A DNA stretch of 64,000 bases, taken from Xestospongia muta. Taxonomy: Eukaryota; Porifera; Demospongiae; Haplosclerida; Petrosiidae. The notes below the pieces were generated by a model. That model did no database searches. It was not told the origin of the DNA and saw only the letters and a list, made by a program, of their open reading frames with translations. The position numbers and the translations under genes were made by a program. Positions 1 to 64,000 of the stretch are shown here, in pieces. Position 1 is the stretch's first letter. The number at the start of each line of letters is the position of its first letter. The stretch lies in contig OY848931.1 in NCBI GenBank assembly GCA_963693285.1, positions 687,001 through 751,000 of the forward strand. Reading direction: 5' to 3'.

Positions 1-690
1 AACCTGTAAACTGACAACAGCCTCCATGTGGCTACGCCAATTCTCTTGTAAATGATCATGTAATTGTTGACGTTCTCCTTGCCATTCACATTTATAATCA
101 GCAAATTCACATTCAATTTTATCATTAGGACAGTTAATCCCTTTATGATTTCCTAGATCAGTACGTGTCATGACTATACCACAGACACAGGTAACAGGAT
201 ATAACTGACACATGTCTACATGTACTCCTGTTACCTCTTCCCACGTAGATTGGTACTCACAATACTCACATCTCATTGGTCGATAAGGACAGTCAGACTC
301 CATATGGTCCCTAATGGTGTGTCTCAATCCTCGGTAACCACAATTGTTAGTACAATGTACTTCAGAATAAAGACATCCATTGTGTTCATCTGTACAATGA
401 TCTTGAAGTCCTCCTAGTTCTCCCTCCCATTGACAACCTTTGTCTTTATTATTACAATAAACTTGTAGAGATCTTAGAATTCTCTGGAGTCCTAGGTCTT
501 GTATTATATTTAAAGGTTGTCGACATACTGGACATGGCTGTCCCTCTTCGCGAAGTTTATAAGCACAAGAACCACAAAAATGATGGCCACAGACTATGTT
601 CTGGTAAGGATCAACGTAAAGAGATCCAAAACATATGGAACAATCGATCTCGAGGCCTTTAGGAGGAGGAAATACACAATCTACTTCCAT
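1..690 (-). CDS. TRAF-like RING/zinc-finger E3 ligase, 3' end outside window
   Basis: An open frame runs from an ATG at 690-688 to the window edge, 230 codons without a stop. It opens with a C3HC4 RING (CSIC, then CGHHFCGSC, then CPVC, about residues 17-57). TRAF-type zinc-finger repeats follow, with CNNKDKGCQWEGEL, CTNNCGYRGL, CEYCEYQSTWEEV and CEFADYKCEWQGE patterns. The coiled coil and MATH domain expected of a TRAF would lie beyond position 1. RING-TRAF proteins act as cytoplasmic ubiquitin ligases and adaptors below receptors; that role is inferred from the family. The ATG is only 40 bp from the ATG of the divergent TRAF gene at 731. The frame has no intron in the visible part. Confidence 0.85.
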   Translation of the reverse strand, partial: MEVDCVFPPPKGLEIDCSICFGSLYVDPYQNIVCGHHFCGSCAYKLREEGQPCPVCRQPLNIIQDLGLQRILRSLQVYCNNKDKGCQWEGELGGLQDHCTDEHNGCLYSEVHCTNNCGYRGLRHTIRDHMESDCPYRPMRCEYCEYQSTWEEVTGVHVDMCQLYPVTCVCGIVMTRTDLGNHKGINCPNDKIECEFADYKCEWQGERQQLHDHLQENWRSHMEAVVSLQV

Positions 691-730
691 GTCTTCAGCC
701 ACACCCACAATAAACCGACGTGTGTTCTCG
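691..730. promoter_or_regulatory. 40-bp gap between two divergent TRAF start codons
   Basis: The minus-strand TRAF ATG (690) and the preferred plus-strand TRAF ATG (731) face away from each other with only 40 bp between them. The two genes must share a bidirectional promoter or have overlapping 5' UTRs. No TATA box is evident. The plus frame stays open upstream to an ATG at 635, inside the other gene's RING-coding sequence, so that longer start is considered unlikely. Confidence 0.4.
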
Positions 731-2098
731 ATGGATATAGATGTTGAAATGCTTATTTTTTTGACTACTCCTCCAGATTATCTTCATCTCAAATGTCCAA
801 TATGTTTAGAACTGTTACTAGATGATCCTTATCTTGTCAGCTGCTGTGGACAACACTTCTGTGGCAGATGTATCACTAAACCTTCATTACTATGTTGTCC
901 TTTATGTGGAGTAGATGGTTACCAAAAAATACCAGACAAAAATCATCAAAGAGCCCTTCAATTTTTAAAAGTTCATTGTCTTCATTATCAAGAGGGTTGT
1001 ATGTGGGAGGGAGAATTAGGGAAGCTCAAGAGTCACCTTTCTAGAGATGGGGATTGTCGTTACGTGAAAACACCATGTATTCATCGGTGTGGTGTTTCAT
1101 TAACACATTATTTGCTGAAAGAACACGAAGAAGAGCAATGTCATAAACGTCCTGCTACATGTCAACATTGTAAACATTACACAACGACATGGGAGGATGT
1201 TATTTTTAAACATCAACCTGTATGTCCCGAGGAAGTCATCCTTTGCCCAAATACACATTGTGATGAAAAGTTTAAAAGAATTCTATTAACAGACCATCTT
1301 GCTCTATGTCCAATGGCAAAAGTGCAATGTGAATTTGCAAATGTCGGTTGTAAGTGGTCAGGTACTCGTAATGGACTTGCTAACCATTTAGATAACAATT
1401 TAAGACAACATCTAACACTTACATGCCTGGCTACTGCAAACAACTCTCAAATCATACAATCTCAACAGCTAGAGATAAAACAACTTACCCAGACTGTTAC
1501 ACGACAGAAGACAGAGCTTGAAAAACTTACTAAACAACTGGAAAGTTTAAATCAAAGCTCAAAAGGAGCAGCTGTAGTTTCATTGCCAGCTGTAAAATCA
1601 CCAGTAGCCACAGGTGCATCTAATAAAGGAAAAAATAAACCCAAAATTAAACCGCATTATGCGTTACATACTATAACATTAAGTGGTTTTCAAGCTTGTA
1701 AAACAATCAATAAATATATGACAACTGGTGGCCTGTATTTACATCCACCTTGTCAGTGTATGGAACTGCGTGTGTATCCAAACGGAATTGGTAAAGGTTT
1801 TAATTCTCATGTCTCTGTATTCTTACACATTGTTCCTGGTCAATATGATGATACATTGGTTTGGCCTTATCAAGGCTATCCAGTGGAGATACGTCTTTTT
1901 GATTCTATGAAACAAAAATCTCATGGAAAGATTATATTTTTTGATTCGAAAGCTGCTTTGGAAGCTCGTTCAAGGCCTTATACCAGTATTGGTTCTAAAG
2001 GTGTTGGGTTTGAACAGTTTGTTAGTAACCATGAAGTTCAGAGATATTTGTGCAAAGATCAACTTTACTTTGAGTTTGGGTACTCCTATGATGTTTAA
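731..2098 (+). CDS. TRAF-like RING/zinc-finger/MATH protein
   Basis: Single-exon frame of 455 aa from the ATG at 731; an in-frame ATG at 635 exists but overlaps the divergent TRAF gene. The RING is near residues 22-60 (CPIC, CCGQHFCGRC, CPLC). TRAF zinc fingers run to about residue 225 (CLHYQEGCMWEGEL, CIHRCGV, CQHCKHY, CEFANVGCKWSG). A Q/K/E-rich coiled coil follows (LEIKQLTQTVTRQK). The C-terminal third is a MATH/TRAF-C domain, recognised by the HVSVFLHIVPGQYDDTLVWP stretch and the final beta strand LYFEFGYSYDV. The likely role is trimeric cytoplasmic E3 ligase or adaptor (family knowledge). It is tandem to a close relative at 2259. Confidence 0.88.
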   Translation: MDIDVEMLIFLTTPPDYLHLKCPICLELLLDDPYLVSCCGQHFCGRCITKPSLLCCPLCGVDGYQKIPDKNHQRALQFLKVHCLHYQEGCMWEGELGKLKSHLSRDGDCRYVKTPCIHRCGVSLTHYLLKEHEEEQCHKRPATCQHCKHYTTTWEDVIFKHQPVCPEEVILCPNTHCDEKFKRILLTDHLALCPMAKVQCEFANVGCKWSGTRNGLANHLDNNLRQHLTLTCLATANNSQIIQSQQLEIKQLTQTVTRQKTELEKLTKQLESLNQSSKGAAVVSLPAVKSPVATGASNKGKNKPKIKPHYALHTITLSGFQACKTINKYMTTGGLYLHPPCQCMELRVYPNGIGKGFNSHVSVFLHIVPGQYDDTLVWPYQGYPVEIRLFDSMKQKSHGKIIFFDSKAALEARSRPYTSIGSKGVGFEQFVSNHEVQRYLCKDQLYFEFGYSYDV

Positions 2099-2258
2099 TA
2101 ACTTTTAATAACTGGCTTTATAATTGTTATTAATTTTTGTTGTTTATTATGTACTTCCGGATAATCTAATCTTGCAGACCCACGTGTAAAGAAAGTAGTT
2201 TTCATTTGCTGGCTGTGAGTGGTTGGGTGTAAAGAAAGTAGTGATTATTGATAACAGA

Positions 2259-3590
2259 ATGACGACTCAAGAAATCTCCCTTGATCCAGATCAGCTGAAG
2301 TTTGTTACTCCTCCTCCTGACTATCTTCAGTTAAAATGTCCCATATGTCTAGAACTGTTACTAGAAGACCCTTATCTTGTCAGCTGCTGTGGATATCACC
2401 TCTGTGGCAGATGTATCAAAAATATTCTCCACCAACCTTGTTCTCTTTGTAAATCTGTCTCCCTCCAGAATGTTCCAGACAAAGGATTCCAGAGGGCGCT
2501 TAGCTCTCTTTCAGTCTTTTGTTTACGCAAAGAAGAGGGATGTGTGTGGAGTGGTGAGTTGAAACAATTAAAGCAACATTTATCCAGAGAAGGTGATTGT
2601 GAATATATAGAATTAACTTGTAAACATGATGGATGTGAAGTAGTATTGTTACGATCTCTGTTGAAAGACCATGAATTAAAGTGTAGTAAACGACCAGCTA
2701 TATGTGAACATTGTAATATTTACCAGTCAACATGGGAAAATGTCCAGCACGAACATTTAAAGACCTGTCCTGACGTACTTGTTCCTTGTCCAAATGAATG
2801 TGAGGTATCTATAAAGAGGAGAGATGTGGATGACCATATTGCTCAAACTTGTCTTCTGCGTGAAATTAAATGTGAGTTTTCATTAGCTGGCTGTGAATGG
2901 TTGGGTGTCAAAGAAAACTTACCCAAACATTTGGATATATGTTGGAGGGAACACATATCATACATGACTTTATATTACTCCAAGGAAATGAAGAAACAAG
3001 ATGAAAAGATTATAAATCTCTCAAAACGTGTTGCAAACCTGGAGTTTGTTAATGGAGTGATTGATGATGTCAACTTATTATTTGAGAAAAAAATGATATC
3101 TCCAGCCTTTTCCATTGAAGATATTTTTATGCCATTTGCCATTGAAGATATTAGCCTATCTTTTACAGAACGTCAATTAGCATCATTAGATTTTGAAAAA
3201 ACTAAAGAAAATCTACAATTTGTAGTTGATCGATGGCATTACAAACGTTCTCACAATAACCTTCATCACAGCCCAGTGTTCCATCTTGATTCAATCTACA
3301 AAATGCAGGTAACTGTACATTGTAATGGCTATGGCAGTGGAAAAGGAAGTCATGTCTCTGTGTATGCCACTCTTTTGTCTTTCATCCCCTTTATGGGTGA
3401 CTTGGTGATAAGATTACGCAATCAGAGAACCGACAATCATTTAGTTAGAGAGATTCATTTTGATGAATCTACTCCACGACTTAAACAGGTTGGCATTCCA
3501 AAGTTTGTTGCTTTTCAACATTTAGACCCATACCTAAGATCTCGTGATGATGGCCTGCAATTTGAACTACCTCAAGTTACAATAATATAA
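2259..3590 (+). CDS. TRAF-like RING/zinc-finger/MATH protein, tandem paralogue
   Basis: Single-exon frame of 443 aa. The only upstream extension begins with TTG, so the ATG at 2259 (MTTQEISLDPDQ) is chosen. The RING (CPICLELLLEDPYLVSCC, CGRC, CSLC) is nearly the same as in the gene at 731, which marks a recent tandem duplication. TRAF zinc fingers follow (CLRKEEGCVWSGEL, CKHDGCEV, CEHCNIYQSTWE, CEFSLAGCEWLG). A short helical linker leads to a shorter, more diverged MATH-like domain (GSHVSVYATLLSF, then LQFELPQVTII at the C terminus). The lack of introns contrasts with the exon-rich neighbours. Confidence 0.87.
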   Translation: MTTQEISLDPDQLKFVTPPPDYLQLKCPICLELLLEDPYLVSCCGYHLCGRCIKNILHQPCSLCKSVSLQNVPDKGFQRALSSLSVFCLRKEEGCVWSGELKQLKQHLSREGDCEYIELTCKHDGCEVVLLRSLLKDHELKCSKRPAICEHCNIYQSTWENVQHEHLKTCPDVLVPCPNECEVSIKRRDVDDHIAQTCLLREIKCEFSLAGCEWLGVKENLPKHLDICWREHISYMTLYYSKEMKKQDEKIINLSKRVANLEFVNGVIDDVNLLFEKKMISPAFSIEDIFMPFAIEDISLSFTERQLASLDFEKTKENLQFVVDRWHYKRSHNNLHHSPVFHLDSIYKMQVTVHCNGYGSGKGSHVSVYATLLSFIPFMGDLVIRLRNQRTDNHLVREIHFDESTPRLKQVGIPKFVAFQHLDPYLRSRDDGLQFELPQVTII

Positions 3591-3693
3591 CTTCTATAAC
3601 ATGTTATATAGTTGAACTCAATTATTATGTAGTTATAATATGTTGTACAATAGACAATATTAAATAATTATGAAGTATAATTAACTTGTTTAT

Positions 3694-4872
3694 TTAATCT
3701 ATTTTCCTCTTAATCCACTTTCTAAGTACTACTGGTAGTAGTGACAATATTGCAAACACTGCTAACACAGTTATTGAAGTCATTGATATATGTCCACTAG
3801 TTGTTGTCAACTGATATAATGTAGTGCCTGCTCGTATGAATAGAAAAGAAGGCGGAGCAACACCTACAAGAGAAAGAGGGTAAACAGTGAGATCAAAGTG
3901 TTGCTTCAAGGTCTTACCAAGGAATGTTCCAATAAAGAACGGCCATATTTGTACACCGAGGAGAGGTGATGCTATGTTGATAAACCAGTTTGGTAAGAAT
4001 GGAGTGATGCGTAAAAACATAATATAATTTAACATATCGGAACGATGTTTGGCAACCTAATGAGAGATATCGATAAAATTATACAACCATAATGGTTTAC
4101 TTTAAGTTTCCATGCGTTAAGAGATTCTGGAAACCATTTCATTATTAGACCATGTCCCACCATGAACGAGAGAAGATAACAAAATGTAGCACCAAGTGCT
4201 GAACACTAAGAGAGAGAGCTTAACAAGAGGTAAACACTGACTCTACTCACTAAACAAACAAAGAAGAGGGCCAAAAAGAAAGGAAAGAGAAATCCAGAGA
4301 GAATGCTCAAAAAGATGCTACCAGGAATGGCAAAGGTCTGTAGACTATGAGAACCAGTCAAAGAATATGAACTTATCATGTATCCATTAATTTCCTATCT
4401 ATCCATTTTAAACACAGGATACAATATATATGTCACTATCACACCACCAAGTACAGTGTAGTAATGCGAGTCTTTATACTTTGACAATACACGTCCTAAA
4501 TCTTTAGCTTCCTCGATGTTCCTCGGTACCTTTAACTTGATAGCATCATCTCTATATAAAATAGGCCAAATAATAATGGATGTATAGATAAAGAATGGAC
4601 ACATGTTATTGTATTACTTTCACTTTCACTTACTCATCCATTTCAGGGAAATTTAAAAATACTGATATCAGACAACCTATTGATGCTATGAATATTATTA
4701 ACAATGTCCAGCTGGCAACTTTATTAGACATCACAGTATTGTTCAGTTTCTCCTTTTGTTTCATTAGATCTAATTGGTACAATCGAGACAAGTGATTGTT
4801 ACTGGGTTGAAGTAGCTGATTAGATTGAAGGGATCCATTCATTTTAACTGAATCAACAGTTGTTGCTTCCAT
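3694..4872 (-). CDS. TMEM41B: TMEM41B-like ER membrane protein (VTT/DedA family)
   Basis: Six exons rebuilt on the minus strand: 4872-4634, 4551-4423, 4344-4251, 4205-4101, 4056-3918 and 3863-3694. They join in phase to 291 aa, the length of human TMEM41B. An N-terminal membrane segment (WTLLIIFIASIGCLISVFL) comes first. Then come VTT-domain blocks: KVPRNIEEAKDLGRVLSKYK, FLQTFAIPGSIFLSILSGFL, NYIMFLRITPFLPNWFINIA, GTFLGVAPPSF and AGTTLYQLT. TMEM41B is an ER lipid scramblase needed for autophagosome and lipid-droplet formation (family knowledge). The C terminus is basic (KRKID). Intron 5 (3917-3864) is 54 nt with no stop, so a read-through frame hides it. The gene is divergent from RECQL. An A/B paralogue choice is not certain. 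Confidence 0.9.
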
Positions 4873-5059
4873 TATCTGGTGTAAATCTTTAGAATAATTA
4901 AAGATGTATCACTCGATCACAAGTTTATCCTAGGTTTAGTTATCGCACTGTTTACTCATCATACTTCCACATGCCTGACATGATTGATGACATAATAGTA
5001 TGACTTAAGAGTTCATAAAGGGTTAAAAAAGTTCCTTCACTCCACCCACGTGGTTTGAC
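4873..5059. promoter_or_regulatory. Divergent promoter region, TMEM41B-like / RECQL
   Basis: This 187-bp gap separates two divergent start codons (4872 minus, 5060 plus), so both promoters or 5' UTRs must lie here or overlap. A CACGTG E-box palindrome is at 5047-5052, just before the RECQL ATG. No TATA box is evident. Confidence 0.4.
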
Positions 5060-7666
<2,607 letters not shown>

Positions 7667-7796
7667 AAATATTATTAATTATTAAGCAATAATTTAGCAG
7701 TTGATTTTGATATGAATAATCTTGCTCATTGTATGCAATTTATAACAAGACTATAGGTGACTATAAGTCAATTTTCAAAGGTATTTACTAAGTGCA

Positions 7797-7802
7797 AATA
7801 AA
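7797..7802 (+). terminator. AATAAA poly(A) signal of RECQL
   Basis: AATAAA lies 131 bp after the RECQL stop codon in AT-rich DNA, a suitable cleavage and polyadenylation signal. Confidence 0.55.
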
Positions 7803-7925
7803 TTTCTTTTCAATAATATTATCTCTTCAATTTTGTTTCAAAAAATTGGCTCCATATACCTGTTTTCAATTTTTTTCTTTGACACAATCATTAAAAAAAG
7901 TCATAACTATTGAACTTAAAAGTTG

Positions 7926-7931
7926 TTTATT
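7926..7931 (-). terminator. AATAAA poly(A) signal of gene N1
   Basis: TTTATT on the plus strand reads AATAAA on the minus strand, 116 nt after the N1 stop codon at 8047. It partly overlaps the expected 3' UTR of the convergent RECQL gene. Confidence 0.5.
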
Positions 7932-8046
7932 ATCAAAAGATATTTAAAATAATTTGTGTAAAAAAGTAAAAAGTTCTCCAACATACAATTAATACATAGC
8001 TAGATAAGTGAGCATATAAATGTGTAGCAAATTATTCCACTTGGTT

Positions 8047-11000
8047 TTAGACATCTAGACCAAGATGTTTGCGTATCTCATTAGCTTTTGTCCTATTATT
8101 AACTATAGGTCCTTCAATGACAGAGATAACTGTCTCCCAGGTCACAGGAGATGACTGAGTACTTATCCAGCACTCAATCACTTTAGAAAGCTTGGTATTA
8201 TCACTTCCCATTTCATTTTTTATACTTTCCAAATTATTTTGATCAATGCCAAAGCCTAAACCAATATCATACCAATTGTTGCTGATATTAGCTAATAGAT
8301 TAAGTAGAACACTTTTTTGGTGGGCCTTGTTTAAGATAACAATGTTTACTTTTGGCTTTTTTCTCATTTCATATTCAAAGTGATCAGTGCTTGAAGTCTT
8401 TTCAGTTTTTCTCTTTGTACCAGCTTCTAAAATAATGTGGAGATAAAGAAAGAATGTATATTTATAATAGAGTACTTTGTTGATAACTTTGACTGGACAG
8501 CACTGATGTTTGATCACTTGCACTTTCTATAGAAATGACATGACATTTTAGTATGTGATGATGCATTGATGTACTTACTTTCAAGAAATTTGCCCAGCTT
8601 GTCTGCTAAATCTTTCTGCTGGATGTTGCGTGCTAACACTTCTTTTACCCATAGTCCAACATCTTCTGGAGTAAATATACCAGTATTCCTCATTGATTCT
8701 CTTCCCTCTATACTATTTAGAGAAGAGTGTCTTCCTTGTTTCAAAGAACAAAACTTTATTTTACAGTTGTGTGATCTAGGAGTATCACCTATTATTGTCT
8801 AGATAATAATGAAAATGATTGCTATCATGTCGTGAACACCTTACTTGTAATTCATCTTCAAACTGCATTTTCAACATTGGAAGTTTATGATCAGGACAAG
8901 TTGGTATCATGTCATCATCACATTTCTCTTCATATAATCTATCAGCACAAGTCAGGCATACTAAAATAGGCACTGAAGTGAAATCATTTTCAAAAATTTT
9001 CATCCATTCCTCAGCAGAGGCAGTATGAAATTTCCTTTGAATAGAAGAACATTAATAAAATTATTTGGTTGATGTAGATCTTACTCATATCCACAAACAA
9101 ATATCACAATTTGTGCTAAACCAACCAACAGTTTAGCTAGACCTCCAATGGACTCATCTCTGTCATCTACTCCTGGAAAATCAATCACACTTAATCCCTC
9201 TACAGAGTCATCCAAATTATAAATAAAAGGTACTGTTGTACGTGCTGACTGAGTAGTACCTTGTACTGTCTATAATTATAAAATGAAGGTCTTATTATAT
9301 GCATGATGAAATGTTACTTACTTGTCTTCTAAAGACTTTATTCACTAGTGTTGATTTCCCTGAGTTGACAAGTCCTATCACACCTACTGTAGTATAGCTT
9401 GCTAGACTCTCTCGAAGCTGATAAATATTCAATGCCCAAATAAGCCAATGAGCTAAAAGAGGTTGGTATGGTTTAGGAACAAGAGCAAGAGCAGTTTCTT
9501 TAAACTGTACATCCCAGTTATTAATAATGGTTTGGACATTGGTAGAAGTGGTAATATCTCGCTTTTTACAAATGTCAGCTAACTCTCGTTCCAGAGAGTA
9601 ACTGATGTATTGACTACTACAGGTGACTGTCTTATTCATAACTTGTAACAAGAATTGTAGTTTAGCATTATAACCTGTTAGTTGTTCTGGTATTTTGTCT
9701 CCTGCATCATTACTGAGAATCCCTTCGATAAATTTAGTTATCTGTATAACAATTGCCTGATTTTGTTGAGAAGATAAGATGTTAGCAATATCTTTTCCAT
9801 CAAGAGCAAACAGAGCCCATACTCCTACAGCACCAGAACTATCAGTTTGTAGAGCTTTGGCAGTATCTAGAGGATTGTTGACTAATGGAACTCGGATCTG
9901 TTGTTCCATAAACCCTCCTAACATAGTAACACAAGGATTCAAGTCATTTTCAATTATATTATTAACTTTTTGGAGCATATCACAATTTCCTGTAGCTATA
10001 CTTCCCAGCTTTACATCTTTGTGTCCTTTTGAAAGGGAAGAAAGATCTTGTCTGGCCTTACGTAAGATTTGAGGTAATGGTGTTAATGCACCAACAGCTG
10101 TATTGCATGATAATGCTTTTGAGATTGGGTACGCCTCTCCTATATTACAACCACTGATTAGAGTGAGGGCATGGTGTTGACTAAGTCGCTTAGCCTCAGA
10201 GTCAACAGCTTGAGAGAGAGATTTGAAGGCATCCACAACTGAGTCTCTGTGTGGAAATTGTGGAAGTAGAATTTTTTCATCAACTTTCTTATGAATTGAA
10301 GATTTGGGGTGGGGTTGATCATAGATTCTCTGGTCTCTGGTACCATTTTGATACTCTAATGGATTAAAATAAATACCATGTTCTTCATTTCTTTCCTTCT
10401 CATTGTCATCATCATTTGATAATCTATGCCTCTTAACTCTCTCTACATAAAACATATGTCCCCTGGTGGCTTGAATGTGCTCTTCAAGCCTGTTTGTTCC
10501 TTCCTTACAACCCCTAGCCATTAACTTAGATACTGGGAGTGACGATGTATGAGCTACACTTAATATAGCTTGAGCACATTTACAACCTGTAGCAAGAGTG
10601 GTGCAACCTGCAATAGCAAAACCTATGCTCTCCATAGGAACAATACGTGCAGCCTCTTGTAGAAACTTGATAATGAAATAGAAACGTTTGGTCATTTTAC
10701 CAGCTTGTACAGATGGAGATTGCTCAAGTAGAGCACTGAGAAAAGATAATGAAATAATTTGACTTGGAGTTTGCTTAGCAAGTTGACTCTGACGAAATGA
10801 TATTGGATCTGGTTCCTACAGAGGTACATAATATGATTTATTAATTACAATTGACCAACTCACATTATAAAAAACAGGAATATATTGGGAGAAGGTATTA
10901 GCAAACCTACTGTAAACTGTCACATGAACAACATCATCTCCATCAATATCTGCATAACTAAATGTGGCACTAACACTATGATTATAGCAAATTTGTTTTT

Positions 11001-12772
11001 CAGTAATATGTTTAGGAGATATTTCAATGAAGATTGATTTATTTCTAGATATTTTAACATCCAATATACTACAGAACCACAAATTATCTCCATTTATGAC
11101 AACTGCCAACTCTTGTCCATTAGGATGTTTATGTAGGTGAAGCTCCACCTTTGAAATTGTAGGTAAAAGAGATTTAACTTCCTGTATAGATTCTGATGTC
11201 TTGCGTGGGGGAATTTTATAACAATCAGGTTCCTTATCTAGAAACCCTCGTAGTACTTTCTTATAGTAATTCTCCATATTATGCTAAAACAATGTAAATA
11301 TTGTATAATTTGCTATCATTAGAAATACCTGTTGTATAGTTTCTGTCCCAATATGTGGCTCTAAATGTTGTACTTTTTTCCAGTTGATACCATCACTACT
11401 GCTTTGTATCAAAATTACATTGCCAATATAGTCATTAATGTTAAAGATAGTAAAATCAAGTATTGTCTGCAGATATTCTTTCATCTCCTGAAATAGATAC
11501 TTTAATATTAAAACAAATATTGTTGTCCTTACTTCATAATCTAACATTGTCAGTTGTTGTAATATTGATTTCTCTTTTTCTAACACAGTTAATATTGTCT
11601 ATAAGACAAACAAGAATTGGATATAGTCCTGAAAAGCCATACCTTTCTCTCTTCTGGTGTCATATGACTCATGTCAGAAAAAAATTTTTCGAATTCATTT
11701 GTTATGATGGCTAATAGAGAATTTTGGAATTGCTGAGGTTGTTGCTGAGTTGGCATGACTTGTGGGCGAACCATTCCAATAGGTTGAGGCTGTTGTTGTT
11801 GTCGTCGTTGTTGTTGCATTGGTCTGATTAAGGACTGTCCCATTTGTCCTGGTGGACCCACCAGATTATATATGCCTTGAGATGAAGGATACTGCTGACC
11901 AGGTTGTTGTTGTTGTTGTTGAAATTGCTGTTGCTGTTGTTGTAAATGTTGTTGTTGTAATTGTTGTTGTTGCTGCTGCTGTTGCAACTGTTGTTGTTGT
12001 TGAAATTGCTGTTGCTGTTGTTGTAATTGCTGTTTTTGCTCAAATCTGGTCAAAAACATCTAAAAGAACAACATTTAGTCACTAGTTAATATGAAATTCA
12101 TTAATACCTTTCTCTGTTCTGGTGTAGCCTTTTCAAGAACTTGTCTAAAACGTTGATTATTTTGTAGAACAGACAACATACTAGTTTGTTGTTGTATAGT
12201 AGTAGGACCTGATACACTTGTAGTAGCTCCACCCATCATTCCTTGACGTTGTTGAGGTTGTTGACCAATACCAGTGTTTATAAGTGTCTGCTGTTGCTGT
12301 ACTGGTTGATGAGTCATTGTTGGTTGCTGTACAAATTGTTGCTGAGCTACTGAAGATAGCAGCATGCTTGTAGTTAGCAGTTGTTGAGGTAGAGAACTCA
12401 TTTGCATTGATGTGGGTTGTTGCTGCAATGATTGAGGCTGGTTGAAAGTCTAGTAAACAAAGTCAGGTAATATTATAGTTAATATTCAATTCTTTAAAGT
12501 TCACTTACATTCTGTCCTACCTGAGTTTGTTGTTGTCCAACAAACATAGATTGTTGTGATACAGCTTGTTGTTGAGAGAAGGAAGGCTGTCCTATTGGTA
12601 TAGTAGATGAAGCAGGAGGATTACCTGGTAGAGTACCAGGTTGAGACATGGGTAGTCCTCCTTGGGACGAGGGCTGACCTAAAACTCCAGGTCCACCAAC
12701 TCCTCCAGGTACCTGCTATAAGTTGAATAGTGTGACATAAGACAAGTAATAGTTTACCATTCCCAGTGGCTT

Positions 12773-12822
<50 letters not shown>

Positions 12823-15800
12823 TTTGAGTAATGACTTGTTTCAAAGCAGCAATAAACCTCTCCTATACAACAGAGTGTTTAATGATATACTTTAGCATAT
12901 TCCTATAACTGACTTGTTCCAGTGGTATTAGTCCAGTAAATTGTCTTGATCTCTCATTCCATACCATAAAGAATGCTTTAATAGGACACTGTGTACCACC
13001 AGTAGGTACTAACTGAACAATGGCTACCTAGTGGAATAAGAATGAATTAAAATATTATTGTTTCATTTATACTTTTTTATTTTGAGGGTCATTGTTCATG
13101 AGTGCTCTCAACATCATTACATTTTGAGGAGGTTCCATAAATTGAAACTGGACTGTACGTAATGGAGTTTGGTTAATATGTAAAAGGGTATTGATAGCAT
13201 TCTAGCAGAGGACCAATATTATAAGACAATTTCAGTGTTATTATACTCACAAAGAAAGTCTTTGGGTAGACATTCATGGTGATTCTAGGTGGCCAAAGCT
13301 CTACTTTTCTAAAAAGTATGTAAGAGCATTGTCAAAGTTTGATTCTCAAACTCACATGTCTGGTGTTGTCTCTGGTTTGTTTGTTAACATATTAAATTGA
13401 ATTTGTCTTTGCTGCCATTGGTTACCTCTCTACAATAAAATGATATCATTAAAGACTCATTCTCATATCCACGTACCAGTTCTATGGTTTCTAATACTCC
13501 ACTCCAAATTTTTGACATCTAAACACACAGACAATATGTCATTCATGTTTGTCTAGTAAACTTACTGGTTGGACTCCACCCATAGGTGGAGCAATAAGTC
13601 CTTGGGTACTAATAGCTCCAGAGATTGATGTGAGAGGTGGTTCCGTAACAGGAGCAGATGTAAATACAGAACTAATTTGAGTTTGTGGTGGTAAAGTTAA
13701 AGGAACAGTACCCACTCCAAGAAATGGTTGTTGAGGGGGAGGTACAGTGGGTGTGGTACTAAAAGGGATGGTTTGTTCCAAGCCCCCTCGAGTTTTAGCA
13801 GCTCGTATAGCAGCCTGAATTATCAGTTGAGCATAGAAATCAGTATATGAACTGGAGGTTGAAAAACTTGAGATAGAGACATCTATTGTTGACTATGAAA
13901 GGTAGAAAAAGATATGTTTAGGGGCTGGGTAAAAAGGGATACTGGGGCACAAGTAGCAAGGATTGAAATGAGGTCATCCTTGTACCTTATATAGACCTAA
14001 ACCTAATGTGTGTTAGTATTACAATGTGGCTATTTGTGCCCATTCACATAGAAGAAAATAGAGTAAGTATTACCTAGATTACTAGAAGTGGGCAGAGAAA
14101 GATCTAAGTGAAATAAATATCTGGAGAAACAAAAAGCTCAAGAAATTGTCAACAGCCTAAGGGTAAATATCACATTTTCAAGGGATGACTGCTTCTCTAG
14201 GAAGTGGTACAAGTAGCCACATTGTTACTATAAATAGCTGACTACTTTCTATAAGGTGGTTATATCAGCTAGATCCTGATTTGCTTATCCACTTACCATG
14301 ATCTAACTGACTTAGCCTATAGTGTGTGAGACCTATCTGATAACCACCTTGGATGCCAAGCTCAAAGGAGCTTACTATTGTATTCATACTATAGTGTAAC
14401 GTAAGGATAAGGTTTGTTCTAATATTATGACTATCATGGAACATGTATATACATGTTAATGAGACCGTGGTCTATCATTTACTTAATTATCTCTTTGTAC
14501 TTAAGATACATTTATGATATACCCCATTTGGCCAAAAGATCTTTAAAAACACATATGGATTACTCATCATTAAATCTGGTACTAAATCTTCTTTTACAAG
14601 GAAAAAGTGACATGACTGCTTGAATTTATGATACTCATTCATCACTCTATCAAATTGAAGTAGAGTAAACTCATTTATTATGCCAGAACAAAGTGCACTC
14701 CCAAACACAATACATGTAACATTTTGAAGAAGACTTTCTGCACTGAAATAAGGTAAATCCCACAGTTTTGCTGCAATATTGCATGCTATATAACCTCCGA
14801 ATGAAAATCCTGTATAATATTAATAATAAAAATTATTAATTAATTATTATAATACCTGTAAATATTAATCGCTTTCCTTCATTTAGCAATTTACAGAAGT
14901 ACCTAATTGGTAGGTTATTAACCTCAAAATGGAATGCTACACAATACATCAATGAAGGAAAAAGGTTATTATGTTTTATATTATTACTTACTTTGAAGTA
15001 TGCCACCCATATCTTCATCATTATCACACTGAAATGATGTATACACAATATTCCCTTGGTTTGCTATAAGTAATTTATTTTGATGAGACACTGACATAGA
15101 TATTTGATCAAATGAGTGTCCATACATTGACAAGTCTAATTGAGACTGGGAGACAAACAAGGCACACAGGCTAGCATGATAAACTGTATCCTTGGAGAAT
15201 AGAGGTGGGAGGGGCTCTGTTGTTGCTATATTATCATCATCAAGAGTAATTGGTTCATCAATACAACTGTTATGATTTAATTCCTTGGCAATCTCATCAA
15301 GTTTATCATAACACCAATCATTGATATCCATTGGAATAAGTGCATTCATTGTAAGATCATTTAACTGTTTCAATATTGTTTCCTTTGACAAACCCTCTTC
15401 TAATTTCTTTTGTATGTGTGTTTTAATACGACCTTTTATGTGATTAAGGGTTGTCTGACGATCTAGACCAGACTCGTTCAGGTCACTAGAATATACTTGA
15501 AGTGCAGTAGCTAACTGAGATAGGTGAGGATCAGAAAAGAGCTCATAAGGTTCCTCTATATTTGGAATACAACATGTAAAGGTATGTGTTACCATAGCAA
15601 TGAGTGCATACATAATTATGTTAGAGATACAAATCAGTTAGTCTTGTACCTAGACTACCACTCCCACTTGACAAAGGTAATCTATACATTTGCATGCTCC
15701 ATTTTCTTAAGACATAAGATACACACAATATTGAATCTTTGTGAATGAATGTTGTTATCATCTTGAAGTATTTGTTACTATACTTGATAAGAAACAAGAT

Positions 15801-17529
15801 ATCCACAGATAAAGGTCATCATTACAATATTAAAGAAAAAATCAAGCAAACATATCTATCTGCCTTTCATTTGAAGGGCATGATAGTCTGGGAGTGAGAT
15901 TATACAAATCAAGCTATTTATCCTAAACCATGTGTCATAGTTATGAATCCTATGATGTCATCAAACACCACTAAACAGATTCTATAACCATTTTGATAAT
16001 ATTAATGTCATTTATTAAAAGTCATGGAGCAAGGAAAATGGGGAAGAGCTACTTTGAATCAGTCACACCCATAATTGAGGTAAGGGAAAACAAATTCATT
16101 GGTTGCCATGTTAAAATATGGAGTTTATTGATTTAAGTGTTGCATACAATAACAGAATAAAACTATGTGAATGAACATACTGACATAATGAAATGCACTA
16201 AAGTGCTTAACCTCGCTGCAGTGGGCAGTATAGATCTATACTGCAGAGTTCAGAGTGCATGTACATTTAACATTCCATAATCTTAAAGGTATGGTAAATT
16301 ATTAATGGCTCAGCTTTACTCTGACAATAGTCAACTTACTGGCCAATTTGAAAAACTAATTGATCATAAGGCAGTAACAAGCAAATATCTTTATTCTTTT
16401 TAGCCTTCTCAAGTGACGTATACCAGACAAGAGATATCTCACGTGATGCGCAAGATGATTATTGATAACTTAGCATTTCTCTTAAATCAAAGGGAAAAAA
16501 GCTTTGGAGTTTAGTCCGTCTACTGGGTACTTTGCACTCTAATTGACAAAAGGTCCAATACTTTCCAACTTCTTAGTAAAAGTTAGTGATTCTCCAATGA
16601 CAGCTATGGTGCTAGTATTTTTAGTTCGCACTCAATGTATCGACAAAGATAACTGCCATAAGTTAGTAAAAATGTCATAACTTTCCAAAGAAGTATTTTT
16701 GCAAAACTTCTCACTTTAAAAAGTTGGAAAATGTCATAAGCTGTATGTAGGAGGTTTTAATTGAATTCTCGAGTCTTCAATGAAGCTGTGCTTTTTTTCA
16801 AAGGTTTTTTAGACTTTTAAAGCTTTTTGTTCGTTTGACGCTCATTTTACCAGTATTGTTAAGAAGTACAGAAGTTTTGCTACTATCCACTATAATTTGG
16901 TGGCTACCAGTGCCATGTTTGCTAAGTTAAAGAAATTCAAAGCCATTTGCCCGAGTAACAGACACACACACACACACTGACAGACTACAGTAACCCTCGC
17001 TATGCGCCCACACACAGCGAGATTAATAATAATGGATAGTCCAAAGGAATTATAAGACAGCCTGTTATTCCAGGTTGTAACAAATATAATTGGTGATGAC
17101 AATTTAGTGAATGGGGACACATATACATACCTTGTGCTATACTGTCTTCCTCCATGTCTTCTTCAGTAGATTTAGCTGTAGAGAAGTAAATTATTAATAT
17201 GATAAAGTTAATACTACTACCTCACCATACTCCTCCTCAATACTTTTTGCCACAAATTTTAAAGGAGTATACTTCTTAAATATATCTAATACTTGTTGAA
17301 ATACTTTGGGATCACGATTTTGGTGAACTTCAATATAAGCTTGTACTGCTTTTAATAAGCAGTCAACGCGATCTTTATCCTTCTGAACTTTATCTAACGT
17401 TCTCTCATCAATAACTTCAATTGAGAGGAGATCATCAGCAACATCCAAAGGGTAAAGCATTGCTTTCTTGATAGACGGTAGATGTTTGATAAAGAGTGAT
17501 GCTTCTTTGGCAAAAACACACTCAGACAT
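8047..17529 (-). CDS. Gene N1: predicted CARD-lipase-MED25(ACID)-GTPase-Death chimera
   Basis: Exons: 17529-17226 (CARD), 17175-17131, 15555-14992, 14936-14856, 14809-14523 (lipase-like), ten MED25 exons 13892-11643, then 11598-11533, 11487-11329, 11283-10864, 10815-9322, 9269-9085, 9034-8845, 8798-8579, 8526-8476 and 8426-8047. Every junction is in phase, giving 2086 aa. The lipase-like part has the nucleophile elbow GFSFGG and KEDLVPDLM. The GTPase has GLVNSGKS (G1), VIDFPGVDD (G3) and TCAD in the G4 position. The C-terminal 80 residues read as a Death domain (ITWETVI-like helix 5). A basic KRKTEK...KKPK stretch precedes it. CARD and Death imply homotypic signalling complexes; the true function is unknown. 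The alternative is two or three separate genes, but the MED25 and GTPase parts have no ATG-led 5' end of their own. Intron 2 carries a transposon-like insertion. Confidence 0.6.
11643..13892 (-). CDS. MED25-derived exon block in N1 (SD1-like, ACID, Q-rich)
   Basis: Ten exons: 13892-13566, 13518-13477, 13429-13356, 13308-13251, 13201-13073, 13027-12914, 12862-12758, 12715-12509, 12449-12108 and 12059-11643 (605 codons). MED25 hallmarks are IWSGVLE, ELWPPRITMNVYPKTFF, RTVQFQFMEPP, GGTQCPIKAFFMVWNERS and FTGLIPLEQ, which follow the human ACID domain in order. FKQVITQNK then leads into poly-Q. ACID is the MED25 surface bound by activators such as VP16 (family knowledge). The MED25 N-terminal VWA domain is absent and no in-frame ATG opens the first exon. 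The block begins and ends in phase 0, fitting the flanking lipase and GTPase exons. Confidence 0.75.
11905..12040. repeat. Imperfect CAG/CAA (polyglutamine) tract in N1 exon
   Basis: TTG/CTG triplets on the plus strand encode a Q-rich run of the MED25-type last exon, broken by F and L residues. N3 and N4 have a much shorter tract in the same exon. Confidence 0.8.
12773..12820. repeat. (TTG)n polyglutamine microsatellite in N1
   Basis: About 15 TTG triplets encode 14 glutamines right after the ACID domain. The matching exons of N3 and N4 have only six, so this tract expanded or contracted after duplication. Confidence 0.9.
13893..14522 (-). other. Intron between lipase and MED25 exons of N1
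   Basis: This 630-bp stretch has no convincing exon. It is well conserved with the same interval of N3 (38776-39414). It contains an inverted-repeat hairpin at 14253-14350. A GTAAGT donor-like site inside the hairpin loop leaves room for an unrecognised small exon. Confidence 0.5.
14253..14350. repeat. Inverted repeat flanking ~60 bp, N1 intron
   Basis: AAGGTGGTTATATCAGCTAG at the left is matched in inverse by CTATCTGATAACCACCTT at the right, with one 2-base offset. The structure is conserved at 39143-39238 and 53899-53994 in N3 and N4. It may be a small palindromic mobile element or an RNA hairpin within the intron. Confidence 0.55.
16207..17026. mobile_element. Non-autonomous TTAA-flanked element (piggyBac-like MITE candidate)
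   Basis: An 812-bp segment (16211-17022) is flanked on both sides by TTAA (16207-16210 and 17023-17026). Its ends form an imperfect terminal inverted repeat: CCTCGCTGCAGTGGGC against TCTCGCTGTGTGTGGGC. N3 and N4 lack it at this intron position. TTAA target duplication is typical of piggyBac-type elements (family knowledge). No transposase frame is present. It contains a perfect 20-bp palindrome at 16225-16244 and a short AC microsatellite near 16962-16977. Confidence 0.6.
16225..16244. repeat. Perfect 20-bp palindrome
   Basis: GCAGTATAGATCTATACTGC is its own reverse complement. It lies 15 bp inside the left end of the TTAA-flanked element, suggesting a subterminal hairpin. Confidence 0.9.
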
Positions 17530-17722
17530 AGCCGCGAGTTTCTAGAACAAACCCAACAAGTTGACAAAGTGGGCGAAACTCTTACTATCTATATATCTCA
17601 TGAATTTTATTCTGTTATTAAAGTTATTATTAGAATATTTATGTAAACAATACAAATGTTCAGTCTCTACTTTCTAACTAATTACGTTTCATTTAATTTA
17701 ATTAAAAGTTCGTTCAAATAAT

Positions 17723-18912
17723 TCAAGCATTGATAGACTCAGTAACCTCATGTTCTTGAGATTGAGGTACTACAGTGGTAGCAACAGGATCAGCCGTGGT
17801 GAGATCCTCCTTAGTTGGCTCATTACCACAGCTATTATTGCTTGAAGTGGACTGAAACAATGGATTACGTGCAGCCAACACTGATACATCATGTCCAGGG
17901 GACACAGGAGGCATAGTAAAGGTCTGAGGGGGTGGAGTCATTGGTGGCGGAGATATAGGTACTGGAAATGTGGTCACTGGAGGGATAGCCAAAGGTAGGG
18001 TTGATACCGGAGGAATTGGAGATGTTGATGACATAACAGACCTCGGTGGAATTGGTGGAGGGTCTGGGGAACCTTTTCCAACAAATTTGACCTGACGAGA
18101 TTGTTTAGATGTTCCAGTAGCAGAAGCAGAAAGGGGTGTATCTTGAGGCTCCTCAAGAGGTATAGGAGGTGGGGGTTTGTAGGTTTTGGGATGAGTCACA
18201 GGAGGTGGACGAGGAGAAACCCCCGTTTGATTAGCATCTGGATTAGTATGGATGTCAGCAGTGACTGTTGTAGATGAATGAGGATATGTGGTCACCGATG
18301 ATTGTTGATGGTGTGATTGAACGGGAGCTATCTTGTATTCTTCTGGTCCCTTAGAGGTTATCGGAAAAGGAGGAGGAGGGGTTGACCCTGAAGATGAGGT
18401 ATCTGATTGACTTATGTTTAAGTTAGGGTTAGTAGCAGTGATGACAGGTTTAACATTTAATTCTTTTGGTCTGACATAAGTATTCTTAGTTGCTTGTTTT
18501 TCCTTCTTTCTCTCTTTTATACCACTCACATTATTCAACTGAGATGCTGGAAGGTTATTAGGTTTGGAGGAAACAGGTCTAGGAAGAGAGTTAGGTGTAA
18601 ACCCAAGTCTCTTAGCACTGACATCATCCTCATTAAAAGTTGTCTATAAAGAGAGATACATCATATACAGCACACATAGACACATTAGCATATACTGACC
18701 TTTTTGTAAAGAGGGTTCTTGACCATCATGGTAGAGACTTGTTTATATTCACGACCAATTGAGTTGCTATAAATTTAGAGTCAGTTACTAAATAGTTTGT
18801 AATTTAATATTTACTTACTATTTTATATAAAGTGCAATCAAAATAATAACAACAACAATAACAGCTAAAAATAAGACACATATTAGGACCAAGATAGTTA
18901 GTTCACCTATGA

Positions 18913-18998
<86 letters not shown>

Positions 18999-19488
18999 CT
19001 TTAATAATTGTATGATACTCTTTACTTACCAGTAGTAAATATACTAACTTCTTTATCACTAGTGAGATGGGACGAAGAAAGACATGAAGAAGTCAATAAA
19101 GTAGACTCAACATCAAGAATTGAACCAACTACAACCCAATATTTACTAACTATTTCATGGCAACTGTTGCCATGGTTATCAGGACAGGTACACTTGAATA
19201 GAATAGATGATAACAGGAGATATAAGTAACTACAGTTGCTATGACTACATGACGACCCATAAGCTTGACCTAATATAAGTTAAAAAATTGATAACATACT
19301 TGTGATCTTGTCTATTGAAATAACAATAAGTCCTCTAGCTTTCCCTGCTCCCTTAAGCTTGTTAGAGTATATTGTATATCCTTTGTCTGATATGTCTATT
19401 AGCACATACAATTTGGTCATATGTGTCAAATACTGTAACTCCTAATGGATTATGGATATTGTTAGAAAAAGTTTGACGTATGCTTAGG
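17723..19488 (-). pseudogene. 3' fragment of an R-type YWTD receptor gene
   Basis: The region matches the last part of R1-R3: a decayed final YWTD exon (19488 to about 19310), the second EGF region, the TM exon near 18.85 kb, the NPLY exon, and an intact proline-rich tail ending at 17723. Most of the YWTD ectodomain is missing. The YWTD exon has lost an internal block, and the stalk exon near 19.07 kb has lost its Thr/Pro repeats. The tail frame is still open and very similar to the intact copies, so decay is recent or only partial. The 5' side is fused to a lipase exon at about 19489. Confidence 0.7.
18916..18996. repeat. (GA)n microsatellite
   Basis: About 40 GA units fill the intron between the stalk and TM exons of the broken R gene. 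The intact copies have only an irregular purine-rich stretch here. Confidence 0.95.
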
Positions 19489-20963
19489 TAGTGACTCAGA
19501 TTCAACTAGGTCTTTATCAATTGGTTCACTGGTACAACTATCGTTTTGATCTAATTCCTTAGTAATCTCATCCAGTTTATCATAACGCCAATCATTGATG
19601 TCCATTGGAATAAGTGCATTCATTGTAAGATCATTCAACTGTTTTGTTAATGTCTCCTTCAATAGTCCTTCCTCCAGTTTCTGACGAATGTGGCTCTCAA
19701 TATGAGCTTTGATGTGGTTGAAAGTTGCAAGACTATCAAAACCAGACCTATTCAGGTCATTGGAATATACTTGAAGTGCACCAGCCAACTGACACAAGTG
19801 TAGATTAGAGAAGATATCATAAGGTTGCTCTGTGTTTAGAAAACAACATGTGAAAGTAGATGGTACATAAATTCTGTTTACCCAAATAATGGATATGTTT
19901 ATGTTAAGAGCTACTTTAAAACCAGCCCAATTTAAATCTGGCCTGGCTCACTTTTTAATGATGACAATTCCACCCATGTAGAAAATAGTGTTATCTATAT
20001 TATAATTACATTAATACTTTTAGTTTAGTTGTTACTTGTTTGCAATAAATTCAAGTTATTTTAGTATTAGCTATGGAATAGTATTTTTTTAGTTATAGCT
20101 ATTTTAGCTGGCCTGAGATAGATTGTACATGCTCTAGATGAGGCTATGATATGATTTAATCTATATAATTCAAGAGGAGTGGATAGAGTGGTTAGCCATT
20201 CCCTGTCCATTCTTGTCTGTCTTATCTGTTATTACAGTGATGGTTGAAACCACAATAACTGGTTTACATGGTATTTTCTTGTAGTAAATGGCTGAAAGTT
20301 GGCTAGAATATATGGGATGTACTATAGCTCTATACATTAAAACTATAATTACAACCCACATCAACTATAATTGTGAGCTAAACAGAAAGGATTAATGTTG
20401 AAACAAAAGTTTGCATTGTATATTATTCTTTTAACTTTGCTTAAAAGTCAAGTAAGTTGTTCCACTAAAGCTGTTTATTTCCCTTAGAAGAGAAACTGAA
20501 CACAACTAATATAATAAGCAATTAAACAAAATTTATATACTTCCTATATGTGCATATACATGTGATTGCTTACCTTGTGTTTCACTGTCTTCTTCTGTAG
20601 GTTTAGCTATATAGAAAAGTAAATAATTAATGTGACGAAATTAATACTACTACCTCACCATACTCCTCCTCAATATTCTCTGCCACAAACTTTAAAGGAG
20701 TATACTTCTTAAATACATTTAAAATTTGTTGAAACACTTTAGGGTCACGATTTTGGTGAACTTCAATATAAGCTTGTACTGCCTTTAGTAAGCAATCAAC
20801 GGGATATTCATCCTTCTGAACTTTAACTAAAGTTCTCTCATCAATAACTTTAATTGAGAGGAGATCATCAGCAACATCCAAAGGGTAAAGTATTGATTCT
20901 TCAATATCTGGTAGATATTTGATAGAGGACTACTTCTTTGGCAAAAACACTTTCAAACGTCAT
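19489..20963 (-). pseudogene. Broken CARD-lipase 5' fragment of an N-type gene
   Basis: The CARD exon starts with ATG at 20963, but its frame hits a TGA after 20 codons. The rest of the CARD (20881-20627) continues in another frame, so the exon is frameshifted. The lipase-linker exon (to 19489) matches N2 (25945 onward) closely, then runs directly into R-gene YWTD sequence and stops out of frame. The intron between them matches the N2 intron at 25946-26697. This is a duplicate of the N2 5' end joined to an R 3' end by illegitimate recombination. Confidence 0.75.
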
Positions 20964-21202
20964 TATTAAATTTAAATTTTAATAACGATTATTAATTAAC
21001 AAAAGGTTTATTAACTGGTAAGACACATTCATGTTAAAAGAACAAGTCACACTAACTACTGAATTTAAAAGTTGTCAAAGACATTTAAAATAATTTGTAT
21101 AAAAAGTTAGTAAAAAGGTTGTACAATAAACGATTAATACATAGATAATTGAGTATACTTAAGTGCAGCGAATTATTTTCATTTCTACTTTGTTTTAGAC
21201 AT

Positions 21203-24200
21203 CTACAAATCAAGATGTTTGCGTATCTCATTAGCTTTTATCTTATTATTAACTATCTTTCCTTCAATGACAGAAATAACTGTCTCCCAGGTAACAGGAG
21301 ATGACTGAGTACTTATCCAACACTCAATCACTTTAGAAAGCTTGGTGATGTCATGTCCCTTTTCATTATTTATACTTTCCAAATTATAATGACTAATGTT
21401 AAAACCTAAACCGATAACATACCAATTGTTACTGATATCAGCTAATAGATTAAGTAGGTCACTTTTATTGGGGGCCTCTTTTAAGATAGCAATGTTTACT
21501 TTTGGCTTTTTTCTCACTTCATCTTCAAAGTAATCAATAATCAAAGTGTTTTCAGTTTTTCTCTTTGTACCAGCTTCTAAAATTATGTGGAGATAAAGAA
21601 AGAATGCATATTTATAATAGAATACTTTGTTGATAACTTTGACTGGACAGCACTGATGTTTGATCATGTGCACTTTCTATAGAAATGATGTTGACATTTT
21701 AGTATGTGATGATGCATTGATGTACTGACTTTTAAGAAATTCGCCCAGCTTATTTGATAAATCTTTCTGCTGGATGTTGCGTGCTAATACTTCTTTTATC
21801 CATAGTCCAATATCTTCTGGAGCAAATATACCAGCATTCCTCATTGATTGTCGTCCTTCTTCACTATCTAAAGGAGAGCGCTTTCTTTGACTCAAAGAAC
21901 AAAACTTAATTTCACAGTTGTGTGATGTAGGGGTATCACCTATTATTTGCTATATATATAAAGATGAAAATGATTGCTATCATGTCATAAACATCTTACT
22001 TGTAATTCGTGTTCAAACTGTCTTTTCAACACATCAAGCTTATGATTAGGACAAGATGGTATCATATCATCATCACATTTCTCATTATATAATTCATCAG
22101 CACAAGTCAGGCATACAAGAATAGGGACTGAAGTGAAATCCTTTTTGACAATTTTCATCCATTCAGTAGCAGAGGCAGTATGAAACCTTCTGAATAGAAA
22201 ATAACATTAGATAACTGTGTAATAACTATGTATGCACTAACTCTTACTTATATTCACAGACAAATATTACAATTTGTGCTAAATCAACCAGTAGTTTGGC
22301 TAGATCTCCAATGGACTCATCTCTGTCATCTACTCCTGGAAAATCAATCACACTTAATCCCTCTACAGAGTCATCCAAATTATAAATGAAAGGTACTGTT
22401 GTACGTGCTGACTGAGTGGTACCTTGTACTGTCTATAATTATAAAATGAAGGTCTTGTTATATGCATGATGAAATGTTACTTACTTGTCTTCCAAAGACC
22501 TTGTTAACTAGTGTTGATTTCCCTGAGTTGACAAGTCCCATCACTCCTACTGTAGTATAGCTAGCTAGACTCTCTCGAAGCTGATAAATATTCAATGCCC
22601 AAATAAGCCAACGAGCCAAAAGAGGTTGGTATGGTTTAGGAACTAAAGCAAGAGCAGTTGCCTTAAATCGTGTATCCCAATGAACTAGAATATCATCAAC
22701 TTTTGTATTTGTTGTTATTTTTCGCTCTTTGCATATACCAACCAGTTCTCGTTCCAAAGAATAACTAATATATTGACTGCTACATGTTACTGTTTTGTTC
22801 ATTCCTTGAAGAAGAAACTGCAATTTAGCATTGTAGCTTGTGATTTGTTCTCTAACTCTCTTTTTTGCAGCATTACTGCTAAGAATACCTTCAATGAATT
22901 TAGTTATCTGTATGACTAGTGCTCGATTTCGTTTAGAAGACAATATAGAAGCAATATCCTTCTTATCAAGAGCAAAGAGAGCCCATACTCCTACAGCACC
23001 AGAACTATCAGTTGTTTGTAGAGCTTTTGCAGTATCAAGAGGATTGTTAACTAATGGAACTCGGACTTGCTGTTCCATAAACCCTCCTAACATAGTAACA
23101 CAGGGGAACAAATGGTTTTTAATTATATCATTTACTTTATCAAGCATATCACAGTTGAGTGTAGCTCTACTACCCATCTTGTGTCCCCTTGAGAGGGAAG
23201 CAAGATCTTTTCTAGCATTATGCAAGATTCGTGGCAATGGTTTAAATGCATTAACAGCTGTAGCAGGAGATAATGCTTCTGAAATTGGATATGCTTCACC
23301 AATATTACGCCCACTGATTAGATTAAGAGACCCTCGGTAAGCTAACTTTTCAGCTCTGTGATTCACATCTCTTGATAAACGTTGAAAGTGATGTGCAATT
23401 AAATCAGGATCGTATTCATATAGTAATTTCTTTTCAAGAATAGGATTAACTTTAAGTGGAACTGAAGCAAGAAAGTGACTCTCTTGTGTAAATTCTGAGT
23501 CGATTCTTTCATTTTGTGATGAAAATAGTTGATCTTTCCATCTCTTTGTATATTTTCTTTGCACCATACCTTCTTCCCAATCTGTATGTGATGAGACATC
23601 AGAACATTGATAGACTGTTTGGTAGTGTAATGGTAATTCTTGTACTAGTGGATAGTATCGATAGTGTTCCTCATGAAAATCATCATCCACTATTGAAGAT
23701 GGATAGTAGTGATAAAATGATGCTTCATAACTGTGCTCCCTACATGCTTTACTGTGCAGATTGCATGCTTCACTATGGAGGAGACTACGTGCTCCTTCCT
23801 TACAACCATTTGCCATTAGCTTGGATACAGGGAGTGATGATGTATGAGCTATACTTAGGACAGCTTGAGCACACTTATAAGCTGGGACAGTAGTTTCAGG
23901 AGAACAACCTGAAATAGCAAAAACAATACTTTCCATGGGAACAATGCGGGCAGCCTCTTGCAGGAATCTGATGATGAGATTAAAACGTTTGGTCATTCTT
24001 CCATCTTGAACAGGAGATTGCTCAAGTAAAGCACTAAGAAATGATAACTTAATAATTTCACTTGGAGTTTGCTTAGCAAGCTGACTCTGACGAAATGATA
24101 TAGGATCTACTTCCTAAAATATTGAAAATATCAGTCAGTCACGATAAGTGTGTTGTAAGATATGGGTTAGTGCTTAATTATCATGTGTATGATCTTTGAC

Positions 24201-24706
24201 CATTAGTTCTATTACACTAACTCAACAGTGACAAAATTCGTTATGAGACTATAAAAATTGAACATGTTTATAATAATAAACTTACATTATATAACATAGG
24301 AATTTCTGTGGTTATAGGATCAGTAAACCTGCTATAAACTTTCACTGGTAGACGATCTGCATCAATTTGCTTACGAGTGAATGCTTGATTACGAAAAGAT
24401 TTGTTATAGCATATCTGCTTTCGAGCAACACGTTCAGCAGAGATTTCTATATTAAGGTGTTCACTTTCACATATTGCAATCTCTATACTGTCACAGAACC
24501 ACAAATTATCTCCATTGATAACAACAGCTAGCTCATGTCCATCAGGATGTTTGTGTACATGAAGTTCAATGTTTGAAATTGATGGTTGAAGAGACTTCAC
24601 TCCCTCTATAGAGCTCAAAGAACTATGTTGTGGGATGGCATAGGGTTCAGGTTCTTTTTCAAGGTAGGCTCTTAGTACTTTCAAATGGTACTCATTCATG
24701 TCATGC

Positions 24707-24748
<42 letters not shown>

Positions 24749-27086
24749 TTTAATCATAATTAACTCACTTGTTGCAAATTAGAAATATCCATATTTTGAA
24801 GCACAGTTGCTGTCAAGTATAATTCTTGTACTTGTAATTCTCTACAATAAATCCCATCATCTCTCTGTTCTATTATGTGTTTGTTTCCATGGTAGGATAC
24901 CATACTTGATGGACATTGCCTCTGTATGTGCTCTAAAGCAACTGTGTCCTGTAATATAGGCTAATAGAATTATGAATAATCTATTATTAAACAAACCTGT
25001 GTCTTTAAGCAGTGTTGAAGAACATCTATCCCAATGGAAGAGAAGAAATTCTGAATATAATCATCTTTTAAGTGAAAAGAGTGAAATGATTTCAAAATAT
25101 CTGGGAATTGGTGAATAGCTACTTCCAAGTAAGGCAGAGGGTCTGCACAAGGAGGTCCAAATATGATACATGCTACATTCTGAAGTAGAATATTAGTATT
25201 AAAAAATGGTGAACTCCATAGCTTTGCTGTAATGGAACAAGCTAGTAGACCTCCAAATGAAAAGCCTAATAAATTTAATATAATAATTTCAACACTTCAT
25301 TTCATTTTCTACCTGTAAATATCAGTCGCTTGCCTTGATACAATAACTCACAGAAATACCTTATTGGTACTTTTTTCTCTTCTGCTACACAGTTATCTAG
25401 GCCTTTTCTTATTACATCAATATTAAATGACGTGTACACAACATTTCCTTGCTGTGCTATAAACATCTTATGTCGATCAGATACTGACAGAGACATTTCA
25501 TTAAATGAGTGTCTGTGCAAGTAGTCATCTTTTAGATGAGGTTGTGAGACAAATAAGGAACACAGACTAGCATGATAAACTGTATCTTTGGAGAATAGAA
25601 GAGATGGTGACTCAGATTCAACTAGGTCTTCATCGTTTGGCTCATCAGGACAACTGTCATTTTGATCTAATTCCTTAGTAATCTCATCCAGTTTATCATA
25701 ACACCAATCATTGATATCCATTGGAATAAGTGCATTCATTGTAAGATCATTCAACTGTTTTGTTAATGTCTCCTTCAATAGTCCTTCCTCCAGTTTCTGA
25801 CGAACATGGCTCTCAATATGAGCTTTGATGTGGTTGAGAGTTGCAAGACTATCAAAACCAGACCTATTCAGGTCATTGGAATATACTTGAAGTGCACCAG
25901 CCAACTGACACAAGTGTGGATTAGAGAAGATATCATAAGGTTGCTCTGTGGTTAGAAAACAACATGTGAAAGTAGATAGTACATAAATTCTGTTTACCCA
26001 AATAACGGATATGTTTATGTTAAGAGCTGCTTTAAAACCAGCCCAATTTAAATCTGGCCTGGCCCACTTTTTAATGATGACAATTCCACCCATGTAGAAA
26101 ATAGGGTTATCTATATTATAATTACATAAATACTTTTAGTTTAGTTGTTACTTGTTTGCAATAAATGCAAGTTATTTTAGTATTAGCTATGGAATAGTAT
26201 TTTTAGTTATAGCTATTTTAGCTGGCCTGAGATAGATTGTACATGCTCTAGATGTGGCTATGATATGATTTAATCTATATAATTCAAGAGGAGTGGATAG
26301 AGTGGTTAGCCATTCCCTGTCCATTCTTGTCTGTCTTATCTGTTATTACAGTGATGGTTGAAACCACAATAACTGGTTTACATGGTAGTTTCTTGTAGTA
26401 AATGGCTGCAAGTTGGCTAGAATATATGGGATGTACTATAGCTCTATACATTAAAACTATAACTACAACCCACATCAACTATAATTGTGAGCTAAACAGA
26501 AAGGATTAATGTTGAAACAAAAGTTTGCATTGTATATTATTCTTTTGACTTTGCTTAAAAGTCAAGTAAGTTATTCCACTAAAGCTGTTTATTTCCCTTA
26601 GAAGAGAAACTGAACACAACTAATATAATAAGCAATTAAACAAAATTTATATACTTCCTATATGTACATATACATGTGTAAAGAGGTGATTGCTTACCTT
26701 GTGTTTCACTGTCTTCTTCTGTAGGTTTAGCTATATAGAAAAGTAAATAATTAATGTGACGAAATGAATACTGCTACCTCACCATACTCCTCCTCAATAT
26801 TCTCTGCCACAAACTTTAAAGGAGTATACTTCTTAAATACATTTAAAATCTGTTGAAACACTTTAGGGTCACGATTTTGATGAACTTCAATATAAGCTTG
26901 TACTGCCTTTAGTAAGCAGTCAACGGGATATTCATCCTTCTGAACTTTAACTAACGTTCTCTCATCAATAACTTCAATTGAGAGGAGATCATTAGCAACA
27001 TCCAAAGGATAAAGCATTGCTTTCTTGATATACAATAGATGTTTGATAAAGAGGGATGCTTCTTTGGCAAAAATACACTCAGACAT
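21203..27086 (-). CDS. Gene N2: CARD-lipase-beta-sandwich-GTPase-Death protein, no MED25 block
   Basis: Exons 27086-26783, 26730-26698, 25945-25313, 25265-24997, 24948-24769, 24705-24286, 24113-22485, 22432-22248, 22189-22000, 21949-21730, 21676-21626 and 21576-21203 join in phase to 1495 aa. The CARD-like fold is at residues 1-101. The lipase-3-like fold (about 113-413) has GFSFGG near 324. A beta-sandwich (LAVVINGDNLWFC, about 474-613) follows, then a long helical region. The P-loop GTPase has GLVNSGKS at about 1139-1146, DFPG at about 1186 and TCAD at about 1246-1249. The Death domain is about 1405-1495. This copy shows the basic family architecture. Lipase catalytic Ser is present; a catalytic His is not evident. 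The role is probably cytosolic signalling or defence (inference). Confidence 0.72.
24708..24748. repeat. (ATA)n microsatellite in N2 intron
   Basis: About 13 ATA/TAA units lie in the 63-bp intron between the exons at 24769 and 24705, very close to the 3' splice site. Confidence 0.9.
25946..26697 (-). other. Intron 2 of N2
   Basis: This 752-bp intron separates the CARD and lipase exons. A 64-codon open stretch at 26284-26478 is shared with the broken copy at 20170-20364, but only through the segmental duplication. It has no recognisable domain and is not called a gene. Confidence 0.6.
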
Positions 27087-27270
27087 ACCTGAACGAGTTT
27101 CTAGAACAAACCCAACAAGTTGACAAAGTGGGCGAAACTCTTATCTCATAAATTTTATTCTGCTATTAAAGTTATTATTAAAATATTTATGAAAACAATA
27201 CAAATGTTCAGTCTCTACTTTCTAACTAATTATGTTTCATTTAATTTAATTAAAAGTTCGTTCAAATAAT

Positions 27271-30200
27271 TCAAGCATTGATAGACTCAGTAACCTCATG
27301 TTCTTGAGACTGAGGTACTACAGTGGTAGCAACAGGATCAGCCGTGGTGAGATCCTCCTTAGTTGGCTCGTTACCACAGCTATTATTGCTTGAAGTGGAC
27401 TGAAACAATGGATTACGTGCAGCCAACACTGATACATCATGTCCAGGGGACACAGGAGGTATAGTAAAGGTCTGAGGGGGTGGAGTCATTGGTGGTGGAG
27501 ATATAGGCACTGGAAATGTGGTCACTGGAGGGATAGCCAAAGGTAGAGTTGATACTGGAGGAATTGGAGATGTTGATGACATAACAGACCTCGGTGGAAT
27601 TGGTGGAGGGTCTGGGGAACCTTTTCCAACAAATTTGACCTGACGAGATTGTTTAGATGTTCCAGTTGCAGAAGCAGAAAGGGTTGTATCTTGAGGCTCC
27701 TCAAGAGGTATAGGAGGTGGGGGTTTGTAGGTTTTGGGATGAGTAACAGGAGGTAGACGAGGAGAAACCCCCATTTGATTAGCATCTGGATTAGTATGGA
27801 TGTCAGCAGTGACTGTTGTGGATGAATGAGGATATGTGGTCACCGATGATTGTTGATGGTGTGATTGAACTGGAGCTATCTTGTATTCTTCTGGTCCCTT
27901 AGAGGTTATCGGAAAAGGAGGAGGAGGGGTTGACCCTGAAGACAAGGTATCTGATTGACTTATGTTTAAGTTAGGGTTAGTAGCAGTGATGACAGGTTTA
28001 ACATTTAATTCTTTTGGTCTGACATAAGTATTCTTAGTTGCTTGTTTTTCCTTCTTTCTCTCTTTTATACCACTCACATTATTCAACTGAGATGCTGGAA
28101 GGTTATTAGGTTTGGAGGAAACAGGTCTAGGAAGAGAGTTAGGTGTAAACCCAAGTCTCTTAGCACTAACATCATCCTCATTAAAAGTTGTCTATAAAGA
28201 GAGATACATCATATACAGCACACATAGACACATTAGCATATACTGACCTTTTTGTAAAGAGGGTTCTTGACCATCATAGTAGAGACTTGTTTATATTCAC
28301 GACCAATTGAGTTGCTATAAATTTAGAGTCAGTTACTAAATAGTTTGTAATTTAATATTTACTTACTATTTTATATAAAGTGCAATCAAAATAATAACAA
28401 CAACAATAACAGCTAAAAATAAGACACATATTAGGACCAAGATAGTTAGTTCACCTATGAGGAAGAACAAGAGAGAAATAGATAAGAGAGAAAGAAAGAG
28501 TGAGAATCTTTTAATAATTGTATGATATTCTTTACTTACCAGTAGTAAATATACCAACCAATTCTTTATCACTAGTGAGATGGGAAAAAGGAACATTACA
28601 AATAAAACATGTAATATTACATGTACATACCTTAGACTAATGGATGGACCGAGATATGGTGTGTCTGTACTAGAAATAGTGGGTGGAGTAGTAGGTGTGG
28701 AAGTAGGTGGAGTCACAGAAATTGAAGGAGTCAATGAAGTGGACTCAATATCATGAATTAAACCAACTACAACCAGACAGTGACTACATATTCAATGTAA
28801 TATTTACTAACTATATTCATGGCAACTGTTGCCATGGTTATCAGGACAGGCACACTTGAATAGAACAGATGATAACGGGAGACATAAGTAACTACAGTTG
28901 CTATGACTACATGAGGACCCACGAGCCTGACCTAATTAAGGTAGAATAGTATCGCAGTTAAAAAAATTGATAACATACCTGTGATCTTGTCTCTAGAGAC
29001 AATGGTCAGTCCTCTAGCTTTCCCTGCTCCCTCGTTAGAGTATATCGTATATCCTCTGTTAGATATATGTTTATTAGCACGCACAATTTGACCATATGTG
29101 TCATTACTCCAAAATATAACATTACCGTATACAGCAACGCCTAGTGGATTATGAATATTGTTACCAACAGTTTGACGTATGCTTCCATTGAGTGATATCC
29201 TTTCCAATGTTCCATTGAACCTGTCAGTCCAGTAAATCCAGTTATCTACCACATCAAGTGCTAATTGTACTGGATGTAAGTTGGGATCTTGAACTAGGAC
29301 AGTTTGATTAGTACCATCCAAACTAGCTTGTTTAATTTGAGGAGGACTACTTCCAGTGTCAATCCAAAACATTAAACTATAAAGAAATATATTAAATAAT
29401 AATATAATACCAACATATTACTGACCCTTGTTTAGAATAAACCATGATACTAGTTGGACGAGTTAAACCAGTTTTGACTAGAACTTTCTGGAACTTTCCA
29501 TTGATACTAACAACTTGAATACTTGGACCAGCAGAGTCAACATAATACACATTACCAGTAGTCCAATCTACGCTAAGTCCTTGAGGACTACCAGCTGTAT
29601 CAATGAAATGTTTAACATTGGAGCCATTCAAAGTTGACATCATAATTGATTTTTTAATTGGATCACTCCATAGTATGCTACCGTTGTCATGGGAATGGAG
29701 GAAATAATCTATGTAGCATATATTTCGGAGGTTAGGAACAACAGGAACATCAAGAAAATCTTGTACATCAAGAGACACTCGACGAATTGAAGTAGTTGTA
29801 GAGAACAGCAAATAGAGAGACGGCACTGTAAAAGAGAATGAATGATATGAACTAAAAACAAGTTTATACAACTGGTATTACCTGATGGACAGGATCTTTG
29901 ATCTTGATTTAGTGCTATACCAGTAGGACATGCACATTTGTGACCGTCGACGTCCAAATTTGGTAAACAGAGATGTGTACAAAAATTATTACTAATATCA
30001 CAGGAATATTGCAGACCACCTAATAAAAAAGAATAAAGTTACAAATGAGTGAGAGAGAGAGAACCTCTTTGCAGCCATTCATTTCTCCTAACAATCTTCA
30101 AATCATTAATCAAATTCAGAGTTCCGACCAACTCAGTACGACCATTGCCATTATTCTTATCAGCTCTGTACAACACCCCAGTATTACGATCCACCCAATA

Positions 30201-32266
30201 CAGGTATGTATCATCAACAGCCACACCCTTTGGGTACTCAGAATTAACAATTAGCTTACGATCTTTCCCATTTTTATTGTATGATCGGATTTGTCCTTCT
30301 GCTGAGTCAGCAATAAATAATCTTCCATCTTTTCTATCTACAGTGAAGGATATGGGAAGGGTGATATCGGGAGCGCTGATAATAACATTAGGATGTGTTC
30401 CATCCATATAAGCACTTATGATACGAGGAGAAATTGATGTTGACCAGAAAATCAGACTAAGAGTAGAGAAAGAGGCATAAGTTAAAAAGACACATAAAGA
30501 TATCAAGAGTGCTGGCAAGAGAGCAATACATTAATTGTTTAAAATTGACTTATAATATAATCATAATTATATTAAAAAAATATATGAAATATAAATATAT
30601 TTAGTAGAACATGAAATATACAATTATGCATATTAATATCAAGCAGTATAGGTACAATTGAGAAGTAAAACTTACAATGATAGACATCTTCTATACGAGG
30701 CAATGAAACACAAGGTGGTCCAAACATGATACATGCTACATTTTTAAGTAGAATGTCAGCATTGAAATATGGCAAATTCCATAAATTAGATGCAATAGAG
30801 TAAGCTAGCAGACCTCCAAATGAAAACCCTATTTTACTTATTGATACGTCGAATTTTTGTAATATTTTTTTACCAGTAAAAACCAGTTGTTTGCCTTGAT
30901 ATAGTAATTTACAAAAATACCTCATTGAAAGCTTTTTCTCTTCTATAAGGATTTCATCTGTTTCTGTTGAATGCAATACTCATTGATGTACAATAATCAT
31001 AAATAACATACCTCTACTGAGTAGATTAGTTTCCTTAAAATTCTCAAAACAAGTGTACACAATATTTCCTTGTTGTGCTATAAATATCTTATGTTGATCA
31101 GACACTGATAAAGAGACTTCATTGAATGAGTGTCCACACATTGACAGGCAGTCATCTTTTGGGTGTGTTCGTGAAATAAAGAAGGCACAGAGACTGGCAT
31201 GATAAACTGTATCTTTAGAGAAGAGAGGTGGGAGCTCAGGTTCACTATAACCAACAGTATGTTCATCTTTACTACCACCATTACGATCTAATTCCTTAGC
31301 AATCTCATCAAGTTTATTGTAACACCAGTCGTTAATATCCGTAGGAATAAGTGCATTCATTGTAAGACCATTCAAATGCTTCATCACTTCATATTTTGGC
31401 AAGCCATCTTCTAATTTTGTACGAATGTGGGTTTCAATACGAGCTCTGATGTAGTTCAGTGTTGTTTGAGTATCTAGTCCAGACTCATTCAAGTCACTGG
31501 AGTATACTTGAAGTGCATAAGCTAACTTTGATAAGTGAGGATCAGAGAAAACATCATACATTTCTTCAAAATTAGTGTCTATAATTGGAATGTTACTACA
31601 AATAGACTACATACATACATAACTTTACCTTGACCTTCTTGGCATAACGTCTTGTGTTTTGGTTCAGTTTGAGTTTCAAGTGTCATTCCATGTAATTCCA
31701 TGTTACTCGTTGACTTTATATTTGTTACCTGTGGCTGTGGATTTTTATGAACACCACCATTAAGTTCTACATAACTGAAATAACAATTTTATTCAATTGA
31801 ATATGAGAATATACCTTGAGTCATCTGCCTGTTGTCTTCAATGGTTTGTTGTTTCACATCAGGACTTTTAAGATCATCTCTTTCTGTACCTGGACAAAAT
31901 GTAAGTGAAGGTATTATCTTTAGCCTGCTGCTTACCATAATACTCTTTTTCTATTTCTTCTACAACAAAGTCTAAAGGAATGTAATTTTTGAATATAACT
32001 AAAATCTTTTCAAACTCCTTTATTAATTTCAGACCACGTTTTCGTTGACTTTTTACTATGATGTAAACCTCTACTGCATTAACTAAGATACTGGCCTGCC
32101 CATCTTTGGATGTCTTAATTTTTTGTAGTGTGAGTTCATCAATAATCTGACTTGAGCAAAGCTTGTCAGCCAGATCCACTGGATGGAGTATGGCTCCCTT
32201 TAATTCTGTGGAATACTTTTTAAATAGAACAGCTTCTCTGCTTTCCTTTATCTCATCCGTGACCAT
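27271..32266 (-). CDS. Gene R1: predicted CARD-lipase-YWTD/EGF transmembrane receptor
   Basis: Sixteen exons join in phase to 1366 aa: 32266-31936, 31889-31815, 31766-31629, 31578-31012, 30963-30874, 30828-30676, 30511-30065, 30019-29882, 29825-29426, 29376-28979, 28931-28812, 28766-28631, 28571-28540, 28454-28367, 28314-28248 and 28191-27271. CARD-like fold 1-110. The lipase-like part has GFSFGG and stops at FGPPC. Hydrophobic segment about 452-473, YWTD repeats, LRP-type EGF (CTHLCLPN, CACPTG), a second YWTD block (LMFWIDTG, WIYWTDRFNG), EGF (CSYLCLP, CACPDNHG) and a Thr/Pro stalk follow. TM about 1010-1034. The tail has NPLY (about 1055), PPPIPPR and NPLF (about 1320). The receptor exon at 30511 has no ATG in its frame, so it needs an upstream exon. 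The alternative is an unseen signal-peptide exon. Confidence 0.6.
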
Positions 32267-32810
32267 ACAGATCTATATGATCCACCCCTTAATATAAACT
32301 ATAAAGTTATTAACTGGAGTACTGATTATTTAACTATTACTACTAGTAATATAATCCCAGTTATTTGTCAGCTTACCACTTAGCGTGAAAACCAAGTCAC
32401 ACAGTTATTATTACATATATACACATAATATCATCTAATAGATTGATAATTCACTATTGTATAGCAAGTTCAATCTTAAAGATTATAGTCTACAATTTTT
32501 GAGCTAATGTATTGATGCTGTCTATATTAATATATATAATAATTATACTCTTTCCCAAGAAGAATATGTGTTATATGATTTTGTAGCTAGCTCTTTTCTT
32601 GAATTTCATTGATCAATCTCCCTGGATGTACATGTGTATGAAGGTAGTTCCATTTGTTCTCTGACTAAGTTGACCTCTCTTCAATATCAATCATCCATAT
32701 AAAAACTATTCTTTCAAACTATATTAAAAGTATTAGCAAAACTAGTTGTTAAGATAATGAAGGTACAAGTAATTATAAAGTGTATAAAATTGTAGTATAC
32801 TAATTAATTT
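32267..32810. other. Intergenic gap between N3 and R1
   Basis: This 544-bp AT-rich interval between the N3 stop and the R1 ATG should hold the R1 promoter and N3 3' UTR. No gene is visible. It is repeated at 47023-47566 and, more diverged, at 61704-62268. Confidence 0.6.
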
Positions 32811-35800
32811 CTACTTGTTTGTAGAGAGACCTAGATGTTCACGTATTTCATCAGCTTTTGCCTTATTGTCAATGATACGGCCTTCCATGGCAATAATCAC
32901 AGTCTCCCAGGTGATAGGAGATGACTTTTTATTTATCCAACGTCTAATTACTTTAGATAGCTTAGTGGTATTGCTATCCTTTTCTTTTTGCAAACCCTCC
33001 AAAAAATTACTATCAACTCCAAGGGCTAAACCTACTTCTTGCCACATGTTGTCAATATCAGCTAATAGATCAAGTAGCTCATGTTTATTGGGGGCCTCTT
33101 TTAAGACATCAATGTTTGCAGAAGGTTTAGTCATATGACTCATTTTTGGTTTCTTGCTTGCATTATCTCCAGAGTTATTACTACTAAGAGACTTTTCAGT
33201 TTTTCGTTTAGTACCAGCTTCTAAAAGAAGATAAGGAAATGAATGAACATTCATTTATAAGAGAGTACTTTGTCTATAATTTTGACTGGACAACTGAACT
33301 GATGTTTGATCATGTGCACTTTCTATAGAAAAGAGACATTTATATATCATGTGATGATGTATTTGATGTACTGACTTTCAAGAAATTTGTCCAGCTTATC
33401 AGCTAAATCTTTCTGCTGGATATTGCATGCTAACACTTCTTTTATCCATAGTCCAATATCTTCAGGAGTGAATATACCAGCATTCCTCATTGATTCTCTT
33501 CCCTCTTTATTATTTAGAGGAGAGTGTCTTCCTTGACTCAAAGAACAAAACTTTATTTTACAGTTGTGTGATCTAGGAGTATCACCTATTATTGTCTAAA
33601 TAATAATGAAAATGATTATTATGACATGAACACCTTACTTGTAATTCATCTTCAAACTGCATTTTCAACATGGGAAGTTTATGATCAGGACAAGTTGGTA
33701 TCATGTCATTTTCGCATTTCTCTTCATACAATCCATCAGCACGAGTCAAGCATACTAAAATAGGGACTGAGATAAAATCATTTTCAAAACTTTTCATCCA
33801 CTCCTCAGCAGAGGCAGTATGAAATCTCCTTGAATAGAAAACATTAATAAAATTATTTAGTAGATGTAAATCTTACTCATATCCACAAACAAATATCACA
33901 ATTTGTGCTAAACCAACCAACAGTTTAGCTAGACCTCCAATGGATTCGTCTCTGTCATCTACTCCAGGAAAATCAATCACGCTTAATCCCTCTACAGAGT
34001 CATCCAAATTATAAATAAAAGGTACTGTTGTACGTGCTGACTGAATAGTACCTTGTACTGTCTATAAAATGAAACAAATAATTTGTTATACATAAATAAA
34101 TTATTACTTACTTGTCTTCCAAAGACTTTATTCACTAGTGTTGATTTCCCTGAGTTGACAAGTCCTATCACACCTACTGTAGTATAGCTTGCTAGACTCT
34201 CTCGAAGCTGATAAATATTCAATGCCCAAATAAGCCAATGAGCAAGAAGAGGTTGGTATGGTTTAGGAACAAGAGCAAGAGCAGTTTCTTTAAACTGTAC
34301 ATCCCAGTTATTAATAATGGTTTGGACATGGGTAGAAGTGGTAATATCTCGCTTTTTACAAATGTCAGCTAACTCTCGTTCCAGAGAGTAACTGATGTAT
34401 TGACTACTACATGTTACTGTCTTATTCATCACTTGTAATAAGAATTGTAGTTTAGCATTATAACCTGTTAGTTGTTCTAGCATTTTGTCTCCTGTATCAT
34501 TACTGAGAATCCCTTCGATAAATTTAGTTATCTGTATAAGAATTGCCTGATTTTGTTGAGAAGATAAGATGTTAGCAATATCTTTCCCATCAAGAGCAAA
34601 CAGAGCCCATACACCTACAGCACCAGAACTATCAGTTTGTAGAGCTTTGGCAGTATCTCGAGGATTGTTAACTAATGGAACTCGGATTTGCTGTTCCATA
34701 AATCCTCCTAACATAGTAACACAAGGGTTCAAATGGTTTTCAATGACATTATTGACTTTTTTAAGCATATCACAATTTCCTGTAGCTATACTTCCCAGCT
34801 TTACATCTTTGTGTCCTTTTGAAAGGGAAGAAAGATCTTGTCTAGCCTTACGTAAGATTTGTGGTAATGGTGTTAATGCACTAACAGCTGTATTGCAAGA
34901 TAATGCTTTCGAGATTGGGTATGCCTCTCCTATATTACAACCACTGATTAGAGTGAGGGCATGATGTTGACTAAGTTTCTTAACCTCAGAGTCAACAGTT
35001 CGAGAGAGAGATTTAAAGGCAGCCACAATTGAGTTTGTGTCTGGAAATTGTGAAAGTAGAATTTTTTCATCAACTTTCTTATGAATTGAAGATTTGGGGT
35101 GGGGTTGATCACAGATTCTCTGGTCTCTGACACCATTTTGATACTCTAATGGATTACAATAAATACCATGTTCTTCATTTGTATCATTCTCATTGTCATC
35201 ATCATTTGATAATCTATGCCTCTTAACTCTCTCTACATACAACGTATGTCCCCTGGTGGCTTGAATATGCTCTTCAAGCCTGTTTGTTCCTTCCTTACAA
35301 CCTCTAGCCATTAACTTAGATACTGGGAGTGATGATGTATGAGCTACACTTAATATAGCTTGAGCACATTTGCAACCTGTAGCAAGAGTAGTGCAACCTG
35401 CAATAGCAAAACCTATGCTCTCTATAGGAACAATACGTGCAGCCTCTTGTAGAAACTTGATAATGAAATTAAAACGTTTAGTCATTTTACCAGCTTGTAC
35501 AGATGGAGACTGTTCAAGTAGAGCACTGAGAAAGGATAATGAAATAATTTGACTTGGAGTTTGCTTAGCAAGTTGACTCTGACGAAATGATATTGGATTT
35601 GGTTCCTACAGAGATAAATGATATGATTTATTAATTACAATTGACCAACTCACATTATAAACCACAGGAATATATTGGGAGAAGGTATTAGCAAACCTGC
35701 TGTAAACTGTCACATTAACAACATCTGCATCAATATCTCCATAACTAAATGTGGCACTAACACTATGATTATAACAAATTTGTTTTTCAGTAATATGTTC

Positions 35801-38800
35801 AGGAGATATTTCAAAAAAGATTGATTCATTTCCAGATATTTTAACATCCAATATACTACAGAACCACAGATTATCTCCATTTATGACAACTGCCAACTCT
35901 TGTCCATCAGGATGTTTATGTAGGTGAAGCTCAATCTTTGAAATTGTAGGTAAAAGAGATTTAACTTCCTGTATAGACTCTGATGTCTTTTGTTGTGGGA
36001 TTTTATAACCATCAGGTTCCTTATCTAGAAACCCTCGTAGTACTTTCTTATGGTAAATCTCCATATTATGCTAAAACAATGTAAATATTGTATAATTTAC
36101 TATCATTAGAAATACCTGTTGTATACTTTTTGTCCCATGATGTGGCTCAAATTGTTGTACTTTTTTCCAGTTGATACCATCACTACTGCTTTGTATCATA
36201 AATACATTGCCAATGTAGTCTTTGATGTCAAAGATAGTAAATTTAAGTATTGTCTCCAGATAGTCTTTCATATCCTGAAAAGATATTTTAATATTAAAAC
36301 AAATATTGTTGTCCTTACATAGAGATCTAACATTGTCAGTTGTTGTAATATTAGTTTCTCTTTTTCTAACACAGTTAATAACACCTACAAGACAAACAAG
36401 AATTAGATATAGTTCTGAGAAGTCATACCTTTCTCTCTTCTGGTGTCATGTTAGAAAAAATCTCTTCAAAGTCAGTAATCATTTCGGCTAGTAGAAATTG
36501 CTGGGGATGTTGCTGAGTTGGCATGCCTTGTGGGCAAACCATTCCAATAGATTGAGGCTGTCGTCGTTGTTGTTGTTGCATTGGTCTGATTAAGGACTGT
36601 CCCATTTGTCCTGGTGGTCCTGCCATATTGTATACACCTTGAGATGAAGGATACTGTTGACCAGGTTGCAGTTGCTGTAATTGTTCTTGCTGTTGTTGAA
36701 ATTGTTGTTGTTGTTTTTGCTCAAATCTGGCCAATAACATCTGAAAGAACAACATTTAGTCACTAGTTAATATAAAATTCATTTACCTTTCTTTGTTCTG
36801 GTGTAGCCTTTTCAAAAACTTGTCTAAAACGTTGATTATTTTGTAGAACAGACAACATACTAGTTTGTTGTTGTATAGTAGTAGGACCTGATACACTTGT
36901 AGTAGCTCCACCTATCATTCCTTGACGTTGTTGAGGTTGTTGACCAATACCAGTGTTTATAAGTGTCTGCTGTTGCTGTACTGGTTGATGAGTCGTTGTT
37001 GGTTGCTGTACAAATTGTTGCTGAGCTACTGAAGATAGCGGCATGCTTGTAGTTAGCAGTTGTTGAGGTAGAGAACTCATTTGCATTGATGTGGGTTGTT
37101 GCTGCAATGATTGAGGCTGGTTGAAAGTCTAGTAAACAAAGTCAGGTAATATTATAGCTAATATTCAATTCTTTAAAGTTCACATACATTCTGTCCTACC
37201 TGAGTTTGTTGTTGTCCAACAAACATAGATTGTTGTGATACAGCTTGTTGTTGAGAGAAGGAAGACTGTCCTACTGGTATAGCAGATGAAGCAGGAGGAT
37301 TACCAGGTAGAATACCAGGTTGAGACATGGGTAGTTCTCCTTGGGACGAGGGCTGACCTAAAACTCCAGGTCTACCAACTCCTCCAGGTACCTGCTACAA
37401 GTTAAGTAGTGTGACATAAGACAAGTAATAGTTTACCATTCCCAGTGGCTTTTGTTGTTGTTGTTGTTGTTGTTTATTTTGAGTAATGACTTGTTTAAAT
37501 GCAGCAATAAACCTCTCCTATACAACAGAGTGTTTAATAATATACTTTAGTATATTCTTATAACTGACTTGTTCCAGTGGTATTAGTCCAGTAAATTGTC
37601 TTGATCTCTCATTCCATACCATAAAGAATGCTTTAATAGGACACTGTGTACCACCAGTAGGTACTAACTGAACAATGGCTACCTAGTGGAATAAGAATTA
37701 ATTAAAATATTATTGTTTCATTTATACCTTCTTATTTTGAGGGTCATTATTCATAAGTGCTCTTAACATCATTACATTTTGAGGAGGTTCCATAAATTGA
37801 AACTGGACTGTACGTAATGGAGTTTGGTTAATACATAAAAGAGTATTGATGGCATTCTAAGAGAGGACCAATATTATAAGACAATCTCAGTGTTAATATA
37901 CTCACAAAGAAAGTCTTTGGGTAGACACTCATGGTGATTCTAGACGGCCAAAGCTCTGGCTTTCTAAAAGAATTTGAAAGTTTCATATTCAGGTTCTCAA
38001 ACTTACATGTCTGGTGTTGTCTCTGGTTTGGTGGTTAACATATTACATTGAATTTGTCTTTGTTGCCGTTGGTTACCTCTCTACAATAAAACAATATCAT
38101 TAAAGATTCATTCTCATATCCACATACCAGCTCTATAGTTTCTAATACTCCACTCCAAATTTTCGGCATCTAAACACACAGACAATGTCATTCATATTTG
38201 TCTAGTAAACTTACTGGTTGAACTCCACCCATAGGTGGAGCAATAGGTCCTTGGGTACTAACAGTTCCAGAGACTGATGTAAGAGGTGGTTGCATAACAG
38301 GAGCAGATGTAAATACAGAACTAATTTGAGTTTGTGGTGGTAAAGTTGAAGGAGCAGTACCCACTCCAAGAAACGGTTGTTGAGGAAGAGGTACAGTAGA
38401 TGTGGGAATAACAGGAACAGATTGTGTGGTGGGTGGTACTAGGCTTCCTACTTTATTAGTAGCTTGTTTAGCAGCTTCCATTACTATCTGCTGAGCTGTG
38501 AGCTCAGCAGCTGTGGGCATTGTAGTTGGGTTTGAGGAAGAGTTAGTTGAAAGAGAAACGTCAGTGGTTGATGATAAAGTTGAAGGAAAAGTACTCACTC
38601 CAAGAAATGGTTGTTGAGGGGGAGGTACAGTGGGTGTGGCACTAAAAGGGATGGTTTGTTCCAAGCCCCCTCCTGTTTTAGCAGCTTGTATAGCAGCCTG
38701 AATTACCAGTTTAGCATTGAGCTTAGTAGATGAATTGGAAGTTGAAAGACTTGAGACAGAGACATCTGATGTTGACTATGAAAGGTAAAAAAAGATATGT

Positions 38801-41800
38801 TTAGGGGCTGGGTAGAAAAGGGGTAGTGGGCACAAGTAGCAAGGATTGAAATGAGGTCATCCTTGTACCTTATATAGACCTAAACCTAATGTGTGTTAGT
38901 ATTACAATGTGGTTATTTGTGCCCTTTCACATGGAAAGAAAATAGAGTAAGTATTACCTAGATTACTAGAAGTGGGCAGAGAAAGAGCTAAGTGAAATAA
39001 ACACCTGGAGAAACAAAAAGGCCAAGAAATTGTCAACAGTGAAGCCCAAGGGCAATTATCACATTTTTAAGGGATGACTGTTTCTCTAGGAAGTGGCACA
39101 AGTAGCCACATTGTTACTATAAATAGCTGACTACTTTCTATAAGGTGGTTATATCAGCTAGATCCTGATCTGCTTATCCACTTACCATGATCTAACTGAC
39201 TTAGCCTATAGTGTGTGAGACCTATCTGATAACCACCTCAGATGCCAAGTTTAAAGGAGTTTGCTTACTGTTATATTTGTACTATAGTGTAATGTAAGGA
39301 TAAACTTTGTTCTAATATTATGACTATCAATGAACATGTACATATCAATAATGAGATTATTGTCTGTCATTTAATTAATTATCTCTTTATACTTAAGGTA
39401 AATTCATGATATACCTCAATTAGCCAAAAGATCTTCAAAAACATAAATGGATCAATCATCATCAAATCTGGTGCTAAATCCTCTTTTACAAGGAAGAAGT
39501 AACATGACTGCTTGAATTTATGATACTCATTCATCACTCTATCAAGATGATATACGGAGAAATAATCCATTATATTGTAACAAAGCACGCTCCCAAACAC
39601 AATACATGTAACATTTTGAAGAAGACTTTCTGCACTGAAATAAGGTAAATCCCACAGTTTTGCTGCAATATTGCATGCTATATAACCTCCTATTGAAAAT
39701 CCTGTATAATATTAATAATAAAAATTATTAATTAATTATCATAATACCTGTAAATATTAATCGCTTTCCTTCATTTAACAATTTACAGAAGTACCTAATT
39801 GGTAGGTTATTAACCTTAAAATTGATCACTACATAATACATCAATGAAAGAAGAAAGTTATTGTTTTATATAACTTACTCTCAATTATGTGACCTGTATA
39901 TTCATCAGAATTACAATGAAATGATGTATACACAATATTCCCTTGGTTTGCAACAAGTAATTTATTTTGGTCAGACACTGACAGAGATATTTGATCAAAT
40001 GAGTGTCCATACATTGACAAGTCTAATTGAGACTGGGAGACAAACAAGGCACACAGACTAGCATGATAAACTGTGTCCTTGGAGAACAGAGGTGGGAGGG
40101 GCTCTGTTGTAGCTGGATTATCATCATCAAGAGTAATTGGTTCATCAATACAATTGTTATGATTTAATTCCTTGGCAATCTCATCAAGTTTATCATAACA
40201 CCAATCATTGATATCCATTGGAATAAGTGCATTCATTGTAAGATCAGTTAACTGTTTTGTTATTGTCTCCTTTGATAAACCCTCTTCCAATTTCTTTTGT
40301 ATGTGTGTTTTAATACGACCTTTTATGTGATTGAGGGTTGTCTGACGATCTAGGCCAGACTCGTTCAGGTCACTAGAATATACTTGGAGTGCAACAGCTA
40401 ACTGAGATAGGTGAGGATCAGAGAAGAGCTCATAAGGTTTCTCTATATTTAGAATACAACATGTAAAAGTATATGTTACCATAGCAATGAGTGTGTACAT
40501 AACTATATTGGAGATACAAATCAGTTAGTCTTATACCCAGACTACAATACCCACATGGCAAAAGATAGCCTGATATTTTCTCATGCTCTATTTTCTTGGG
40601 ACAGGAAAGATATACACACAGTATTGTTCAATTCAAATCTTTTAGTGAATATTGAATTGTTGTTGTCATGAAGTATTTGTTACTATACTTGAAAAGAACA
40701 AGAAATCCACATATAAAAGTCACGATTGCAATATTAAAGAAGAAATCAAGCCAATATACCAATTGCTTTTCGTTGGGAGAGCATGGTAGCCTGTCAATGA
40801 CACTATTTACTATTTATTCTAAACCATGTGTTATAGCAATAGCCATGAATCCTGTTATGTTATCAAACCACTAAACAAGATTCTATAACCATTTTGATGT
40901 CATTTATTATAAGTCATAGAGAAGAGCTGTTTGAAGCACTATCAGTCACACCAATCAATGAAGGTAAAGATAAAATATAAAAGATAAAGGTCATCATTAC
41001 AATATTAAAGAAAACATCAAGCAAACATATCTATCTGCCTTTCATTTGAAGAGCATGGTAGTCTGGGAGTGAGATTATAGAAATCAAGCTATTTATCCTA
41101 AACCATGTGTCATAGTTATGAATCCTATGATGTCATCAAACCACTAAACAGATTCTATAACCATTTTGATAATATTAATGTCATTTATTAGAAGCCACGA
41201 AGCAAGGAAAAATGGGGAAGAGCTAATTTGAATCAGTCACACCCATAATTGAGGTAAGGAAAAAGCAAATTCATTGGTTGCCATGTTAAAATATGGAGTT
41301 TATTGATTTAATTGTTGTATATAACAATAGAATAAAACTACATGAATGAAGGTACTAACATAATATATATAGATATAACACGTGGTCCAAAGCAACTATA
41401 AGACACTAATACTGATAATTAAGTAAATAGGGGACACATATACATACCTTGTGCTATACTGTCTTCCTCCATGTCTTCTTCAGTAGATTTAGCTGTAGAG
41501 AAGTAAATTATTAATATGATAAAGTTAATACTGCTACCTCACCATACTCCTCCTCAATACTTTCTGCCACAAACTTTAAAGGAGTATACTTCTTAAATAT
41601 GTTTAAAATCTGTTGAAACACTTTAGGATCACGATTTTGGTGAACTTCAATATAAGCTTGTACTGCTTTTAATAAGCAGTCTACATGATCTTCATCCTTC
41701 TGAACTTCATTTAATGTCATCTCATCAATAACTTCAATTGAAAGGAGATCACCAGCAACCTTCGAAGGATAAAGCATTGCTTTCTTGATTTTTGGTAGAT

Positions 41801-41846
41801 AATCGGTAAAGAGGGCTGCTTCTTTGGCAAAAACACGCTCAGACAT
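32811..41846 (-). CDS. Gene N3: predicted CARD-lipase-MED25(ACID)-GTPase-Death chimera
   Basis: Exons: 41846-41543, 41492-41448, 40442-39879, 39828-39748, 39701-39415, the MED25 block 38775-36429, then 36384-36319, 36274-36116, 36070-35654, 35605-34112, 34061-33877, 33828-33639, 33595-33376, 33322-33269 and 33220-32811. They join in phase to 2131 aa. The lipase elbow here is GFSIGG. GTPase motifs are GLVNSGKS (about residue 1762), DFPGVDD (about 1809) and TRAD in the G4 position. The Death domain is roughly the last 85 residues. The start codon lies only 180 bp after the stop of R2 on the same strand, so promoter space is small. The lipase exon ending at 39415 also has a stop 30 nt further on, leaving a shorter CARD-lipase protein as an alternative. 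Confidence 0.6.
36429..38775 (-). CDS. MED25-derived exon block in N3
   Basis: Ten exons: 38775-38215, 38169-38128, 38080-38007, 37963-37906, 37856-37728, 37682-37569, 37517-37437, 37394-37188, 37128-36787 and 36740-36429, 640 codons. The ACID domain is at about residues 615-753 of the fused protein. The first exon has an SD1-like LTAQQIVMEAAKQ motif, comparable to the Ala/Gln/Glu-rich segment of human MED25. It also has an internal duplication of the VPPPQQPFLGV stretch that N1 lacks. Poly-Q runs are short (six after ACID). The preserved introns show DNA-level capture, not retroposition. Confidence 0.75.
38776..39414 (-). other. Intron between lipase and MED25 exons of N3
   Basis: This 639-bp interval resembles the N1 interval and includes the inverted repeat at 39143-39238. 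I see no convincing exon. A promoter for a separate MED25-like transcript cannot be excluded. Confidence 0.5.
39143..39238. repeat. Inverted repeat in N3 intron
   Basis: AGGTGGTTATATCAGCTAG is matched in inverse by CTATCTGATAACCACCT. The same structure is in N1 (14253-14350) and N4. Confidence 0.55.
40443..41447 (-). other. Intron 2 of N3, with internal tandem duplication
   Basis: The intron holds two diverged copies of a ~200-bp segment (about 40711-40915 and 40981-41190), sharing AATATTAAAGAA and CTATAACCATTTTGAT blocks. N1 has a single copy. No coding potential is seen. Confidence 0.6.
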
Positions 41847-42026
41847 AACTGAGCGAGCTGAAACAACCTGTAGGAAAACTTAACTTGATAAAGTGGGCGA
41901 AACTGCAATTATTTTATTTTGTTATTAAAGTTATTATAATGTTTATGAAAACAATACAAATGTTCAGTCTCTACTTTCTAACTAATTATGTTTCATTTAA
42001 TTTAATTAAAAGTTCGTTCAAATAAT

Positions 42027-45000
42027 TCAAGCATTGATAGACTCAGTAACCTCATGTTCTTGAGACTGAGGTACTACAGCGGTAGCAACAGGATCAGCCA
42101 TGGTGAGATCTTCCTTAGTTGGCTCATTACCACAGCTATTATTGCTTGAAGTGGACTGAAACAATGGATTACGTGCAGCCAACATTGATACATCATGTCC
42201 AGGGGATACAGGAGGTATAGTAAAGGTCTGAGGGGGTGGAGTCATTGGTGGTGGAGATATAGGTACTGGAAATGTGGTCACTGGAGGAATAGCCAAAGGT
42301 AGGGCTGATACTGGAGGAATTGGAGATGTTGATGACATAACAGACCTCGGTGGAATTGGTGGAGGGTCTGGGGAACCTTTTCCAACAAATTTGACCTGAC
42401 GAGATTGTTTAGATGTTCCAGTAGCAGAAGCAGAAAGGGTTGTATCTTGAGGCTCCTCAAGAGGTATAGGAGGTGGGGGTTTGTAGGTTTTGGGATGAAT
42501 CACAGGAGGTGGACGAGGAGAAACCCCCGTTTGATTAGCATCTGGATTAGTATGGATGTCAGCAGTGACTGTTGTAGGTGAATGAGGATATGTGGTCACC
42601 GATGATTGTTGATGGTGAGATTGAACGGGAGCTATTTTGTATTCTTCTGGTCCCTTAGAGGTTATCGGAAAAGGAGGAGGAGGGGTTGACCCTGAAGATG
42701 AGGTATCTGATTGACTTATGTTTAAGTTAGGGTTAGTAGCGGTAATGACAGGTTTAACATTTAATTCTTTTGGTCTGACATAAGTATTCTTAGTTGCTTG
42801 TTTTTCCTTCTTTCTCTCTTTTATACCACTCACATTATTCAACTGAGATGCTGGAAGGTTGTTAGGTTTGGAGGAAACAGGTCTAGGAAGAGAGTTAGGT
42901 GTAAACCCAAGTCTCTTAGCACTGACATCATCCTCATTAAAAGTTGTCTATAAAGAGAGATACATCATATACAGCACACATAGACACATTAGCATGTACT
43001 GACCTTTTTGTAAAGAGGGTTCTTGACCATCATAGTAGAGACTTGTTTATATTCACGACCAATTGAGTTGCTATAAATTTAGAGTCAGTTACTAAATAGT
43101 TTGTAATTTAATATTTACTTACTATTTTATATAAAGTGCAATCAAAATAATAACAACAACAATAACAGCTAAAAATAAGACACATATTAGGACCAAGATA
43201 GTTAGTTCACCTATGAGGAAGAACAAGAGAGAAATAGATAAGAGAGAAAGAAAGAGTGAGAATCTTTTAATAATTGTATGATATTCTTTACTTACCAGTA
43301 GTAAATATACCAACCAATTCTTTATCACTAGTGAGATGGGAAAAAGGAACATTACAAATAAAACATGTAATATTACATGTACATACCTTAGACTAATGGA
43401 TGGACCGAGATATGGTGTGTCTGTACTAGAAATAGTGGGTGGAGTAGTAGGTGTGGAAGTAGGTGGAGTCACAGAAATTGAAGGAGTCAATGAAGTGGAC
43501 TCAATATCATGAATTAAACCAACTACAACCAGACAGTGACTACATATTCAATGTAATATTTACTAACTATATTCATGGCAACTGTTGCCATGGTTATCAG
43601 GACAGGCACACTTGAATAGAACAGATGATAACGGGAGACATAAGTAACTACAGTTGCTATGACTACATGAGGACCCACGAGCCTGACCTAATTAAGGTAG
43701 AATAGTATCGCAGTTAAAAAAATTGATAACATACCTGTGATCTTGTCTCTAGAGACAATGGTCAGTCCTCTAGCTTTCCCTGCTCCCTCGTTAGAGTATA
43801 TCGTATATCCTCTGTTAGATATATGTTTATTAGCACGCACAATTTGACCATATGTGTCATTACTCCAAAATATAACATTACCGTATACAGCAACGCCTAG
43901 TGGATTATGAATATTGTTACCAACAGTTTGACGTATGCTTCCATTGAGTGATATCCTTTCCAATGTTCCATTGAACCTGTCAGTCCAGTAAATCCAGTTA
44001 TCTACCACATCAAGTGCTAATTGTACTGGATGTAAGTTGGGATCTTGAACTAGGACAGTTTGATTAGTACCATCCAAACTAGCTTGTTTAATTTGAGGAG
44101 GACTACTTCCAGTGTCAATCCAAAACATTAAACTATAAAGAAATATATTAAATAATAATATAATACCAACATATTACTGACCCTTGTTTAGAATAAACCA
44201 TGATACTAGTTGGACGAGTTAAACCAGTTTTGACTAGAACTTTCTGGAACTTTCCATTGATACTAACAACTTGAATACTTGGACCAGCAGAGTCAACATA
44301 ATACACATTACCAGTAGTCCAATCTACGCTAAGTCCTTGAGGACTACCAGCTGTATCAATGAAATGTTTAACATTGGAGCCATTCAAAGTTGACATCATA
44401 ATTGATTTTTTAATTGGATCACTCCATAGTATGCTACCGTTGTCATGGGAATGGAGGAAATAATCTATGTAGCATATATTTCGGAGGTTAGGAACAACAG
44501 GAACATCAAGAAAATCTTGTACATCAAGAGACACTCGACGAATTGAAGTAGTTGTAGAGAACAGCAAATAGAGAGACGGCACTGTAAAAGAGAATGAATG
44601 ATATGAACTAAAAACAAGTTTATACAACTGGTATTACCTGATGGACAGGATCTTTGATCTTGATTTAGTGCTATACCAGTAGGACATGCACATTTGTGAC
44701 CGTCGACGTCCAAATTTGGTAAACAGAGATGTGTACAAAAATTATTACTAATATCACAGGAATATTGCAGACCACCTAATAAAAAAGAATAAAGTTACAA
44801 ATGAGTGAGAGAGAGAGAACCTCTTTGCAGCCATTCATTTCTCCTAACAATCTTCAAATCATTAATCAAATTCAGAGTTCCGACCAACTCAGTACGACCA
44901 TTGCCATTATTCTTATCAGCTCTGTACAACACCCCAGTATTACGATCCACCCAATACAGGTATGTATCATCAACAGCCACACCCTTTGGGTACTCAGAAT

Positions 45001-47022
45001 TAACAATTAGCTTACGATCTTTCCCATTTTTATTGTATGATCGGATTTGTCCTTCTGCTGAGTCAGCAATAAATAATCTTCCATCTTTTCTATCTACAGT
45101 GAAGGATATGGGAAGGGTGATATCGGGAGCGCTGATAATAACATTAGGATGTGTTCCATCCATATAAGCACTTATGATACGAGGAGAAATTGATGTTGAC
45201 CAGAAAATCAGACTAAGAGTAGAGAAAGAGGCATAAGTTAAAAAGACACATAAAGATATCAAGAGTGCTGGCAAGAGAGCAATACATTAATTGTTTAAAA
45301 TTGACTTATAATATAATCATAATTATATTAAAAAAATATATGAAATATAAATATATTTAGTAGAACATGAAATATACAATTATGCATATTAATATCAAGC
45401 AGTATAGGTACAATTGAGAAGTAAAACTTACAATGATAGACATCTTCTATACGAGGCAATGAAACACAAGGTGGTCCAAACATGATACATGCTACATTTT
45501 TAAGTAGAATGTCAGCATTGAAATATGGCAAATTCCATAAATTAGATGCAATAGAGTAAGCTAGCAGACCTCCAAATGAAAACCCTATTTTACTTATTGA
45601 TACGTCGAATTTTTGTAATATTTTTTTACCAGTAAAAACCAGTTGTTTGCCTTGATATAGTAATTTACAAAAATACCTCATTGAAAGCTTTTTCTCTTCT
45701 ATAAGGATTTCATCTGTTTCTGTTGAATGCAATACTCATTGATGTACAATAATCATAAATAACATACCTCTACTGAGTAGATTAGTTTCCTTAAAATTCT
45801 CAAAACAAGTGTACACAATATTTCCTTGTTGTGCTATAAATATCTTATGTTGATCAGACACTGATAAAGAGACTTCATTGAATGAGTGTCCACACATTGA
45901 CAGGCAGTCATCTTTTGGGTGTGTTCGTGAAATAAAGAAGGCACAGAGACTGGCATGATAAACTGTATCTTTAGAGAAGAGAGGTGGGAGCTCAGGTTCA
46001 CTATAACCAACAGTATGTTCATCTTTACTACCACCATTACGATCTAATTCCTTAGCAATCTCATCAAGTTTATTGTAACACCAGTCGTTAATATCCGTAG
46101 GAATAAGTGCATTCATTGTAAGACCATTCAAATGCTTCATCACTTCATATTTTGGCAAGCCATCTTCTAATTTTGTACGAATGTGGGTTTCAATACGAGC
46201 TCTGATGTAGTTCAGTGTTGTTTGAGTATCTAGTCCAGACTCATTCAAGTCACTGGAGTATACTTGAAGTGCATAAGCTAACTTTGATAAGTGAGGATCA
46301 GAGAAAACATCATACATTTCTTCAAAATTAGTGTCTATAATTGGAATGTTACTACAAATAGACTACATACATACATAACTTTACCTTGACCTTCTTGGCA
46401 TAACGTCTTGTGTTTTGGTTCAGTTTGAGTTTCAAGTGTCATTCCATGTAATTCCATGTTACTCGTTGACTTTATATTTGTTACCTGTGGCTGTGGATTT
46501 TTATGAACACCACCATTAAGTTCTACATAACTGAAATAACAATTTTATTCAATTGAATATGAGAATATACCTTGAGTCATCTGCCTGTTGTCTTCAATGG
46601 TTTGTTGTTTCACATCAGGACTTTTAAGATCATCTCTTTCTGTACCTGGACAAAATGTAAGTGAAGGTATTATCTTTAGCCTGCTGCTTACCATAATACT
46701 CTTTTTCTATTTCTTCTACAACAAAGTCTAAAGGAATGTAATTTTTGAATATAACTAAAATCTTTTCAAACTCCTTTATTAATTTCAGACCACGTTTTCG
46801 TTGACTTTTTACTATGATGTAAACCTCTACTGCATTAACTAAGATACTGGCCTGCCCATCTTTGGATGTCTTAATTTTTTGTAGTGTGAGTTCATCAATA
46901 ATCTGACTTGAGCAAAGCTTGTCAGCCAGATCCACTGGATGGAGTATGGCTCCCTTTAATTCTGTGGAATACTTTTTAAATAGAACAGCTTCTCTGCTTT
47001 CCTTTATCTCATCCGTGACCAT
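42027..47022 (-). CDS. Gene R2: predicted CARD-lipase-YWTD/EGF transmembrane receptor
   Basis: Near-identical duplicate of R1; all sixteen exons lie at R1 coordinates plus 14,756. Everything from the CARD to the TM exon appears unchanged. The proline-rich tail differs from R1 by a few residues (for example SSSGST for LSSGST, TGVSPRPPP for MGVSPRLPP) and is identical to that of R3. The 45-nt intron at 45629-45585, within the lipase nucleophile elbow, is also free of stops. The same caveat applies: the link between lipase and YWTD exons rests on splice phase and the lack of another start codon. Confidence 0.6.
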
Positions 47023-47566
47023 ACAGATCTATATGATCCACCCCTTAATATAAACTATAAAGTTATTAACTGGAGTACTGATTATTTAACTATTACTACT
47101 AGTAATATAATCCCAGTTATTTGTCAGCTTACCACTTAGCGTGAAAACCAAGTCACACAGTTATTATTACATATATACACATAATATCATCTAATAGATT
47201 GATAATTCACTATTGTATAGCAAGTTCAATCTTAAAGATTATAGTCTACAATTTTTGAGCTAATGTATTGATGCTGTCTATATTAATATATATAATAATT
47301 ATACTCTTTCCCAAGAAGAATATGTGTTATATGATTTTGTAGCTAGCTCTTTTCTTGAATTTCATTGATCAATCTCCCTGGATGTACATGTGTATGAAGG
47401 TAGTTCCATTTGTTCTCTGACTAAGTTGACCTCTCTTCAATATCAATCATCCATATAAAAACTATTCTTTCAAACTATATTAAAAGTATTAGCAAAACTA
47501 GTTGTTAAGATAATGAAGGTACAAGTAATTATAAAGTGTATAAAATTGTAGTATACTAATTAATTT
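47023..47566. other. Intergenic gap between N4 and R2
   Basis: Copy of the 32267-32810 interval. No gene is seen. Confidence 0.6.
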
Positions 47567-50500
47567 CTACTTGTTTGTAGAGAGACCTAGATGTTCACGT
47601 ATTTCATCAGCTTTTGCCTTATTGTCAATGATACGGCCTTCCATGGCAATAATCACAGTCTCCCAGGTGATAGGAGATGACTTTTTATTTATCCAACGTC
47701 TAATTACTTTAGATAGCTTAGTGGTATTGCTATCCTTTTCTTTTTGCAAACCCTCCAAAAAATTACTATCAACTCCAAGGGCTAAACCTACTTCTTGCCA
47801 CATGTTGTCAATATCAGCTAATAGATCAAGTAGCTCATGTTTATTGGGGGCCTCTTTTAAGACATCAATGTTTGCAGAAGGTTTAGTCATATGACTCATT
47901 TTTGGTTTCTTGCTTGCATTATCTCCAGAGTTATTACTACTAAGAGACTTTTCAGTTTTTCGTTTAGTACCAGCTTCTAAAAGAAGATAAGGAAATGAAT
48001 GAACATTCATTTATAAGAGAGTACTTTGTCTATAATTTTGACTGGACAACTGAACTGATGTTTGATCATGTGCACTTTCTATAGAAAAGAGACATTTATA
48101 TATCATGTGATGATGTATTTGATGTACTGACTTTCAAGAAATTTGTCCAGCTTATCAGCTAAATCTTTCTGCTGGATATTGCATGCTAACACTTCTTTTA
48201 TCCATAGTCCAATATCTTCAGGAGTGAATATACCAGCATTCCTCATTGATTCTCTTCCCTCTTTATTATTTAGAGGAGAGTGTCTTCCTTGACTCAAAGA
48301 ACAAAACTTTATTTTACAGTTGTGTGATCTAGGAGTATCACCTATTATTGTCTAAATAATAATGAAAATGATTATTATGACATGAACACCTTACTTGTAA
48401 TTCATCTTCAAACTGCATTTTCAACATGGGAAGTTTATGATCAGGACAAGTTGGTATCATGTCATTTTCGCATTTCTCTTCATACAATCCATCAGCACGA
48501 GTCAAGCATACTAAAATAGGGACTGAGATAAAATCATTTTCAAAACTTTTCATCCACTCCTCAGCAGAGGCAGTATGAAATCTCCTTGAATAGAAAACAT
48601 TAATAAAATTATTTAGTAGATGTAAATCTTACTCATATCCACAAACAAATATCACAATTTGTGCTAAACCAACCAACAGTTTAGCTAGACCTCCAATGGA
48701 TTCGTCTCTGTCATCTACTCCAGGAAAATCAATCACGCTTAATCCCTCTACAGAGTCATCCAAATTATAAATAAAAGGTACTGTTGTACGTGCTGACTGA
48801 ATAGTACCTTGTACTGTCTATAAAATGAAACAAATAATTTGTTATACATAAATAAATTATTACTTACTTGTCTTCCAAAGACTTTATTCACTAGTGTTGA
48901 TTTCCCTGAGTTGACAAGTCCTATCACACCTACTGTAGTATAGCTTGCTAGACTCTCTCGAAGCTGATAAATATTCAATGCCCAAATAAGCCAATGAGCA
49001 AGAAGAGGTTGGTATGGTTTAGGAACAAGAGCAAGAGCAGTTTCTTTAAACTGTACATCCCAGTTATTAATAATGGTTTGGACATGGGTAGAAGTGGTAA
49101 TATCTCGCTTTTTACAAATGTCAGCTAACTCTCGTTCCAGAGAGTAACTGATGTATTGACTACTACATGTTACTGTCTTATTCATCACTTGTAATAAGAA
49201 TTGTAGTTTAGCATTATAACCTGTTAGTTGTTCTAGCATTTTGTCTCCTGTATCATTACTGAGAATCCCTTCGATAAATTTAGTTATCTGTATAAGAATT
49301 GCCTGATTTTGTTGAGAAGATAAGATGTTAGCAATATCTTTCCCATCAAGAGCAAACAGAGCCCATACACCTACAGCACCAGAACTATCAGTTTGTAGAG
49401 CTTTGGCAGTATCTCGAGGATTGTTAACTAATGGAACTCGGATTTGCTGTTCCATAAATCCTCCTAACATAGTAACACAAGGGTTCAAATGGTTTTCAAT
49501 GACATTATTGACTTTTTTAAGCATATCACAATTTCCTGTAGCTATACTTCCCAGCTTTACATCTTTGTGTCCTTTTGAAAGGGAAGAAAGATCTTGTCTA
49601 GCCTTACGTAAGATTTGTGGTAATGGTGTTAATGCACTAACAGCTGTATTGCAAGATAATGCTTTCGAGATTGGGTATGCCTCTCCTATATTACAACCAC
49701 TGATTAGAGTGAGGGCATGATGTTGACTAAGTTTCTTAACCTCAGAGTCAACAGTTCGAGAGAGAGATTTAAAGGCAGCCACAATTGAGTTTGTGTCTGG
49801 AAATTGTGAAAGTAGAATTTTTTCATCAACTTTCTTATGAATTGAAGATTTGGGGTGGGGTTGATCACAGATTCTCTGGTCTCTGACACCATTTTGATAC
49901 TCTAATGGATTACAATAAATACCATGTTCTTCATTTGTATCATTCTCATTGTCATCATCATTTGATAATCTATGCCTCTTAACTCTCTCTACATACAACG
50001 TATGTCCCCTGGTGGCTTGAATATGCTCTTCAAGCCTGTTTGTTCCTTCCTTACAACCTCTAGCCATTAACTTAGATACTGGGAGTGATGATGTATGAGC
50101 TACACTTAATATAGCTTGAGCACATTTGCAACCTGTAGCAAGAGTAGTGCAACCTGCAATAGCAAAACCTATGCTCTCTATAGGAACAATACGTGCAGCC
50201 TCTTGTAGAAACTTGATAATGAAATTAAAACGTTTAGTCATTTTACCAGCTTGTACAGATGGAGACTGTTCAAGTAGAGCACTGAGAAAGGATAATGAAA
50301 TAATTTGACTTGGAGTTTGCTTAGCAAGTTGACTCTGACGAAATGATATTGGATTTGGTTCCTACAGAGATAAATGATATGATTTATTAATTACAATTGA
50401 CCAACTCACATTATAAACCACAGGAATATATTGGGAGAAGGTATTAGCAAACCTGCTGTAAACTGTCACATTAACAACATCTGCATCAATATCTCCATAA

Positions 50501-53500
50501 CTAAATGTGGCACTAACACTATGATTATAACAAATTTGTTTTTCAGTAATATGTTCAGGAGATATTTCAAAAAAGATTGATTCATTTCCAGATATTTTAA
50601 CATCCAATATACTACAGAACCACAGATTATCTCCATTTATGACAACTGCCAACTCTTGTCCATCAGGATGTTTATGTAGGTGAAGCTCAATCTTTGAAAT
50701 TGTAGGTAAAAGAGATTTAACTTCCTGTATAGACTCTGATGTCTTTTGTTGTGGGATTTTATAACCATCAGGTTCCTTATCTAGAAACCCTCGTAGTACT
50801 TTCTTATGGTAAATCTCCATATTATGCTAAAACAATGTAAATATTGTATAATTTACTATCATTAGAAATACCTGTTGTATACTTTTTGTCCCATGATGTG
50901 GCTCAAATTGTTGTACTTTTTTCCAGTTGATACCATCACTACTGCTTTGTATCATAAATACATTGCCAATGTAGTCTTTGATGTCAAAGATAGTAAATTT
51001 AAGTATTGTCTCCAGATAGTCTTTCATATCCTGAAAAGATATTTTAATATTAAAACAAATATTGTTGTCCTTACATAGAGATCTAACATTGTCAGTTGTT
51101 GTAATATTAGTTTCTCTTTTTCTAACACAGTTAATAACACCTACAAGACAAACAAGAATTAGATATAGTTCTGAGAAGTCATACCTTTCTCTCTTCTGGT
51201 GTCATGTTAGAAAAAATCTCTTCAAAGTCAGTAATCATTTCGGCTAGTAGAAATTGCTGGGGATGTTGCTGAGTTGGCATGCCTTGTGGGCAAACCATTC
51301 CAATAGATTGAGGCTGTCGTCGTTGTTGTTGTTGCATTGGTCTGATTAAGGACTGTCCCATTTGTCCTGGTGGTCCTGCCATATTGTATACACCTTGAGA
51401 TGAAGGATACTGTTGACCAGGTTGCAGTTGCTGTAATTGTTCTTGCTGTTGTTGAAATTGTTGTTGTTGTTTTTGCTCAAATCTGGCCAATAACATCTGA
51501 AAGAACAACATTTAGTCACTAGTTAATATAAAATTCATTTACCTTTCTTTGTTCTGGTGTAGCCTTTTCAAAAACTTGTCTAAAACGTTGATTATTTTGT
51601 AGAACAGACAACATACTAGTTTGTTGTTGTATAGTAGTAGGACCTGATACACTTGTAGTAGCTCCACCTATCATTCCTTGACGTTGTTGAGGTTGTTGAC
51701 CAATACCAGTGTTTATAAGTGTCTGCTGTTGCTGTACTGGTTGATGAGTCGTTGTTGGTTGCTGTACAAATTGTTGCTGAGCTACTGAAGATAGCGGCAT
51801 GCTTGTAGTTAGCAGTTGTTGAGGTAGAGAACTCATTTGCATTGATGTGGGTTGTTGCTGCAATGATTGAGGCTGGTTGAAAGTCTAGTAAACAAAGTCA
51901 GGTAATATTATAGCTAATATTCAATTCTTTAAAGTTCACATACATTCTGTCCTATCTGAGTTTGTTGTTGTCCAACAAACATAGATTGTTGTGATACAGC
52001 TTGTTGTTGAGAGAAGGAAGACTGTCCTACTGGTATAGCAGATGAAGCAGGAGGATTACCAGGTAGAATACCAGGTTGAGACATGGGTAGTTCTCCTTGG
52101 GACGAGGGCTGACCTAAAACTCCAGGTCTACCAACTCCTCCAGGTACCTGCTACAAGTTAAGTAGTGTGACATAAGACAAGTAATAGTTTACCATTCCCA
52201 GTGGCTTTTGTTGTTGTTGTTGTTGTTGTTTATTTTGAGTAATGACTTGTTTAAATGCAGCAATAAACCTCTCCTATACAACAGAGTGTTTAATAATATA
52301 CTTTAGTATATTCTTATAACTGACTTGTTCCAGTGGTATTAGTCCAGTAAATTGTCTTGATCTCTCATTCCATACCATAAAGAATGCTTTAATAGGACAC
52401 TGTGTACCACCAGTAGGTACTAACTGAACAATGGCTACCTAGTGGAATAAGAATTAATTAAAATATTATTGTTTCATTTATACCTTCTTATTTTGAGGGT
52501 CATTATTCATAAGTGCTCTTAACATCATTACATTTTGAGGAGGTTCCATAAATTGAAACTGGACTGTACGTAATGGAGTTTGGTTAATACATAAAAGAGT
52601 ATTGATGGCATTCTAAGAGAGGACCAATATTATAAGACAATCTCAGTGTTAATATACTCACAAAGAAAGTCTTTGGGTAGACACTCATGGTGATTCTAGA
52701 CGGCCAAAGCTCTGGCTTTCTAAAAGAATTTGAAAGTTTCATATTCAGGTTCTCAAACTTACATGTCTGGTGTTGTCTCTGGTTTGGTGGTTAACATATT
52801 ACATTGAATTTGTCTTTGTTGCCGTTGGTTACCTCTCTACAATAAAACAATATCATTAAAGATTCATTCTCATATCCACATACCAGCTCTATAGTTTCTA
52901 ATACTCCACTCCAAATTTTCGGCATCTAAACACACAGACAATGTCATTCATATTTGTCTAGTAAACTTACTGGTTGAACTCCACCCATAGGTGGAGCAAT
53001 AGGTCCTTGGGTACTAACAGTTCCAGAGACTGATGTAAGAGGTGGTTGCATAACAGGAGCAGATGTAAATACAGAACTAATTTGAGTTTGTGGTGGTAAA
53101 GTTGAAGGAGCAGTACCCACTCCAAGAAACGGTTGTTGAGGAAGAGGTACAGTAGATGTGGGAATAACAGGAACAGATTGTGTGGTGGGTGGTACTAGGC
53201 TTCCTACTTTATTAGCAGCTTGTTTAGCAGCTTCCATTACTATCTGCTGAGCTGTGAGCTCAGCAGCTGTGGGCATTGTAGTTGGGTTTGAGGAAGAGTT
53301 AGTTGAAAGAGAAACGTCAGTGGTTGATGATAAAGTTGAAGGAAAAGTACTCACTCCAAGAAATGGTTGTTGAGGGGGAGGTACAGTGGGTGTGGCACTA
53401 AAAGGGATGGTTTGTTCCAAGCCCCCTCCTGTTTTAGCAGCTTGTATAGCAGCCTGAATTACCAGTTTAGCATTGAGCTTAGTAGATGAATTGGAAGTTG

Positions 53501-56500
53501 AAAGACTTGAGACAGAGACATCTGATGTTGACTATGAAAGGTAAAAAAAGATATGTTTAGGGGCTGGGTAGAAAAGGGGTAGTGGGCACAAGTAGCAAGG
53601 ATTGAAATGAGGTCATCCTTGTACCTTATATAGACCTAAACCTAATGTGTGTTAGTATTACAATGTGGTTATTTGTGCCCTTTCACATGGAAAGAAAATA
53701 GAGTAAGTATTACCTAGATTACTAGAAGTGGGCAGAGAAAGAGCTAAGTGAAATAAACACCTGGAGAAACAAAAAGGCCAAGAAATTGTCAACAGTGAAG
53801 CCCAAGGGCAATTATCACATTTTTAAGGGATGACTGTTTCTCTAGGAAGTGGCACAAGTAGCCACATTGTTACTATAAATAGCTGACTACTTTCTATAAG
53901 GTGGTTATATCAGCTAGATCCTGATCTGCTTATCCACTTACCATGATCTAACTGACTTAGCCTATAGTGTGTGAGACCTATCTGATAACCACCTCAGATG
54001 CCAAGTTTAAAGGAGTTTGCTTACTGTTATATTTGTACTATAGTGTAATGTAAGGATAAACTTTGTTCTAATATTATGACTATCAATGAACATGTACATA
54101 TCAATAATGAGATTATTGTCTGTCATTTAATTAATTATCTCTTTATACTTAAGGTAAATTCATGATATACCTCAATTAGCCAAAAGATCTTCAAAAACAT
54201 AAATGGATCAATCATCATCAAATCTGGTGCTAAATCCTCTTTTACAAGGAAGAAGTAACATGACTGCTTGAATTTATGATACTCATTCATCACTCTATCA
54301 AGATGATATACGGAGAAATAATCCATTATATTGTAACAAAGCACGCTCCCAAACACAATACATGTAACATTTTGAAGAAGACTTTCTGCACTGAAATAAG
54401 GTAAATCCCACAGTTTTGCTGCAATATTGCATGCTATATAACCTCCTATTGAAAATCCTGTATAATATTAATAATAAAAATTATTAATTAATTATCATAA
54501 TACCTGTAAATATTAATCGCTTTCCTTCATTTAACAATTTACAGAAGTACCTAATTGGTAGGTTATTAACCTTAAAATTGATCACTACATAATACATCAA
54601 TGAAAGAAGAAAGTTATTGTTTTATATAACTTACTCTCAATTATGTGACCTGTATATTCATCAGAATTACAATGAAATGATGTATACACAATATTCCCTT
54701 GGTTTGCAACAAGTAATTTATTTTGGTCAGACACTGACAGAGATATTTGATCAAATGAGTGTCCATACATTGACAAGTCTAATTGAGACTGGGAGACAAA
54801 CAAGGCACACAGACTAGCATGATAAACTGTGTCCTTGGAGAACAGAGGTGGGAGGGGCTCTGTTGTAGCTGGATTATCATCATCAAGAGTAATTGGTTCA
54901 TCAATACAATTGTTATGATTTAATTCCTTGGCAATCTCATCAAGTTTATCATAACACCAATCATTGATATCCATTGGAATAAGTGCATTCATTGTAAGAT
55001 CAGTTAACTGTTTTGTTATTGTCTCCTTTGATAAACCCTCTTCCAATTTCTTTTGTATGTGTGTTTTAATACGACCTTTTATGTGATTGAGGGTTGTCTG
55101 ACGATCTAGACCAGACTCGTTCAGGTCACTAGAATATACTTGGAGTGCAACAGCTAACTGAGATAGGTGAGGATCAGAGAAGAGCTCATAAGGTTTCTCT
55201 ATATTTAGAATACAACATGTAAAAGTATATGTTACCATAGCAATGAGTGTGTACATAACTATATTGGAGATACAAATCAGTTAGTCTTATACCCAGACTA
55301 CAATACCCACATGGCAAAAGATAGCCTGATATTTTCTCATGCTCTATTTTCTTGGGACAGGAAAGATATACACACAGTATTGTTCAATTCAAATCTTTTA
55401 GTGAATATTGAATTGTTGTTGTCATGAAGTATTTGTTACTATACTTGAAAAGAACAAGAAATCCACATATAAAAGTCACGATTGCAATATTAAAGAAGAA
55501 ATCAAGCCAATATACCAATTGCTTTTCGTTGGGAGAGCATGGTAGCCTGTCAATGACACTATTTACTATTTATTCTAAACCATGTGTTATAGCAATAGCC
55601 ATGAATCCTGTTATGTTATCAAACCACTAAACAAGATTCTATAACCATTTTGATGTCATTTATTATAAGTCATAGAGAAGAGCTGTTTGAAGCACTATCA
55701 GTCACACCAATCAATGAAGGTAAAGATAAAATATAAAAGATAAAGGTCATCATTACAATATTAAAGAAAACATCAAGCAAACATATCTATCTGCCTTTCA
55801 TTTGAAGAGCATGGTAGTCTGGGAGTGAGATTATAGAAATCAAGCTATTTATCCTAAACCATGTGTCATAGTTATGAATCCTATGATGTCATCAAACCAC
55901 TAAACAGATTTTATAACCATTTTGATAATATTAATGTCATTTATTAGAAGCCACGAAGCAAGGAAAAATGGGGAAGAGCTAATTTGAATCAGTCACACCC
56001 ATAATTGAGGTAAGGAAAAAGCAAATTCATTGGTTGCCATGTTAAAATATGGAGTTTATTGATTTAATTGTTGTATATAACAATAGAATAAAACTACATG
56101 AATGAAGGTACTAACATAATATATATAGATATAACACGTGGTCCAAAGCAACTATAAGACACTAATACTGATAATTAAGTAAATAGGGGACACATATACA
56201 TACCTTGTGCTATACTGTCTTCCTCCATGTCTTCTTCAGTAGATTTAGCTGTAGAGAAGTAAATTATTAATATGATAAAGTTAATACTGCTACCTCACCA
56301 TACTCCTCCTCAATACTTTCTGCCACAAACTTTAAAGGAGTATACTTCTTAAATATGTTTAAAATCTGTTGAAACACTTTAGGATCACGATTTTGGTGAA
56401 CTTCAATATAAGCTTGTACTGCTTTTAATAAGCAGTCTACAGGATCTTCATCCTTCTGAACTTCATTTAATGTCATCTCATCAATAACTTCAATTGAAAG

Positions 56501-56602
56501 GAGATCACCAGCAACCTTCGAAGGATAAAGCATTGCTTTCTTGATTTTTGGTAGATAATCGGTAAAGAGGGCTGCTTCTTTGGCAAAAACACGCTCAGAC
56601 AT
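47567..56602 (-). CDS. Gene N4: predicted CARD-lipase-MED25(ACID)-GTPase-Death chimera
   Basis: Exons are those of N3 plus 14,756, giving the same 2131-aa architecture. Protein-level differences noticed: CARD residue His to Pro (41686 versus 56442), Thr to Ala in the SD1-like segment (38460 versus 53216) and Val to Ile just before a MED25-block splice donor (37199 versus 51955). The last shows that the real donor is the GTATGT a few bases further on, because the nearer GT is lost in N4. No frame break was found. Confidence 0.6.
51185..53531 (-). CDS. MED25-derived exon block in N4
   Basis: Copy of the N3 block, exons at N3 coordinates plus 14,756. The ACID motifs WSGVLE, LWPSRITMSVYPK and FTGLIPLEQ are intact. 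No VWA domain and no own start codon in the first exon. Confidence 0.73.
53532..54170 (-). other. Intron between lipase and MED25 exons of N4
   Basis: Copy of 38776-39414, including the inverted repeat at 53899-53994. No exon is seen. Confidence 0.5.
55199..56203 (-). other. Intron 2 of N4
   Basis: Copy of 40443-41447, including the internal ~200-bp tandem duplication. No gene is seen. Confidence 0.55.
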
Positions 56603-56782
56603 AACTGAGCGAGCTGAAACAACCTGTAGGAAAACTTAACTTGATAAAGTGGGCGAAACTGCAATTATTTTATTTTGTTATTAAAGTTATTATAATGTTT
56701 ATGAAAACAATACAAATGTTCAGTCTCTACTTTCTAACTAATTATGTTTCATTTAATTTAATTAAAAGTTCGTTCAAATAAT

Positions 56783-59700
56783 TCAAGCATTGATAGACTC
56801 AGTAACCTCATGTTCTTGAGACTGAGGTACTACAGCGGTAGCAACAGGATCAGCCATGGTGAGATCTTCCTTAGTTGGCTCATTACCACAGCTATTATTG
56901 CTTGAAGTGGACTGAAACAATGGATTACGTGCAGCCAACATTGATACATCATGTCCAGGGGATACAGGAGGTATAGTAAAGGTCTGAGGGGGTGGAGTCA
57001 TTGGTGGTGGAGATATAGGTACTGGAAATGTGGTCACTGGAGGAATAGCCAAAGGTAGGGCTGATACTGGAGGAATTGGAGATGTTGATGACATAACAGA
57101 CCTCGGTGGAATTGGTGGAGGGTCTGGGGAACCTTTTCCAACAAATTTGACCTGACGAGATTGTTTAGATGTTCCAGTAGCAGAAGCAGAAAGGGTTGTA
57201 TCTTGAGGCTCCTCAAGAGGTATAGGAGGTGGGGGTTTGTAGGTTTTGGGATGAATCACAGGAGGTGGACGAGGAGAAACCCCCGTTTGATTAGCATCTG
57301 GATTAGTATGGATGTCAGCAGTGACTGTTGTAGGTGAATGAGGATATGTGGTCACCGATGATTGTTGATGGTGAGATTGAACGGGAGCTATTTTGTATTC
57401 TTCTGGTCCCTTAGAGGTTATCGGAAAAGGAGGAGGAGGGGTTGACCCTGAAGATGAGGTATCTGATTGACTTATGTTTAAGTTAGGGTTAGTAGCGGTG
57501 ATGACAGGTTTAACATTTAATTCTTTTGGTCTGACATAAGTATTCTTAGTTGCTTGTTTTTCCTTCTTTCTCTCTTTTATACCACTCACATTATTCAACT
57601 GAGACGCTGGAAGGTTATTAGGTTTGGAGGAAACAGGTCTAGGAAGAGAGTTAGGTGTAAACCCAAGTCTCTTAGCACTAACATCATCCTCATTAAAAGT
57701 TGTCTATAAAGAGAGATACATCATATACAGCACACTTAGACACATTAGCATATACTGACCTTTTTGTAAAGAGGGTTCTTGACCATCATGGTAGAGACTT
57801 GTTTATATTCACGACCAATTGAGTTGCTATAAATTTAGAGTCAGTTACTAAATAGTTTGTAATTTAATATTTACTTACTATTTTATATAAAGTGCAGTCA
57901 AAATAATAACAACAACAATAACAGCTAAAAATAAGACACATATTAGGACCAAGATAGTTAGTTCACCTATGAGGAAGAACAAGAGAGAAATAGATAAGAG
58001 AGAATGAAAGAGTGAGAATCTTTTAATAATTGTATGATATTCTTTACTTACTAGTAGTAAATATACCAACCAATTCTTTATCACTAGTGAGATGGGAAAG
58101 AAGAACATTACAAATGAAACATGTAATATTACATGTACATACCTTAAACTAATGGACGGACCGAGATATGGTGTGTCTGTACTAGAAATAGTGGGTGGAG
58201 TAGTAGGTGTGGAAGTAGGTGGAGTCACAGAAATTGAAGGAGTCAATGAAGTGGACTCAATATCATGAATTAAACCAACTACAACCAGACAGTGACTACA
58301 TATTCAATGTAATATTTACTAACTATATTCATGGCAACTGTTGCCATGGTTATCAGGACAGGCACACTTGAATAGAACAGATGATAACGGGAGACATAAG
58401 TAACTACAGTTGCTATGACTACATGAGGACCCACGAGCCTGACCTAATTAAGGTAGAATAGTATCGCAGTTAAAAAAATTGATAACATACCTGTGATCTT
58501 GTCTCTAGAGACAATGGTCAGTCCTCTAGCTTTCCCTGCTCCCTCGTTAGAGTATATCGTATATCCTCTGTTAGATATATGTTTATTAGCACGCACAATT
58601 TGACCATATGTGTCATTACTCCAAAATATAACATTACCGTATACAGCAACGCCTAGTGGATTATGAATATTGTTACCAACAGTTTGACGTATGCTTCCAT
58701 TGAGTGATATCCTTTCCAATGTTCCATTGAACCTGTCAGTCCAGTAAATCCAGTTATCTACCACATCAAGTGCTAATTGTACTGGATGTAAGTTGGGATC
58801 TTGAACTAGGACAGTTTGATTAGTACCATCCAAACTAGCTTGTTTAATTTGAGGAGGACTACTTCCAGTGTCAATCCAAAACATTAAACTATAAAGAAAT
58901 ATATTAAATAATAATATAATACCAACATATTACTGACCCTTGTTTAGGATAAACCACGATACTAGTTGGACGAGTTAAACCAGTTTTGACTAGAACTTTC
59001 TGGAACTTTCCATTGATACTAACAACTTGAATACTTGGACCAGCAGAGTCAACATAATACACATTACCAGTAGTCCAATCTACGCTAAGTCCTTGAGGAC
59101 TACCAGCTGTATCAATGAAATGTTTAACATTGGAGCCATTCAAAGTTGACATCATAATTGATTTTTTAATTGGATCACTCCATAGTATACTACCGTTGTC
59201 ATGGGAATGGAGGAAATAATCTATGTAGCGTATATTTCGGAGGTTAGGAACAACAGGAACATCAAGAAAATCTTGTACATCAAGAGACACTCGGCGAATT
59301 GAAGTAGTTGTAGAGAACAGCAAATAGAGAGATGGCACTGTAAAAGAGAATGAATGATATGAACTAAAAACAAGTTTATACAACTGGTATTACCTGATGG
59401 ACAGGATCTTTGATCTTGATTTAGTGCTATACCAGTAGGACATGCACATTTGTGACTGTCGACGTCCAAATTTGGTAAACAGAGAAGTGTACAAAAATTA
59501 TTACTAAAATCACAGGAATATTGTAGACCACCTTAATAAAAAAGAATAAAGTTACAAATGAGTGAGAGAGAGAGAGAACCTCTTTGCAGCCATTCATTTC
59601 TCCTAACAATCTTCAAATCATTAATCAAATTCAGAGTTCCGACCAACTCAGTACGACCTTTGCCATTATTCTTATCAGCTCTGTACAACACCCCAGTATT

Positions 59701-61703
59701 ATGATCCACCCAATACAGGTATGCATCATCAACAGCCACACCCTTTGGGTACTCAGAATTAACAATTAGTTTACAATCTTTCCCATTTTTATTGTATGAT
59801 CGGATTTGTCCTTCTGCTGAGTCAGCAATAAATAATCTTCCATCTTTTCTATCTACAGTGAAGGATATGGGAAGGGTGATATCAGGAGCACTGATAATAA
59901 CATTAGGATGTGTTCCATCCATATAAGCACTTATGATACGAGGAGAAATTGATGTTGACCAGAAAATCCGACTAAGAGTAGAGAAAGAGGCATAAGTTAA
60001 AAAGACACATAAGGATATCAGGAGTGCTGGCAAGAGAGTAATATATTAATTGTTTAACATTGACTTATAATATAATCATAATTATATTAAAAAAATATAT
60101 GAAATATAAATATATTTAGTAGAACATGAAATATACAATTATGCATATTAATATCAAGCAGTATAGGTACAATTGAGAAGTAAAACTTACAATGATAGAC
60201 ATCTTCTATACGAGGCAATGAAACACAAGGTGGTCCAAACATGATACATGCTACATTTTTAAGTAGAATGTCAGCATTGAAATATGGCAAATTCCATAAA
60301 TTAGATGCAATAGAGTAAGCTAGCAGACCTCCAAATGAAAACCCTATTTTACTTATTGACACCTTGAATTTTTGTAATATTTTTTTACCAGTAAAAACCA
60401 GTTGTTTGCCTTGATATAGTAATTCACAAAAATACCTCATTGAAAGCTTTTTCTCTTCTATAAGGATTTCATCTGTTTCTGTTGAATGCAATACTCATTG
60501 ATGTACAATAATCATAAATAACATACCTCTACTGAGTAGATTAGTTTCCTTAAAATTCTCAAAACAAGTGTACACAATATTTCCTTGTTGTGCTATAAAT
60601 ATCTTATGTTGATCAGACACTGATAAAGAGACTTCCTTGAATGAGTGTCCACACATCGACAGGCAGTCATCTTTGGGTATGTTTGTGAAATAAAGAAGGC
60701 ACATAGACTGGCATGATAAACTGTATCTTTAGAGAAGAGAAGTGGGAGCTCAGGTTCACTATAACCAACAGTATGTTCATCTTTACTACCACCATTACGA
60801 TCTAATTCTCTTAAATGCTTCATTACTTCATATTTTGGCAAGCCATCTTCTAATTTTGTACAAATGTAGGTTTCAATATGAGCTCTGATGAAGTTCAGTG
60901 TTGTTTGAATATCTAGTCCAGACTCATTCAAGTCACTGGAGTATACCTGAAGTGCATAAGCTAATTTTGATAAGTGAGGATCAGAGAAGACATCATACAT
61001 TTCTTCAAAATTAGTGTCTATAATTGGAATGTTACTACAAATAGACTACATACATACATAACTTTTACCTTGACCTTCTTGGCATAATGTCTTGTGTTTT
61101 GGTTCAGTTTGAGTTTCAAGTGTCATTCCATGCAATTCTATGTTACTCGATGACTTCATATTTGTTGCCTGTGGCTGTGGATTTTCATGAACACCACCAT
61201 TAAGTTCTACGTAACTGAAATAACAATTTTATTCAATTGAATATGAGAACATACCTTGCGTCATCTGGCTGTTGTCTTCAATGGTTTTTTGTTTCACATC
61301 AAGACTTTCAAGATCATCTTCTGTACCTGGACAAAATGTAAGTGAAGGTATTATCTTTAGCCTGCTGCTTACCATAGTACTCCTTTTCTATTTCTTTTAC
61401 AACAAAGTCTAAAGGAATGTAACTTTTGAATATAGCTAAAATCTTCTCAAACTCCTTTATTAATTTCAGACCACGTTTTCGTTGACTTTTTACTATGATG
61501 TAAACCTCTACTGCATTAACTAAGATACTGGCCTGCCCATCTTTGGATGTCTTAATTTTTTGTAGTGTGAGTTCATCAATAATCTGACTTGAGCAAAGCT
61601 TGTCAGCCAGATCCACTGGATGAAGTATGGCTCCCTTTAACTCAGTGGAATACTTTTTAAATAGAACAGCTTCTCTGCTTTTCTTTTTCTCAGCCATGAC
61701 CAT
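56783..61703 (-). pseudogene. Gene R3: CARD-lipase-YWTD receptor with a damaged lipase exon
   Basis: Third R copy, more diverged. The CARD exon (from 61703), all YWTD/EGF exons, TM exon and tail are open. The lipase-linker exon has two lesions relative to R1. An in-frame loss of about 75 nt removes the NALIPTDINDWCYNKLDE segment near 60810. A one-base deletion in a T run near 60670-60676 shifts the frame to a stop at 60593. If real, the full CARD-lipase-receptor cannot be made, although a receptor from a downstream start might be. A sequencing error in the T run is possible. Receptor-exon changes versus R1 include synonymous ones (for example in LLISLCVF), which suggests past selection on that frame. 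Confidence 0.6.
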
Positions 61704-62268
61704 ACAGATTTATATGATCCACCCCTTAATATAAACTATAAGTTATTAACTGGAGTACTGATTATTTAACTATTACTACTAGTAATATAATCCCAGTTAT
61801 TTGTCAGCTTACCACATAGCGTGAAAACTATGTCACATAGCTATTATTACACATATATACATAATATCATCTAATAGATTGATAATTCACTATTGTATAG
61901 CAAGTTCAATCTTAAAGATTATAGTCTACAATTTTTGAGCTAATGTATTGATGCTGTCTATATTAATATATATAATAATTATACTCTTTCCCAAGAAGAA
62001 TATGTCTCCCAGGTGACAGGAGATGACTTGTTATGATTTTGTAGCTAGCTCTTTTCTTGAATTTCATTGATCAATCTCCCTGGATGTACATGTGTAAGAA
62101 GTTAGTTGCATTTGTTCTCTGACTAAGTTGACCTTTCTTAGATATCAATCATCCATATAAAAACTATTCTTTCAAACTATATTAAAAGTATTAGCAAAAG
62201 TAGTTGTTAAGATAATGAAGGTACAAGTAATTATAAAGTGTATAAAATTGTAGTGTACTAATTAGTTT
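61704..62268. other. Intergenic gap between N5 and R3
   Basis: Diverged copy of 32267-32810. It contains a 31-bp segment (62004-62034) identical to part of the neighbouring Death-domain exon (62360-62390). No gene is seen. Confidence 0.6.
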
Positions 62269-64000
62269 CTACTTGTTTGTAGAGAGACCTAGATGTACAC
62301 GTATTTCATCAGCTTTTGCCCTATTAGCAATGATACGCCCTTCCATGGCAGTAATCACAGTCTCCCAGGTGACAGGAGATGACTTGTTATTTATCCAACG
62401 TCTAATTACTTTAGATAGCTTAGTGGTATTGCCATCCTTTTCTTTTTGCAAACCCTCCAAAAAATTACTATCAACTCCAAGGGCTAAACCTACTTCTTGC
62501 CACATGTTGTTAACATCAGCTAATAAATTGAGTAGCTCATGTTCATTGGGAGTCTCTTTTAACACATCAATGTTTGCGGAAGGTTTAGTCATATGAGTTA
62601 TTTTTGGTTTCTTGATCACATTATCTCCAGAGTTATTACTACTAAGAGACTTTTCAGTTTTTCGTTTAGTACCAGCTTCTAAAAGAAGATAAGGAAATGA
62701 ACAGACATTCATTTATAAGAGAGTACTTTGTCTATAATTTTGACTGGACAACTGGACTGATGTTTGATCATGTGCACTTTCTATAGAAATGAGACATTTA
62801 TATATTATGTGATGATGTATTGATGTACTGACTTTCAAGAAATTTGCCCAGTTTATCAGCTAAATCCTTCTGCTGGATATTGCGTGCTAACACTTCTTTT
62901 ATCCATAGTCCAATGTCTTCTGGAGTGAATATACCAGCATTCCTCATTGATTTTCGTCCTTCTTCATTATTTAGAGGAGAAAGTCTTCTTTGACTCAAAG
63001 AACAAAGTTTAATTTTACAGTTGTGTGATCTAGGAGTATCACCTATTACTGTCTAGATAAAGAGTAAAAATGATTATCATGTCATGAACACCTTACTTGT
63101 AATTCATCTTTAAACCTCATTTGCAACATGGGAAGCTTATCATCAGGACAAGTTGGTATCATATCATCATCACATTTCTCTTCATACAATTCATCAGCAT
63201 GAGTCAGGCATACTAAAATAGGCACTGAGGTGAAATCATTTTGGAAAATTTTCATCCATTCCTCAGCAGAGGCAGTATGAAATCTCCTTGAATAGAATGA
63301 CATCAGTAAAATTATTTAGTTGATAAAGATCTTACTCATATCCACAAACAAATATAACAATTTGTGCTAAATCAACTAGTAGTTTAGCTAGACCTCCAAT
63401 GGACTTGTCTCTGTCATCTACTCCAGGAAAATCAATCACACTTAATCCCTCAATACAATCATCCAAATTATAAATAAAAGGTACTGTTGTACGTGCTGAC
63501 TGAGTGGTGCCTTGTACTGTCTATAATTATAAAATGAAGATCTGTTATACATGCGATAAATTTTACTTACTTGTCTTCCAAAAACTTTGTTCACTAGTGT
63601 TGATTTCCCTGAGTTGACAAGTCCTATCACACCTACTGTAGTATACTTAGCTAGACCTTCTCGAAGACAATGAATATACAATGCCCAAATAAGCCAACGA
63701 GCCAAAAGAGGTCGATATGGCTTAGGAACTAAAACAAGAGCAGTTGCTGCAAATTGAGTATCCCAATTAAAAAGAATATCACCAACTTTTGTGGTAGTTG
63801 TTATTTTTCGCTCTTTGCATATTCCAACCAGCTCTCGTTCCAAAGAGTAACTAATGTAGTGACTACTACATGTTACTGTTTTGTTCATTCCTTGAAGAAG
63901 AAACTGCAATTTAGCATTGTAGCTTGTGATTTGTTCTCCAATTCTCTCCTTTGCAGTATTGCTGCTAAGGACTCCCTCAATGAATTTAGTTATTTGTATG
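62269..64000 (-). CDS. Gene N5 (3' part): GTPase-Death end of an N-type gene
   Basis: The gene enters from the right edge. Visible exons: 64000-63571 (partial), 63520-63336, 63286-63097, 63052-62833, 62780-62727 and 62678-62269, all in phase with each other. They encode GLVNSGKSTLVNKVFGRQ (G1), VIDFPGVDD (G3), THAD in the G4 position, the KRKTEK basic patch and the C-terminal Death domain (EGLQKEKDGNTTKLSKVIRRW). The Death exon is most like N3/N4, while the GTPase exon (ITSYNAKLQFLLQGMN, ICKERKITT) is closer to N2. It is therefore a mosaic. Whether it has a MED25 block cannot be seen. Confidence 0.78.

Follow-up and report, generated by a model that had tools for sequence, protein, structure and literature searches.

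A chimeric gene family of Xestospongia muta carries a genomic copy of the MED25 activator-binding domain inside a CARD-like/lipase-like/GTPase/Death-like gene

We analysed C15:687001-751000 of the Xestospongia muta genome, a stretch of 64,000 nt that we call the window, together with searches of the whole genome (158 Mb, 28 contigs). A gene model rebuilt from the sequence, N1, runs from 17529 to 8047 on the minus strand, with 24 exons and a predicted product of 2086 aa. All 23 of its introns are GT-AG, and a single open frame passes through all junctions. The original prediction had placed ten MED25-like exons between lipase-like and GTPase exons, in phase 0 at both ends and with every flanking junction in frame over 2086 aa. 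The rebuilt model bears out each of these points, the ten exons being N1 exons 6-15 (13892-11643). The features of N1 are as follows, in window positions.

17226..17529, minus strand: exon 1, with the CARD-like domain and the start codon
14523..15555, minus strand: exons 3-5, a lipase-like alpha/beta hydrolase with GFSFG, from the gene model
14809-14523, minus strand: exon 5
13893..14522, minus strand: intron 5, which matches only N3 and N4 and holds a conserved ATCATG/gtaagt
13892-13566, minus strand: exon 6
13728..13892, minus strand: start of exon 6, a diverged older copy of MED25 (STIDVS...PPPQQ)
11726..13766, minus strand: recent genomic copy of the 3' part of MED25 (ACID, then Q-rich) with introns, 91.5% identical to C15:675266-677344
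12758..13518, minus strand: exons 7-12, the ACID domain with a poly-Q end
12059-11643, minus strand: exon 15
11598-11533, minus strand: exon 16
11533..11725, minus strand: end of exon 15 and exon 16, a diverged older copy of the end of MED25 exon 17 and the start of exon 18, with the intron at the same place
11329..11487, minus strand: exon 17, which marks where the block ends on its 3' side and which, judged by eye, corresponds to exon X of N2 and N5
8476..11283, minus strand: exons 18-23, host region with the GTPase domain (GLVNSGKST, DFPG)
8047..8426, minus strand: exon 24, with the Death-like domain and the stop codon

The fusion had been described in one gene. N1 does carry the block, but N3 and N4 have the same structure, and the block is open in frame in all three carriers. 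The paralogues of N1 in the window are listed below.

21203..27086, minus strand: N2, an intact paralogue without the MED25 block, 12 exons, 1495 aa
32811..41846, minus strand: N3, a paralogue with the MED25 block, 24 exons, 2131 aa
47567..56602, minus strand: N4, a near-identical tandem copy of N3, with the block
62272..64000, minus strand: N5, a paralogue without the block, cut off by the right end of the window; the lipase junction and the CARD exon are beyond it

The host parts had been labelled CARD, lipase, GTPase and Death, and these labels fared unequally. The GTPase label is upheld by Pfam (MMR_HSR1, E=1.3e-8), and fold searches favoured CARD and Death. Pfam gave no CARD match in five sequences and a Death match in one of three (E=0.018), and PDB profile searches with the CARD and Death alignments returned only weak, unrelated rows. 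For the Death part, the first 26 rows of a VIA search were Death-domain proteins, two of them titled only as the p75NTR intracellular domain. Foldseek gave probabilities of 0.99-1.00 for the first four matches, but with E>=0.18, and the predicted structure had a pLDDT of 67. At the level of fold, the N1 family appears to contain a Death domain. The lipase label is weak: the N1 match to Lipase_3 (E=8.5e-4) falls under the curated cut-off, although the GFSFG (GxSxG) motif is present, and residues 1-498 of N2 had no Pfam match at 0.01. No NACHT, NB-ARC or LRR was found in N1 at Pfam E<=1 over residues 1-427, 428-690 and 1055-2086, the Q-rich residues 691-1054 being left out. Judged by its domains, N1 would stand outside the NLR class, with an MMR_HSR1 GTPase in place of NACHT and LRR.

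The spliced N1 exons 6-12 matched the Pfam Med25/ACID profile with E=1.9e-28 over positions 4-153 of 154, and also matched human MED25 ACID structures in the PDB (E=9.7e-9, other chains weaker). Considered as a MED25 orthologue, N1 has the ACID (PTOV) domain, and the N-terminal VWA is absent, as had been predicted. A whole-genome profile search placed the ACID family at at least four places, all on C15, whereas the MED25 VWA (PF11265) was found at one locus only, as two exon matches (C15:671879 and 673183). The proposed genome search for a separate, full-length, VWA-bearing MED25 led to this locus: a complete MED25 gene of 18 exons and 1186 aa lies on the plus strand at C15:671864-677406, its 3' end 9.6 kb left of the window. 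Its protein carries VWA (E=3e-63) and ACID (E=2.9e-31) together (residues 1-837 scanned). A genome search with N1 exons 6-12, whose counts are lower bounds, found no additional MED25 copy beyond the known loci. N1 residues 428-730 had no protein match at E<=0.001 among 4904 candidates sized 0.55-1.75 times 2086 aa, a size range that makes this result say little about ordinary MED25.

This MED25 gene is the evident donor. The N1 block is 91.5% identical to its 3' part over approximately 2.1 kb with introns included, and the N3 and N4 blocks are approximately 94% identical over 1.94 kb, with another 0.2 kb at 92%, again with introns. An identity of 91.5-94% to the MED25 of the same genome, introns and all, shows that the match is not due to chance. 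The block and MED25 share the ACID and Q-rich exons, the intron positions and the phases. However, MED25 has a VWA, a long linker and its own start and stop, whereas the block has neither VWA nor stop and continues into GTPase and Death exons. The copy ends in the last MED25 exon, approximately 60 bases short of the MED25 stop codon; the copied piece consists of the ACID domain and the Q-rich tail. A retrocopy origin was rejected because the MED25 introns were copied too. These comparisons show that a CARD-like/lipase-like/GTPase/Death-like gene received, in one of its phase-0 introns, a genomic copy of the 3' part of MED25.

The point of insertion can be read from the paralogues that lack the block. 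N2 has all the host parts of N1, from the CARD-like and lipase-like ones to the GTPase and the Death-like one. Between its last lipase-like exon and a further exon, exon X, lies a phase-0 intron, and the GTPase part follows exon X. The sequence of N5 permits the same junction. N1 exon 17 resembles exon X, with a common Y-x-GN ... G-I/L motif read by eye. Because N2 is intact without the block, the block occupies a phase-0 intron of an older CARD/lipase-like/GTPase/Death gene. Neither N2 and N5 nor the more distant relatives on C9 and C1 showed the block (by ACID search, and in C9 and C1 by inspection of the junction), and no other known domain was recognised by eye at the corresponding intron in two relatives, C9 and C1a. 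A tree built from the large GTPase exon (7 rows, 6 different) grouped N1, N3 and N4 in one clade with a support of 100/100. As these three form one clade and the block was not found elsewhere, a single gain in their ancestor is the simplest account, the site being the intron that separates exon X from the last lipase-like exon. Intron 5 itself was considered as a transposon that might have brought the block, and this was unsupported: in a genome search that skips very common words, it matched only N1, N3 and N4.

N3 and N4 are 99.864% identical over a 14756-bp unit, with 20 mismatches. Either the unit was duplicated recently or the assembler kept one haplotype twice; the carriers number two or three genes. 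Although such a false duplication would lend some colour to the view that the assembler misplaced the block, we regard that view as very improbable. N1 and N3 are several percent apart in most exons and introns, in the block as well as in its flanks, both differ from MED25, and the same block edges recur at three loci. On sequence grounds, we take the chimeric gene family to be real, with well-defined block limits and a donor that can be traced.

The block contains two layers of MED25 sequence. The start of exon 6 aligned to MED25 with a score of 139 in N3 and 81 in N1, against shuffle maxima of 70 and 57 (500 shuffles each). On the other side, the sequence 3' of the recent copy (NSLLAII..TPEERK/TILTVLEKEK) aligned to the MED25 exon 17/18 junction and keeps an intron at the same codon as MED25, with scores of 61 in N1 and 67 in N3 against a shuffle maximum of 46 (500 shuffles each). 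DNA alignments of the older pieces agreed, all four being above all of 300 shuffles. Older, diverged MED25 sequence thus flanks the recent copy on both sides. Within the block, the divergence from MED25 per 150-column window was 0-13% in N1 and 1-7% in N3, as expected of conversion tracts; the final window, which overlaps the block edge, showed 15% in both. The simplest reading is an old MED25 insertion in which MED25 sequence later replaced the middle, perhaps in several rounds. The overwriting probably occurred by ectopic gene conversion between loci approximately 20-60 kb apart, with MED25 to block as the putative direction of each exchange.

We then compared coding changes among the copies, counting as private a codon change where the other two sequences agree. 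N4 was not counted, being identical to N3 in the ACID domain and different from it by a single replacement in the block as a whole. In the ACID domain, changes private to N1 comprised 9 synonymous and 5 replacement codons, and those private to N3 comprised 5 and 2, respectively. Pooled, 7 of 21 private changes were replacements (14 synonymous), a deficit with p=6e-6 to 6e-4 at neutral replacement fractions of 0.795 to 0.70; N3 alone, with 7 codons, gave p=0.005 to 0.03. Outside ACID, the block had 11 synonymous and 25 replacement changes (25/36), consistent with neutrality, and the replacement share differed between ACID and the remaining block (Fisher p=0.013). The MED25 branch had 8 synonymous and 7 replacement changes over the whole block, with 1 and 1 in ACID. 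Between N1 and N3, dN/dS was 0.40 in the CARD and lipase parts and 0.40 from the GTPase to the Death part. From the older 3' piece to the end of exon 17, a stretch of 82 codons, it was 1.26, which indicates no constraint at the 3' joint of the block. These counts suggest that ACID is under constraint and the other parts of the block are not, and for ACID they are suggestive only, because conversion can make MED25 changes look private to N1 or N3.

All 11 N1-N3 indels in exons 6-16 were multiples of three, compared with 5 of 27 in 22 introns (intron 2 being left out), but most of the exonic ones are within or close to CAG repeats, where length changes come in threes in any case. Seven of the 11 fell in exon 15, and two were compensating gaps in exon 16. 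A separate alignment supplied the intronic indel rate, under which 6.8 frame-breaking indels were expected in the coding part between MED25 and N3 and 3.6 between MED25 and N1; none was observed in either (p=0.001 and p=0.027, respectively). Across all 24 exons, 14 of 18 N1-N3 gaps were multiples of three. Exon 24, which is 26% different between N1 and N3 and lies outside the block count, contributed 4 of 5 alignment gaps that were not; these were taken as misalignment of a diverged exon.

These data bear on whether the block is a functionless passenger, that is, a young segmental copy kept open by its youth and by refreshment through conversion from MED25. The middle of the block differs from MED25 by only 0-5%, the linker and Q-rich parts look neutral, and the dN/dS at the 3' joint is as a passenger would have it. 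However, the older MED25 flanks imply that the insertion predates the recent copy, the ACID changes are skewed to synonymous ones, and the expected frame breaks were not seen. We consider a passenger improbable.

How the block is transcribed is a separate question. A continuous CARD-to-Death transcript is what we infer from the reading frames and from the block-free N2. The N1 exon 5 donor scored 3.56, the third weakest of 63 modelled donors, and that of N3 scored 5.65. Within intron 5, on the other hand, the ATCATG/gtaagt donor scored 10.1, in the upper quarter of the 63, and its stretch is identical between N1 and N3 at 99 of 100 bases and is in phase with exon 6. The block had been said to have no start codon of its own, which does not hold: the N1 model has in-frame ATGs immediately ahead of ACID (residues 531 and 537), and the ATG of this intron 5 stretch (14299-14297) is another. 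The stretch is a possible alternative first exon, which would yield an ACID-GTPase-Death product without CARD-lipase, and we treat it as a serious alternative or addition to the continuous transcript.

In its strict form, this alternative would have two products, a CARD-lipase protein that stops at TAA 14489-14487 and an ACID-GTPase-Death protein from a second transcript, or from an alternative first exon, starting at ATG 14299. The contrast between the two donors in both N1 and N3 and the frame into exon 6 speak for it, and nearby short CARD-lipase genes without the GTPase seem to exist. The junctions of N2 and N5, however, argue that onward splicing in phase 0 is the normal fate of exon 5, since both can splice the same exon in the same phase. 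AATAAA is absent from intron 5 of N1 and N3, one ATTAAA occurring in N3, and of the 11 codons between the donor and the TAA, 4 differ by eye, all as replacements. We judge strictly separate products to be unlikely. ACID would stay joined to the GTPase and Death parts under either start.

The original prediction offered two roles, a direct link from sensing to Mediator or a decoy for factors that target ACID, and the second fits better. MED25 contacts Mediator via its VWA and activators via ACID, as described in the available sections of PMC5355357. The block has no VWA, and PTOV1, itself an ACID protein, did not interact with Mediator according to the same sections (PMC5355357). As the VWA is absent, the fusion should not sit in Mediator, and the ACID surface would be offered elsewhere; a direct link appears unlikely. 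Our best guess is an integrated ACID decoy or an activator sponge.

With the 3' part of MED25 copied into the host intron of N1, N3 and N4, the reading we tentatively prefer, at somewhat less than even confidence, is that the middle of the old copy was later overwritten and that the product may be a death-fold sensor with an integrated ACID decoy. Viral proteins do reach MED25 elsewhere: in the available text of PMC12431651, RSV NS1 binds MED25 ACID with nanomolar affinity, and effects on MED25 are reported for HSV VP16, VZV IE62 and KSHV LANA-1. The ACID copy would show the MED25 surface bound by activators and, in mammals, by at least RSV NS1. A pathogen protein aimed at MED25 would also bind the copy in an N1-type protein, and this binding might alter GTPase/Death or CARD/Death assembly and lead to death-fold signalling. 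Overwriting by MED25 would keep the bait matched to the real target, and the absence of the VWA would keep the copy out of Mediator. Without pathogens, it could still bind and sequester activators in the manner of PTOV1. MED25 itself is a putative pathogen target in Xestospongia muta. That the family is an animal counterpart of the plant integrated decoys, its bait kept current by repeated gene conversion from MED25, is a further step that we find doubtful.

The main functional rival to the decoy is a sponge or adaptor without a pathogen, in which the ACID copy would sequester or relocate the animal's own transcription activators, such as stress or immune factors, upon death-fold assembly. PTOV1 gives a precedent, as it pulls CBP off MED25 and sequesters it, according to the portion of PMC5355357 at hand. 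The signs of constraint on ACID, as against the other parts of the block, would also fit. However, such a role by itself leaves unexplained both the overwriting by MED25 and the restriction of the block to a tandem family whose members have CARD-like and Death-like parts, and it would require putative nuclear or shared cytosolic partners. We rate it as unlikely, on a par with separate CARD-lipase and ACID-GTPase-Death products.

The decoy reading and its rival can each be set beside known systems. PTOV1 is a MED25 relative with ACID (PTOV) domains outside Mediator, as far as the sections available state (PMC5355357), and N1 likewise has ACID outside the MED25 context and without the VWA. PTOV1 has two ACID domains, whereas N1 has one, together with GTPase, CARD-like and Death-like parts. 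To our knowledge, PTOV1 has no CARD, GTPase or Death part. In integrated-decoy receptors, such as plant NLR-ID proteins and mammalian NLRP1B, a target-like domain stands on a sensor protein, as outlined in the accessible part of PMC11781737. In the N1 family, duplication of a MED25 domain into the gene is shown by the alignments; unlike those receptors, however, N1 is not an NLR by the pieces scanned, its target would be a Mediator subunit, and its effector is putative.

If translated as modelled, N1 would be a natural fusion of the activator-docking domain of Mediator to GTPase, Death-like and perhaps CARD-like parts. Should the decoy reading be true, MED25 would appear to be a target worth guarding in Xestospongia muta, and integrated decoys would extend to the transcription machinery, in a case of target and bait lying within 70 kb and apparently exchanging sequence. 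A limited search of literature titles and the beginnings of abstracts, a weak negative, found no MED25-ACID fusion of this kind, and a limited search on decoys and domain combinations showed no such fusion among the matches listed. KIX is another activator-binding coactivator domain. A sponge NLR with a KIX domain in Dysidea avara may offer a parallel, a coactivator-type domain beside NLR architectures, although it differs from N1 in both the domain and the receptor class, as far as the available part of the report goes (PMC12909245).

Exon 6, the first exon of the MED25 block, carries old and recent MED25 copies in two of the paralogues. In N3 it holds the same MED25 piece twice, with the old and recent copies in tandem, whereas in N1 the two are fused at a PFLGV repeat common to both, and the 234-bp difference between the exons is in frame. 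This exon and the other features are as follows (window positions unless a contig is named).

38215-38775, N3 exon 6
19462-20929, minus strand, additional incomplete set of CARD and lipase-like exons, lying between N1 and N2
30572-32272, short CARD-like and lipase-like gene between N2 and N3
about 45380-46998, the same type of gene between N3 and N4
about 60140-61697, the same type between N4 and N5
17723-18643, proline-rich reading frame, first of a pair
27271-28191, second of the pair
28932-30530, LDL-receptor-type (YWTD/EGF-like) exons of receptor-like genes, by eye
1-3620 (left end), RING/TRAF-type zinc-finger reading frames
C15, from about 677590, adjoining MED25, frames of the same type
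C1:10422896-10423075 and adjoining sequence, decayed copy of GTPase exons

The partial exons between N1 and N2 are apparently a truncated paralogue. The CARD of the short genes is about 44% identical to that of N1, and all three genes appear to have neither the GTPase nor the Death part. On C1, the GTPase-exon copy is interrupted by several stop codons.

The two proline-rich frames are almost the same sequence and, judged by eye, probably represent tails of receptor-like genes; the receptor-like and death-fold genes seem to have been duplicated jointly. The zinc-finger frames, also recognized by eye, recur both beside MED25 and at the left end of the window.
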